Source of the DNA: Primulina eburnea
Taxonomy: Eukaryota > Streptophyta > Magnoliopsida > Lamiales > Gesneriaceae
Assembly (NCBI RefSeq): GCF_022965805.1
Contig: NC_133104.1
Span: 44,188,682 to 44,252,681 of the forward strand
DNA length: 64,000 bases
Direction of reading: 5' to 3'
The translations under genes and the position numbers were made by a program. The notes beneath the pieces were generated by a model. It saw only the letters and a program-made list of their open reading frames with translations. It did no database searches and had not been told where the DNA came from. Shown piece by piece: positions 1-64,000 of the stretch. Each line of letters starts with the position of its first letter. Positions within the stretch are counted from its first letter, which is position 1.

Positions 1-726
1 AATATTTTAGCGTCGGCCATAAATGGACGAAAAAAATAAAGGAGAAAAAGGTGTGATAAGATTAAAGTTTGCAGGAAAATTTTTAAAAAAAGAGGATTTT
101 AATTTCCACTATAAAAGATTTGGAGCAGAAAGGGGAAATATGCTGTTCATATCAGTAGACAAAAAGGCAAGCTTGGGTTTCATTTGGTATACTTGTGCTT
201 GCCACCCAAACATGACTTTTTAATTAATGCAACCTTTTCCAATTCATTCATTTATATTGCATCATTTGATGTTAATAAATTATTTTTTAATTTTTATATC
301 TAAAAAATTGTTTAGAGTCATAGTTAGTTTTATTTCTTAAAATATATTATATTGGTTTGATATATTAAAACAAGTCAAGTTTATGTTAAACCTGTAGTAA
401 TATCACTCTTCCTATATTTTAATATAAAATGTATAGTTGATTATCTGAATTGTATAATCAACCGAACAATTTCGTATTAAAACATGAGATAAGTGTTACT
501 TCAGTTAGCCAGTTGAGTTTAATAAGTTGGAAATAATTACGATGGACGAATTCAAAATATATTTCATTGTACTAATTGTATAATTCAGTTCTTAGTATGC
601 AATTAAGGTTATGTTTCTAGTCCAAATATTATTATTTTTATATAATATCGATATTAATTATGTGATTGTTTAAGTACTCCTTATATAATTTGTAATTACA
701 ATTTAAAGCATCTGATCAATGTATTG

Positions 727-804
<78 letters not shown>

Positions 805-1049
805 GTTTGTATAGGCTGTAAGTTTCAAACAAGAACAATGGCAAACAAGAAGAGAGAAAAGGGTACAAAGAAGGAAGAATAATTAGACTTGAATCAAATT
901 ATAACCCCAAAAGAATTACAAAGTTCTTGAAATATATTATATATAACTCTATGTTTTGCAAACCTTGAAAATCGATATATATTTATAGAATCTCATGCTA
1001 ATATAAAAGCTTAAAACGAAGATATATATATGCCTGAAAACACATACTT
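1..1049. other. AT-rich intergenic DNA, no gene seen
   Basis: The stretch is AT-rich and contains no reading frame with plant-protein character and no recognisable RNA gene. Its only clear feature is the TA microsatellite listed separately. The part nearest 1049 is the 3' flank of the GRAS gene. Confidence 0.6.
730..800. repeat. (AT)n microsatellite
   Basis: About 35 uninterrupted AT dinucleotides are seen directly. The tract should be length-variable between individuals and is a likely place for assembly error. Confidence 0.95.
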
Positions 1050-2371
1050 TTAGGGTTTCCACACTGAACACCATACCACAGGTTGTTCTTTCCAACTCAA
1101 ATAGATACCTGAATCATAGACAGAACCGGGGGACGATATGTACGACCACCCTGCTCGATATCGCTTAAGCAATGCTTTGATATCATCGATGACATCGTCG
1201 CTGTATCCAACTGACGAAAAACCCGAATCCTGGAGCCTCTCCGCCCATTGGATCCCCCTCTCCCTCCTCTCATTATCCCCTCCATGATCACTTTCGTCAT
1301 CACAAGCCAAAACCCTTACTATGGTTCTGGAGCATTCCCTCTCCAACATCAACTTCTCATTGCTAGTAGTTGGGAAACTCTCTTCTAACATGTCAAAGTA
1401 TGCTGTATAGAACCTCAAACATTCTTGGAAGCACTTAACAAAGTCGTTTTTGTTAGTTGAAAAGTCAGCCTCCTCTTAACTATTGTGACAACCCTCGGTT
1501 TTAGGGTTTGGATAATTTTGATAACATCCATCCTTTCTTCAACACGAACTTTTCTCAATGCTCCAATACAATTCACAGCCAAAGCTTCATCTTCTTGAAC
1601 CCCCAGACCCTCTTTTGTCAGGTCTCCTAACCGGTATAGGCCGCTCACGACCTTGAACTCAAAGGGCACACCCATGAGCCTTGCAAACTTCTCCATTCTT
1701 GGAGCTATCTCCGTCATAACCGACTTCGCGATGCTGGTTGTAACGACAATAGTCAGCTTTAAACTAGGAGTTTCATCGGTCCTTGTAGCTAAGGCTTCTA
1801 AAAGGGTAGGCCACTGTGTACACAAAGTGCTGCTTATATCAACGATATGAATCTTGGACTCACCCTCTAAGGCTTCCAAAATGGCTCCATTTGATGCCAC
1901 GTGACCAAAAGTTGTCCAAGGGCTCGCTTCTTGAAACTTTAGGATCAATTTTCGGATAGAGTCGAAAGAGTGGCTCTTTTCTGCAACCGATATCAGGGTT
2001 TTGTGACAACGGTGACCGGAGTCGGTCGCCTTACAGAAGAGGGCTTGCAAGAAATAAGATGCTAACTTTTGATCACAATCTCCATATGGAGAAGCAAGCT
2101 CATTCAACATCCACAGAAGGTGATGGATCTTGGTCGAGTCCTTATCAGATAAGGCTCTGGCACACTCTGTGAGTAGTTTTGATGCCCATTTCGCGTCGTA
2201 AGCCTCGACCGAATCCGAGGATTGGCTTGCTGCAGATGTGTTGTTGCTTTGAGGCTGGTTGATGAAGTTGCTTCCTTGTGTGTCTAACTGATCAAGAATT
2301 GGATTGTTTTTTGGGTTGGAAATTGTGTGTAAGAGGCCAGCTTCATTTGAGAGGATTGAGGTTCTGTCCAT
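1050..2371 (-). CDS. SHR: SHORT-ROOT-like GRAS transcription regulator, broken by a one-base frameshift
   Basis: GRAS regulators of the SHORT-ROOT branch act in the nucleus with SCARECROW to set root and bundle-sheath cell identity. The intronless reading frame shows the family landmarks in order: the first leucine-rich region ([20 protein letters not shown], then [20 protein letters not shown]), the VHIID-type core as [17 protein letters not shown], the PFYRE-like part, and the C-terminal SAW region ending [14 protein letters not shown]. The first ATG in frame is at 2371; the frame is open upstream only through a GTG. Near 1475 one base is missing: the frame reads [12 protein letters not shown] and then stops, whereas the next frame gives the expected acidic EEADF followed by [16 protein letters not shown]. 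With the base present the protein would be about 440 residues, a plausible length for the branch. It is either a young pseudogene or a consensus error; all other motifs are intact, so I lean towards error or very recent loss. Confidence 0.85.
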
Positions 2372-2451
2372 ATGATCTAATTCAAGGCACTTGTCCACAA
2401 TTTAAAACTATATGTTTGTAAGTTTATATGCGCCAAAATATAAAGACACAT

Positions 2452-2464
2452 GAGTATATAAATT
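2452..2464 (-). promoter_or_regulatory. Possible TATA box of the GRAS gene
   Basis: On the minus strand TTTATATA lies about 85 bases upstream of the ATG at 2371, a normal plant distance. This is inference from motif and position only, in AT-rich DNA. Confidence 0.35.
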
Positions 2465-2624
2465 GGAGTGGACCAACGGCACCAAGGGGGCATTCTTTAA
2501 TTCCTCTCAACCCAAAAATAAAACAATAATAATAATTACTATTATTTACCAAAAAAATCAATTTTATTCATCCTCTTAAAATAATATGCCTACGTGTGTG
2601 AAGGTTTTATTTTAGATAGTACCC

Positions 2625-3310
2625 GGGCTGAAAAATCTAAACACATTAAGAGCAAAGAACGTTAGTGGGATGCCGGAAGGTTTTTCGGCGTGACCAATCT
2701 GACGCTCAAGTCAGTCAAGTGCTTTTCGCAAAGAAAAGTGCAGAATGAGAATATATATTGAGTACTTATGCAAAAATGTTAAATATAATGAATTGAATGT
2801 TTTGTAATCTAGTAATTAAACCTGAATATTTATAGAAGAGAAGTCAATGATGATCTTGTGTCAGTGTTCTGTCACTCCTCATGGCAGGACAGCTGCCTAT
2901 GCCCTGCCCCTGACACATTACAACTAACAACTGATATTACTTCTGGTCTTGTCACATCACTCTTATGTACGCTGAATAAATCACGCCAATGATTTCGGAG
3001 TATATCCTCCATACCTGTGGGCCCAAGATTGATGTCTGTTCCGAAGTGCTTGGGCAGTTATTTCGATGTGAGGATACAAACATGGTTGTTGATTCACTAA
3101 GTCTCCTTATAATGCTCGGGTTAAGCTGAGAGCTCAGGCTTGTTTGTGATCAGTTTCCCGGTTGTTGCGAACCTAGGGATGACTAATAAAAGAGCACTTT
3201 TTCCCCAGGGTTGATTTTTACCCCAGTTTCTCTTATCTTTTCGACTCATCCCCATCCTGAGTCCCGGATGATCTGATGACCAAGGTGCTTCTCGGGGGTA
3301 TCAATCAGTT
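2625..3310 (-). mobile_element. LTR fragment related to the LTR of the 10-kb palindromic element
   Basis: Read on the minus strand, this stretch has the same order of landmarks as the LTR at 17509-18156. It has a TGATACC start block near 3303, a TATA box (CTATAAATATTCAGG, near 2835), and then a U5 block with CTTGACTGACTTGAGCGTC, GGTCACGCCG and CCTTCCGGCATCC. No internal coding part adjoins it. I could not find a matching target-site duplication, so a solo LTR is likely but the ends are approximate. Confidence 0.6.
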
Positions 3311-4562
3311 TTATTATGTTGTCCATCAATTGTACTCGTCTCTGTAAGGTGTCACTCATCTACTAAATATAAAATTTTGATATACTATCACATCCAAGAT
3401 AAGTATTACCTCATTGACATCATTGATGGACACAAAGTTGAGCACGGTTGGTGGACATAATATATAAAATACAATAAATTCTAATATTATATTCGTAATT
3501 TTGAGACGATGACAATGATCTTTACTCTCGCGAAATAAACTGAAAGAGGTTGTTCAAATATCAACAAAAATAAATTATTTGGCTTCTTAACATGTCATAC
3601 ACCAAATTTTCAAAAAAAAAAAAAATGTCATACACCAAGAATATTAGAGATTCTTTCGGAAGGAAGCTGCCACTTTTGAACCCTTAGATACAAATGAGGA
3701 AAGAAATGAAAACGATCAATATCAATATTTCACCTTTTGCAAGGGAGATTTATAATAAATAGAGGAAATAGTGATTTTTATCGCGGGTATTTTAACTAAT
3801 CAATAGATCTTATTCTAATTTCTAATTACTCGAATTTAAAATTTTTTTCTTTTTTTTCGGAATGATATGATGCTACACATGTCAGCACTACGTCATGAAT
3901 TTTGTTAGTCGTGTCAGAACTTCGATGAAAAATAGAGTAAAGTTAAAGAAAAAATAAATTATTTTATAAAAACTTAAAGTTAAACGATAAAAAATCCAAT
4001 TTAGGCAAAAAATTCTGAAATAAATAACTCCACTAATAATTATTTTATTTCATTTTCTATAGTATTATATATACCGTTTTACAAATGAATCAAATTAGAT
4101 AAAAGAAAGCATACACATTGCTCACATAAATAGAATTTGGTTGGATAATTAATTATGAGAAATATATAAAGTTGGAGAGTCATATGTGGTTGTCTTCTCT
4201 GTATCGTTTTTATCATCTATTTGTTGTCATTAGCTATGAGGAAAAAATCGTGTGCTTTGATATTTTCCTGTTACCATAATTAATTAATGAAGATTCCTTT
4301 GCTTGATAAGCTATACCTGGTATGTCGAAAGGCATACATCACTTCAACTTCAAATATTATTTAAAAAACTTTGATGATGATAATAATAATAATAATTTAT
4401 TATCATTACTATTAATTGTTGTTATTAATTTAATTTTCGTGTGTCATGGTGAAGTCTTTTTTAAAATTTCAGAAATTTTAATTCCTCGTATCTTTTTTTT
4501 TTTTGGTGCAAAATATATTGCAAATGTAATCTTCCCTCCACTCCTTATTCAGTTTTCCACAC
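3311..4562. other. AT-rich intergenic DNA, nothing recognised
   Basis: No gene, RNA or clear mobile-element boundary was seen. An open frame starting near 4322 is low-complexity (runs of N, F and L) and is not credible as a protein. Confidence 0.5.
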
Positions 4563-6000
4563 GGTTAGATGTTATTTTTGGTTGCATGTATTTTTTAGAT
4601 TATTTATCCAGAAAATTTAAAATATTGATTTGAAATTTTTTTAAGATAAGGAGATAATTAAAAATAATAATTGTTTGGATATGTTTTATGATTTGTCGAA
4701 GATATTGGAAAAAATTATTTGAAAATTATATTGCTATATTTGAAAAGATAATATATATCTTGGATATGATGAGTTTTCTATATAAAAGAGTGTTTATTTT
4801 GAAGATTTACGAGGGTGGTCATGTGCTCCAAGGGACGTCAAGAACTTTTAGTGTTGTATTATTTTGAGAGAGTATTAGTTGTTTTGAATAACATTTTGTG
4901 AAGAAAAATGTGTATTGTTTATTCTGTGTCGCGACAACTGTTACGACGAAATTCAATTATTTTCAACATATTCATTCTGATTTCAAGATTTCAGCTTGTT
5001 GGTGGTATACACATACTCAAAAACTTGTGATTCATTCCTCACAAGAGGAAGGTGACGTTCTTGGGATAGAACAATCCATAATTTCCAAGCGTGATCGAGT
5101 TGGCAGATATTGAAGACGAGTTATGCTTGTCAAATGAAGTCTATTGAATGTGTTCGTCATAGAAACATCATTAGAAAAGAGAGATTTTTTATTTGAATAA
5201 GTCATTGTATGATTATAATACATTTATATTTAGTGGATTTGCTTAATAACTGAGTGCAGCCATGTGGAAGTAGGTCGGTTGGACCATTGTTTGTGTTATT
5301 ATTTTTGCCTTTTTACATTTCTTAATTGGGTTAATTATGCAAACTTTACAAAATAAGATAAAATTTGATTAACAAATAGTATCAGAGCCGGTGCATTATT
5401 TTTTTGATTGAGTGGGTCTCATGTGAGACCGTCTCACGGATACTAATCTGTGAGACGGGTCAACCCGACTCATATTTACAATAAAAAGTAATACTTTTAG
5501 CATAAAAAATTATACTTTTTCATGGATAATCCAAATAAGATATCCGTCTCACGAATTCGACCCGTGAGATCGTCTCACTCGAGTTTTTGCCTTTTTGATT
5601 TGATCCTCAAGTTCAGTTATGCATGATGGAGAATACATTGTACCCTGATTGGAACATCTTAGTTTGATTTCAAAAATTGTCTTTATATCTTTGTCAAAAA
5701 AGTAGATAGTTATGATATTTTTAATTTTCTTGATTGATTTATGAATTTTTCCAAAAATAAGTCAAAGATAGATATTGTTAGATGTTATTTTTGGTTGACT
5801 GTATTTTTTATATTATTAGTCAAGAAAATTTTAAAGATTGATTTGAAGAATTTTTTGAGATAAGAAAATTATTGAACAAGATAATTGCTTGAATATGTTT
5901 TTTGATATGTTGAAGACATGATGAAAATATTGGATGATTGAAAGATAGTGCGTAAATTTTGAAAAGATAATATCTATATAAATGAGCACTTCAACAGAAG
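4563..6000 (+). mobile_element. Decayed LTR retrotransposon remnant with primer-binding site
   Basis: A block starting TTAGATGTTATTTTTGG at about 4564 recurs diverged at about 5778, with matching downstream stretches (GATTTGAA, TTTTT, GATAAG; then TTTGAAAAGATAATAT and CTATATAAA). The first copy runs on to about 5374, where it ends AACA. It is followed at 5377 by TAGTATCAGAGCC, close to the TGGTATCAGAGC primer-binding site complementary to initiator tRNA-Met. I read this as a 5' LTR of about 810 bases, a gutted internal part of about 400 bases, and a partial 3' LTR. No gag or pol frame survives. A MITE is nested in the internal part. Confidence 0.55.
5410..5590 (+). mobile_element. MITE-like repeat, copy A
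   Basis: An element of about 180 bases. Its ends carry the short palindromes GTGAGACCGTCTCAC and GTGAGATCGTCTCAC, and its core reads ATAAAAAGTAATACTTTTAG, then TTTTTCATGGATAA, then CCGTCTCACGAATTCGACC. Four further copies lie in this window. It is nested in the LTR remnant just after the primer-binding site. No coding capacity; probably mobilised in trans, or SINE-like. Confidence 0.7.
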
Positions 6001-6872
6001 ATCGATGCGTCGTTGACGTTATGGCTAGACTGCGATCGTCACATCTTTTCAACTACATAGTGGTGACAAAGAGATCAAACTTCTTAACCTAAATAACCAC
6101 ATGACATGTTTATTACTGATACAAGCATAAAGTTGGCCCCCTAGATAAGTGCAACTTTTGAAAAAGAAAGCTGTCACAGTGTTCTGCCACTACTTTTCTA
6201 TTCGATTCCTAATTATATTAGAAAGCGTAACATGCCACTGCCGACTTCGAGATCCAAAATATGACTCCACATTCCACTTTTGCATGCATTTTATGCAAGT
6301 AAATAAAGTACAGAAAAAGAGTGCTACCCGAACAAGTTGAGTCACTAATTTTCACTTAGCCACACACTGAATATTCAGTCGCAAGTCTCGGAGACAACCA
6401 TTGGAAAGGAGAAACTTAAACAAAAAATTCACTTACCACACAGAATCTTCAACAGTATCAATATGTTAGAGATGAAAAAAGATAATCATAGAAACAATCA
6501 TCACAAAAAGTGAATGAAACTTGCCTCAGATGGCAATGATCTTCGTCTCAAGAATAATTTGTTCATTTCAAGTTCCACCAGAGATCAATTTTAAAATTGT
6601 ATATGTTATCCATTCAGCATTATTTTAAGTGTAATTTTACAACTCCAAATAGCATCAAGTAATAAGATAGCATCATCAGATCCTATACATTTTATGTTAT
6701 GGTAAATAAATAAGAGTGTAGAACAAGTAACTCATTACATCGGATATTGCATTTTGATACTTGGGACTGTCCTCAAAGTTGAGTTTCATGAATTTAGTCA
6801 AATTTAAATATATCCAGCTCTAGTTCCAGTTTGATACATCAATCGCTAACTAACAAATTCTAAACAAATGAA
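6001..6872. other. Intergenic DNA and probable 3' flank of the minus-strand gene ending at 6873
   Basis: No gene-like frame was seen. The right part is expected to hold the 3' UTR of the unrecognised gene whose stop codon is at 6873-6875. Confidence 0.4.
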
Positions 6873-9800
6873 CTAGTGCTTCCAGCCCTTCAAGAAACCA
6901 TCCACCACATATGGCTCGAGAAATCCCATGAACTGCAAATCAAAATAAATTCTTTCCGTTTTGAACATCTTTGATTTATTCAGATGTAAATCTCTTTTAT
7001 GTATTTATATTGTCCAAACTACTCTTTTACTGTGCATAAAGTATAGCCAAAATGTAAAAGTTCCTTTTGTTACAGCAGCTATTAGAAGATCATAGTTAAG
7101 AACTTCACATAACATTGTATACCTTAATCCCATCTTCAGACCACCGTGTGCCATAACCTTCGGCAATTCTGATCTCCAACACGATTCCATGAGGTGGAAC
7201 AATATGAATGTTCGGCCAGGTACAACGAGTTAATAAGCAACTGATGATATCCAGAGAGAGCCTATTTTTTTTCAGAATCTGGATAAAAATGAAAAGCCTT
7301 GTAACTCCAACAAGTGTCAGATTCATACTGTTTCATACAGACAACCTTCTTTAGAATCTCTCACATGTTTACCACTCAACATGAACATAAATAGACAGAT
7401 ATACTGTCGTGTTCCCGAGATAAAGATCGTGTAACGGGTCTCTTGCTAGCTGAAACCGGGTAATCCAGATTCCAGTTAGTCTTGTTGGACTTTCGTCCTT
7501 GTCGACCTATCGTATGAATGTGGTTAAGGCTCGATAGAGAGAACCTTGCGATCTCTGAAATGAATTCCGATGTACTGGAAGAAAATGTGATATCTTTTAT
7601 TCAACCTTGAACGAATATATATACCAAAAGAGTCCTAGCTCCACAGACCTCTAAAGATGATAACCAAATCTTATCCTAAAAATAAAAAGATAACAAACCC
7701 GATCCTAAATACCAAATCCTATCGAAAACAAATCAAACAGCTACTGAAAAAGATCCTAATCCTTAGACTTAAATATGCCGTGCGTGAATCTCTTGTAAAT
7801 CAAATCTTTCGGCCTATCCCGTGGTGTTTGGCCTGCGGAAATGTTCGTGACATATACTCCCTGTAGATCCAGACCATTGAAGTTAATAATGATATAAACT
7901 CATTAATTCATATTAGAACTTGATCACCAAAACTTAACAAAATGTTGGATCCCAGATGGATTGAACTCGCTAACTATCCTAACTTACTACTCTATTACAC
8001 ATATGAGCCAGATATCACCCAGTTTCCACTACTATTGTTTCATATAAGTTACGAAGAAATCATTTGTCCAACCAATTTCTAGAGATGGAAGAATTTTTAA
8101 TATCTGTAATGATGCGGCCTCGCTGAAATGGAATGAGCTGGGTCAGAAGCTCCAACGGGCCAAATCAATAATTTATAGTGTTTGGGAATTTGAGTGTGGA
8201 CAATGGCTTTTTCAACACCTGCAGATAAGAAAAGAACTCGTGAATGGACGCCGGAAGGGTGTCCGGCGTGACCACTCCGATGCTTAAGTCAGCAGACTTG
8301 TCAAGGAAGAAACTTAGAGCAATATGTATGAATGCTTGAGAATGAAGAATTTTTCAGAAATGAATAGCATCGGAGCCTTCAAGTGTCCCATAGATGAGAT
8401 GTCACGTCGACATGGTATGTCTCCCGGACCCGAATAAATTGTTATCCAGCTCCCCTGGATGTCACGATCATTATGATGAAAGGTGTCAGCATTAATTCCT
8501 GCCTGAAAACACGTCGTATTTCGGGAAATGAATAAGTCTGACACCTCGATAATTGCGCACGTCTTTTCATCTTCCGGCACAATTTCCGAATATGCATCCT
8601 AACCCTTTACGCATTCGTAGATCAACGGTGGTTTTTATCCCCTTGCCTCGATAAATAATCATCCGCTTCCCTTGCAATCATACCAACAACAACTATCATC
8701 AAAAAAGAAAAGTAATGGCCGATGCAAACAGTTCGAGAGTTCCATATATGTCCGAGGAATTCATGGACATGGCTGCGGAAAAACATAAGGCCGCAATAGA
8801 AGATGAGGTCTTCGAAAAGATCCTTGTCTTCTGGGAGGCATTGCAAGGATTACAACTGCTCTACAACTGGGGCGAAGCTACCACTCCCGAGCTGACGGCG
8901 AAGTTGAAGAAATACCGGGAATACTTAAACATTCCCGAGACATCGGATCATTTAGAAGAGGATCGTATCTACGAACTGATGCTTCGTAAGGAGAGGAGCA
9001 TTTTGAATAACATCACTAACACCAAGAGCTATACAGGGGGGGCTACAAGAGAAGTAAGACGCTGTATGTGTCTGTGGAAAGCCCGTGTAGAGGAGGAGTA
9101 TTTTGCTGTAATGCGCCATAATTCCTTCAAATAAAATCTTATTTGAGTTTACTGTCTCTGTATTACTTTATTTAATGCATATTCCCCGAGCTGCATAACT
9201 CAACTAACAAGATTAACTAACAATACGTAACAACCGGGGACGTAAGGGTTTCGTATCTCCAACAAAAAAGACGCCCGAGCCTCGCATCTCCTGGGTTTCG
9301 GATGGGATGCCGGGGCATCATCCTTTCAAGTCTTATCAAAAAGACCGGGGGGTGCGACATCTTGGGCGTAAAAAACGTTGCTTCGTACTGATTAATGCAC
9401 TAATGACACGCGTCTCTTCCACCCAACTGTCACCATCGTTTAGCATTTTGAGAATGATTATTTATGATACCTTAATATGTTCGACTCAAGTATATCCGCC
9501 GGGCTTAAAAATAACATGCCGGGGCGTTGTGTCTCCCGGGCTTAAAATAACTTGCCGGGGTCTTAAACCTCCCGGGCTAAAATAACTTGCCGGGGTCTTA
9601 AACCTCCCGGGCTGCCAACCAACATGCCTGAGTCCCGAACTTGTAATCCTAGAAAAGGAATAAGCCGGGAATAAAACTCTTCCGGTTTGCTGACGTGGTG
9701 TCATGATGATATGCACTTTATTAAACTCCTGTCAAACGCAAACGTTCCGTATTCCAAGATACATCAGATTTGACGCTTGGATAACCGTTCAGACCCTCCA

Positions 9801-12800
9801 CCTGCCCCGCACAATTTACGAAGGGCATCCTGATTGTACACATGTCTAGATTCGACGGTTTTGATCAACTCTTACCTTTGAATAATAGAGGGGATGATTC
9901 GGCTGGCTGAGACTCTTGGACTTCCTCCATATTTAAGGACGTTCACCTATAAATAAGAGGGGATAGATGCAAAGTGACCCTCAATCCAAAATGTCGAGTT
10001 CAAGTGGTTCCAGTGCCTGCAGCAGTACACATGTCCTGGTGACTCCGGAGATGCGTCCTCATGTGGAGGAACTGAAGAGGAAAATTGAGGAACGCATATG
10101 GGCGAAGGTCATGGCCGTGCGGGACAAGGTTCATGACTTGGATTATACATACCGCAATCGTCTCGCCACTACTCGAGCACAAAGAACAAGAGCGAGGAAG
10201 TATATCCGAGAATTTGTAGTAGACCGGGTGACAGATCTGGTTGATGATGAAGTTCTGCTGCATATGATGCTGTGGAAAGAGTGGCATGCCCTGAACAAGA
10301 TAATGAAGAATGAATCCTTCGTCAACCTCCGCATTCACGAATTAACTAATTGGATAACGGAGTGGCAGGATTCTGTATCTAACATAATGGATTCCATAAC
10401 TTTTCGCCGCTATTTTATGTAATGGAAATTTTATCGACTTCTATTGCTTCATTACTCTTCTGCAAATAAATCTTGTGCGAATTTATGCGGACCGAAACAA
10501 TAGACTTACAGTTATTTGTAATAACCCGATCTTTTAAAACTGAAACGGCCCTTGTGACATACCTCATTAACATACGATTCCAGGATCTGGCACCCCCCGA
10601 ACTTAGAATATAATCCCGGGCTATCAAATCTTTTGACTGTAACAAGATGCCGGGGTCTCGGACTACTCGGACTTAGAAATCCCCCTCCCGGGTCTCTAGG
10701 TTTCCCGAGCTATGAAACAAACCTGCCGGGTTCTCCCAAACCTCCCGGCTTACCCACACAGCATTATAATGACAAGTGTTCATCTATCCCAACGGTCAGT
10801 AATGTTTCGTATTCCGAGGAGATAAGCCATCATGACGCCTCGATCTGTGTAACTGTCTTTTCATTCTACCCGTCGCGACTTTCGAGGCGCATCGAAACCG
10901 CACACGTGTTCACTCAGTCGACGATTCAGATCGTCCTTCATCCCTTATATATAGCAACCCAAGGTTTTTCCAAAAATCACTTTCAAATCACCATTGTCGG
11001 CGAAGCCCTTGCAAATTCTTCTCTCGCAGTTTCCGGCGTTCGAAGTCTCCCTATTCCGACGATCTTCCACCATCTCCGCCCTAAATACTCGTAAGTTTCC
11101 TCTTCTCATTATGTCTAATTCTACTTCTTCTACTTCCGGGGCCAATGCACGAGGCTCGTCAGGATATGAATCCGCTGCACTTCGTTCTGATTCGTCTCCT
11201 TCTCCCACCTCTCGCCACCCTTCTACCCAGACTGTCAGAAAACCTATAAGCTTTAAACCCCCATCTTCTTCCAGACCTTCTAAACCCTCTTCTTCGGGCC
11301 TTTCCCGGATCCCTAAAAAAGATAAGGGTAAGGGCAAGGTCCAGGCTTCCGACCGCCCTTTAACCGAGGTCCTCGAGGTTCCATGGTTCTCCTCTTTGAG
11401 CAGCTCCTTGCGCCCCGGAGCAGAGAAGGAACTTCGAACCCTAGGGGTCATTCCCCCTACCTATCCTATTCTCATACCCGGATCTTCTGACCGGGCGGAT
11501 CAACCCCCCTCTGGTTATATTACCTTTTTTCGGGACCAGCTTCGAAATGGTCTTCGATTTCCCATTGCCCCGTTCTACATCGAGGTTGCCAAATTCTTTG
11601 GTGTACCTATTAATCAATTTCACCCCAACTCCTTCCGGATCATGGCTTCGGTTTTTGTTCTCTTCCGTATGCATGATCTGGTAATAAATTCCAAAGTTCT
11701 GCATTATTTTTTTAGACCCTGGCTCGGGGCTCCGTACCTCGACCATTCCAAAGTCCCGGGACCTGTTTCCCGGCCTAAGGTTCCGTACCTTAGCTCTACA
11801 TAAGCCCAGGGCATTACACCCTGGCTCGGGGCTCCGTACCTCGACCATTCCAAAGTCCCGGGACCTGTTCCCCGGCCTAAGGTTCCGTACCTTAGCTCTA
11901 CATAAGCCCAGGGCGTTACACCCTGGCTCGGGGCTCCGTACCTCGACCATTCCAAAGTCCCGGGACCTGTTCCCCGGCCTAAGGTTCCGTACCTTAGCTC
12001 TACATAAGCCCAGGGTGTTACACCCTGGCTCGGGGCTCCGTACCTCGACCATTCCAAAGACCCGGGACCTGTTCCCCGGTTTAAACTTTTGTTTGTTTCA
12101 GATAGTTGCATCACAAATGTTCAGTTAGTATACAGGAGACCGGTGCCTAGTTTTCTATCCCGGTTAAGTTTTTAACACTTGAAAGATTTCTAAGACTTGT
12201 TAAATCAGGAGTATCCTAGTCCTGTTGAGATCGAATGACTAAGTTTTTATGAAGATTGCGAAGAAAGATAAAAGGAAAGGAAGTATTACATTACTAATAA
12301 GCCCGAAGACAGGAAGTGAATTTAAAAATAAGAAAGAGATTACAAACCTATTCTATATCAACAGGGTCGGTGCCTGGCTCTTTCTCCTCCTCTGTCGGCT
12401 GCTTTTTTTCTTCTCCTTCCTCCTCTCCAGTTTTTCCTTCTCCTTCCTCCTCTCCAGTTTTCTCTTCTCCTTCCTCCTCTCCGGTTTCTTCTTCTTTGTC
12501 TTCCGCCCCGGCTCCTGCAAGGGATGCAATGGCTAGCCCGAAGTCTGGAAAGTTTGCCCTATCCTTGGGTATAAGCCCAGCTCCTTTAAATTGTTGACGA
12601 CATCTGTCGAAGCCGGTTTTAAAGAAAGGATAGGCTCTATGCTCAACTGCTGCCTTGAATTCTGGGGATTCCAGGAAAGAGGTCCTCAGTTGCTCTTTTT
12701 GGCTCTCAGACTCGGCCAGGGCCACCTCCGCTTTCTCAGCCCGTGACATCTGTTGTTCTATGGTGTCCATCGGGGAGAGGTTTTTGCCTTCAAGAACCGA

Positions 12801-15800
12801 ATTATGTCCTCGGAGAGTTTCCTCCCTGATGTGACCTTCATTTATATCATCCCGGGCTTTGGCCAGTTCCGCCTGGGCAGACTCTACAGAACCCCGAAGA
12901 GTAGCCACCTCTTCTGCATAGAGTCCCTTCACTCGGGAAAGTTCCTCCTGGAGGCGCTCATGTGCTTCCCTAATGGCTTGGAGTTGGGGGGCCTGTCGAT
13001 TGGTCAAGAAGGTCACCTCTTCGTGGGCTGACATCATCATGTGAGCACCCTATTTAAAAGAGAAGGCGGATCAAAATAAATAAATAAATAAAAATAATAA
13101 ATAAGGAAAAAAGAAGCTTACAGCCAGGAGCTTGTTCACGCCCTCCTGATATCGAGGGGTCGGCGGCACACTCTGGAGGAAGGCCTCATCAATAGGAAGG
13201 AGCATCTGCTTGAAGAGGTTTGCCACGACTCGGGAATCTTTTTCAGTGAAGAAACTAGCCCGAGCAGATGGCACAGAGAGGAGAGGCCCTTGCAAGGGCT
13301 CTTGGAGAGGCTCTTGGAGAGATTCTGGGGAAGGCTCTTGGAGGGGCGCCTGGTCATCGCGCGGAAGGGGAGGTGTGTCTGACTGATACGCTTGAAAGGA
13401 AGCCTGGCCTCCCGCTTGGTCATCTTCACTAAGAGTCAGAACCGGGATGGTCATGACTCTTCGTTGCCTTTGGCGAAGGGGGAGGAAGTCTTCTTCGTCT
13501 TCCCTAGATTCAGGCGCCGCTCTCTTATGTTCAAATTGTACCCGGGCCGTCTCCTTTGCTCGGGCAGCCACATCCTCAGCTCTTTTTTCGGCAGCAGCCT
13601 TTCGGGCTGCCCTCTTCTTCTCCTTGGCTGCCTTCTCGGCTGCCCATCTTTTGGCAAAAACCTCTTCCATTAAATCTGCATAAAGAGCAAGAAAGGGTAA
13701 AATCCAAGTGCAAATATAAAGCAAGGGAGCAATCGCATAACAGGTAAAGGGAAGTTACCGGGTTGAAGGCCCGAGCCAGCAACTTCATCAATCACTTGGT
13801 CAATCGGATCCTCAACTCGGGCACTTAAATGATGGGTAACCAGGTGCTCTTGGGCAATAAGGGCGGAGGAAGAAAACTTTTTACCCTCTACCAAGGCGAG
13901 GCTTCGGGTATAAAATTCTTCAGATTTACACGCCCGAGGAAGTTCTGGCTGAGGGGGAAGAGAAGGGAGGAACCCGGTTGAACAATCAAGAGAACCCGGG
14001 AGGCGAATGAAAAAATATCTTCCTTTCCACCCCTTTTGAGAGGAAGGGATGTCATCAAGAAAGCGGGCATTAAGCCGGGCAGAAAGGGAAAAGGCATTAT
14101 CTCCTAATCTACAAATAAAAAAGTAATGCAGAACTTTGGAATTTATTACCAGATCATGCATACAGAAGAGAACAAAAATCGAAGCCATGATCCGGAAGGA
14201 GTTGGGGTGAAATTGATTAATAGGTACACCAAAGAATTTGGCAACCTCGATGTAGAACGGGGCAATGGGAAATCGAAGACCATTTCGAAGCTGGTCCCGA
14301 AAAAAGGTAATATAACCAGAGGGGGTTGATCCGCCCGGTCAGAAGATCCGGGTATGAGAATAGGATAGGTAGGGGGAATGACCCCTAGGGTTCGAAGTTC
14401 CTTCTCTGCTCCGGGGCGCAAGGAGCTGCTCAAAGAGGAGAACCATGGAACCTCGAGGACCTCGGTTAAAGGGCGGTCGGAAGCCTGGACCTTGCCCTTA
14501 CCCTTATCTTTTTTAGGGATCCTCGAAAGGCCCGAAGAAGAGGGTTTAGAAGGTCTGGAAGAAGATGGGGGTTTAAAGCTTATAGGTTTTCTGACAGTCT
14601 GGGTAGAAGGGCGGCGAGAGGTGGGAGAAGGAGACGAATCAGAACGAAGTGCAGCGGATTCATATCTTGACGAGCTTCGTGCATTGGCCCCGGAAGTAGA
14701 AGAAGTAGAATTAGACATAATGAGAAGAGGAAACTTACGAGTATTTAGGGCGGAGATGGTGGAAGATCGTCGGAATAGGGAGACTTCGAACGCCGGAAAC
14801 TGCGAGAGAAGAATTTGCAAGGGCTTCGCCGACAATGGTGATTTGAAAGTGATTTTTGGAAAAACCTTGGGTTGCTATATATAAGGGATGAAGGACGATA
14901 TGAATCGTCGACTGAGTGAACACGTGTGCGGTTTCGATGCGCCTCGAAAGTCGCGACGGGTAGAATGAAAAGACAGTTACACAGATCGAGGCGTCATGAT
15001 GGCTTATCTCCTCGGAATACGAAACATTACTGACCGTTGGGATAGATGAACACTTGTCATTATAATGCTGTGTGGGTAAGCCGGGAGGTTTGGGAGAACC
15101 CGGCAGGTTTGTTTCATAGCTCGGGAAACCTAGAGACCCGGGAGGGGGATTTCTAAGTCCGAGTAGTCCGAGACCCCGGCATCTTGTTACAGTCAAAAGA
15201 TTTGATAGCCCGGGATTATATTCTAAGTTCGGGGGGTGCCAGATCCTGGAATCGTATTTTAATGAGGTATGTCACAAGGGCCGTTTCAGTTTTAAAAGAT
15301 CGGGTTATTACAAATAACTGTAAGTCTATTGTTTCGGTCCGCATAAATTCGCACAAGATTTATTTGCAGAAGAGTAATGAAGCAATAGAAGTCGATAAAA
15401 TTTCCATTACATAAAATAGCGGCGAAAAGTTATGGGATCCATTATGTTAGATACAGAATCCTGCCACTCCGTTATCCAATTAGTTAATTCGTGAATGCGG
15501 AGGTTGACGAAGGATTCATTCTTCATTATCTTGTTCAGGGCATGCCACTCTTTCCACATCATCATATGCAGCAGAACTTCATCATCAACCAGATCTGTCA
15601 CCCGGTCTACTACAAATTCTCGGATATACTTCCTCGCTCTTGCTCTTTGTGCTCGAGTAGTGGCGAGACGATTGCGGTATGTATAATCCAAGTCATGAAC
15701 CTTGTCCCGCACGGCCATGACCTTCGCCCATATGCGTTCCTCAATTTTCCTCTTCAGTTCCTCCACATGAGGACGCATCTCCGGAGTCACCAGGACATGT

Positions 15801-18800
15801 GTACTGCTGCAGGCACTGGAACCACTTGAACTCGACATTTTGGATTGAGGGTCACTTTGCATCTATCCCCTCTTATTTATAGGTGAACGTCCTTAAATAT
15901 GGAGGAAGTCCAAGAGTCTCAGCCAGCCGAATCATCCCCTCTATTATTCAAAGGTAAGAGTTGATCAAAACCGTCGAATCTAGACATGTGTACAATCAGG
16001 ATGCCCTTCGTAAATTGTGCGGGGCAGGTGGAGGGTCTGAACGGTTATCCAAGCGTCAAATCTGATGTATCTTGGAATACGGAACGTTTGCGTTTGACAG
16101 GAGTTTAATAAAGTGCATATCATCATGACACCACGTCAGCAAACCGGAAGATTTTTATTCCCGGCTTATTCCTTTTCTAGGATTACAAGTTCGGGACTCG
16201 GGCATGTTGGTTGGCAGCCCGGGAGGTTTAAGACCCCGGCAAGTTATTTTAAGCCCAGGAGACACAACGCGCCGACATGTTATTTTTAAGCCCGGCGGAT
16301 ATACTTGAGTCGAATATATTAAGGTATCATAAATAATCATTCTCAAAATGCTAAACGATGGTGACAGTTGGGTGGAAGAGACGCGTGTCATTAGTGCATT
16401 AATCAGTACGAAGCAACGTTTTTTACGCCCAAGATGTCGCACCCCCCGGTCTTTTTGATAAGACTTGAAAGGATGATGCCCCGGCATCCCATCCGAAACC
16501 CAGGAGATGCGAGGCTCGGGCGTCCTTTTTGTTGGAGATACGAAATCCTTACGTCCCCGGTTGTTACGTATTGTTAGTTAATCTTGTTAGTTGAGTTATG
16601 CAGCTCGGGGAATATGCATTAAATAAAGTAATACAGAGTCAGAGACAGTAAACTCAAATAAGATTTTATTTGAAGGAATTATTGCGCATTACAGCAAAAT
16701 ACTCCTCCTCTACACGGGCTTTCCACAGATACATACAGCGTCTTACTTCTCTGGTAGCCCCCCCTGTGTAGCTCTTGGTGTTAGTGATGTTATTCAAAAT
16801 GCTCCTCTCCTTACGAAGCATCAGTTCGTAGATACGATCCTATTCTAAATGATCCGATGTCTCGGGAATGTTTAGGTATTCCCGGTATTTCTTCAACTTC
16901 GCCGTCAGCTCGGGAGTGATAGCTTCGCCCCAGTTGTAGAGCAGTTGTAATCCTTGCAATGCCTCCCAGAAGACAAGGATCTTTTCGAAGACCTCATCTT
17001 CTATTGCGGCCTTATGTTTTTTCGCAGCCATGTCCATGAATTCCTCGGACATATCTGGAACTCTCGAACTGTTTGCATCGGCCATTACTTTTCTTTTTTG
17101 ATGATAGTTGTTGTTGGTATGATTGCAAGGGAAGCGGATGATTATTTATCGAGGCAAGGGGATAAAAACCACCGTTGATCTACGAATGCGTAAAGGGTTA
17201 GGATGCATATTCGGAAATTGTGCCGGAAGATGAAAAGACGTGCGCAATTATCGAGGTGTCAGACTTATTCATTTCCCGAAATACGACGTGTTTTCAGGCA
17301 GGAATTAATGCTGACACCTTTCATCATAATGATCGTGACATCCAGGGGAGCTGGATAACAATTTATTCGGGTCCGGGAGACATACCATGTCGACGTGACA
17401 TCTCATCTATGGGACACTTGAAGGCTCCGATGCTATTATTCGCCGCAAATTATTTTAGACTGATCGGGACAGCGAGCAAGACTCTAGCCCGACTATTTTA
17501 GGGATGGGTGGTGATACCTTTGAAAGGGCCCGGGTCATAGTTTCGTTGCATGGCCCGTATGAAGACCGAGAGGCCGGGTATTCCTACATGACCGTCGGGT
17601 GAGATGATTAACTAGGGCCCGGGTTCTCATGTCAGAGCCGAGGGCTCAATACCCAAGTAACCTCGTTGGGGGGTCCGAGAAAGGGACTGGACAGGCAGTC
17701 AACATCCCTTATTCTTGGAGTCGGGAAGAAAGGGACTGGACAGGCAGTCAACGTCCCTTATTCTTGGAGTGTCCGCGAAGCTATTGGGAAGAAAGGAACT
17801 GGACAGGCAGTCAACGTTCAAGGGTACAAGTGGTAGGTACGCCCGCGTATCGAGGTAACCCTAGTTTTCCTTCCTATAAATAACAGGTATAGTTGTCATT
17901 TACGGATTCTGAAAAATTCTTCATTCTCAAGCAATCATACATATTGCTCTAAGTTTCTTCCTTGACAAGTCTGCTGACTTAAGCATCGGAGTGGTCACGC
18001 CGGACACTCTTCCGGCGCCCATTCACGAGTTCTTTTCTTATCTGCAGGTGTTGAAAAAGCCATTGTCCACACTCAAATTCCCAAACACTATAAATTATTG
18101 ATTTGGCCCGTTGGAGCTTCTGACCCAGCTCATTCCATTTCAGCGAGGCCGCATCATGTAACAAACTAGATGTATTATATTTTAATTTTCAGATCTATTT
18201 TAGTAATAAAATTTAACTTGCAACCAACAGAGTTCAGAAAAACGAGGTTGAGTCAAGTTAGATCATCAGCCCAGCAAACCGTCTTGAGTATCACTATTCA
18301 TAAGCTCATAAACAGCTTGCGCTACTAAATATTAAATAATTATTTTATTGTCACTATAATAAGAAATGCCAAAATTAAAAAATAAACTTTTTTATTCGTA
18401 ATTGCATGCAATATTTTGCATGATATATAAAAATGAGGATAACTTTTTTAATCATCCTGACCACACTCTCGATTAAAAAGATCTCATAATATCAAACTAT
18501 TTACCATTCGTATAATCAACATATAATTACGATGTGACAATACCAACAACCACCCACTAAGGTTATGAGAGAGAAGAAAACATGTTAAAAACCCATTTGT
18601 CAATTCACATCAAGAATTATGACCTATCTGAAAAAGGTGAAAATAAAAAGCACAAAGTGGGAACAATCAATAAAGTTTTTCAACATTGAAAAATATTTTA
18701 GGGAAGCAGAAAAATAAATATTTATCCATGAACTCGATTCAAGATAAAGTTTACATTATAAAGACCGCTCATGTTTTAAAATATTCCCACGATCAAATCG

Positions 18801-21690
18801 ATCACAACTAATTTCCACTTGTAGTCACACCTTGTGAAGTACAAAAAACTGAATCCTCAAACTCGGTTAAAGCTTGCTTGGTGAAAATTTCTTGAACAGA
18901 TAAGATGATTGATGAATGACACTTTAGTTTATAGTTGTTGATCAGTCAGGCGAAAGTAAATAATCTTGAGCTCATATGCTAACAAGGTTCAATTATGAAG
19001 AAGAATAATCAAATTGAACTGACCATTTCCACGTAAGGCACCCCAGTATCCTTTGCTGCTTCTATTGGCGTGCTAGGGCCCTGGCACCAGCTGTCAAGGT
19101 CGAACTTTTTACCTCAAGCAAATAAAATATGGATACAAAAATAGAGACGAACCACCATTTATGCTCGAGTAAAATCATATCATGAAGCAGAGTGACACAA
19201 GATAGAAGACACTATTCAATGAATAGTAAAATGTATTTGCAAATCATATAGAGGCATCATCCTTCATGTGGATTATGTGGTTCCAAAAAGGTGGAGAGCA
19301 GAGATGATGGTGGGGGAGGAAGTAGTTCAGGAACTGACCCGATAGTATGAACAAAGCCCAATGGTCTTTGAATTCCTTCATAGCTCAGTCCCTGTAAGAG
19401 TAAATTTACATACAAACTACGATGTATTTATTGACAAAAAATTCTGAGTTTGATATCAAATGGCATAAGCATGTAAACCAGCAGTTAAGGAAAGCAAGGG
19501 TGGTTACCCAAAAAACACAAACGCATGCTTCATATGTAGATGAATCACAGATTTTGCAACTGCATGCCATGTGTATTCCCATGCCTTTTGACCATCACAA
19601 ACATGAAATGACAGGAAAAGAATGCATAAAATTGAATGGGACATTCATTCAAAAGAGTCCAAAACATAACGAGGAAGCATACTTCCAGATATTATTGAAA
19701 CAAAAAGATTAAAGATGGGTAGAACACCAAAGTCTAAAGACGCTCTTATCCTAATGATATAATGTTTTAAATCATGTTAACAGTCAGTATGTTAAAACAC
19801 ATTTTTTCAAAAACTAATAATAATAAAAGAACATAAAAAAGAACACCCTGTTATAAACCATGTCTGTGAGTATTATTATCTGGATACACCTCTGCAACAA
19901 TTAGAGTCCAACACATCATGCCTCTTATTTTCAAGCTTTCCTTCTCTTCAGAGTAAAAGGCTCCATAGATTCGTACACCTGAAAAAATTTGGTCAATACA
20001 TAATTCCGGAAAGACTCATTTTAGTTGTGGCATTCTTTTTTCCTCAATTCTGCAGTTCTTGCTAGTTTAACTTGGAAATAACTTTTGACAAGGCTACTGA
20101 TCCATATAAAGTTCTTATTGGAATAGACCTAACAATCAGCCACCATGGGGAAAGCAGGAACAGATTGTTTGTTCATACGTCATGCGAGATGGACTTGAAA
20201 TTGCAAAGATTAAAATGAGATTCACCTATTCACATATGACTCGAAATGATCAAATGCGAGATGAGGTAAGATTGAGAAATAAATTGAGGGATAAAGTTGA
20301 AATGAATTTTAGAGTATAAAATTTGAGTGAATTCTTGGGAGTGTTTCAAGGTCGTGAACAGTAATAAATAGCAGTGGCCGAAAAAGCTTCATAGTTTACA
20401 AGTCGTAGCTGAAAAGCAAAGATGTTGACAAGAGATGAAATATCAGGATTAGATGTGTAAACACATTATTTAAAAAATGGTATATGTGCTTTTGCTCAAA
20501 ATATATTCAACAGATTACCTAAGACGAATGATCGTGGACAGAAGATTAAGTTATTAAAGATTATCGAGTTTTTATGATACCTAAGCCACTGGACTTAATA
20601 GATACGCATTCATGGAGATAAACATCAGAGATTTTTTCTGAAGAGATACATTTTGGTACATAACTTCTCTGTTTGAAAAGCATATTATGAACCAGTTTTT
20701 ATAATTCTAATCTTATTTTCCTTTGTTATGACATCCATGTTATGAGACCTTTTTTTTTACAAATTCCAATCTTATTATCTTCTCGACTTCTTCACACTTT
20801 CTTATAATGGATTCTTTTGTATGCAGCCAACGAAATGTCAATGAAAAGGATTATTTTCCATAGCAAATGAATAAAATGGAATGGGAAATAAAGATGATCA
20901 TTCCTGGGCGTGAAGGAGGTGTATTAGTTGTTTACATCAGTTGAATAAAATTCATAGGACTTGCATATATTGGCTTAAACAATCTTCCCCCTTGAACAAA
21001 CTTGTGGAGTTGAGTTAGGTTCAAATTTCAATCTTAACATGGCAGAGCTCAAGTTCCACCGTTATGTGTTGGACTGCTCATAGTTGAACCACTCATTTTG
21101 CTCATAGTTGGGTCATTTATAAACTTCACGCTCCAAATGTTTATTCCTGAGCATGAATAAGATGCGTTAGTTGTCTACGTACAATCCTCGCCTCTTGAAC
21201 TAACCTCTAAGATTGAGTTAGGTCCAAGATCTAATATTAACAACTACAAATTGTGCTGCTTCATTATCATAAAAATTATGAAATCAAAAAGTTGCTCATT
21301 AAGCTTCAATTCAATGACCCATACAGCAAGAAAAAGGCTTTAACATTTTTTTGCATTGATGATAGTGAGGCCTTCAACTTTACTAGCATAGACCATAGTT
21401 CATCTCTCCTATCTCAGTTCATCTATCTAGCAGAAAAAGAACAGTTATGAAACCACGTTAGTATATGAATCGATAACATATATTTGTTTCTGAATCGGGA
21501 GGAGTTACCTCCATTAATGGGTAGGGGATCGGAGGGGTTAGCTCTGAGAAGGTTGGCGCAGTAAGCATTTGAAAGCCCGCAGTTAATTTCCCTCGAGTGG
21601 ATGGAATCAGGGTGAATTCCAGCAGGTCTTGTATGCAGTCCTGCAGTTGCATCCCGGGAGAAACTTCCGGCGGCAGTCGCGACGCATCAA
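6873..21690 (-). CDS. Unrecognised conserved plant gene, exons on both sides of a 10-kb insertion; possibly a pseudogene
   Basis: I do not recognise the family. Minus-strand segments with protein character and splice signals, in order, are: about 21690-21509 (reading NCGLSNAYCANLLRANPSD and ending PLPINGG across the junction), 19978-19890 (VRIYGAFYSEEKESLK, then CWTLIVAE), about 19389-19270 (GLSYEGIQRPLGFVHTIG, then FLEPHNPHEG), 19112-19024 (KKFDLDSWCQGPSTPIEAAK, then VPYVEM), probably about 18876-18833 (ALTEFEDSVFCTSQ), about 7240-7123 (WPNIHIVPPHGIVLEIRIAE, then GYGTRWSEDGIK) and 6932-6873 (FMGFLEPYVVDGFLKGWKH, stop). Phases agree across the first four, which supports one gene. Three oddities: the first segment has no ATG in its frame before an in-frame stop; the third lacks a GT donor where phase demands one (GAAG followed by GATGAT) and otherwise runs into TGA; and the join across the large intron is unresolved. 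The 18.8-to-7.2 kb intron holds a solo LTR and the palindromic element. It may be live with odd splicing, or decaying. Confidence 0.45.
7405..7852. mobile_element. Solo LTR with 5-bp target-site duplication TATAC
   Basis: The 448-base block begins TGTCGTGTTCC and ends TTCGTGACA, so it has the TG and CA ends of an LTR. It is flanked by TATAC at 7400-7404 and again at 7853-7857. It contains an AATATATATACC box and no coding part. The simplest reading is an LTR retrotransposon reduced to one LTR by recombination, inside the intron of the minus-strand gene. Its orientation was not settled, and it is not obviously related to the LTR of the neighbouring element. Confidence 0.8.
8110..8356 (-). mobile_element. 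Left terminal LTR, R-U5 part only (U3 missing)
   Basis: Its reverse complement matches about 17907-18156 of the right LTR and shares the GGTCACGCCG and CTTCCGGCG U5 landmarks. At about 8354 it jumps directly to sequence matching about 17437 in the right arm, with two or three unmatched bases at the join. All of U3 with the TATA box, and about 70 bases upstream of it, are absent here. Confidence 0.7.
8650..8661 (+). promoter_or_regulatory. TATA box of antisense gene 1 (left arm)
   Basis: GATAAATAATC lies 55-65 bases before the ATG at 8715 and is kept in the right arm (around 17139-17150, minus strand). Antisense genes 2 and 3 also have TATA boxes, so each seems to be its own transcription unit. 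Confidence 0.45.
8715..9134 (+). CDS. Antisense gene 1 of the palindromic element, left copy (intact): small helical protein of unknown function
   Basis: This is a 139-residue protein with no signal peptide or membrane segment, rich in charged helix-forming residues. I recognise no domain. Its middle and end (KKYREYLNIPETSDHLEEDR, then YELMLRKERSILNNI, then TREVRRCMCLWKARVEE) align with the protein of antisense gene 2: KY followed by an aromatic-rich helix, an acidic patch, ML, a KE pair, LN and I, then a W-rich end. The two are therefore probably diverged paralogues. The gene lies between the LTR and gene 2, points inwards, and has its own TATA box. The ATG is the first after that box. The copy in the right arm is nearly identical but carries a premature stop. 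Confidence 0.6.
   Translation: MADANSSRVPYMSEEFMDMAAEKHKAAIEDEVFEKILVFWEALQGLQLLYNWGEATTPELTAKLKKYREYLNIPETSDHLEEDRIYELMLRKERSILNNITNTKSYTGGATREVRRCMCLWKARVEEEYFAVMRHNSFK
9486..9620. repeat. Short tandem repeats with CCCGGG and GCCGGGG motifs
   Basis: A unit of about 35 bases (CTTGCCGGGGTCTTAAACC, then TCCCGGGCT) is present twice at 9551 and 9586, with looser relatives before it. The right arm has fewer units, which largely explains the shift of about 29 bases in arm pairing. Confidence 0.7.
9949..9956 (+). promoter_or_regulatory. TATA box of antisense gene 2 (left arm), decides the start codon
   Basis: TATAAATA ends only 10 bases before the ATG at 9967. Transcription about 30 bases downstream of the box would begin near 9980, so that ATG would be missed and the in-frame ATG at 9991 used. 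The same arrangement is present in the right arm. Confidence 0.5.
9991..10422 (+). CDS. Antisense gene 2 of the palindromic element, left copy (intact): paralogue of antisense gene 1
   Basis: From the ATG at 9991 the protein is 143 residues; an upstream in-frame ATG at 9967 would add eight but lies within the core promoter. A serine-rich N-terminus (MSSSSGSSACSSTHV) is followed by charged helices. It shares with antisense gene 1 the pattern KYIREFVVDRVTDLVDDEVL, then HMMLWKEWHALNKI, and a tryptophan-containing end (LTNWITEWQDSVSNIM). I recognise no known family and do not assign a function. The right-arm copy differs by a few substitutions (for example T to A, L to M, S to P). Confidence 0.6.
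   Translation: MSSSSGSSACSSTHVLVTPEMRPHVEELKRKIEERIWAKVMAVRDKVHDLDYTYRNRLATTRAQRTRARKYIREFVVDRVTDLVDDEVLLHMMLWKEWHALNKIMKNESFVNLRIHELTNWITEWQDSVSNIMDSITFRRYFM
10945..10954 (+). promoter_or_regulatory. TATA box of antisense gene 3 (left arm)
   Basis: TTATATATAG lies about 160 bases before the ATG at 11111. A GTAAGT at about 11091 could be a 5' leader intron donor, but I could not pair it with an acceptor. Confidence 0.4.
11111..11711 (+). pseudogene. Antisense gene 3, left copy: N-terminal part of a Transposase_28-type protein, cut by the palindrome junction
   Basis: From the ATG at 11111 the frame gives a Ser/Thr/Pro-rich N-terminus and then a region typical of the putative gypsy-type transposon domain of plant Tat elements (YITFFRDQLRNGLRFPIAPF, then FFGVPINQFHPNSFRIM). 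It is intact up to VLHYFF, where the arm ends. Beyond 11711 the frame runs into the 102-bp repeats and ends at 11803 in sequence unrelated to the gene. Domain assignment is from memory of the family and is moderately sure. Confidence 0.6.
11717..12079. repeat. Tandem repeat, 102-bp unit, about 3.6 copies
   Basis: Units start at 11717, 11819, 11921 and 12023 (CCCTGGCTCGGGGCTCCG); the last is partial. Copies differ at only a few positions. Because 102 is divisible by three, long open frames run through both strands, giving 34-residue protein repeats that are almost certainly fortuitous. The array abuts the inner end of the left arm. Tandem arrays in the 3' part are usual in Tat-lineage elements. 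Confidence 0.9.
12080..12347. other. Unique centre of the palindrome, 3' flank of antisense gene 3
   Basis: No reading frame or repeat was recognised. By position it is the 3' untranslated flank of the minus-strand antisense gene 3. Nothing of pol is present here. Confidence 0.5.
12348..14718 (-). pseudogene. Antisense gene 3, right copy: three-exon Transposase_28-type coiled-coil protein with a frameshift
   Basis: Exon 1 runs 14718-13759, exon 2 13675-13122 and exon 3 13049-12348; all junctions have GT and AG and phases agree. The N-terminal part matches the left copy, then comes the Tat-type domain, an Ala/Lys/Glu-rich segment (exon 2), a predicted coiled coil (exon 3, from HEEVTFLTNRQAPQLQAIRE onwards) and an acidic tail of repeated GEEEG. 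Compared with the left copy, one C is missing from a run (six against five) at 14321-14325, shifting the frame after DQPP; the rest is open in the next frame. Intended length is roughly 740 codons. Similar proteins occur in antisense orientation in Tat elements; their function is unknown. Confidence 0.6.
15407..15838 (-). CDS. Antisense gene 2, right copy (intact)
   Basis: Mirror copy of the gene at 9991-10422: the same length, the same TATA box just upstream, and a few amino-acid changes. The start was chosen at 15838 for the reason given for the left copy (the ATG at 15862 is too close to the TATA box). Both copies are open, so either could still be expressed. Confidence 0.55.
   Translation of the reverse strand: MSSSSGSSACSSTHVLVTPEMRPHVEELKRKIEERIWAKVMAVRDKVHDLDYTYRNRLATTRAQRARARKYIREFVVDRVTDLVDDEVLLHMMMWKEWHALNKIMKNESFVNLRIHELTNWITEWQDSVSNIMDPITFRRYFM
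16674..17085 (-). pseudogene. Antisense gene 1, right copy, with premature stop
   Basis: The sequence mirrors 8715-9134, but where the left copy has two glutamate codons (HLEEDR) this copy has GAA TAG, the stop being at 16840-16842. The frame remains open beyond the stop, so this single G-to-T type change is the main lesion. Confidence 0.65.
17501..17508 (+). other. Possible polypurine tract
   Basis: GGGATGGG directly precedes the TGGTGATACC that I take as the LTR start. It is short for a plant polypurine tract, so the LTR 5' boundary is provisional. Confidence 0.35.
17509..18156 (+). mobile_element. Right terminal LTR, complete (U3-R-U5)
   Basis: A start block TGGTGATACC is shared with the LTR fragment at 2.6-3.3 kb. 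U3 contains three spaced copies of a 20-base motif, a TATA box (TATAAA, 17875-17880) implies transcription start near 17906, and the U5 landmarks GGTCACGCCG and TTCCGGCG follow. The end is GCATCA, next to the TGTAA duplication. It points right, opposite to the antisense genes. Confidence 0.65.
17681..17815 (+). repeat. Three U3 repeats in the right LTR
   Basis: AAGGGACTGGACAGGCAGTC starts at 17681 and 17730 and recurs with one change at 17793, so the spacings are 49 and 63 bases. Repeated U3 blocks upstream of a TATA box often bind regulators; that role is inference. Confidence 0.75.
18162..18832. other. Intron DNA right of the palindromic element, nothing recognised
   Basis: AT-rich sequence without protein character between the element and the candidate exon at 18.83-18.88 kb. 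Confidence 0.4.
20900..21245 (+). mobile_element. LTR-retrotransposon remnant, two imperfect copies
   Basis: CTTGTGGAGTTGAGTTAGGT followed by TCAAATTTC and AACATGG(C)AGAGCTC near 20999-21050 resembles the LTR end and primer-binding region of plant copia-type elements (normally AACATGGTATCAGAGC). A second, diverged block (TAAGATTGAGTTAGGTCCAA) is near 21208-21228, after a shared TTCCTGAGC/GGCGTGAA lead. No coding part. It lies in the first intron of the unrecognised gene. Confidence 0.4.
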
Positions 21691-22160
21691 TTGCATGTAT
21701 GTGGCCGTGATTAGTAATGACTTCTCATTTTACTGCCTAAAGAACTATGACGGTGAAGTATTTTATAATTTTTAAAGTTCAATGGGAAGTTCAAAAAATC
21801 CAAAAAAAAAAAAAAAACTTGTTAAGTTGGCTTGTTTGAGTTCAACTCAAAAAATTCGAAATTTATAAGCTATTCGAATAATTGATTGAAAATATAAATT
21901 TTTAAAGATCTGAAAAATATAATTTATACTCGAGTTTGGCTCGAAAAAAATTCGAAAATGTTCGAGTTCGGTTTGAATATAAATTTGAATATCAATCAAA
22001 TATTTTTCGAGTCAACTAGAAAAATTTTCAAACTTGTTCAGTTTGTTTATAATATTACATCCAATTATATATACCACATTTTTTTATTTTCTCTCTTAGA
22101 ATAACTTTCATTTTAAAATTAAAAAAACTAATTCATTTTAGATTGCGTATGTCATGATCC

Positions 22161-22191
<31 letters not shown>

Positions 22192-22457
22192 AAACATATG
22201 GACATTAAATTGATTAATGTTTTTTGAGTATCGAAAATATTCTGTGAAATTATAAAAAAATAAGGCAACGGGGCACTAATAATAATAATAATCAACTTAA
22301 TAATTAGAAACTATTGCCAAAGTAACTAGTTTAGAAATTCACATTTTCAAATTATTCGGTTTTTTTTTTATCAAACAACGAAAAACTAATAAATAAAAAT
22401 ATAAAATAAATAAGAAATTTAAAATAAACTATTGGCCGCTGTCCTGAATCTTGGCCC

Positions 22458-22660
22458 CTTAATATTTAGAAGCAGGGCCCAACTCTGTTCCATTAAAAAA
22501 CTTGGGCCTGGTTTTTCAGATCTAGCCCATTTAATAATTAAAAGCAGGGACCGGGTCCTGAATCTTGAACCTTGAACATTTAACCTCGGCCCATTTTTTA
22601 TTTTTATTTTTAAAAAGGTGAAGGATGGGCTTTAAGCCCATTGAATAACTAAAAGCAGGG
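22458..22660. promoter_or_regulatory. Cluster of six site II (TGGGCY) motifs in imperfect repeats
   Basis: TGGGCC or TGGGCT occurs on either strand at 22476-22481, 22503-22508, 22524-22529, 22588-22593, 22626-22631 and 22635-22640. They sit within imperfect repeats sharing AAAAGCAGGG. Site II elements are bound by TCP factors and are typical of promoters of housekeeping, ribosomal and mitochondrial-protein genes. The cluster is 150-350 bases upstream of the ATG at 22814 and could also serve the minus-strand gene starting near 21.7 kb. Confidence 0.6.
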
Positions 22661-22813
22661 ACCTCGGCCCCTTATCCTAAGTAGTACAAACAAAGTTAAT
22701 TTGTTATTGGTAAATTTATTTTCAGAAAAAAATTGATTAATTCACTGAAACAGGTGTGTTCCTCAATATATCATAGAAATCACTCCCAATTTTGATTAAA
22801 AAATCGACAGAAA

Positions 22814-24517
22814 ATGATTCGGACGAGGATGTTATGGTTCAGTTTTGGCTTCGCATCTGCGTCGGCGACTATTGCTCATTTTGTGTACAAAGATCTCTTG
22901 TTCGATCGCAATTCTATCGCCTCACAAGTAGGATTCTAATTTACAACCCCCAAATTTGTTTGCATCTTGAATACTGAATTTATGGAGCTGGATTTGTTCT
23001 ATTTTGTATCTTTTTTGTGCCTTTTTTTGTGAGCGCAGATGAAGGAAAGGTTTAAATCGTTGGACAGCAGGGTTTCCAATCTTGAATCAGTCTTTTCCAG
23101 CAAAACCGATGCACCTCGGGTACGATTTTTCATTCTTTAGCAATTTTTCAATTTTTTACTTTTTTTTTCCTGTGTTAGAATTCGGATATACTAGAGTCAG
23201 ACTGTGTGAGTTGGAACTTGGCTTTATTATGTAGTCCATGTTGGAGATGAAAGATAATATGTTTCATTCTTTAGGTAATCTATGTATATGTTTGTTAAAA
23301 TCTAATAAGAAATCATATATACTGATTGGAAATAAGTGGGATGCCATTCTTTGCATAAGAATCTATGAAAACAGATATCTCAGTGTTTGGTCATCTTCCA
23401 AATAAAAAGAGTTGTTGAGGCACACATATGCAAGTGTGTGGATGGAGTTGGAAAGAGTCCATTTGCTATTGGAAAATGCAAATATTTTGTGAGTTTTGAT
23501 GCACAGTTACGAAATTACAACTGCGATCTTAAATCTATGTCCACTCTCACACCAAGAACTTTACACCCATGGAACTTCCTTTCTTTTTTTTTTTTCAAAA
23601 AAAAAAAAATCAATAACCATTTGAAACCAGAACTTAGCCTGAAATTATTGCTGCTTCTCTCACTTCTATTGCTTGAAGCTTCTTCTAAAGCCCCAAACTT
23701 CAAGAACTTGATTGTGTTTTATCCTACCAACAAGCCACTTTATCCCATGTTTGGGAGTTGGGTCGGGGAACTCCTCTCAGGCATCATCTTCAAAAAGGTG
23801 CAATTATCTCTTCATACGCCCAGCATCACCCAGCATCATGATTATCATAGCCGATAAGTTGTAAATATTAAATAAACTTTTCACACTATGAAACAATTTA
23901 ATCTGTTAAAGAATATTTCAGTATCGGAGTAGATGGGGTTATCAATTGTCTATATTCGTCAATTTAAATAAATATAGCCGCCTTTTCTATTTGCATAATG
24001 TTTCTAGCAAATGTTGTAGTTATATGAGCAAGCTACACAAAAAACCAACCCTGCCTAAAATATTAACCAGACTAAATTAGATACACTTATAAATGTTCTT
24101 CCAATCATGTATGACTCTCATTCTTACCATCTAGAAATTAGATTGGTTCGATTATGTTGTAGAAATCGTGTCAAGAATTGAGAAATCTAGATCAGTCGTC
24201 TTTTCATCCCCTCTATTCACTTAGCATGTGCTTGTGCCAACAATTCTTCATATTTTGGTCACATTTATTCCAATATGGACCCTGAGGCCTTTGTACAGGG
24301 AAAGCGATGATGTTGAGGAGCCAAATAATGTGATGATATGTGATCATTTGTGTGATTGTAGGTGTTTTTATTTGCATGTTTTAACACGAATCTTAGTAAA
24401 CACAATCACATAGAGTGATTATTATCTAGTAATGACTGATTTCATACTCTTCATGTGTAGCTCGTGGGGTCTTTTAATGTGTCTTGCATCTTGCAGGTTG
24501 AAGAAACTGTTGGATGA
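22814..24517 (+). CDS. Small single-pass membrane protein, 71 residues, unrecognised
   Basis: Exons 22814-22927, 23039-23119 and 24497-24517 join with GT/AG introns and closing phases (38, 27 and 6 codons plus stop TGA). The product begins MIRTRMLWFSFGFASASATI; residues about 7-25 form one hydrophobic segment, which could be a membrane anchor or mitochondrial signal anchor. Residues about 39-58 (MKERFKSLDSRVSNLESVF) show heptad spacing suggestive of a short coiled coil. The last exon codes only VEETVG. I know no family name. The site II motifs upstream suggest broad, perhaps mitochondrial or growth-linked expression; that is inference. The second intron (1.4 kb) holds low-complexity DNA only. 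Confidence 0.65.
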
Positions 24518-24861
24518 AGCTTCGAAATTTTGCAGTTGATGTGTACACTCTTGGCAACTAATGCATAATCGAACCTAAGCTATAATTTCCCTGTGACTAC
24601 CACCGACCCTTTATTAAAGTTTCTGTTTATCAAGCTCGTGATTTTGCAGCAGATTGATTCATCAACATTTGCGATCGTTTGTTGAAAAGAAAAACAAAAA
24701 AAGTGTGCAATTGACGAGGTCCACAACCTAAATTATCCCTCTCTCAAAAGTTTTTTTTTTTTTTTTTGGGTTTTGTTTTAACTTCCATTCTAATCTTGCA
24801 CGTCTATCGGTGCTCACATAGGTGTGCACGGTAGGTGTGCAGCATATCAAAACTATATATA

Positions 24862-25133
24862 CTAGTTACTCGACACACGCGATGCGTGTGTGTACAATTT
24901 TTTTTATCATTATCGATGGACTAAAGTGAAATTTGACAAATTATGGAGAGACTAAATTGATATTTGAATTGTTGAAATTAAAAAAATATAAATAAAAGTG
25001 TGTGTTGAAATAAAAAAAAAACAAAAAACAAAAGTGTAATATTAATATCACATAAGGGCTAAAATTGGAAGAAAAGTTGGTGTCCTCTCTAGGTAGTTAC
25101 TATCAATGCCTCACACTTAATAGATAGTATAGA
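24862..25133 (-). mobile_element. Small non-autonomous Helitron
   Basis: On the minus strand the element starts TCTATACTATCTATTAAG (5' TC end) and finishes with a 19-base hairpin, ACACACGCATCGCGTGTGT, then CGAGTAA and CTAG. The base before is A and the base after is T, as expected for Helitron insertion into AT. It is 272 bases long with no coding capacity. Confidence 0.7.
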
Positions 25134-25156
25134 TATATATATATATATATATATAT

Positions 25157-25208
<52 letters not shown>
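25134..25208. repeat. (TA)n microsatellite beside the Helitron
   Basis: A run of TA dinucleotides with one GA interruption. It touches the 5' end of the Helitron, so the Helitron may have landed in a TA tract. Confidence 0.9.
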
Positions 25209-25210
<2 letters not shown>

Positions 25211-25713
25211 TTAATACAAAAATATTCTTATTTGTTCTTGTAAAAGTTGATAATACAAAATGAATCTTCCACAATCCTTAACAACTCACACAATCTCTTC
25301 TCCTTCTTGAATATCTGGACTACAAACGCTTTGTGTATGTAAAAACAATACCAAGTTTTCATTCGTCTACAATCCTTTATTTTGTGCCTTTGTCACGATT
25401 TAAAACGCTGCTGGAAAAGAGAGATCGCGAAAAAGACGCAAAATATGTTGTTTTAAATACGTTTAGTAATTGATAGACAAATTGTAAGGAGTTTAACGAT
25501 GTATTGTTTAAGTAACTGATAGAATACATAATGGAAACAAAACAAAATTAATGATATATATTTACAACCATTGATATAAGAATAAGTTTAGTAAAAAAAA
25601 GTCACATTTATTTAATAGAATTGATCACAGTTAGTAATAAAGAAAGATAAGGTATTAGAAAAATGAGAATGACTTTCTTTGAAATATAAAATATTATCGA
25701 AAAATTCAAACAT
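25209..25713. other. Intergenic DNA, nothing recognised
   Basis: AT-rich sequence between the microsatellite and the LINE, without protein character. Confidence 0.5.
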
Positions 25714-25725
25714 AGTTTGGCCATT

Positions 25726-26532
25726 ACACGATTGCTATCGTGCCGAAAATGTGTCTTACGACTAGCTTCTATGACATGCAAAGCTTTGTTGGCTAAAACG
25801 CTTTGGAACATTCATTTAAAGAAGGACAGTCTGTGGATAAAGTGGGTGAATCATGTGTACAGTCATTATAATGATGTTTGGAGTTGGGAATGGACAAATG
25901 ACCAATCGCCTCTCATCAAACATATTATTCAGATTCGTGATGAAATCCTTATGGCACATGGCTCTAAACAGGCGTCGGTTGCTGTATTGAACAAGTGGTT
26001 TGGATCTTCGAAAGGCTTGACTGGAGCTTATGATTTCTTTGTTGGTCGGTGGACAAAGTGGCCGTGGAAACCGCTGTTATCTAAACAGTGTATTCTACCA
26101 AAGCACAAATTCATTTTGTGGTTATTTGCCCATCGGAAATTACTTACTCGAGACAGGTTGGGTTTCTTAACTGATAGATCATGCGTTCTTTGCAAAGCCT
26201 CTGACGAATCTGTCGTTCATTTGTTCTTTAATTGCGATATATCTTCTTCAATATGGAATTCTATAAGATCATGGCTCGACATGCGTAAAATGATGAAAAC
26301 TCCTACAGCCATTCTATCGGCCTTTAGGGGTGTCTATCGTGGAAGCTCAAACCTAAACAAGATGAGGTGTGTGGCACTTGCGGCAACAGTTTATCATATT
26401 TGGAATTTAAGGAATGGGGTAATCTTCGATAATGTCGTGCCGAATGCTGAGGGGATAATCAACAAGATCAAGATCCACGTACTAAGAAGCCTGCCAAATT
26501 ATTTACACATGTTGCCATTCTCGGATTACTGA
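25726..26532 (+). pseudogene. LINE ORF2 C-terminal part (zinc-binding reverse-transcriptase tail domain)
   Basis: The frame, open from the insertion point to the stop at 26530-26532, contains the linker after reverse transcriptase (CRK, then CKALLAKTLWN and LWIKWV) and the zf-RVT domain: WPWKPLLSKQCILPKHKFIL, LLTRDRLGF, CVLCKASDESVVHLFFNCD. The cysteines and histidine of the finger are present. There is no proper start codon, since the polymerase and endonuclease parts were never copied. The intact frame suggests a fairly young insertion. Confidence 0.9.
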
Positions 26533-26688
26533 TTGAGAATATGGGTGTTGATGTTTAATGATTTGTAGACTTTGTTGTTGAGTTTTGAGATTGTTCCTTT
26601 TGATTCTCCTGGGGCTGCCCAGTGTATTTGTAATTAACTCTCTTTTACCTACCTTTTTTAATGAATTTCATTAAAAAAAAAAAAAAAA
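25726..26688 (+). mobile_element. 5'-truncated LINE with poly(A) tail and 12-bp target-site duplication
   Basis: AGTTTGGCCATT is present at 25714-25725 and again at 26689-26700. The insert ends in a poly(A) run (from 26673) preceded by ATGAATTTCATT. Truncation at the 5' end, a poly(A) tail and a 12-bp duplication are the marks of target-primed reverse transcription. Confidence 0.9.
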
Positions 26689-27035
26689 AGTTTGGCCATT
26701 TGACAAGTCAAAAAGAGCATTATGTATATTCATGGGAACTTCATAGCAATAGTGGATTGATTGATTTCAATGTGAGGAATGCCTGCCTGGATTTATTATT
26801 ACAACCCAAACAACCTTGGTACCTTATTACACTAATCTAGAGTAACTACATCTTATCTTAACTACTAAAACCACAAAATTTATAAAATATTACCCCCACA
26901 ATGGACAAACATATTACAAGGACGAGGTTCAAAATAACGACATGTATAGCCTTTTACCTTTGCTGAAACAGATGAACTCCTGTCCGATAACTCTGTTTTA
27001 ACTATTATCCCAGGCCGGTTTCAACGGCCCCTGGA

Positions 27036-30000
27036 TCAATGAATGGGGAAAGTTGAGGGTGGAAGAATGGTACTGGCCAAGTCTTCATTCACTTTAGGGA
27101 GGGGAGGCATCTTCTTCATTGTCTGGCCCATGCTGTTCAAGCTGGACATTTCAGATGATACATAATAACCAACATGAAGGAATAAATAGCTATCGAGACA
27201 GCAAAATAAAAAGAGAAACCAAATCTAAAACTACGGATAAAGAGATGATTTTAAGGCTTATAACACTCAAGAAACTCGTTGAATGCGAAAGTTGCTCCAA
27301 AACACAGCAAAAGGGTCTAAAGTCGATCTTTTAACACTCGATAGATGGGATTCTTAGCTCCTAACTTGATTAAACATTGAATTTCAATCTGGTTTGGACC
27401 CTTAGAGAATCCAAGACATGGTATCTCGAAATAAATCAAGTAAGCGTTCGACATCATAACATTACCCAGTTTCATTTTCTAAAGATGAAAGAAGACGATT
27501 TCTGTATAATAATATAAAATCAAACAACTCGAGATAACTTTCTCTGAGGACTTTAAAAAAAAAAAAAAAATCTCCATCATCTAAGCTTGTGCTTCATGGG
27601 TTTAATACACACTGTTAACTTTAGTATCATTTGCGCTAAAGTAGACTTGACAGCAACATCTTCAAGATAACTCTTTAATTACTGGAAAATCATAGCACAT
27701 TGGTAAACAAAACAAGAATACAGCACAAGGAATCAACTAATTGCGTACTTGTTCAATATTTTGTAGATATTCTCTCGAGCTTGATTCAAAAGTCCGATGT
27801 TTTCGTCTATCTGAAATATGAGAGAAATCGCATCAACTTTTTCTCGCAAAAAAGCACCGTTTCTTTTAATAGTTATATCTGTGTTATGTTGGAAATATTA
27901 CATACACGAAGAAAAATATCATGAATGAATGCCCTGTAAAATGCACATCGGTGGGTAAAAATTTCTCAACTATTTTTGCAAATGTTATGCACCTGATGAG
28001 AAGCAAGATTCGAAGATATCTGTTTAAAGGCCCAAGAATTTTGCTCAATAAGCCGTCGAGTGACACCAGTGACATCTGCGTATAAACCATCAATGTCTAA
28101 AGAAGCTGAGAGGTTAATTTCAATGTAACAATAAGTTCAATCTCGATCTTTCTAATATATAAGTTTAATGTTTCAAGTAGCTAATTTTCTTGTGTTTTTA
28201 AAAGAAAAGAGTGCTGCAGAATCAGTCTTGACACTAGCATTAAATCTCTTCTCTAACCTCAAAGAAGAATGGTTTCTACATAATATTAGAAAATATGACT
28301 ATGCGGTGTCAAAGAAGTTCTGTTTTGCTCAATCTAAAATCCATTATCAATCAGTAGCATCATAGTCGCGCCTTCAACAACACATGCATAACTCGTTAGA
28401 ATCTTGATTCAATTGTTACATAATACTAGAGATGCAACATTTAGAATTCTGTATTTCTCAATGCAAGAATAGAAGTCTCTTAGCTAGGGTCTCTAGTCAC
28501 CCTCTTGGATCAAGAGAAAAGTCATATATAGTTCTCGTCTGGACTACCATGCTTCATAAATCCGAATTAGTACAAAATAAACTTATGTTTGAATTCAACA
28601 TATTCTGAGCGATTCTGCTTGTTACTAATTGGCGTCCATGATCTCTCGAAATTGACTTCACGCTTTTCTATTCCAATAAGCGTGGCATGTTTTTTAAGCT
28701 TTCAGATTTTTATTTTTTTAACGAAGCTCTCAGAACTTTGATTATACAAAACTTCAGCTTTTTATGCACATAAATATCGATTCCACATCTACTCCAAACC
28801 ATATCATCAGTAACCACTACCAAGTTAACTAATTAGAATAACCGCTACTAAACATTGGAAATAGAATACAAGTACATAATGAAAACGTCTTGCTTTCTTA
28901 TCATTAAATAGCAAAGCATCTATTACGTTAATTTCTCTTCTATAATATTTGCACTTCGTATGATCTTCAAGTTCCTTTTGTGGCACTAAATCAGCTCATA
29001 TCAACACTTCTCCCAGTCATTCAATACATGATACGTTTTTTAGCTTGTTGGATAAAATTTTATAAGATAATTGTAGAGCATCAGTTAAGGACCATTAAGT
29101 CTATTCCATAAAACTCTTGTCCATATCAACTGAGCCAGTCTCATCTCAAATCCATTTGGTCTTGGCAATTAATTTTCAACTTACTTTTCAACATCGATCA
29201 GCAAGACCCATCAAGTTTAAAAAGTTTAAACTTCTTGAATATCCATACTACAAACATTTGGTGTATGTAAAAACTACACCAAGCTTTCATTCTTTTTTCC
29301 AAAACACAAGCGCAAAAAACTTTAGTTCCCTAAATTTGTGGCTATTTCATCTGAAAAATTCTTTCTTAAGTCATAATAACAGCAAAAAATCTAAAACGCT
29401 GCAGGAAAAGAGAGATCCTAGACAAAGGCACAAAATATGTCTATTGTGCATAGTCCTTGCAAGTTGCAACTACCTGATATGGCACATCTTATGATTTACT
29501 AACTTCTAACAACCACGATGTCCTAATAAAAAATTGTTCCTACCATTGTATGATATGCCATCATCATAGCTATCAGAAGCCATTCCTGAAGCATGAGAAA
29601 AACCTGACTGGATGGCGAAGCGAGAAGGCTTTGCTGAAGAATCAACTACCTTTTCCTGAGAAAAGAATGTAACAGTTCCCTTGAGCTTCTGAAGTCTATG
29701 TAAGAGATTCATTGAAATTCGTGTGATAAAATCAATGGATTATATAGTATAGTAATCAATTAAGAGTCCACAATGACAAAAACAAGGGTGGTTAAAAGAA
29801 GAAATAGGCGGAAAAAATTAACGATTGTAAGATTAGCCTAATCTTAATTGGTGATTGCAATTACTCATAACGTAAGGCAAATTTTTGTACATATCATATG
29901 GACTTACTATACCATAAAATATCAAGGACAGTACAATTTAATGGAGAATGATGACCAAAACACCCACGAATACTGTAAGAAAAGTTTGGGAATGCACAAT

Positions 30001-32393
30001 TTTCTCCAAATGAAGGTCCTATGTCACCATGAATCGACGGTTAAAAAATGACGAGTTCCTAAATGCAAACTGTAAGGATGGGGTCTTACAGATCGAACCT
30101 ATAGGTAATAATACCGCTGTGCAAGTAGAAAGTGAATGTTTATTCGTATCACATGAAGGAAAAACAAATTTTATCGACACATTGTCTAGAGGGGAAATTT
30201 GAGATGCAAATGGTAGTCTTAAACATTAACCATTAACATCTTAATTTTTCCATTGAATTTCTAATGGCACGCTGAGAGCATGAGCTATTTCTCTAATAAG
30301 CTGTAACAAATATACATCCAATGACTGTCTAGAGTAACATACTAAGATTCAGTAACGAACTAAAGAAAAAGCACAAACCTTTCTTTCTTTACTTTTCCTT
30401 ACATTGAAATCATCTTTCCTTCTCTTGGTGATTTCTTTCTTCTGCAGGCATGAATAGATCACTCAAGATAAGTACAAAATTATATGCCAAACTTTTGTTA
30501 ATATATTAATAAATTTGTAAAACCAACTTAAAGTTATCAAGTACTACACATTATCTCAGGAGTGCGGAATCATTGATTGATAAATTACATGCTCGTGAAC
30601 TTCTTCTCAATCTTTTCCAACGAATCGTAACCACAAACACAGAAAAGACACAACTATCCAAACATTCCTAGAACTTAAACCACACAAAGCTAAATTACTA
30701 TCTCACCCATCAAACAAAATAAACTCAAAAATTTTCGGGACATATAGGAAAAAGATATAAAAAAATAACAGTTGGACTATGAATCTTGTCCGTCAATGGG
30801 GTGAAATCCCACAAATGACAAGGGTGAGGATCCCATATCCCCTATTTTCAAAACTTGAGCATAAATTGGCTACTGAATGGCATAGTAATGCACTCTATGC
30901 TCATGTTTAGCAATAGAGAGCAAACCGCAGTTGATCTCAAATAAATCTAGTTCTAGAGTTTTGAAGGTGATGAACAAAATTCACCGTCATCCATCTGCAG
31001 CGCAATGCCACATCGCGAACTGTCTTGTTTTTTAGCTGCTGAGCGATCTTCGCGTAGCGGATAATGTTTGACTCAGAGGCATATCTGCAATGTGTATGTT
31101 GTAACACGGAAAAATCAGCAAAGTAATTGCCTTGGGCAAGTGTATCAAAATAATTCTCATGAGAAGTTATTTATCTTTACCAAGACTTCTGAAGGCTTGA
31201 TAGAGAGACCAAAACAAAAAATATTAAAGATTAGCGGCAAAAGCATTTAAAAGCTAAAACATTACTTTTCATCTACAGTTATTTTAGATCCAAACTCGAG
31301 TTCGATATGCTGTTTCAATCAATCAAATGGACATCTTTGAACACTTTTCTAATGTCCCTGGCACATGTATTGGATATATAACATTCAAACTGTCATTCCA
31401 TTACCCTGACTTTCATACTTTTGTTAACAGTCAGTCTATTTCACACATAATACTTCATATCGATGAATTTTTTTCTCCTAGTGCACAAAATAAAGAATAC
31501 CATGCTGGGTGATTGTTTGTGTTGTATGAACTCTTGAAAACCCCATCAATAATTCCCATTTCACTAGTAACCAAGAATACCAAATTCTTAAGCACAATGA
31601 GTCCAGCCCCAAACTACACTGCGTTAATAGTTCTTTTCTGCATATTCATACATCTGAATTTGAATGAAATTGTCCTACTCTCACTCTAATCCCCTCCCCT
31701 CTCACTCCAAATTCTGAACTACTATGAAAGCAAAGAAAAGAAACTTTATCTGCATTAATAATAGATCTAAATCAGTAAAAGAATTTATTAAAAAAAAATT
31801 CCAAGACGTGACTAATAACTACAGTTGATGTGGTTGGTGATGAGAAAGCCAGTTTAATGATTATCCCGTCAGACTTTGTTGACATGAAAAGCAGACGAAA
31901 AGAAAGTAAAGGGAACTTAGCAACTAAGAAACAAACACCTCAAAAAAACCAAAGAAATTAAAAAATATAAAAATATATCTACCATAAGTTCATATCCGAA
32001 ATCCCTCTCAATAAATGATCTAAAATCTATCACACAAATCCTATTACTTATTCCAATAAAAACAAGAAAATCCTAACAAATAGAATCAAACAATTTCCAA
32101 ATCTCGACAAACAGCAGCAGCATCAAGAACTTACGAAATCCAACAGAAAAACTCTTTAATCGAATAGTAAACTTCCAAAGAAAAATCAAGGAATAAAGAT
32201 CCAAATCATCTCACTTGGCCAAACCTTCCTCCAACATAGTTTGTTCCTCAGGAGTCCACTCCATAGAAATTGTCTGCTGATGCTGAAAAGTTGGCACACC
32301 CCACTCCCCACTAACCGGGCTTCCATTGTATTGAGACACGGAGCTATGCCCTTGTTGTGTCCCTTCTTTATATGCCCCACTTGAGCTAGCCAT
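27036..32393 (-). CDS. SANT/Myb-like protein with DUF3755-type C-terminal region
   Basis: Seven exons: 32393-32215, 31084-30985, 30441-30379, 29655-29544, 28075-27993, 27810-27749, 27132-27036. All introns have GT/AG, phases close, and the product is 231 residues. Residues 44-93 form a single SANT/Myb domain (MEWTPEEQTMLEEGLAKYA, then IIRYAKIAQQLKNKTVRDVA, then LRCRWM). A basic stretch follows (KKEITKRRKDDFNVRKSKER), suiting nuclear import. Residues about 153-199 (TRRLIEQNSWAFKQISSNLA, then IDENIGLLNQARENIYKILN) fit the plant DUF3755 region, probably a helical interaction surface. The end is MKKMPPLPKVNEDLASTILP. Similar one-SANT proteins occur across land plants; the molecular role is not established. 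The introns hold no recognisable genes. Confidence 0.88.
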
Positions 32394-35300
32394 CAAAAAC
32401 TAACTACACACATGAACAAAAAAAAACAGAAAATCTCAAGAACCAAGATTGAAAATCCCAACAAAAGAGGAAATCTCAAGACATACCGAAGAAAAATGAA
32501 GAATATTTTCGCCAAGAAAACAAGAATTGAGGATCGCCTGGATTGGAATAATAGTTGAGCAAAAAGATTATTCTTTTCAGTTTGAGGAGGGCTCTAAGCT
32601 ACTGAATTGAAGGACTTTAAGAGTGTAAAGGGCCAAAAAAAGCAAGAAGGAATCTTGAAGTGCGCTTAGCAAGGGTGTAGTATGCAAACTGAAGCAATTT
32701 TTTTGGTGTGGCTATTTATATATTTTGGTTGCATGCGTGTGTGAAAATGGGACCTGAGATTTTGTTATTTTCCAAAACCGATTCGACACTGCAGAAACCG
32801 TTCGTATCTGGGTCTGGGATTTTTGGGGAAGATTGTGCCCATTTTAGCTGCTTATCCATCCACAAATCTATTTAACATAAAAAAAAATACTATATGCTTG
32901 CAAAATATGTACTTTTTTTATACAAATTCATGTTCTTTTAGGACAAAATTACATGTAAAACTGGTAATAAAAAATGAATATCTTTAGATTGTGCTGGATA
33001 TGTGTGTGTGCGGGAGTGGGCGCTGACACATTGACAGCATCTTCCTTATTTTTTTACTTTGGAAAAGAAAGTTTTGTTCTTTTTGCTTTTGGCATTGTTG
33101 GTTTTGTGTGACATTTGTTGTGTACTTGGAATTTAGCTAATATTTTATACAAATTGAAAGAATTTATATAAATATGTTTTAGAAAAATAATAATAGTTGG
33201 ATTTGTTAAAGAAATAAAAATATCATTTATTTCTGCTCAGAACTTCGATCTAGGGATGACAAATCCGTCCACGTCCTCCACATTCTCATCCATATTTCTC
33301 GTCAATATCATTTTTTTCTAAGAGGAAAGAAAAGAAAAGAAAAATGTATATTACATATGTGGGTGGAAAAATTCAAATTTACAGTACCACTACTGATGTG
33401 GACATCATGCGACTATGATTATATACACTTATTTATTTTTAGAATAAAATAAATGCAAAATAGCTTATAGTGTATATATCTACAAGTGCGCTCTCCTTTT
33501 CAATGCAATGATCATTTTTATGATTTGTCACGTTATAAAAAATAAATTTGAGGAAATAATAATAATAATTACTGTTTTATGGCACACATATTAATTTTTT
33601 TTTATTTTATAAGTTTTGTAAAAATATATACATTTTTATTAGGATTTGATTGATATTTATAGACTAATAATTAGATAAAATTTACTGAAACATTTTGAAC
33701 TTTTAGAAAAATTAGAGAAAAAAATCGTAAAGAATGTACAAAAAGTAATAATAAACTCACACTAATGAAGTTAGATAACAAATATTAAGAATATTAAAAT
33801 TATAAAAGAAAAATTTTGCATACCAAATTTATTTAATATGAGCTGCTCAACTTTAATAATATAGTATAAATAATATATAAATATTAATGTTACCAATATT
33901 TTGTGCTTGAACGCGAGTTTGAAATGCTTGGAGTTTGTTTTAGTCTTTCAAATATATGAATTACTAGGTTTCCTCTTAGGTTGAGTTATAACCTAAATTC
34001 GTGATTGATTTACTTGGTTCAAACTTCATAATTAATTTATATGTATAGCTATATCACAAAAACTTTACCGTCTAACAGTTCAATTTTGTGAGATAAATAT
34101 CCAATTCGACTCGTGAAAATTTTACTTTTTTATGTTTGAATGTTATAAATAAATATCGTGTAACATATGACGATATGACTAAAATCATTTTTTTTTCTCA
34201 AAAATATGTTATGTAATATCATTATAAACAAGAATCAGATTGACTCACGTCACAAATATATAAATATGTGATATCGTTTGACACATAGATACACACACAA
34301 TATAGATGATGTGGACTGTAAATCCCAAATGCAGGTGGACGGATCTTTGAGTTATCAGCACAAGAGCATGTATACACCACTAGTCGCTACGACCAACAAA
34401 GTTGGAGTTGGCTAGATTTAAATAAAAAGACATGTTATACCAGATTCGAGAGTGGAGACAAGATTCGAAGCCCACTTATTATACGTTTGTTGATGGGATG
34501 GGCCTGATGACTAGGTCTGGTATTACTTCCGAGTCCACAACCTACTACTGCAATTTATGATCGAAAGTTTAATGTTTTTGTTCATATAAAAATAACAATA
34601 TTTTAGAGCAATTTTGGTTTATTGGAATTGAGATAATCATTTCGGGCACAAAGGTAAACATTAGAGTAAGACAAAATGCATCGAATGTGTAATCATAGTT
34701 TTCCTTCCTTAACTTAAAGACATGTGACAAGATGAGTGAAAAAGAAAACTTATTAAAATCAGACAACCACGAACACTTTCACTGAGAGTTTTCATAGTTA
34801 ATGTCATAATTAAGATCATACCGCCTAACACACCCTGATACGCATAAATAACTATGATTAACACAAAACCAAGAAGGAATTTGAACACTTGACTTTCTCT
34901 CAAAGGATCTAACCAATTCTTCTTTCTCTAAAAACATTCACGTGTACGTATACTGTATACATAATTTAAGTAATATAGAGTGCAATGATTCGACTAAAAG
35001 TGGAATAGTCAGCCTTCCAAAGAAATACAATAATATTGAAAAGTAAAAAGAAAAACTTGTAAATTCACTTTCTAAACAAATAGATTTATTCACATATATT
35101 TAGATAAGAAATAGAATTTCTAATTTTTAAGAGTAGTGATGACCAAAGATCTGCCCTAGTTTTCTAGGGGGAATATTACAAGGACTAAAATACAACTCTT
35201 CATAAAATAAAGACGTGGAAGGCTTGACTGCATATATATATATATACAACCACATTAAAACGATCGAACACATATCATTATTCGCGTACAACATCCAACA

Positions 35301-36587
35301 TCATTTACTTATACGATAAACATGTATTTTACAACATCGAACGTTTTTCATTTTACTAAAAATTATATATGTTGATAATTATATAAATCATAATTTTCAA
35401 ATCATAAAGTAACTCATACATTTCATGTCAATCATTCTCTTAGCAGTAACATTTGTTATGTATCACCATATATGAATAAAACTAAAAAATCACATGATAA
35501 TAGTTTATGAATGGATCTCATGTGACACCGTCTCACAGATATTAATTTGTGAGACGAGTTAACCCTACATATATTTACAATAAAAAGTAATATTTTTAGC
35601 ATAAAAATTAATATTTTTTCATGGATAACTCAAATAAGAGATCCGTTTCACAAATACGACATGTGAGACTGTCTCACACAAGTTTTTGTCATAGTTTACA
35701 TATAGTAAAGACGATATTATGATTATTATTTGAAATATAAGATTTTGATGGATCATTGGCAGTGCATAATATATATTTATATTCCTACCAAAAGTAAGTG
35801 TGGTACAATTATTCGAGCAGACATAGAAAAAAAGCTAGAATCAAATTGGGTGGAACTTTATAAGAATAATTCAACCAAAGGCCGAGCACATACAAACAAG
35901 TAGAATAGTAATATAATATAAATTAAATAAAAAGAATACAATAGAATAATAATAAAAAAAGTATTTTGAACTTCAATTATGGGAGCAAGCAGCCTTCAAG
36001 CTGTTGTCCCCATAAATAGTTAAACACTGCTGTGTGCGTTGAAAAAAAAAAAACATAATCAATCATGCAATTAATATCTTATACTAAATTCTAATATTAT
36101 ATTAATCTGAAAAATTGTCGTATTATTTTCATGAACATAACCATAAGCTCATTATATCACACGAGTTTGCCACATAAACTCGAATTCCTGAGAGTACTAT
36201 TCCCATATGTTACACTTGGAGTGTTTATTCCACTATAAAGTTGTAAAATTTTAGCCACATATAATCTACACATGATTTCAAATTTCATTAAAATATGATA
36301 GACTCACATGATTTAACGATGTTGAGGTATGAAAAAAATTACTCTCGACAGATGATAGACATATTCATATATTTATGAGTTTTATGTGAAAACTATATTT
36401 ATAACGCTAAAAATATTTTTCTCGCAAAATTAATTAAAAGTTGAGGATGAGATCAAACCCTTTGAAAACAGATATTTCTTTGGATACCTTCTTCACAACA
36501 AGACAAGCAACCAAAACATAAGGCGAGAAAAGAGGATGAAATTTATTTTCAATTTTTCAAAATTTATAATAAAATAAAATTCAAGAT
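32394..36587. other. Gene-poor AT-rich DNA
   Basis: The left end is the promoter region of the SANT gene. The rest is AT-rich with one MITE copy (35512-35690), a possible degraded relative near 34075-34140, and no frame with protein character. Confidence 0.5.
35512..35690 (+). mobile_element. MITE-like repeat, copy B
   Basis: Same order as copy A: TCTCATGTGACACCGTCTCA, TTACAATAAAAAGTAATATT, TTTTTTCATGGATAACTC, then GTGAGACTGTCTCACACAAG. Confidence 0.7.
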
Positions 36588-36846
36588 CACTGAGCGATCA
36601 ATTAGTGGCCTTTGTTGGTGATCTGTGCTGGTTCCTTCTCGACGATGAAGCTTATCCCCCATCGTCTCACTGGCCGACCTTGACCCCGTTATTTTAAAGT
36701 CATATCTAATATTCGGAGTTTGTCTCGATTTGGTCCTGCATCGAAACAGTGCTTTATCCCTAAATGTCCAGTCAACTGTTGTGTCTCAATGCATTTCGAG
36801 GAGAACCAGCTAGTTCTGGTTTCGAGTGACATTGTCACCCCTAATG
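36588..36846 (-). pseudogene. Nuclear plastid-DNA fragment (23S rRNA piece)
   Basis: The minus strand reads GTTGACTGGACATTTAGGG, AAAGCACTGTTTCGATGC, TCGGCCAGTGAGACGATGGG, GATAAGCTTCATCGTCGAG and GATCGCTCAGTGAT, in the order of the large-subunit rRNA of plastids as I remember it. About 15 bases are missing in one place and many differences are C-to-T or G-to-A. It is far shorter than a 23S gene, so it is a transferred fragment. A mitochondrial 26S origin is possible but fits less well. Confidence 0.75.
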
Positions 36847-37939
36847 ATTGAAAAATAATAATCTCTAGAGTCATGCAGAATCCCGGTGATAATAGTAATT
36901 GTGGAGCAACTTTATGAATGACAACTAACTAATCACTAAGTTTGAATAATAATATTGAAAATGAATTGAAGACATAAAATATGAGCAGATTTGGTGAGAT
37001 TAGGTAGAAAATTCCAACCACCCAAGAAATAAAAGACAAAAATGTAGATCAATTTTCAAATGGCGAATTCATGAAGCATCTTAAAGCTTTTACAAAATCC
37101 TTGTGAATAGATAAATCGCATGCCCAATCATATATATACACACATATACCTTGACGTCAGTACTATATATATATACACACATATTTTTTGGCTACATTTA
37201 ATCCGAATAAAAAAGTAGTCTCACAATCAAATAATATATTATTAAAATCAATTCACGGTCTCTCTTTGATAATACATATTATGATATATATGTTTTATTA
37301 TTCCGTGATCTTGTTTCTTCTTATATATGTTGTAAGTATATGCGTGTATAAATATAAACTGTAAGGCCGGCCTAACCTAAAATCAAAGAAGACAATAAAA
37401 CGTGACCTTTTATTACTTAATTTTGAGCTTACATGAACAAAGAAACAGGAATAATCAATGCAATATTCAATCAAACGAGGCCATCCACTATACAGAAACA
37501 AAGTATAATGAAGGAAACAACACGATAAACAAATTTCTAGCCCTTAGATCACATGCTTAAACTACATACACACTGGATAAATATACTAGTCACACAAGAA
37601 GATAGTTCGTTTGTCTTGAGCCATTTCCACTTGAATAAATCATGATGACCACCCCGTGTAGTAAAACTGCGAAACAAGTCGATGCGAACTGAACAAACAC
37701 GTAAATTTTTGAGCTTTCTAATGGTTGTAGGACCTTATTTATGAGTAATCTATCCGCCACGAAGAGTTTATGCCTGGATCTTTTCTTGTACGAGCCTTGT
37801 TTTATTCCGTCATTTAAACTGTATGCTGAAAAATAAACGCATGCCTATGAGACGATATAGTGAACATGTTGATTTTGTATAAAGTGAAAAAGGTTACTTA
37901 CATGGTTGCCTGAGTAAATTTGGTGAGTTTTTGTGATTA
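36847..37939. other. Intergenic DNA and extensin 3' flank
   Basis: No gene was recognised. The right part is expected to be the 3' UTR of the extensin gene. Confidence 0.4.
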
Positions 37940-40900
37940 CTAGTAAGTTGGAGGAGGTGGAGACGTGTATACATAAACTGGTGGTGGAGGTGACTTTATA
38001 GGCGGGGGAGGTGATGTATAGTAGTAAGGAGGTGGAGGTGATGGTGAAGGCGGAGGCGGGGACTTGTAAATGTAATGTGGATGAGGGGAAGGTGGCGGTG
38101 GAGAAATGTAGTGGTATGGTGGTGGGGGCGATGGTGATGGTGGTGGTGGGGAAATGTAATGGTAGGGAGGTGGAGGAGATGGCGATGGTGGTGGAGGTGA
38201 TTTGTAGTAGTAGGGTGGCGGCGGTGAAGGAGATGGTGGGGGAGGAGATTTGTAATAGTAGGGAGGGGGCGGAGATGGCGAAGGTGGCGGTGGGGACTTG
38301 TAGTAGTATGGTGGAGGAGGATATGGTGATGGTGGTGGTGGAGATTTATAATAGTAGGGAGGTGGTGGAGATGGAGAAGGTGGTGGTGGGGACTTGTAGT
38401 AGTATGGTGGAGGAGGAGATGGGGATGGTGGTGGAGGGGATTTGTAATAGTATGGCGGTGGAGGTGATGGTGAAGGTGGTGGTGGAGACTTGTAGTAGTA
38501 TGGATGATGAGGAGATGGAGATGGTGGCGGAGGGGATTTGTAATAGTATGGCGGTGGAGGTGATGGAGATGGTGGCGGTGGGGACTTGTAGTAGTAGGGA
38601 TGATGAGGAGTTGGAGATGGTGGCGGAGGGGATTTGTAATAGTATGGCGGTGGAGGTGACGGCGAAGGTGGTGGTGGAGACTTGTAGTAGTATGGATGAT
38701 GAGGAGATGGAGATGGTGGCGGAGGGGATTTGTAATAGTAAGGAGGTGGTGGAGATGGCGAAGGTGGTGGCGGAGACTTGTAGTGATATGATGGAATGGG
38801 GTATGGTGATGGTGGTGGCGGGGATTTATAGTAGTAATATGGTGATGGAGGAGGTGGAGACTTATATACGTAGGTTGGCGGAGGAGGAGACTTATAAATA
38901 TAAACCGGTGGAGGTGGTGGCGGTGATTTATACACATAAGGTGGCGGAGGTGGTGGGGACTTGTAAACGTAAGTTGGTGGAGGAGGTGATTTATAAATGT
39001 ACACCGGTGGTGGTGGGGGTGGCGACTTGTAATAGTAGGGGGTTGGGGTCGGCTTTGGCTTATTACATTCTTCATAAGGAGTCTTTGGAGCATAAGCAAA
39101 TGATTTAGCATATAACACAACTTCATGCTCAGTCTTAGATTTCACTTTGAGCTTGGCTCCTTTCTTTCCCCAATGAAGATTTGTTGGAATTTTGCATTTG
39201 GAATTCTTAGGTGGTGCATGGAGCTTGGCCTTGCATGCCTTAGCTCCATATTTTCCATATTCAAATCCTTCAATGGGAATACTATATTTTCCATTTATCT
39301 TTGTCTTGCCGTACGCCACAATTTTCTTGTCGCCCACCTTGCATGTCACCTCAACAATTGCACCTGTATTTATATATTATAAAAATATTAAATTAATTTT
39401 TTTTAAATAAGAATGATTAAGTCTTATTTCTTAATTAAAGATATGTATGACATTAATAAATAAATGATAGAATTGCTAATTACACATATGAAGTCTTGAT
39501 TGATTTCTTCAAAAATATAAGCATACTGTTTTTAGATATTTAAATGAAAAAATGCAAACAAATAATAAAGGAAATTTTTTTTAAAAAAAAATCGGAGATT
39601 AATGGGTCCACTTTGAGTGAAAATTCAAACATTAGACGAAAATGACATACATTAAGTTTTGATAAGTTCTTTATAGCTTAATTTTTTTTTTTTGGAAAAA
39701 AATAGAATATATATGCATATATAAGAATAAAGTTGGGTTACATGCATTCGATATATTGTCAGTTAATACATCTTTACATGAAAGATTATATTCCCTCTTT
39801 TTATTCTTTTTTTTACAAACAAAAACAATTAAATAAGCAAGAAAAATTAAAATAAATAATGAGAATTGTTTACCTTTGAGATGTTTCTTATCATGAGATT
39901 TGATGGGATATGTCCAATCATAGCACTTGTAACAATATACTTTTCCTACAACCTTAACAACCAATGGATGATGTGGAGGGTAGTGAGGGACATGCGGAGG
40001 TGGTGGAGATTTATAGTAATATGTAGGAGGGGGTGTCTTCACCGGAGGTGGTGGTGAAACATAGTGATATGGAGGTGGATATGACTTTGTGGGTGGAGGT
40101 GGTGAAGTATAGTGGTATGGTGGCGGTGATTTTTTTGGTGGTGGTGGAGATATGTAATAGTATGGTGGCGGTGGTGATGGTGACGGTGGTGGTGGGGATT
40201 TGTAGTAGTAATGTGGTGGATGTAATGGTGATGGAGGTGGTGGAGATTTGTAGTAGTAAGGTGGTGGAGGAGATGGTGACGGTGGTGGTGGGGATTTGTA
40301 ATAGTAATGTGGTGTAGGTGATGGAGGTGGTGGAGATTTGTAGTAGTAAGGTGGTGGAGGCGATGGTGACGGTGGTGGTGGGGATTTGTAGTAGTAATGT
40401 GGTGTAGGTGATGGAGGTGGTGGAGATTTGTAGTAGTAAGGTGGTGGAGGCGACGGTGATGGAGGTGGAGGGGATTTGTAATAGTAAGGTGGAGGTGGTG
40501 AAGGCGAGGGTGGTGGTGGAGATTTGTAATAATAAGGTGGTGGTGGAGAAGGTGATGGTGGAGGAGGAGACTTGTAATAATATGGTGGAGGTGGTGATGG
40601 CGAGGGTGGAGGTGGTGATTTGTAATAATAAGGTGGTGGTGGAGAAGGTGAAGGAGGTGGTGGTGATTTGTAGTAGTAGGGTGGTGGTGGTGATGGTGAG
40701 GGTGGTGGAGGAGACTTGTATTCATAAGGTGGTGGTGGTGGAGGAGATTTATAATAATATGGTGGATGTGGATGTGGTGATGGTGGTGGAGGAGACTTGT
40801 ACTCATAAGGCGGTGGTGGAGGTGGCGACTTGTACTCATAAATTGGTGGAGGAGGAGACGAATAAACATAAGGGTCTGCTGATACAATGGTAGAAGTAGC

Positions 40901-40975
40901 CAATACAGCCATAGCCACCATGAGCTCCGGCAAGAACCGTCCCCAGGCAGCGGGGCGGTGGCCACGAATCGTCAT
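37940..40975 (-). CDS. Chimeric extensin with an internal Pollen Ole e 1 domain
   Basis: Exon 1 is 40975-39874 and exon 2 39363-37940; the intron has GT/AG, the phase closes and the product is 841 residues. Start: the ATG at 40975 gives a signal peptide (hydrophobic LMVAMAVLATSTIVSA) cut before DPYVYSS; an ATG ten codons upstream spoils it. Residues about 34-335 and 470-841 are extensin arrays of YYYKSPPPPSP type, with Ser-Pro4 blocks for arabinosylation and YYY/YXY for cross-linking in the wall. Between them, at about 340-470, is an Ole e 1-like domain (VVGKVYCYKCYDW, VEVTCKVGDKKIVAYGKTKI, KACKAKL, SKCKIP, EECNKP) with the expected cysteines. Part of that domain is coded by each exon, so the intron splits it. 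The role is a secreted structural wall protein. TTTATATA at 41111-41120 on the minus strand may be the TATA box. Confidence 0.9.
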
Positions 40976-41399
40976 TCTTTCACCGGAAAATGCCACCAAT
41001 GCCAACCAATTTGTATGAGTAAGTTGCTCTTGGCCTGGTCAACAGAAGGACAATGTGCTATTGCTGCTGCACAGCTTTACTTGGGGTGGAGATGAACAAA
41101 GTTGATTTGTGTATATAAATAGGAGATGGATAGATACATTTATTGGCTCCTCACAATAAAATAATTTATTGAGTCACTTCAAAACAGCTGTAATATCACA
41201 TTCTTTAACTCCAATAATCGAACCAATTCGAGTTTTCATTTTATTTATTTTCTATTGCTCACCTGCTACGGAATCGCGCTATGTGTACTAACAATATTTA
41301 CACAGATAAATAATTCTTCGTATAATTATATTTTGTGTGTATATATATTTATATATGACTTGATCAAGTCATAGGCTCTTAAAGAAACAAACGTCATAT

Positions 41400-41525
41400 T
41401 TTGACATCCAACAATCTCCCTACCAATAATTGCACTCCTTGCAATCAATAGGAATCGAACCTGTGACCTTGACTCTGATACCAATTGTAAGACCGAGCGC
41501 TTGCCGCTTTACCAAAAGTTATAAC
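41400..41525 (-). mobile_element. tRNA-derived SINE-like fragment
   Basis: The minus strand has a box A-like TTTGGTAAAGCGGCAAG (around 41500-41516) and, about 50 bases on, a box B-like GGTTCGATTCC (41451-41461), the internal RNA polymerase III promoter layout. No cloverleaf with a proper anticodon arm can be folded by eye, so it is not called a tRNA gene. It could instead be a piece of an LTR element, as TGGTATCAGAGT lies inside. Confidence 0.4.
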
Positions 41526-42604
41526 TAGTAGTAATGGTGTAACTCAAATCTTTTAAACCGCACAGCAGCTCAAGCACCACTGTTCGATCGCTCTATCAAA
41601 CAGAGACAATTATTGTACCCAACAAATAAGTTTGTAAAATTATTTTTCAATTTATAACCCACACTATTTTACGTGACACGTGATACGTAATCAAATTATT
41701 TGCATCTATTATTTTATTTATGTGGACGAATGAATTTAAACATTTTTAATACGCGAAACAAGTGTATGCATTAGCATCAACGAATCAGTTTTATTTCATT
41801 CATATATATAATTTTGATATGTTGTTCAAAATTGTTTTTTTTTTAAAACACGTTAATTTTTATTTGGATTATTTGACCATGTTAATATTATCTTGATAGT
41901 TACATTTGGCAGTGGACGATTGAAAGTTGAGATACTCCACAACAACTGAGGAAGACGTACACTCAATCCAAAAACTCAAGACTAATTAAATCATTTATTA
42001 ATCTAGATTAGTTAGTGTTGCACTGAATTCATTATTCTTAATCATTGAACTATTTTTTTATTTTAAAAAAAATTTAAATAATCATTTTTGGTGGTTAGAA
42101 CTGATTGAAACATTTCAATTTCCCCTTGAAGGATTGAAATATTTTTTCTTGCTGTAACTTGATAGTGACTTGAGGTAATAATGTATTCCGGGGCATCGTT
42201 TGGTGTTTGATGCGAATGATGATATATTGATTTTGATTCAAATTTTACGAAAGATTAAAGTTTTGACTAAATTTTAGTATATCTACTTCATTTTTGTTCA
42301 TAAAATGTTACCAGATAGATTTTATAACTTTTGGAATATTTATATACTTTAATATTATATTAAAATAAAACCAATTTTTTTTTTTAAAATTTTCTGATAT
42401 CGAAGTTTTTATGCATATGAATTATTGCAATGTGTGGGGCTTTAATTATTTGAGAAAAGTAAAGGTAAAAAAATAGTAATAATAAACCCACATGGTCATG
42501 TTGGAAAAGCAAACCCGCATTCAGAAATACAGCAATCCAAACATGTTTTATGATCAAATGGAAATAATCTCTCAACAGCTCCTTTTTTGTTTTAAAAGTA
42601 AATC

Positions 42605-42785
42605 TTGAGTAAGTTTATTTTGAGACGATTTCACGAATTTTTATCTGTGAAATATGTCAATCATACTGATATTCACAACAAAAAGTAATACTCTTAACAT
42701 AAAAGTAATATTTTTCATAGATAACTCAAATAAGAGATCTATCTCACAAAATATGATCCGTAAGACTATCTCACACAAGTTTTTG
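42605..42785 (+). mobile_element. MITE-like repeat, copy C (diverged)
   Basis: It retains ACAAAAAGTAATACTCTTA, TTTTTCATAGATAACTCAAA and CTATCTCACACAAGTTTTTG in the order of copies A and B. Confidence 0.65.
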
Positions 42786-43424
42786 CCGTTAATCTTATAC
42801 GCAATAGAAAATGGTACACAGACTAGAGCAAAATTTTAATTTTTAATTTTGATTTTTAATTTTAATTTTAGTCTAAACATATCCCACGTGATTTTCGACC
42901 AAAGGTAATTGGAAATGACAGATACTGATTAACAATTAATTGTTAAAAAATTCAAAACTATGATACAATTTATTCACTTAAAAAATTAATAAAGTCTTCC
43001 AAGATTTTTATTTAGGATTTGAATATTTCTCCGAACTATACATATAAGACGGTGCTGTTGCAAGGAAAACGTTGAATAATTTGAAAATTAAGTTTAATGA
43101 ATATACATAGTACAATAATTTTATTAAGTTAATAAAATTAATTTTTGAATCCATGATTGGTTAATAATTAATTAGCGTTAGCTCAATTGATCTGGAAATT
43201 GAATGGCATGATTGACGCACTGATTGTATATTTTTCTTCGATAAATTCACACCGAATATATTTAGATAAAATGTGAATTCAACGTATATATGTAGATGAA
43301 TAAATAGTAATTTTATTTTTTAAAAAAATAAATAAACGTCACTTGTACAAAAAATAACCAAACTATTAATTAGGATTATTATTGGTATAAATATATTAAT
43401 ATTATAATTTAGTTTTATAAAATG

Positions 43425-43605
43425 ACAAAAATTTGTGTGAGACGGTCTCACGGGTCATATTTGTGAGACTGATCTCTTATTTGGGTCACCCATGAAAAAT
43501 TATTATTTTTTATGCTAAGAGTATTACTTTTTATTGTGAATGTGGATAGGGTTGAGCCGTCTCACAGATTATAATCTATTAGATGTTCTCACATGAGACC
43601 AACTC
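43425..43605 (-). mobile_element. MITE-like repeat, copy D (inverted)
   Basis: Opposite orientation: TTTGTGTGAGACGGTCTCAC, CACCCATGAAAAA, GTATTACTTTTTATTGTGAA, then TTCTCACATGAGACC. It is 0.65 kb from copy C, so the pair could form an inverted repeat in RNA. Confidence 0.7.
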
Positions 43606-44428
43606 TTATAAAATAAACCCATCACTTGCACAATTTTTTTTAAAAAAACTATTAATTTGGGATTAATAGAGGTGTGTGTGTGTGTGTATATATATTATAG
43701 TTTAGTGTGTATTTATTCTTTCATTAAATGCATGTGATTTCTCGATGATGAGCATCCATGCACATGCATTTAATCAAAATTCGAAGAACATGCACAATCA
43801 GAAATAATAATAAATTTTATATTTGTAATAATAATATGGAACTTGAAATCATACTTGAAGAAATCAAAATCATATATAAATAATATACGTACTTCTATAT
43901 ATTAAAATAAATAAAATTTTGATTGAGAATTCCATCTCAAATTCGAGGTTGAAGGCTTTACCCTCTAATTACTGAAAAAAATATCCATCTTTACAATTAA
44001 GCAATAGTTTTTCTCTAAAAATTAAAATTAAAATGTAAAATTACATCTCAAATTCTGTGGTGAAATATCTGTCTTTGATTAATATTTTTCCTACCAAAGT
44101 TAATTTCGAATAAAATTACTGATAAACTCAATTTGCAAATTTTTAAATCTTAAAAAAAAAAATCACCAAAGACATGTTCTGCTAATTCATGTAATGACCA
44201 TTCAGTCCTATGACTAAATGGAATTTAATTTAAGGACATGATGATCCCTAGACAGAGACATCCCATCTCACGAAACAGGACAGAGTCGTCTGCAATTTTC
44301 CAAAATAATACTTTTTTATGTAAATATTATATTATACTACATAAAATAACATATTTATTCGAAGACATTATTCCTGCCTAGGCTTTACCGGGAAAGTGTT
44401 ACGAAATTTTATGTATATATAAAACTAT

Positions 44429-44431
<3 letters not shown>

Positions 44432-44475
<44 letters not shown>
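44432..44475. repeat. (AT)n microsatellite
   Basis: About 22 AT dinucleotides, seen directly. Confidence 0.9.
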
Positions 44476-44476
<1 letters not shown>

Positions 44477-45413
44477 CTTATTACAATTAACTCATAGTAT
44501 TTTTTTTATGATGAAAATATCTTATAATATCAAACATATTAATATCTTTAAGTTGTATAAAAAAATAATTCAAATACTTTAACATCTTATTTTTAAAATA
44601 AAACCTCACAGCTTATAAACCCCTTAAACAATTTATAAGATGAAAAAAATTATAAGTTGTTTTAAATAAATTTAATAAAAAGCATCTTAATAATTAGAGT
44701 CAACGTTCTAAACTGAGTTGATGATTGAAAGAGATTATCCTAAATAGTTTTGATATTGATTTGGTCGGTTAAAGCAATGTCTATTCAAATACTAATAATG
44801 GTATATGCCTACTGGAATAATAATATAGATATTATGCCACTCAGATATTATTTTTATTTTGTCTAGCAGCTTCATCTTCCGAAGAACCAATATTTTATAT
44901 TGGTTTCTAAGTCGAGATTTCCCAATAGTTATTTTCGAAAACAATCAACTTTTTGTCATTTCCTCAACCGTAGAATAATCAGCAATTATGATTTTCAGGT
45001 CTGTATGTCATCAAAACTTTTTACTGCGTAGCAGATTGTCGCAGCCAAAAAGTTATATAACATGATGTAAATTAACGAAGTCGAAGATAAAATAAGAATT
45101 TGATAATGTTTTTATGATGGAAAATGTAATTACCATCAACAATTTGTTGCTGTCATCACTATTAAATTTTTGTGTTGAATTTTCCCAATCCTTTAAAAAA
45201 AATTCTGTGATTTCTTGTACATATTGAATGTTCTTGCTGAGGTTTTTGGCTTGGTCACTCCATTCCAATGAAAGAGGACTCCAGCCAATCTCTTGTAAAA
45301 TTCACGCCCGATGTCTGCCTTAACTTAAAATGTCCAGACGAGATCATCCGATCGAGTCTGGTGCTGTATCGTGGCTGTGATTAAAATGAACCACTGTGGT
45401 AAGAGTGTGAATG

Positions 45414-48400
45414 TCATGATATTGGTTCCGGAGCCGGAGTTACCTTGCAAACCTCGACATTGAAGCCACAGTCTATTAGAACTAGCAACCATGCCCGCTG
45501 TTGTTCCGAAAGTCGATCGTTCGGGCCTTTTACTTCCACGAGCTTTGCTTCGCCTTTATAACAGTCATGGAGGCGCCATAGCAATAAATCAGGCATGCCA
45601 CTAGACCAGCTGCGGTAATCTTGGGCCAAATGACGGCAGATTGCGGCAAGAGAGACACCACCCATGCATGTAACAACTGCTCGAAGATCAGATAGTGAAT
45701 GCTTCTCCCAGTTGACTCCTCGGCAGGCTGTTCCAAAGTGTGATTCCCATGCTGTGATTAATATCTCTTCTGCCATGCCCTCCCGGATTTTGTCCAGGAG
45801 TTCTTCTACGAGGCTCTTTCTAACTTCGTAGAAGTTGTCAGTCTCCAGATCCAAAGGTGCAGTCTGCAAAAGAGTAAGATTTAGTGTGTCCATATATATG
45901 TTCGGTCTGGGGATGGGGAGAGTAGTCCACAGAAGCTATCATGCAGTTTTAATTTGATTGTTTTGTGAACCTGAAATTTGGTGCGGAAGACATTTGGTAC
46001 ATCAGCAAAAATAATATCCCACAGCAAGATCCCGAAAATGGTTAGCCAAATGCCACTCTCTGTATGAACACCGTGCCAACCACCACCTTCCCCAGAATAA
46101 TACTCTAAAGCAAGTTGTTCGACTCCACATTGCTCTCCATCTTCACTATAAAATATGCTCTTCATCCCTGCTTTACGATTTAATGGTTTTCCTTGAATAC
46201 GAACCTACATTGGCATGATAATCAAATTATTGAGACAGTAGTATCTCTAATCAATCCAGGAAAATAACAACATAGTATTGGTGTATCATTGAAAAGACAA
46301 AGCTAAACTTTTTGCATTCAAAATCCATTTACCTCGGCAATCTTCCTCTTAATTAAACTTGAATAACTAGGTATTTTCCAGCGCCTCGGTGGTTTCCCCA
46401 ACCGTAGTACCCGTCTTTGCAGGGCTACTCTTGAACCTGCACGAACCCATGGATCAAGTAAACCATCTTCGGCAGTTTGTAAACTCTCTTCCAGACGTCC
46501 CAAATGTTCCAGATTAACAGAAAGCCTTAGAACCCAATAACCCCGTCTTCCGTCAGAAACAAATGTATTTAGCAGCCGTCTGAGTAAATTGATGGCATCA
46601 CTATACCTATAAAAGAAAATTGTCAATCGTAATACGCAGTTTTCAAAGTTGCACGAGAGAACCAAGAAATTTTCTAGAAACAAATAAAGACACAATACAG
46701 TGTCGCACACTAAAAAGGCATCCGAAAATGGAGTAAAAGCTAAAATCTGAAGGTTGTTTGGATCTCCTTTCCCTGTGACTTCGCAAGTGTGGAAAAGTTC
46801 TTGTCCGGATACAAAGTAACAGCACAATTATTTTCCTTCAAATATCTGGAAGTAGTAAGAGTCACGATGCCAACCCCCGCTGCAAGATTCTTTAGAATTC
46901 TGATATGAAAAGCCATAGACAATACATTTGGATGAAACAGTGGTAGATACAGAAGTGCACAATTTCAATTTCACCTCATGGTCAGCTTTTTGGCATATTC
47001 CTCATCTTATCCCAAAATTTAGAAGTCCGCGGTTTGAATATTTATGAGTACAAATAAATCCTGGGCTTTTTTAACTTCCATTCAGGACATGAGCATCATA
47101 ATTACAACCAAACCTCATGACCAGTGTTCTAGTCAAGGGCCGATGTTAAAGAAAGACAACTGAAGTTAACCAACCTAAAAACTCATATTATTCATCCTTG
47201 TTTCTATAAGTTAATTGGACTCACTGAAAAACAAGACATTTCAGGGCCAAGCAACTCCACAATCATTAAATTTCATCATTGCATACACAGTATTCATTGG
47301 ATTGTTGTGTACCGTATTGCATCGGTTTATCTTAGCAGAGATGAACAGAAAGCAAATGGTAGTATTGTCCTTGGAAACATATTGGCTAGGTCAAGAAACA
47401 GGAAAAATATCCTTTAAACACCCTTACCTCTTTTCACGCTCAAGAAACGACACGCCCAGTAAGACCACCTTAGAGTAGGTCCATGAGGCTGAAAAGCGTG
47501 ATACAAAAGATGTCATTGATTTATCGGTTGAATATTTGCCTTCTTCAAAAGAAGTCATCAAGTTTGAAACAGAAATCTCTAGGCATCTCAAAACCGACTC
47601 ATCATTGCTCTCATCAATAGCCTCGACCATGATTTGTGCAACTTCAACAGACTGCAATAATTATATATGCAGTCAGGGAGAGACAAAAATAATGCTGACA
47701 ATAAATCAAGTGTACCTTTTCAAAAGAAAGCAAGTCACTCCTGTTTGAAAATATATGTTCAGAGATTATACAGTTGTAAGCAGGATACTTCACAATGCCC
47801 AAATCCACGAGTAAAAAAGTAGACAGATCCTGTTCTCCATTAAGGAAGAAAAGCCTCTGTAGTAGGTAAAAATAAATAAATAATGGAACCAAAAGAGAAA
47901 AACAAAAAACGGATGTGAGAAGAGCGGACCCATGTCCAAAACGGTAACAATATGTAATGTCCCAAGGTTGTGAGTAGTGTGGACCCATTTATCCCACCCT
48001 TACGGGAGACGTCTATAACGATAAGGATAGGACCGTCTACTAAAGAGGGTGACAAAGCAATATGCAACAAAAAAATAGGAAGGCCAAAAAGAGTAAACTG
48101 AAAAAATAAAAAACAAACAGAAGAAGATGCAATCTAGTTTCCTAGATACATGAAGTGCAGCAACTAATTTATGGTTCTTATTCTTGATCAGGAAATGGAT
48201 TTTATGTGATCCTCGCAGTATGTTAAATATCACTGCTTTTTAACTTTTATAAATGCTTTTTCAGAATATGAACAAGCACAAACTTTAATAATAAATGTAA
48301 ACTCTACATATAGGTTTTCACATATTGCCTTGGAAAAACTTGCAAAAGACCTAGCAAGCAGTCATATAATTCAAGCCCTTGGTTATGACATTTTTAATTG

Positions 48401-51400
48401 ACCCAAATTTATCTAGTTTCGCTCACTATCCTGGTCAATTAACTTCTTTTCTTCAATTAATGAGCTGTTGGGAACAGAGTGTGTCTGATGTAAACAAAGA
48501 CAAGGTTATACTACAAGAGACTTTAATCAGCGGCCCAAATGGATGGGTACATGAACAAGGGGGAAAACACTCAACATCAACCAACCAACTTAAAGAAAAT
48601 GCAAGAAAATCACCTCAATCCGCCATATTAAAGATTCAGCTAATGGTGATACCCGAACACAAGTACCAGTTCTTGCCAAAAAGAAAGTTTGGAGCTTGGT
48701 GCTGCATAAGACATTGAAGGCCAGTTAGATCAGAAATACACCTACCTATGATGAGTAAATTCCCATACCAGAGGTCACCCTTGCATGAAGATAGAAGCAA
48801 ATTGATCATATCCTGCTTTCTCGTACCTTGATTGCGTTTCTGAATATTGGTAGAGTAAAAAGAATCGTAAATTTATCAGAAAATATGAAGAGTTGAGAAC
48901 TGTAGATATAAACAGTGTGTTAAACACAGACTCCAAATATTTATTATTGTACAAGTGCAAGTGATTTATTAGCTCCACAAATACAAAGTTCCAGAGCATG
49001 ATGAGAAAATCGCATTGAATCTCGCAGATGACTAAGATGTCAATTAAACAAGGTAGAATTTCTTTGGTTTAAAATTTGAGAAGTTCAATACCATGGTCAT
49101 GCTATAAAAATACATATAGCAGCGCCTAAACCCAGGGTAATACCGTGTCACCACTTTTCCATTAGTAAGAATGCAGGAATGAAAATAATCCTTGAGATGT
49201 CATGAGAAAAAAGGGCCTATGTTTTCTTATGTGATAGATCATATCCACTTAAACTATTAAATGATAAAACAAAGTGCACAAATTGCCAAGTGCATCCAAT
49301 TATGAAACCACCGCGACTTAGTATGCTTAAAACAATAACTCTAACTCTCAACAAATAGCAAGAAGTGCCGGGTGTGCACTATTAACAGAGAAATGCTTCA
49401 TTTACCTTTTCAACCAGTCATTTTAGTAACGCAAATCATAATGGAGACCATTTTCAAGTTATACATTGAATCAAGAAAAGGACAAGGCAAACAACACCAG
49501 CCATTCAATGACGAACAGAACCAAACATATCTATAACAAGAGTAGCTATTCATTGGACGCTAATTAGGACTGCCTAGAGTGCTACAAAGTAGCTTCATGT
49601 AACTTCTTTATTGCAGAACTACAAATACTTCTGTTTGTGACACTGACTAGATCATAACAACATGATACAAAATATGTGGCTCATATCTGCCCACACAGTT
49701 AAGTCTCCTTCTGTGTGGTCACCAAAAGTCTATACTAACTTTAGGAGCATAAATCATGGTGTCAACACAAATCAGAGTGAACCATCCATTATGCTCTATT
49801 TCTTTGGACAGAAGTTTTCCTGAATCGTTAGTAAATGAGGCATCTTCCGTAAAAGAAAAAACTGAAGATCATTGAATGAAGTACTAATAAGAACGTTGGT
49901 CAACTTATTAAGCTCATCGTCCACATTAGATTCAAATATTACAAGAGTTCGATAAAAAAACATAACATGGTACAAAATATGTGGCCCGTATCTGTCCACA
50001 CAGTAAGTCTCCTTCTGTGTAGTCACCAGAAGCCAATACTAACTTTAGGAGCGTAAACCATGGCGTCAACACAAATCTAGAGTGAACCATCCATTATGCT
50101 CCATTTCTTTGGACAGAAGTTTTCCTGAATCGTTAATAAATGAGGTATCTTCTGTAAAAGAAATAACTGAAAATCATTGAATGAAGTACTCGTAAAGACA
50201 TTGATCAACTTATTAAGCTCATCGTCTACATTAGATTCAAATATTCCAAGAGTTCAATAAAAAAACATTAATGAGCCAAGTGTAAAGTACACCAGTAGAG
50301 GTTCAAATTTAGTGCCTGACATACACAACCTACACCCATTTTCAACTATAGACTGACAGAATCACCTCCTTTGGGATGTGGAAAGTAATATTTCCCATAA
50401 TGTGATTAATAACAGAATTGAGATTACCCCTTATAACCATTTCCAAACACGATATGTTGATAGGTACTGTTTTTTCACATCTACTTCATGGATCCAGTTC
50501 AAGTATTGGAGTTGGTGGATGAATCAAATCAATGACTCAATCTCTGGCTAAAACTATACAAATGATTGCACATATATAAACAACATCGAACATTTTATGA
50601 ACATACCTTGTTAAGCATGTTCAAAGCCTCCCGTAATTCATCCGTGTTAAGCACATTCAAGACCTCCTCTAAGTCATTGTCATCTACTTCATTCTTCGAT
50701 GGAAAGACACATATGTATCCTGGCTCTTTATTAGCCCAATACCAATAAAATCTATTCAAGCTCCATTCAACTTCATAAAGAATGCATGTCTAAAATAAGT
50801 GTTTTAACTCGATTAAAGATATTTTCACCTGAGAGACCCTTTATTGCCTCAGTCAAATCAGCTACCTCAGGGTATGAGACATTTGATATTCGAAACCATG
50901 GCCCTGAGAGAAGAAAACCAACAATTTTTCTTACAATTAAGATATTATAGTCAGAACCTAAAAGATCCCGACCACAGCAACAGTAAGACATTAAACATGT
51001 CACTTTAGCAATTGCACGTCACTAGAAAACAGGCATGCCGAAAAATTTTAAACCAAACATGATACTGCATTAATGATTTGCAGCTTCACAATAAAGTAAC
51101 AATAACATATATGTAAATCTTGGACACAATCAATTAACAGATTTTTTTCATAGGTCTTCAGCACACAGGAAAGAACTCTTTCAACTTTAGTTTTCCAAAG
51201 TATAAGTGAAAACAAGAAACTTTACTTTAAACAGTTTCCAACTTCAATAACAATTGGAAAATCCTCTTTTGTTTACCAGTAGGATAATAAACTGACAATA
51301 GAAGTTCTGCAGAACAAAACAGCAGAGCAGTCGTGGAACCATGTCAGCTTCTAATTTCTAAATGTCTATGCTAGTGACCCACATGCTAAAAAATTCAACA

Positions 51401-54400
51401 ATTACACGAGATTCACTCCAAAATCATATCTAAAAAATTTATGAATACAACAAGAGTCAGGGCCAACATATTATCAAACTTTATTTCAGAAGGATAAAGA
51501 TAGCAGGAAATGAAGTCAAAGCAGGCGTAAAGTAAGGTTTAAGGGATACTTTGCTTTTTAACCTAAGGTTTAAGGGATACTGTGCTTTTTAACCAAATGA
51601 TAATTATAAAATGGTCAGTATTCCCTCTAAACTTACAATCCATCCAAAGTTCAGAAATATCCAAAGCGCCTCCAATTCATAAGGAGGATTATGTTACAGC
51701 TTTTTGGTGGACAAAATTCAACAATATTTTCAAGTCAAGAAATAAATTACTAAAATTTGAGTTTAATAAACTTGACAATGAACATAGTGCCAAGATAAAT
51801 TCACAATCATCCATAACTCACTCAGCTTGAACATATCAATTTGATTCTCCTTGGAATAGACAATTGGCAAAGGAATCTGTACGAACTTGTCATCTACTTA
51901 GGGTACGTTTAGATGGGCTGATGGGATTATTAAAATAGAATTGAATAAATAATAACATGATTGGTTTGATTAAATTTGGGATATGATAAAATTAGATTTT
52001 TATCCTTTTTAATAATTAAAAAAAACAAATATATGAAGGATATTATGATAATTTTGTATTTCATGATTTGATTGACGTGATATAAATAATCAATACATAA
52101 AATTGCAACCATACATATGATGGGATTGGATTATCCAAACAACCAAACATAACCTTACTATATAGAAAGAATTTGTGTCATCAGTTGTACAAAACCTAAA
52201 AGAATATTGACAGTAAATAACTGGTTGATGTAAAACCTTTCCGTGTGTAAAGCCGAGCAAAAAGTCTCTGGCTATCATCTGAAAGCAATATAAATGATTC
52301 TGCAAGTGAAAAAATGCACACACATTATAATCATTTGACTAAATAGAGAATGGATTATACTACTCAATTACATGAAGTACTAAAAAATAGTACCTAAGAA
52401 AGACTTCTCACTGATGGTGAAAACATGTGCGCTACTCTTTAAAACCTCTAGTATAATCAGTACCATATTATGCTGATATCTGATCATCCCAGGGCGACTA
52501 GTCTTGGCAAGTTCAACAGCATTTAAAACATGTCTCCATAAAGTCATAAAATCTTGAACATTATCGCGATATTTTTTATCACATAAGTTCACATTTTTGC
52601 ATACAATTTGAATAGGAACAGCAGCGCGATAATCTTTTGGAACAGATGTTATACTTCCCTGGAAAAATACACAAGATTATAACTGGTGAACACCAGCAAT
52701 CAGGAGAGAAATTGTTTCAAACTAGAAAAATATCTGAGAAATAAAAAATCTACAACTACAAGGGGGTGCGACCGTGCGTGCCTAATCTCAACACTTTTAC
52801 TGTAGAATAAAGATTAAAGCACGTGGAGAAAAAGCAATAACATTCTTCCACAGAGATTGGGCCAGAGGGAAAGTTGGTATAATAAAAAAATCTAATAAAT
52901 ATATCCATTTTCAAATTTTAAATATACTCAGTATACCATTGACAGAACCACAAGATTATTTCTGTCAACGGGATTCTCAAATAATCACAGAAAAGAAGTA
53001 ATCTTCAATAATAACCTTCCGCGAACAAATGATTTAATCTCAAGACATCATTAGAAAGAAGAGGATTTTCAGAAAGTCATTGGTGCATTTGTCAGAGAAA
53101 AGATTTGGTGGATATTCAAGTTGCACTATCTTTAATGGCAAGACAAAAAAAAACACTCTAGCACCTTGCAATAGCCCGACATTCATGATTCAGAAAGTAT
53201 TGGCTCTATGATGCAAAGCAAATTCGATTCTGATATTCAAACTATATATTCCACGAACAGAGGCCCAGTACCTCAAAGGTCAAGTCAAACATGCATATCA
53301 AAGGAGACAAATACTGAGCCAACTCTCGAGGTAAATAACCCAGCACATTATTGTCATCAAAATCTGCATAAATTACCTGGTCAAAGGGGGATGTAACACT
53401 TATATAAATCAATAATTGATTGTAAATCAACACAACATAAAAAAGGAACGGAAAGCTGAACCTTGATGGCGTTTGGATCCTTAACGTTATCAGGATCTCT
53501 AGAGAGGTATATCCTGGATTCAGGATCTAGCTCCTCTCTTCGACCATACCTGCGCCCAACGATGAAAGTTGGAATGAACACCTTCGAGATGTCGAGATCA
53601 TCCAAATAATCCTCCAGCACATATTTAGCCCGTTTTGAAATCAATGGTGGTGACGCAGGCTCCTCATTGTCAGATTCATTAGGAAACGAATTTCCAATAG
53701 AACTTGCAGTTGCATTCTTCCTCGAAGCAAGCAAACCGTAAGTTGACTCTTCTTTCTCATTTCCACAACCTCCAAAACTATCTGACTCATTTATGTCATG
53801 TATTTTATCACAAGTGCTACTGTCAATGGGATTACTTTGATCAAGGTGTTGTCCGGCCGGCTGAAGGTCACAGTTACCTTTAACTTTTGACCTAGAGAAG
53901 CTCAACTGAAGAAGAGTAAGCTGGTTTAGTTTGCGTTTACTCCCTCCTTTAGCAAGGCACACATCTGAAATCATAAAACACACTTTAAATTGAAGTCTAG
54001 ACAAATAAAAGCAATGATGATACTGCATTGCATATAACTGCTAATAAATTTAAAAAAAATCCGACAACAACAAAAAAAAAACAAATGGACGAACAAAGTT
54101 GGATGCCTGATCTTGACACGAACAAATACAACATTGCACATATCTAACCTAGATGGGAATTGATACTGGCGTTATCATGAGCAGGAAACTTGTTTCCACA
54201 GACCGGACATTTCTCCGATTCTGAGGCAGAACCAGAACTTTCTCCGATTGCATCCTTCTTCTGCTTCCCATCCTGTTCATACAAATAAAAAAACATTTTT
54301 GCCATAAATTTAGCGAAAAAGCAAAAAATCAGACACGAGCAGTACACTGAAATGTGAAGTAGATTAACCTGAGATGACGACAGCGAGGAGGAAGAGAGAA

Positions 54401-54473
54401 TGGTGCGGCGATTGGGTAGGAAGCGACGTCGTTTCCCGATCAACCGGACCAAGCTTTCGCGGCCCGTTAGCAT
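45414..54473 (-). CDS. FAN1: FAN1-type structure-specific nuclease
   Basis: FAN1 repairs DNA interstrand cross-links in the nucleus, cutting branched DNA. Fifteen exons: 54473-54369, 54272-54149, 53964-53462, 53376-53272, 52658-52394, 52278-52237, 50903-50829, 50686-50607, 48839-48769, 48701-48614, 47856-47716, 47651-47428, 46606-46333, 46204-45971, 45863-45414. All phases close and give 926 residues, near the plant family length. Domains: a UBZ4-type zinc finger with C57, C60, H75 and C79, split between exons 2 and 3; a HIRAN domain from about residue 195 (FIPTFIVGRRYGRREELDPE); the SAP-like and TPR-type middle; and a C-terminal VRR-NUC domain with PD (868-869) and EVK (887-889) of the PD-(D/E)XK centre, in SGMPDLLLWR and LVEVKGPNDRLSEQQRAWL. 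I start at MLTGRES (54473), as in other plants; an in-frame ATG at 54527 would add 18 residues. Confidence 0.93.
49655..50270. repeat. Tandem duplication of about 305 bp inside a FAN1 intron
   Basis: The block from about 49655 (ACATGATACAAAATATGTGG) recurs at about 49960 (ACATGGTACAAAATATGTGG) and matches throughout, including CAACTTATTAAGCTCATCGT in both, with scattered substitutions. It lies in the intron between exons 8 and 9 and away from splice sites. Confidence 0.85.
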
Positions 54474-54527
54474 GTCTTTTTCAATATTTGGGATTGGCGG
54501 CCATGGCTTAACACAAGTTATACGCAT

Positions 54528-55174
54528 TCCCGATTTTAATTATTTTATCCAATCAATTTAATTTAATTATATGAAAAATGACATTAACCCTTAAACAATT
54601 TAATTTGTTAATTTATTAATTTATTTTTAATTCAAACATCATTCGAAATTTAATAATATTAAAAAACATAATAAAAAAATCGTTAATAAATATAATCATA
54701 TTTTTCTAACCGTTCTTAAAAAAATTTATATCTGCACGATTTCGTTTTAAAGAAACGGGTTATAGAATACAACAATGATCATTTGATTTATCGTGAAGAT
54801 AACGTAGTCAAGGCAGGTGACTTGATCCACATTTTAAAGTTCGAGATCGAGCAGTTAACCGTATAATTGGACAATTTTTAAAATAAAAACTGAAGTAAAT
54901 TTTACTTTTGATATTATCTAATTTATTCACTGTAATAAAGTAGAGCAGATACCCAAAAAAATGTTCAAAAATTTCCAAATCTTAAATAATCAAGACCAAA
55001 GCAAGATAACTCCATTAATCATTTCATATCCAAATGAATTTTTTGCCCGCGACCTACAAATTATATTCGAAAGATAAGATTTTGATTCAAATGGTATTTT
55101 GATTATAAAAAAATAAAATAAAAAAGTTTTTATCTGCAAATTGAGGAGATTCTCTATAGTCACCAAGAGATCAT
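54528..55174. other. FAN1 promoter region and 3' flank of the next gene
   Basis: AT-rich spacer of about 650 bases without a gene. It should contain the FAN1 promoter and the 3' UTR of the PEP-mutase-like gene. No clear TATA box was assigned. Confidence 0.4.
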
Positions 55175-58100
55175 TTACTCCAGAAAGACTTGAATTCTGT
55201 CGCCCATTCTATCTTTAAAATCCAACAACTGCTTGCCGCCTACTTCTAAAGCTGCATCATCCAATAACTCCTTCATGTTTATGCCCCCAAAAGCTGTGCA
55301 CACGCAAACAGTGTACATTTCATATATAATTCTGGTGGTTTATAAAAAAATACTGAATTTTTTAACTAGTCAGAACCTGGGATTGTGTTGGTGATTCCAT
55401 TCAAAAAGCCTGCCTGAGAAAACAAAAGATAAAATGTGTACTTGAGATGAGAAATATAATCATGAGAGCCTCGTCTTGGAGAATTCTCCACCCAAGAACT
55501 TGACGTTCTGACCAGCTAACTACGTACTTCAAATACAGAATTTCTCAAAAAAAAAAAAAAAAACAAAAACAAAAGAAAAAGAGGTATTTCACATGCTGGC
55601 TTGTGCTTACCTATGAAATATGTAACCCGATAAGCTTCGATATATTAAAGAGTATTATGTCTGTCAGAAGGGAGGAACAGATAATAGTTCAGCTCCACCG
55701 TATGGAGAATATTCAGAAGCTATTACAAAGCTCTATCTGGCATGTGATTCTTACAATCAGCTTCTTTGGGTCGACATTTAGGGTGTAGTCAACCTAGTGT
55801 AAGCTAATATGCTCTGATTTTACAGTAACAAAGCTTTCCAAATAAACAACCAAACTGCAAAACTCAAAAAGAATTGGCAAAAAACTAGTCAGACTTCAGC
55901 CTACAGAATTGGCTAAAGTTGGTTATCGGTTCTTGTACTCATTAATTTGAGCAAACATCCTGGCTTAAAAAACCAAAAGATAAAATCATTTAAGCAAAAC
56001 CTATTGTGTATATGATTGTTTTATACATATAAAGAAAAACTTTAGATTATTTTCTGTTGTTCCAGACGTAGAGCAGCTTTGAATCCAAAAAATCATTGCC
56101 CAATTCAACAAGTCACCATGAGTAGGAATGAAAAGATCGCTTGGAATATAGGAAGGACAAAAGACTTACTGGTATTCGGACATCAAGTCTTTCAGATCCA
56201 TCTCTTCCAGTTATTTTGACTCTTAACTTCCGGGACCAAATGCCGGAGAAAGGGCCCTCAGAACCATCTGCGTCATAGTTACGGTACTTTTCAGGAGTTA
56301 ATACTTCCACCACAGCTTCATAGGCACTCTGATTGCTCTTATCTACATCGGGTTGAATAGAATGAGATGTGCTGCTTGTGGAGGAAGAACCTAGATTTAA
56401 ATAAATTTTCCATGTGGGCTACTCTTGGATAGTGTACTAACTTTAGTAAAGGAAAGCAAAATTTTCAGAAGACACAGGAATTGGTTGAGGTTTTGAAGAA
56501 TAAATCGCGTTAAAATCTTTAAATATGCTCAGAATTCCAAAGGGATGACTCACAATTTCTAGGACACCTTGTACTTTTTCGAATCATTGCTGTTTACCAG
56601 TTAATTGACTTGAATAAAATAGCATAATAAACAATCACACTGTGAACTATAAATGGATTTGGTTAAAGAGATAATTACTATGACCAGTATCAGAAATTTT
56701 TAGTGCAATTCCTATTTGTTCGATCTAACTAAAGCAAGCATGCTTTAACCACCAGAACTGTTCTGAATATTTGCTTTTGATTACCTCTCTCTACAGAAAG
56801 TTGGTTGCTCTTGGTGTCATATCGCATCTCTTCTTCGTAATAGGTATTAAAACCCAAAATTTCTTTAATTTCTTCAAAAGATGGCATGCTTCCAGGAGAA
56901 GGTATACGACCTCCTTTAATAGCCAACAATGCATCCTGTAAGACAGACAATGAAATTATGCACCAGTGAACTTAGCAATGTTGTAAAATAGGACAGGATA
57001 CACAGCAGCCAAGGCTAAAAAAGGGTTGTGAAAGTATCAGATTTTAAACCAATTTTAATTTGAATCGAAGCTACTTCAGGGATTGATTAAATATTCGTTC
57101 ACGTTCAACCCCTGCATGGAAGGTCAAATATTGATGAGGAGAAACGATTCATTTTCAACCAAGTGCTAAGAATATAGTTGTCTATGAATTTATACAGTAA
57201 TTTCACTTAAGTATATGAATACAAAACTCAACCCTAGAACTTATGTCAACAGACTCACTCCCCCACTGAATGGATTGTCTTGGCACCCCCGATGAGCCAG
57301 ATGGTGTTTGCTAATTGTAAAACACGATATAGCAAACACCAAGGTCCTGCAAATTTACGGGTTCTTAATTTTTTTCAAAGGGACTAGTACTGATAATTTT
57401 GAGTAGTAGATAAAGTACATACTTGGAAAAAAAACGAAACAATGTTAGGAAACAAGGAGTGAGGCCAGACTCCAACTAGTTCATAAATGAACACAATACA
57501 AAGCATGACACAAGATCTAATTAGCAAAACTAGTTATACAAAGCATGGGAAGAAAAGAAAGAACTTTCCAAAAGAACATAATTTATATTTCACTTGAGAA
57601 TTTTCAAGAATCTTGGCTGACATCATCCACATTTTGGTGTTTAAATTCAGTCCATCTTCTAACCAGATGGAAACCCGTAGATAAAATCATCACAGTCAAA
57701 AAGAACATTATTTCACACTTCTGTGTGATCAAATATATGGTTCTACTAGTCCAATTTGACCAAAGCCAATGGCTGTTTTTAATTTCACTTTATAGACTCA
57801 AACCCACTCGATTACTTGCACATCAAGGAAAGAAAGAACTGAAATACCTGCATTGCACGAATGGACACACCCATCAATGACAATGGATATGCCACCAGTT
57901 TGTATCCAACATCAGCAAGCTCAATAGGACTAAGTATTGGGGTTCTTCCGCCCCCTTCAAGCATGTTGGCCTGAACAAGATATACATCTATAAGTAAAGT
58001 TTCATCCACGCTATACGAATGTAGTTAAATAATAATGTCACACACAAACACACGCGCGTATAATTATATATATATGTATGTATGCATATACTCACAGAAG

Positions 58101-59886
58101 GCTAGCCATATTACCTTGCCAACGTCTAGCTATTAACCTTGCCAGTAGCCAGTTTTCAAACAGTTATAAACAGCTAGTTGGAATTTGGAAAGAACTTTAG
58201 TAGTTTTGCTTTCAAACAAAATGTATAAACTTTGCATGTCCAACAAGTAGAACATGAAAGCTTCAACTATGAGATGTATAGGTACTAATTCACTGGCTAA
58301 TATGGCATACCATTTTTGGAACCAATGGGGAAATTTCACAAAAGGCCTTCATCTCTTCTTTGGAAACAAGAGCATCAATAAATAAAACATCAGCTCCTGC
58401 ATCGGCAAGAGCACTAGACCTCCGAAGTGACTCTTCCAATGACACAGCTTGACGAGAATCAGTCCGTGCTACTATAATGATGTCAGAACCACACTCTTTT
58501 CGAGCATCGACTGCTGCTTTTATTTTCATAACTGCTTCCTCTCTAGGAACAACTCTTCGACCCTGTGTATGACCACAAGCCTTGGGAGTAACCTGTAGAA
58601 CACCTCCTTTAAACGTAGTAGAAGAAGAAGAAGATATCAACAAGGTAAAAGTAATGTTAACTACAATAACTGATCATATTGGGGTTTGGTAGAATGCCAT
58701 GCAAAAAAGACTTCGATATAACAGTAGACAATGTATTGCTGGCGATGACAACAATAAGCACTTATATGATGGGCAACAAATGATTACTGCCAGATACAAA
58801 ATTACCAACAACAATTTTCCTTTCATTGTTTACATGTGCCAAATCACTTGCCAGTGGAAATTTGGTTTTACTAAGTATTTCGAAACTACGATATTTTTCA
58901 AGCTTATTTAAGACAAAACCACAATAATGAAGCTAGCGTACCCTTCAGAATGCCCAACTTTATTTTCTTAGTGTTATACATCCAAAAGGCAAGAAATGTT
59001 AATCAAAATAGCCATATACACAGCGCCGAGAATGAAATAAGGTAAAAATAATACATGACATATCGAAAAGAAATCTTTTCAGTGGTATTTACCTGATCTT
59101 CTAGAATAATTCCAGCAAAGCCAGCTTTGATATATCCTTTGACAGTTCTCTTCACGTTCATTGCATTCCCATATCCATTATCCCCGTCCCCAATAATTGG
59201 TATAGACACAGCTTCAGTTATTTGCCGTCCTTGATCCACCATCTCTCCGAAAGAGATTAGTCCAGCGTCAGGCAATCCTAACCGGGTAGCTGATATTCCA
59301 AATCCTATGAATTAAACAGATTACTTTATTCTCCCTATAAATGGTAAGCCCGAAGATTACTAGACATAACATAACTCATAGTTTTCACCTCAAATTCAAA
59401 CTAATCATATCAACCACAGCATCACGAAAAACTTGAAATTCTCACAAGACTTAAATGTGTAATATTTAGGATAGAACAGCAATCCACCCACCAATGTGGC
59501 CATTGGCGTAAATTCACAGAATAAGTGGTAGTCAGAAAGCGTCAATAGGAATCAAACAAGTTACCAGTAGTGAAGCAGAAATCAAAACCAGCTCTCTCAA
59601 CGAGCTTAGCGCTGAGAGCATCGAAACAAGCTGGGCCCAGATGAATCCCTGGAGATTCCAGAACCCTCCGAAGCAACTTCACCGGAGACCTGATGACGTC
59701 ATCTCCAGCCGGAGCCCTCCCTCCTCCGTAGCTACTCGAGGAAACCCGAGTCAGCGACCATGTTCTACCACTGCTCGTACTGGTAAATGCAGATTTGAAA
59801 CATGAATTCGTTGGAAACGGACTTGAAATTGGATTCTTGAGATTTAGATAAGGGTGATCGTGAAAGGATGGGGAAGAAATGATCAT
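55175..59886 (-). CDS. Chloroplast carboxyvinyl-carboxyphosphonate phosphorylmutase-like protein (isocitrate lyase/PEP mutase superfamily)
   Basis: Eight exons: 59886-59565, 59304-59093, 58592-58311, 57970-57848, 56935-56785, 56390-56170, 55413-55377, 55293-55175. Phases close and give 488 residues. The Ser/Thr/Arg-rich first 60 residues look like a chloroplast transit peptide. The barrel shows the superfamily landmarks: ACFDALSAKLVERAG; the metal-binding GDGDNGYGN (D147, D149); ILEDQ (E176); KACGH (182-186) at the place of the K-K/R-C-G-H catalytic loop; and VARTDSR. In the superfamily these residues hold Mg and the enolate of a pyruvate-like substrate for C-C or P-C bond cleavage. The real substrate of the plant branch is not known to me, so the name is by family only. 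The start at 59886 is the first ATG. An extra C-terminal region (exons 6-8) of unknown role follows the barrel. Confidence 0.88.
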
Positions 59887-60793
59887 GGTTGGCAAACTTT
59901 TTTGCGGCACTCAGTCTAAACAGTGTAGTATCGTCGTATTTATAAATATGGCCAATTCTCGGGTTCTTCTTTTCCATACACTTGCGGTGGCTTCACTCTA
60001 TTTTTGTCGAGGAAAAAAAAATTACTATATTATTTATTTGTTTATAATTTATATATATGCATTTCAATACAAAAAAAATTGGTGAATCGGTCTCGTCAAT
60101 TTCGTGATACATATTTTTTATTTAAGATTAAACATAAAAAAAATCACTTTTTATGTCAAAATTTTTAATTATTATTATATATATAAACAAACTTAATCAG
60201 TCTCAATATTCGTGAGACCGCCTCAAATAACTCTTGTTAAAATTTGAATGGTTTAACTTAATTTTCTCAATTCAAATTAGAAGGGTATGCTTCACCTATT
60301 TATTTTTTTATATTTATATATATTGATTAGATAATTGACTCTAGATGTTAAAAAAAATTTATCTTTAAATTTTCTTGAATCAAGACAACTGATAAAAGTA
60401 CAATTACAATAATTTAGAGTACAATCCGTAGCAGCATATATACGACACAACCAAACTCGATTTCGAATCAGCCACAGGTGGTGTCTGAAGACTTTGCAAA
60501 ATCACAGTCTACAGGATTTCTGTAATAATTCCTTCATACAACAAGCATCACTGCATGATTTTAAGAAACTGAGTAAAGCAGAAAAAGAAAAAAGGATTGA
60601 CGGGACGACAGTTTTATTATGAGAGGGATCCTAGTCTTTAAGCAAGAGGGATTCTTCCAAAATATTTATTAACAAATTTTCCAATCGTCGCATCCTCAAA
60701 GCTCGATGGTTGATGATGTCTTGGGAGCTGGGAGGATTCAAGAATCTCACTCTTTCCAAATCTTTATCATTGTCGAAATCTTTTCGACCTTGT
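59887..60793. other. Promoter region of the PEP-mutase-like gene and 3' flank of the transporter gene
   Basis: It contains one degraded MITE copy. No gene was seen; a short open frame at 60631-60831 (minus) overlaps the transporter 3' end in another frame and is not credible. Confidence 0.4.
60080..60235 (-). mobile_element. MITE-like repeat, copy E (degraded)
   Basis: Inverted and decayed. GGTCTCGTCAATTTCGTGA, CACTTTTTATGTC and TTCGTGAGACCGCCTCA keep the order of the other copies. Confidence 0.5.
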
Positions 60794-63521
60794 TTACTTT
60801 TCCACGACGCCACTTGAAGAAGCAATGGCATGTTTACTAAAACTTCCAGATTTCGAGCTTCCCACTATGTCTCTGTCATCTTGTTGACGAAAACCGGCTT
60901 CCTCATCAAAATGTTTGCTATGCTCAATCTCCTGGTCAGCAACCTCTGCATTGTTTTGATCTGTTTTATCACCCCTGCATTTGATCATATCATGAAACAA
61001 TGAAATAATCACAAGAACTCAGAGAAGTCTATATAGCATCAGCATCGGTTTGGTGTCCATGAAAGATACATTGTATCAAAAAGGCAAAGTGTTGCTGAAT
61101 TCTGAAATTTGTTGAAAGACACTTCTTTTGAAAATTATGAAGCTCCCAACACAATGAGGGCAATGGAAATTGTTGCAGTTTAGCACCAAGTTCAAATTTA
61201 TAATTTTATTGCTATTAAATTTTAAAAAAAAACAATTCTCATTGATGCAAGCTTATTTGAAGCAATCACACAATCCTTGGCGTCATACCCCGGAGCCTGT
61301 GTGAGCAAGAATATACACAATGGGCTAACAACTACACCAAACTCTCCACACTTGATTAAAATAATTAAATGATTGCTAGAGTAATTTGTCGATGAATTAA
61401 TCTACAAAGCCCATTACAGTCTAACTAAAATCCGAATGGAACAGAGTAAAACTCTAAGGTTGTTTCTTAGAGCTTAAATTACACAACCTACGCACAGCAA
61501 AGCCTTCAGTCAAAGTGAAAATACTTCTATGTTTATAACTTCGGTTATCTACTGATTAAAGAAAAGTGCAGGGAAGACAAAAGACTAAAAATTTGGATAC
61601 CATGAATAAACGACGAGCCCAACAGCAACAGCAGCAAAGGCTACATAGTACATCCAATCCACCTGGAGAATATTGAAAATATTGTATACTAGGAATATAA
61701 AAAGAAAAGAAAAAGAGCTACTTAATTATTATTTTCTTTTCATTTGTTGTTTTTCCGGACCTTTTCCTTGTATGCAAACATCCGAATAAAAACTGCCCAC
61801 ATATCTGAGGTGAGCAAAGATAGATTTAGCATTGTAGCTCCGCTGATCTGCATGAGAAGTTGAGGGGAAAAAGGGATTCATCAACTGAGCCAGAGATTTA
61901 ATATCTCGTAAAAGAGAGTGAAAAATTAAGCATCCTGGATACCAATGGCTTCTATATACAGAAAATAAGAACTTTTTGTTACTTAAGCCTTTTATCCCAA
62001 TATAGATCCTCCAATGGAATTCAACCACTTCTTCTTTTGTAATGACTCTCACAAACGCTTGGGAGTTGGGGTTTATTCGTATGCATAAATATAAAAGGTG
62101 AATCACAAAATATTTCTTTTACTTCACGATATTCTCCGATACCATCATCTGCAATCTTTTGCAGGAAAATTTATTGAATGTTGGTTGGAGAAAGGAAGCA
62201 GATTACTACCCATAATGAGAATAATATGCTAAACAAATCTCTACCGACATGCCGCCTGCCTTTATTACATTTTAAGATTCAACATCAAGTACGGGTTTTA
62301 AGACAGTTTCTACTACATGTGACAGACATAACTTTATCTATGACATGTTCGAAAAGAATTTCTACTGGAGACTTATTTCATAATTCGTGACTTCATAAGA
62401 CTAAAGTGCCGAACACCAATATAAAGCATGATTTAGTTAAAAAGAAAAACATTAAGTCACTCGTGGATTAGGCACAGAATTAACAGGATACCTTCAGCAA
62501 GACGGGGACTCCAGAGTAAAACAGAAACATGGCCAAAGAAAATCCAACAAAAGGAAAAGTCTGTAACAAAAATTAGTAAGGATGTCAAATCAAGTTCAAA
62601 GTTCAAACCAGTCCAGTGCACTTCGTAATGAATCAGTAACATAATGTTACTTGAGATCCAGAAATGAACTTTGAACATTCCACAAGCATGAGACCTTACT
62701 AATAACACAGTGCGTGGGGTTTTATGAAATCAGCTTCAAGATAATGTAGAAAGCATCAAAGTATTACCAGCTGCCAGGAATTAAAATATTTATTATCCAG
62801 TTTAGTGGGGTGTGAAAATAGCTTTTACCACCACAAAAATTTCACAAAGCTCATAGTTTTGATCTATCCTCATACATACACCGAGAATATTGAAATACAC
62901 TAATAAGCTAGGAAGACAAATGCTTGCGACATATAATTTGGATGACATATATATGCTTCAGAAGATTCAATGTACAAAATCCCTGATGATCGTATTTTAG
63001 TGTTGAAAGGCATGCATGAATGCTTCAAAGCAACATTATACTGGAACATATGAACGACACAGGCAAATTTCCTGCGTACCAAAAAACCAGGAAATTTGCA
63101 CTATAATACAAAATTATCGAGTAGGAAGCCTTGATCATTGTTCGTATATTTGTCACACAACAAGAAGCCGAGGAGGAATATGAAGTAAATGGTGAGAGAG
63201 AGTGAGTAAGTGAGCAAGAGAACAAGAGACATACCGCCCCAGCTGACCATTGAATGGATTTGAGTTCATCCCGTTCAAGTATGCTTCTGTACACTTGGTT
63301 AACGAAGTCACTCATGCCTCATGGTAAAGCACCTTGTAAGTAATGTATGTATGCTATCACAATATGATGAGCAAAAATTGTGTTCAGCATGAAAAACCAT
63401 TATATGAAAAATAACTTCAAAGCATAGAGAAAGGATACATCTGTATAGCACTGATAATGGCACCAAAGGTTCCTAAAAAGGCCATAAGTTCAACCCTATC
63501 AGCACTTTTAACGAAATACTC
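60794..63521 (-). CDS. Solute carrier family 35 member F-like transporter, 3' part (5' exons beyond the window)
   Basis: Six exons are visible: 63521-63439, 63286-63235, 62560-62492, 61847-61761, 61662-61601, 60974-60794. They join in phase to 177 residues ending at TAA or equivalent at 60794. They show the last membrane segments of the SLC35F/DUF914 drug/metabolite transporter fold: VKSADRVELMAFLGTFGAII, SILERDELKSIQWSAGA, FPFVGFSLAMFLFYSGVPV, ISGATMLNLSLLTSDMWAV and VDWMYYVAFAAVAVGLVVYS, then a hydrophilic cytosolic tail rich in Asp, Glu and Ser. Family members are predicted nucleotide-sugar or small-solute carriers of endomembranes; the substrate is unknown. No further exon was recognised up to base 64000, so the missing N-terminal half lies to the right. 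Confidence 0.82.
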
Positions 63522-64000
63522 CTGCATAGACCAAAAACACAAGGATTCATAATCTTCAAATCTAAAAGTACAAGAATACCAAAAAAGATTGATCTGAAGT
63601 CATTTTTTTAACTAGAAGGTATCAAGCCACAGAAATTACCAATGGGTGGGAATAATGACTTTGGTTGCACTAGAAATCTCAGCCTAGTGGCCGGTAGTTT
63701 GAAAAAGTTGAAAGGAAGGAAAGGCTGGGATGATCAATAGCAAAAGAAATTGAGAAAAAGGTAAGAAATCTAAGGAAAAAGAAGAAAAGAAAAGTCAAAG
63801 AAACAAATGAAGGATATGAATCAGCACATGAAACAGAAGAAAATCACAGGTGGTGGAGAAAGTATATAGAGAAGCTAGAGGCTGTGTGAGTAATTCAGTA
63901 ATTTAAAGAAACTGGAATTAGGGGCATAAAAAAACTCTCTGTTAAACAGAAAAAGAAATTTGAATTATTTATCATGTGATACCGGCAAAATTTTCCAACA
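63522..64000. other. Intron of the transporter gene, nothing recognised
   Basis: A purine-rich stretch (63,700-63,960) without exon signals or protein character. Confidence 0.4.

Follow-up and report, generated by a model that had tools for sequence, protein, structure and literature searches.

The window (the whole stretch analysed, 64,000 nucleotides) contains an insertion composed of two inverted arms, the left one (8110-11714) being inverted relative to the right one (18156-14116) according to both MAFFT and BLAST. In particular, BLAST returned two inverted pairs, namely, 8109-8359 versus 18157-17907 (98.8%) and 8363-11714 versus 17437-14116 (97.9%), which agrees with the arm lengths of 3.6 to 4.0 kb reported in an earlier note on this DNA. 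From left to right, the features are as follows:

8105..8109, no strand: left target-site duplication TGTAA, equal to 18157-18161
8110..8359, - (element sense): left R-U5, outer end U5, 98.8% identical to 18156-17907
8360..8362, no strand: left arm breakpoint, three unassigned bases in place of right-arm 17438-17906 (alignment, base-by-base pairing)
8363..11714, - (element sense): internal pol-distal region of the left arm, ending inside the ORF3/PF04195 gene, 97.9% to 17437-14116
8715..9134, +: ORF1, 139 aa, antisense to the element, open in the left copy
9967..10422, +: ORF2, 151 aa, open in both arms (right copy, 15407-15862)
10994..11714, +: 5' part of ORF3, interrupted at the central junction, with PF04195 (Transposase_28)
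11712..11715, no strand: central junction between left arm and tandem array, TTA common to both sides
11712..12079, no strand: tandem array, 102-bp unit x 3.6, TRF score 701, contiguous with the right-hand copy
12080..14115, -: loop, occurring in single copy and running into the right arm without a break; holds the remainder of ORF3 and what lies downstream
13670..14338, -: PF04195 domain in the ORF3 of the right-hand copy
14116..17437, + (element sense): internal pol-distal region of the right arm (BLAST)
17438..17906, +: right-only stretch with TATAAATA at 17875 and U3-like repeats (alignment, base-by-base pairing)
17500-17511, +: possible polypurine tract, right copy only; a guess, weak, with T residues
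17512, +: guessed start of U3, preferred candidate for the LTR start
17907..18156, +: right R-U5, outer end U5 (base pairing with the left R-U5, conserved block)
18157..18161, no strand: right target-site duplication TGTAA, equal to 8105-8109

The outer ends are TGATGCGG, at 8110, on the left and CCGCATCA, at 18149-18156, on the right; the + strand of the window contains neither of them a second time, and outside both termini the homology between the arms ceases, except for one base adjoining the terminus and sporadic matches. The TGTAA pair matches in the exact register only, among the seven register shifts tried. Two random 5-mers agree with a probability of 0.0017 (window composition) to 0.0020 (flank composition), and 89 of the 53,943 5-mer pairs taken at the same spacing in the window do so. 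The earlier statement that one 5-bp sequence brackets the arm ends was thus confirmed, with a chance of about 0.002 for coincidence, and, since the pair sits at the exact ends, it constitutes the main proof of a single integration, which the note had likewise proposed. Of a canonical LTR retrotransposon insertion, the locus presents the TG..CA ends and the 5-bp duplication but lacks the LTR pair in direct orientation. No direct LTR partner was found within the window, where the copies of R-U5 are the inverted pair and a 66-bp, 77% match to an old LTR remnant.

The polarity of the ends was read from a conserved block in R-U5, located at 8264-8291 (-) in the left arm and at about 17974-18002 (+) in the right arm. 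In the right LTR, the TATA box (17875) precedes this block on the + strand, and the same order of TATA (2834) and block (2714) occurs on the - strand in the unrelated old LTR remnant near 2650-2850. On the strength of this in-window comparison, which establishes the polarity at the level of sequence, both outer ends can be read as U5; the position of the PF04195 genes, antisense and placed as in Retand elements, leads to the same reading, so the claim that both ends are U5 is supported by two separate features.

Within the left arm, 469 bp of the right arm (17438-17906) are replaced by three bases, a net difference of 466, and the left arm is therefore devoid of the TATA-bearing portion of the LTR. 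The gap ends at 17907, 32 nt beyond the first T of TATAAATA, and, considering the usual distance between TATA box and transcription start in plants, the transcript is expected to start about there. A second TATA-like site is present at 18089 and would place the transcription start elsewhere. As for the beginning of the LTR, we also considered position 17099 (TGATG, the mirror of CATCA), and set it aside in favor of the putative start at 17512, since the bases preceding 17099 are pyrimidines.

The Pfam scan covered all 36 stop-to-stop open reading frames of at least 80 aa, two of which passed the cutoff, both with PF04195: the left one barely (10955-11803, E=5e-6, 27.1 bits against a cutoff of 26.2) and the right one with E=3.3e-7 and 30.9 bits against the same cutoff of 26.2. 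No gag, reverse transcriptase, or integrase domain was detected in any of the 36. Matches below the cutoff, such as MAX_effector (4e-4), Spore_coat_CotO (1.1e-3), zf_C2H2_6 (1.3e-3), and Tup_N (3.9e-3), were not used. ORF1 carries a stop in the right copy, arising from a substitution, and is distantly similar to ORF2 in a one-on-one BLASTP comparison (6.9e-8), and a 1-bp difference near 14326 disrupts the right ORF3 frame when compared with the left copy. Searches of the protein database returned no relative of ORF2 among 26 candidates and, for the right ORF3 frame 14146-14835, a query out of frame at its end, none among 830 candidates at an E value of 0.001 or less. The right PF04195 piece, when used to scan viral contigs, produced 14 pattern matches but no relative, and neither Rfam (gathering threshold) nor ARAGORN reported anything in the window.

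According to the available text of Vicient 2025 (PMC11963269), Retand elements have, between pol and their 3' LTR, a PF04195 (TRP28) gene in antisense orientation, this domain, though named Transposase_28, belonging to LTR elements, as well as tandem arrays with units of 8 to 100 bp. At our locus, the antisense PF04195 gene is present in both copies, opposite to the LTR polarity, and a tandem array lies at the inner end, its 102-bp unit being 2 bp over the reported range. Thus, judging from their sequence, both arms resemble the portion of a Retand-type Ty3/gypsy element distal to pol, comprising antisense PF04195 gene, array, and R-U5 of the LTR; pol, itself absent, would lie on the far side of the array. 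The arms had previously been described as Tat-like, a description that stands as regards the antisense genes and the LTR, even though Retand fits better than a generic Tat element.

The right-hand copy extends 2.4 kb further than the left one, up to the array, and the resulting loop contains open reading frames on the - strand at 12348-13049, 13071-13754, and 13670-14338. The center of the insertion (11715-14115, 2.4 kb) is accordingly asymmetric, and the insertion is not a clean palindrome. Between the arms, we counted 33 substitutions in 3,559 columns of the MAFFT alignment (K2P 0.0093), after exclusion of the bases of the target-site duplication and of the margin of the large gap. The remaining differences are four indel events (469 bp against 3 bases, 6 bp, 35 bp, and 1 bp), with the 35-bp indel falling in a short tandem repeat. 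At substitution rates of 1.3e-8 and 7e-9, the divergence of 0.93% would correspond to 0.36 or 0.67 My of ageing after insertion. The substitutions are slightly unevenly distributed (20 in 1,548 sites before 9700 and 13 in 2,011 after; Fisher p=0.053).

We consider it probable that the locus arose when an inverted double cDNA, carrying U5 at either end, integrated once. The single-copy loop speaks for this reading, being expected if a strand turned back or switched template short of its end. Since the arms are unequal, with the TATA-bearing LTR part missing on the left and the loop present on the right, two joined cDNA tails are suggested rather than a perfect palindrome; we hold this version tentatively, as slightly less than evenly balanced. 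Of the idea that a palindromic cDNA was inserted as a unit, the single integration is hence retained, in view of the target-site duplication, and the perfect palindrome is not. The source would be the 3' part of a Retand-type element, on which reverse transcriptase would make minus-strand DNA starting at U5 and proceeding inward via R and U3 through the antisense genes. The strand on the right would extend for about 6.4 kb and halt within the tandem array. There, template switching or end joining would link its 3' end, at the TTA overlap, to another minus-strand tail from this family, and the joined strand would then be copied outward up to the U5 end of the second tail. The left tail probably derived from strong-stop DNA extended up to the RNA 5' end, and it would lack U3 because this DNA was transferred to an internal site rather than to the 3' R. 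If the LTR started at 17099, the left arm would keep part of U3, and such a mis-aimed transfer would be weakened. The product, with U5 at each terminus, would finally be inserted with a 5-bp stagger, presumably by a DDE integrase, the kind of enzyme suggested by the 5-bp duplication together with the TG..CA ends. What we infer is how the two tails were joined, that the first transfer missed its target, and that integrase carried out the insertion. As to the use of two U5 ends, concerted integration is scored in assays with U5-end DNAs alone, as stated in the available part of PMC3790719, whereas a review (PMC11054761), in the part available, states that infection normally proceeds with a U3 end paired with a U5 end, which counts against our proposal.

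A single minus-strand cDNA could also have folded back, copied its own 5' part, become double stranded, and integrated by two U5 ends, with the promoter stretch of the left arm deleted later. We regard this as possible, though on the doubtful side: one molecule would account for the single-copy loop, for the near-identical arms, and for the TTA overlap at the turn, and the 0.93% divergence is compatible with ageing after insertion. However, a hairpin has one open end, so that the second would need an extra step, and the left gap, which could in itself be a later deletion, would have to be a separate 469-bp event stopping by chance near the expected transcription start.

Inverted neighbors and internal deletions are commonplace in plants, and a short overlap such as that at the central joint is frequent in deletions; yet the fusion by internal deletion of two near-identical elements inserted nearby in opposite orientation appears quite improbable, given that two unrelated target-site duplications would have to share a 5-mer (0.0017 to 0.0020), that neighboring copies of similar age would both have lost their 5' parts, and that no host DNA was assigned between the halves. 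By plain definition, long terminal inverted repeats enclosed by a directly repeated target would also describe a DNA transposon. Against it stand the R-U5-like block with an upstream TATA near the ends, the antisense PF04195 gene, the TG..CA ends with a 5-bp duplication, and the absence of any other Pfam domain above the cutoff in the 36 frames. None of these encodes a DNA-transposon transposase domain, which a non-autonomous transposon would lack too, and we judge this origin very improbable. The same low degree of belief applies to an assembly error uniting two different loci, as the joint links unlike sequences with three common bases and no long shared repeat, the 33 substitutions and four indel events are unlike a fold-back read artifact, and the duplication would have to match by coincidence. 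An inversion by recombination after insertion was discarded by reasoning, as it would flip the inside and leave the outer ends unchanged.

If the integration of an inverted double cDNA is correct, the integrase of a plant Ty3/gypsy element would have used two U5 ends in vivo, and the U3 end would not be strictly required. The left arm may be the fossil of a first strand transfer off target. Inverted U5-U5 insertions would moreover evade finders that need direct LTRs, and their arms could feed plant RNA silencing against the same family. It is conceivable, though unlikely, that such insertions are a recurrent by-product of plant Ty3/gypsy reverse transcription, missed by direct-repeat LTR finders, and that hairpin RNA across the center silences the parent family in trans; within this proposal, a long hairpin RNA would be possible because inward promoters in each arm would give transcripts across the center. 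Silencing of MuDR by Mu killer in maize offers an analogy.

Palindromic cDNA forms occur in retroviruses and in yeast Ty1 and resemble our locus in being inverted duplicate cDNA; they are known as unintegrated or recombined forms and are not known as insertions made by integrase through two U5 ends. Among the matches listed in our literature search, outside which most subscription journals lay, we recognized no inverted retroelement integrated by a pair of U5 ends. Within the available text, the head-to-head elements described from Arabidopsis long reads (PMC12312487) concern VANDAL21, and a paper on LTR-element recombination (PMC5668417) gave no match for "inverted" or "palindrom."

As far as the available portions of the sources go, partial likenesses are found in three systems. 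Elements of the DIRS-1 type (PMC5633606) are flanked by inverted terminal repeats but rely on a tyrosine recombinase and circular intermediates, different from the 5-bp duplication and TG..CA ends observed here. Integrase joins U5-type ends to target DNA in vitro (PMC3790719), in a test-tube retroviral reaction, while ours is a chromosomal insertion in a plant. Retand (Vicient 2025, PMC11963269) shares the long region between pol and the 3' LTR, the antisense PF04195 gene, and the tandem array; however, our insertion has no gag-pol, primer-binding site (PBS) region, or direct LTR pair and consists of the 3' part only, twice and inverted.

The nearest precedent is represented by the complex LTR insertions attributed to template switching in Triticeae, rice, and maize (Sabot and Schulman 2007, PMC1950507). 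Those complexes contain three direct LTRs and two complete cores, whereas our units face in opposite directions, have U5 at both outer termini, and lack the 5' halves; no internal copy of R-U5 was found, and the cores are inverted and incomplete. The outer LTRs are highly similar, as in the grass complexes, a comparison limited to R-U5 because the left arm lacks the remainder. In both cases, a single pair of target-site duplications surrounds what would be the joint product of two cDNA templates, for which an origin in reverse transcription and insertion as one unit have been proposed.

The window (36% GC over 64,000 bases) contains a pair of inverted arms, 8110-11714 and 18156-14116, whose outer termini are TGATGCGG and CCGCATCA. 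As the earlier note had claimed, TGTAA brackets the insertion at its exact ends, one of the seven registers tried giving a match; two random 5-mers would agree with a probability of 0.0017 to 0.0020, and equal 5-mers were found in 89 of 53,943 pairs with the same spacing. Aligning and dating the arms, as that note had proposed, gave 33 substitutions over 3,559 sites (21 transitions and 12 transversions; K2P 0.0093), which, at plant substitution rates of 1.3e-8 and 7e-9, would correspond to 0.36 and 0.67 million years, provided that all change came after insertion. In the largest indel, 469 bp of the right arm correspond to 3 bp in the left arm; the others measure 6, 35 and 1 bp.

The polarity of the outer ends was read from the right arm, where, on the + strand, the TATA box TATAAATA at 17875 precedes by 99 bp a conserved block at 17974, presumably the R-U5 feature known from plant gypsy LTRs. 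An unrelated, older gypsy-type LTR-like remnant (about 2650-2850, - strand) served as polarity control and presents the identical order, with TATAAATA at 2834 and a like block at 2714, 120 bp apart. Since this order is common to both, the promoter points outward and both outer ends are U5, as previously proposed. A pattern built from these sites matches three places in the window, one in each arm and one in the old remnant (mean in shuffles, 0.00), and, being derived from its own match sites, it measures specificity rather than discovery. Read from the sequence itself, the locus displays an inverted, U5-ended insertion with a single pair of target-site duplications. Other features of the window are as follows.

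1050-2398 (-): ORFs adjoining the LTR-like remnant, which we take to be GRAS-like by look
5409-5596, 35501-35692, 42605-42790 (+) and 43422-43615 (-): dispersed repeat of about 185 bp, 75-85% identical, with GTGAGAC/GTCTCAC-like ends, possibly a MITE
25717-26532 (+): ORF in which Pfam finds a zf-RVT domain (9.6e-15), probably a LINE remnant
37940-39349 and 39671-41005 (-): adjoining extensin-like ORFs with long SPPPP/YYYKSPPPP arrays
49659-50268: tandem duplication of 305 bp, 91% identity

Inward from each outer end, an LTR-like stretch is followed by three ORFs antisense to the element.

ORF1: 139 aa in the left arm; the right copy has an early stop
ORF2: 151 aa; a one-on-one BLASTP comparison with ORF1 gives 6.9e-8, and the two, at 8715-10422 and the right-arm equivalents, are distant relatives
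ORF3: PF04195 in both copies (30.9 bits right, 27.1 bits left; Pfam cutoff 26.2)

TATA boxes lie upstream of ORF2 and of ORF3, and a database search with ORF2 gave no relative. Pfam was run on each of the insertion's 36 stop-to-stop ORFs with a length of 80 aa or more, sub-cutoff matches being left unused; only the two with PF04195 passed, and gag, RT and integrase were not found among the 36. In the right-hand copy, same-strand ORFs, separated by two gaps read as intron-like, run on from ORF3 to 12348, followed by a 102-bp tandem array.

The right half of the insertion (18156 to 11712, 6,445 bp) fits the anatomy of Retand elements, for which the excerpted text of Vicient 2025 (PMC11963269) gives a pol-3'LTR region that spans 2.9-6.6 kb, LTRs measuring 315-1,194 bp, antisense PF04195 ORFs in 97% of clusters and, in about half, tandem arrays with units of 8-100 bp, most commonly adjoining pol or the 3' LTR. 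The unit found here exceeds that range by 2 bp.

The palindrome described in the earlier note is not perfect. The stretch from 14115 to 12080 and the array are present once, continuous with the right arm, and the left arm ends at 11714, within ORF3, where it joins the array and both sides share TTA. Furthermore, the left arm has no equivalent of 17438-17906, so that the TATA box and U3-like repeats are missing, together with a possible PPT (17500-17511) and a possible U3 start (17512). Counted from the first T of the TATA box, the gap edge, 17907, is 32 nt downstream, near where the usual TATA-to-start distance would place the transcription start; a random breakpoint over a 4-kb arm would fall within 5 bases of a given point in about 0.3% of cases (calculated by hand, post hoc). 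The argument is weakened by a second TATA-like site at 18089 and by an alternative LTR start at 17099, which would leave part of U3 in the left arm.

A simple hairpin as the source of the inverted double fits less well, having one open end only, and we take a switch between two minus strands to fit better. Minus-strand DNA starts at U5; with two such strands joined at their inner ends, both termini of the product would be U5. The right strand, retaining the PPT region, could form its own plus-strand end; the left, devoid of it, would receive its second strand from the copying strand, and its tail looks like strong-stop DNA landed inside the element. These joining and strand-transfer steps are what we infer. 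U5 ends alone were used in one retroviral study scoring concerted integration (PMC3790719, in part), and infection uses U3 plus U5 according to an excerpted review (PMC11054761).

Hairpin-driven silencing by the locus is a fair prediction rather than a finding, based on a promoter for the antisense gene that is documented in maize Grande and on the suggestion that antisense transcripts pair with element RNA as dsRNA (PMC7264820, in part).

Inverted LTRs also occur in DIRS-1, which, however, uses a tyrosine recombinase (PMC5633606, in part). Template-switch complexes with one pair of target-site duplications, as here, were described by Sabot and Schulman 2007 (PMC1950507), with two found in about 7 Mb of Triticeae sequence, a single case each in rice and in the then-available maize sequence, and zero in Arabidopsis. 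Those complexes carry three direct LTRs, whereas the insertion in P. eburnea is inverted, and its U5-U5 form is, as far as the literature searched tells, a new version of the template-switch complex.
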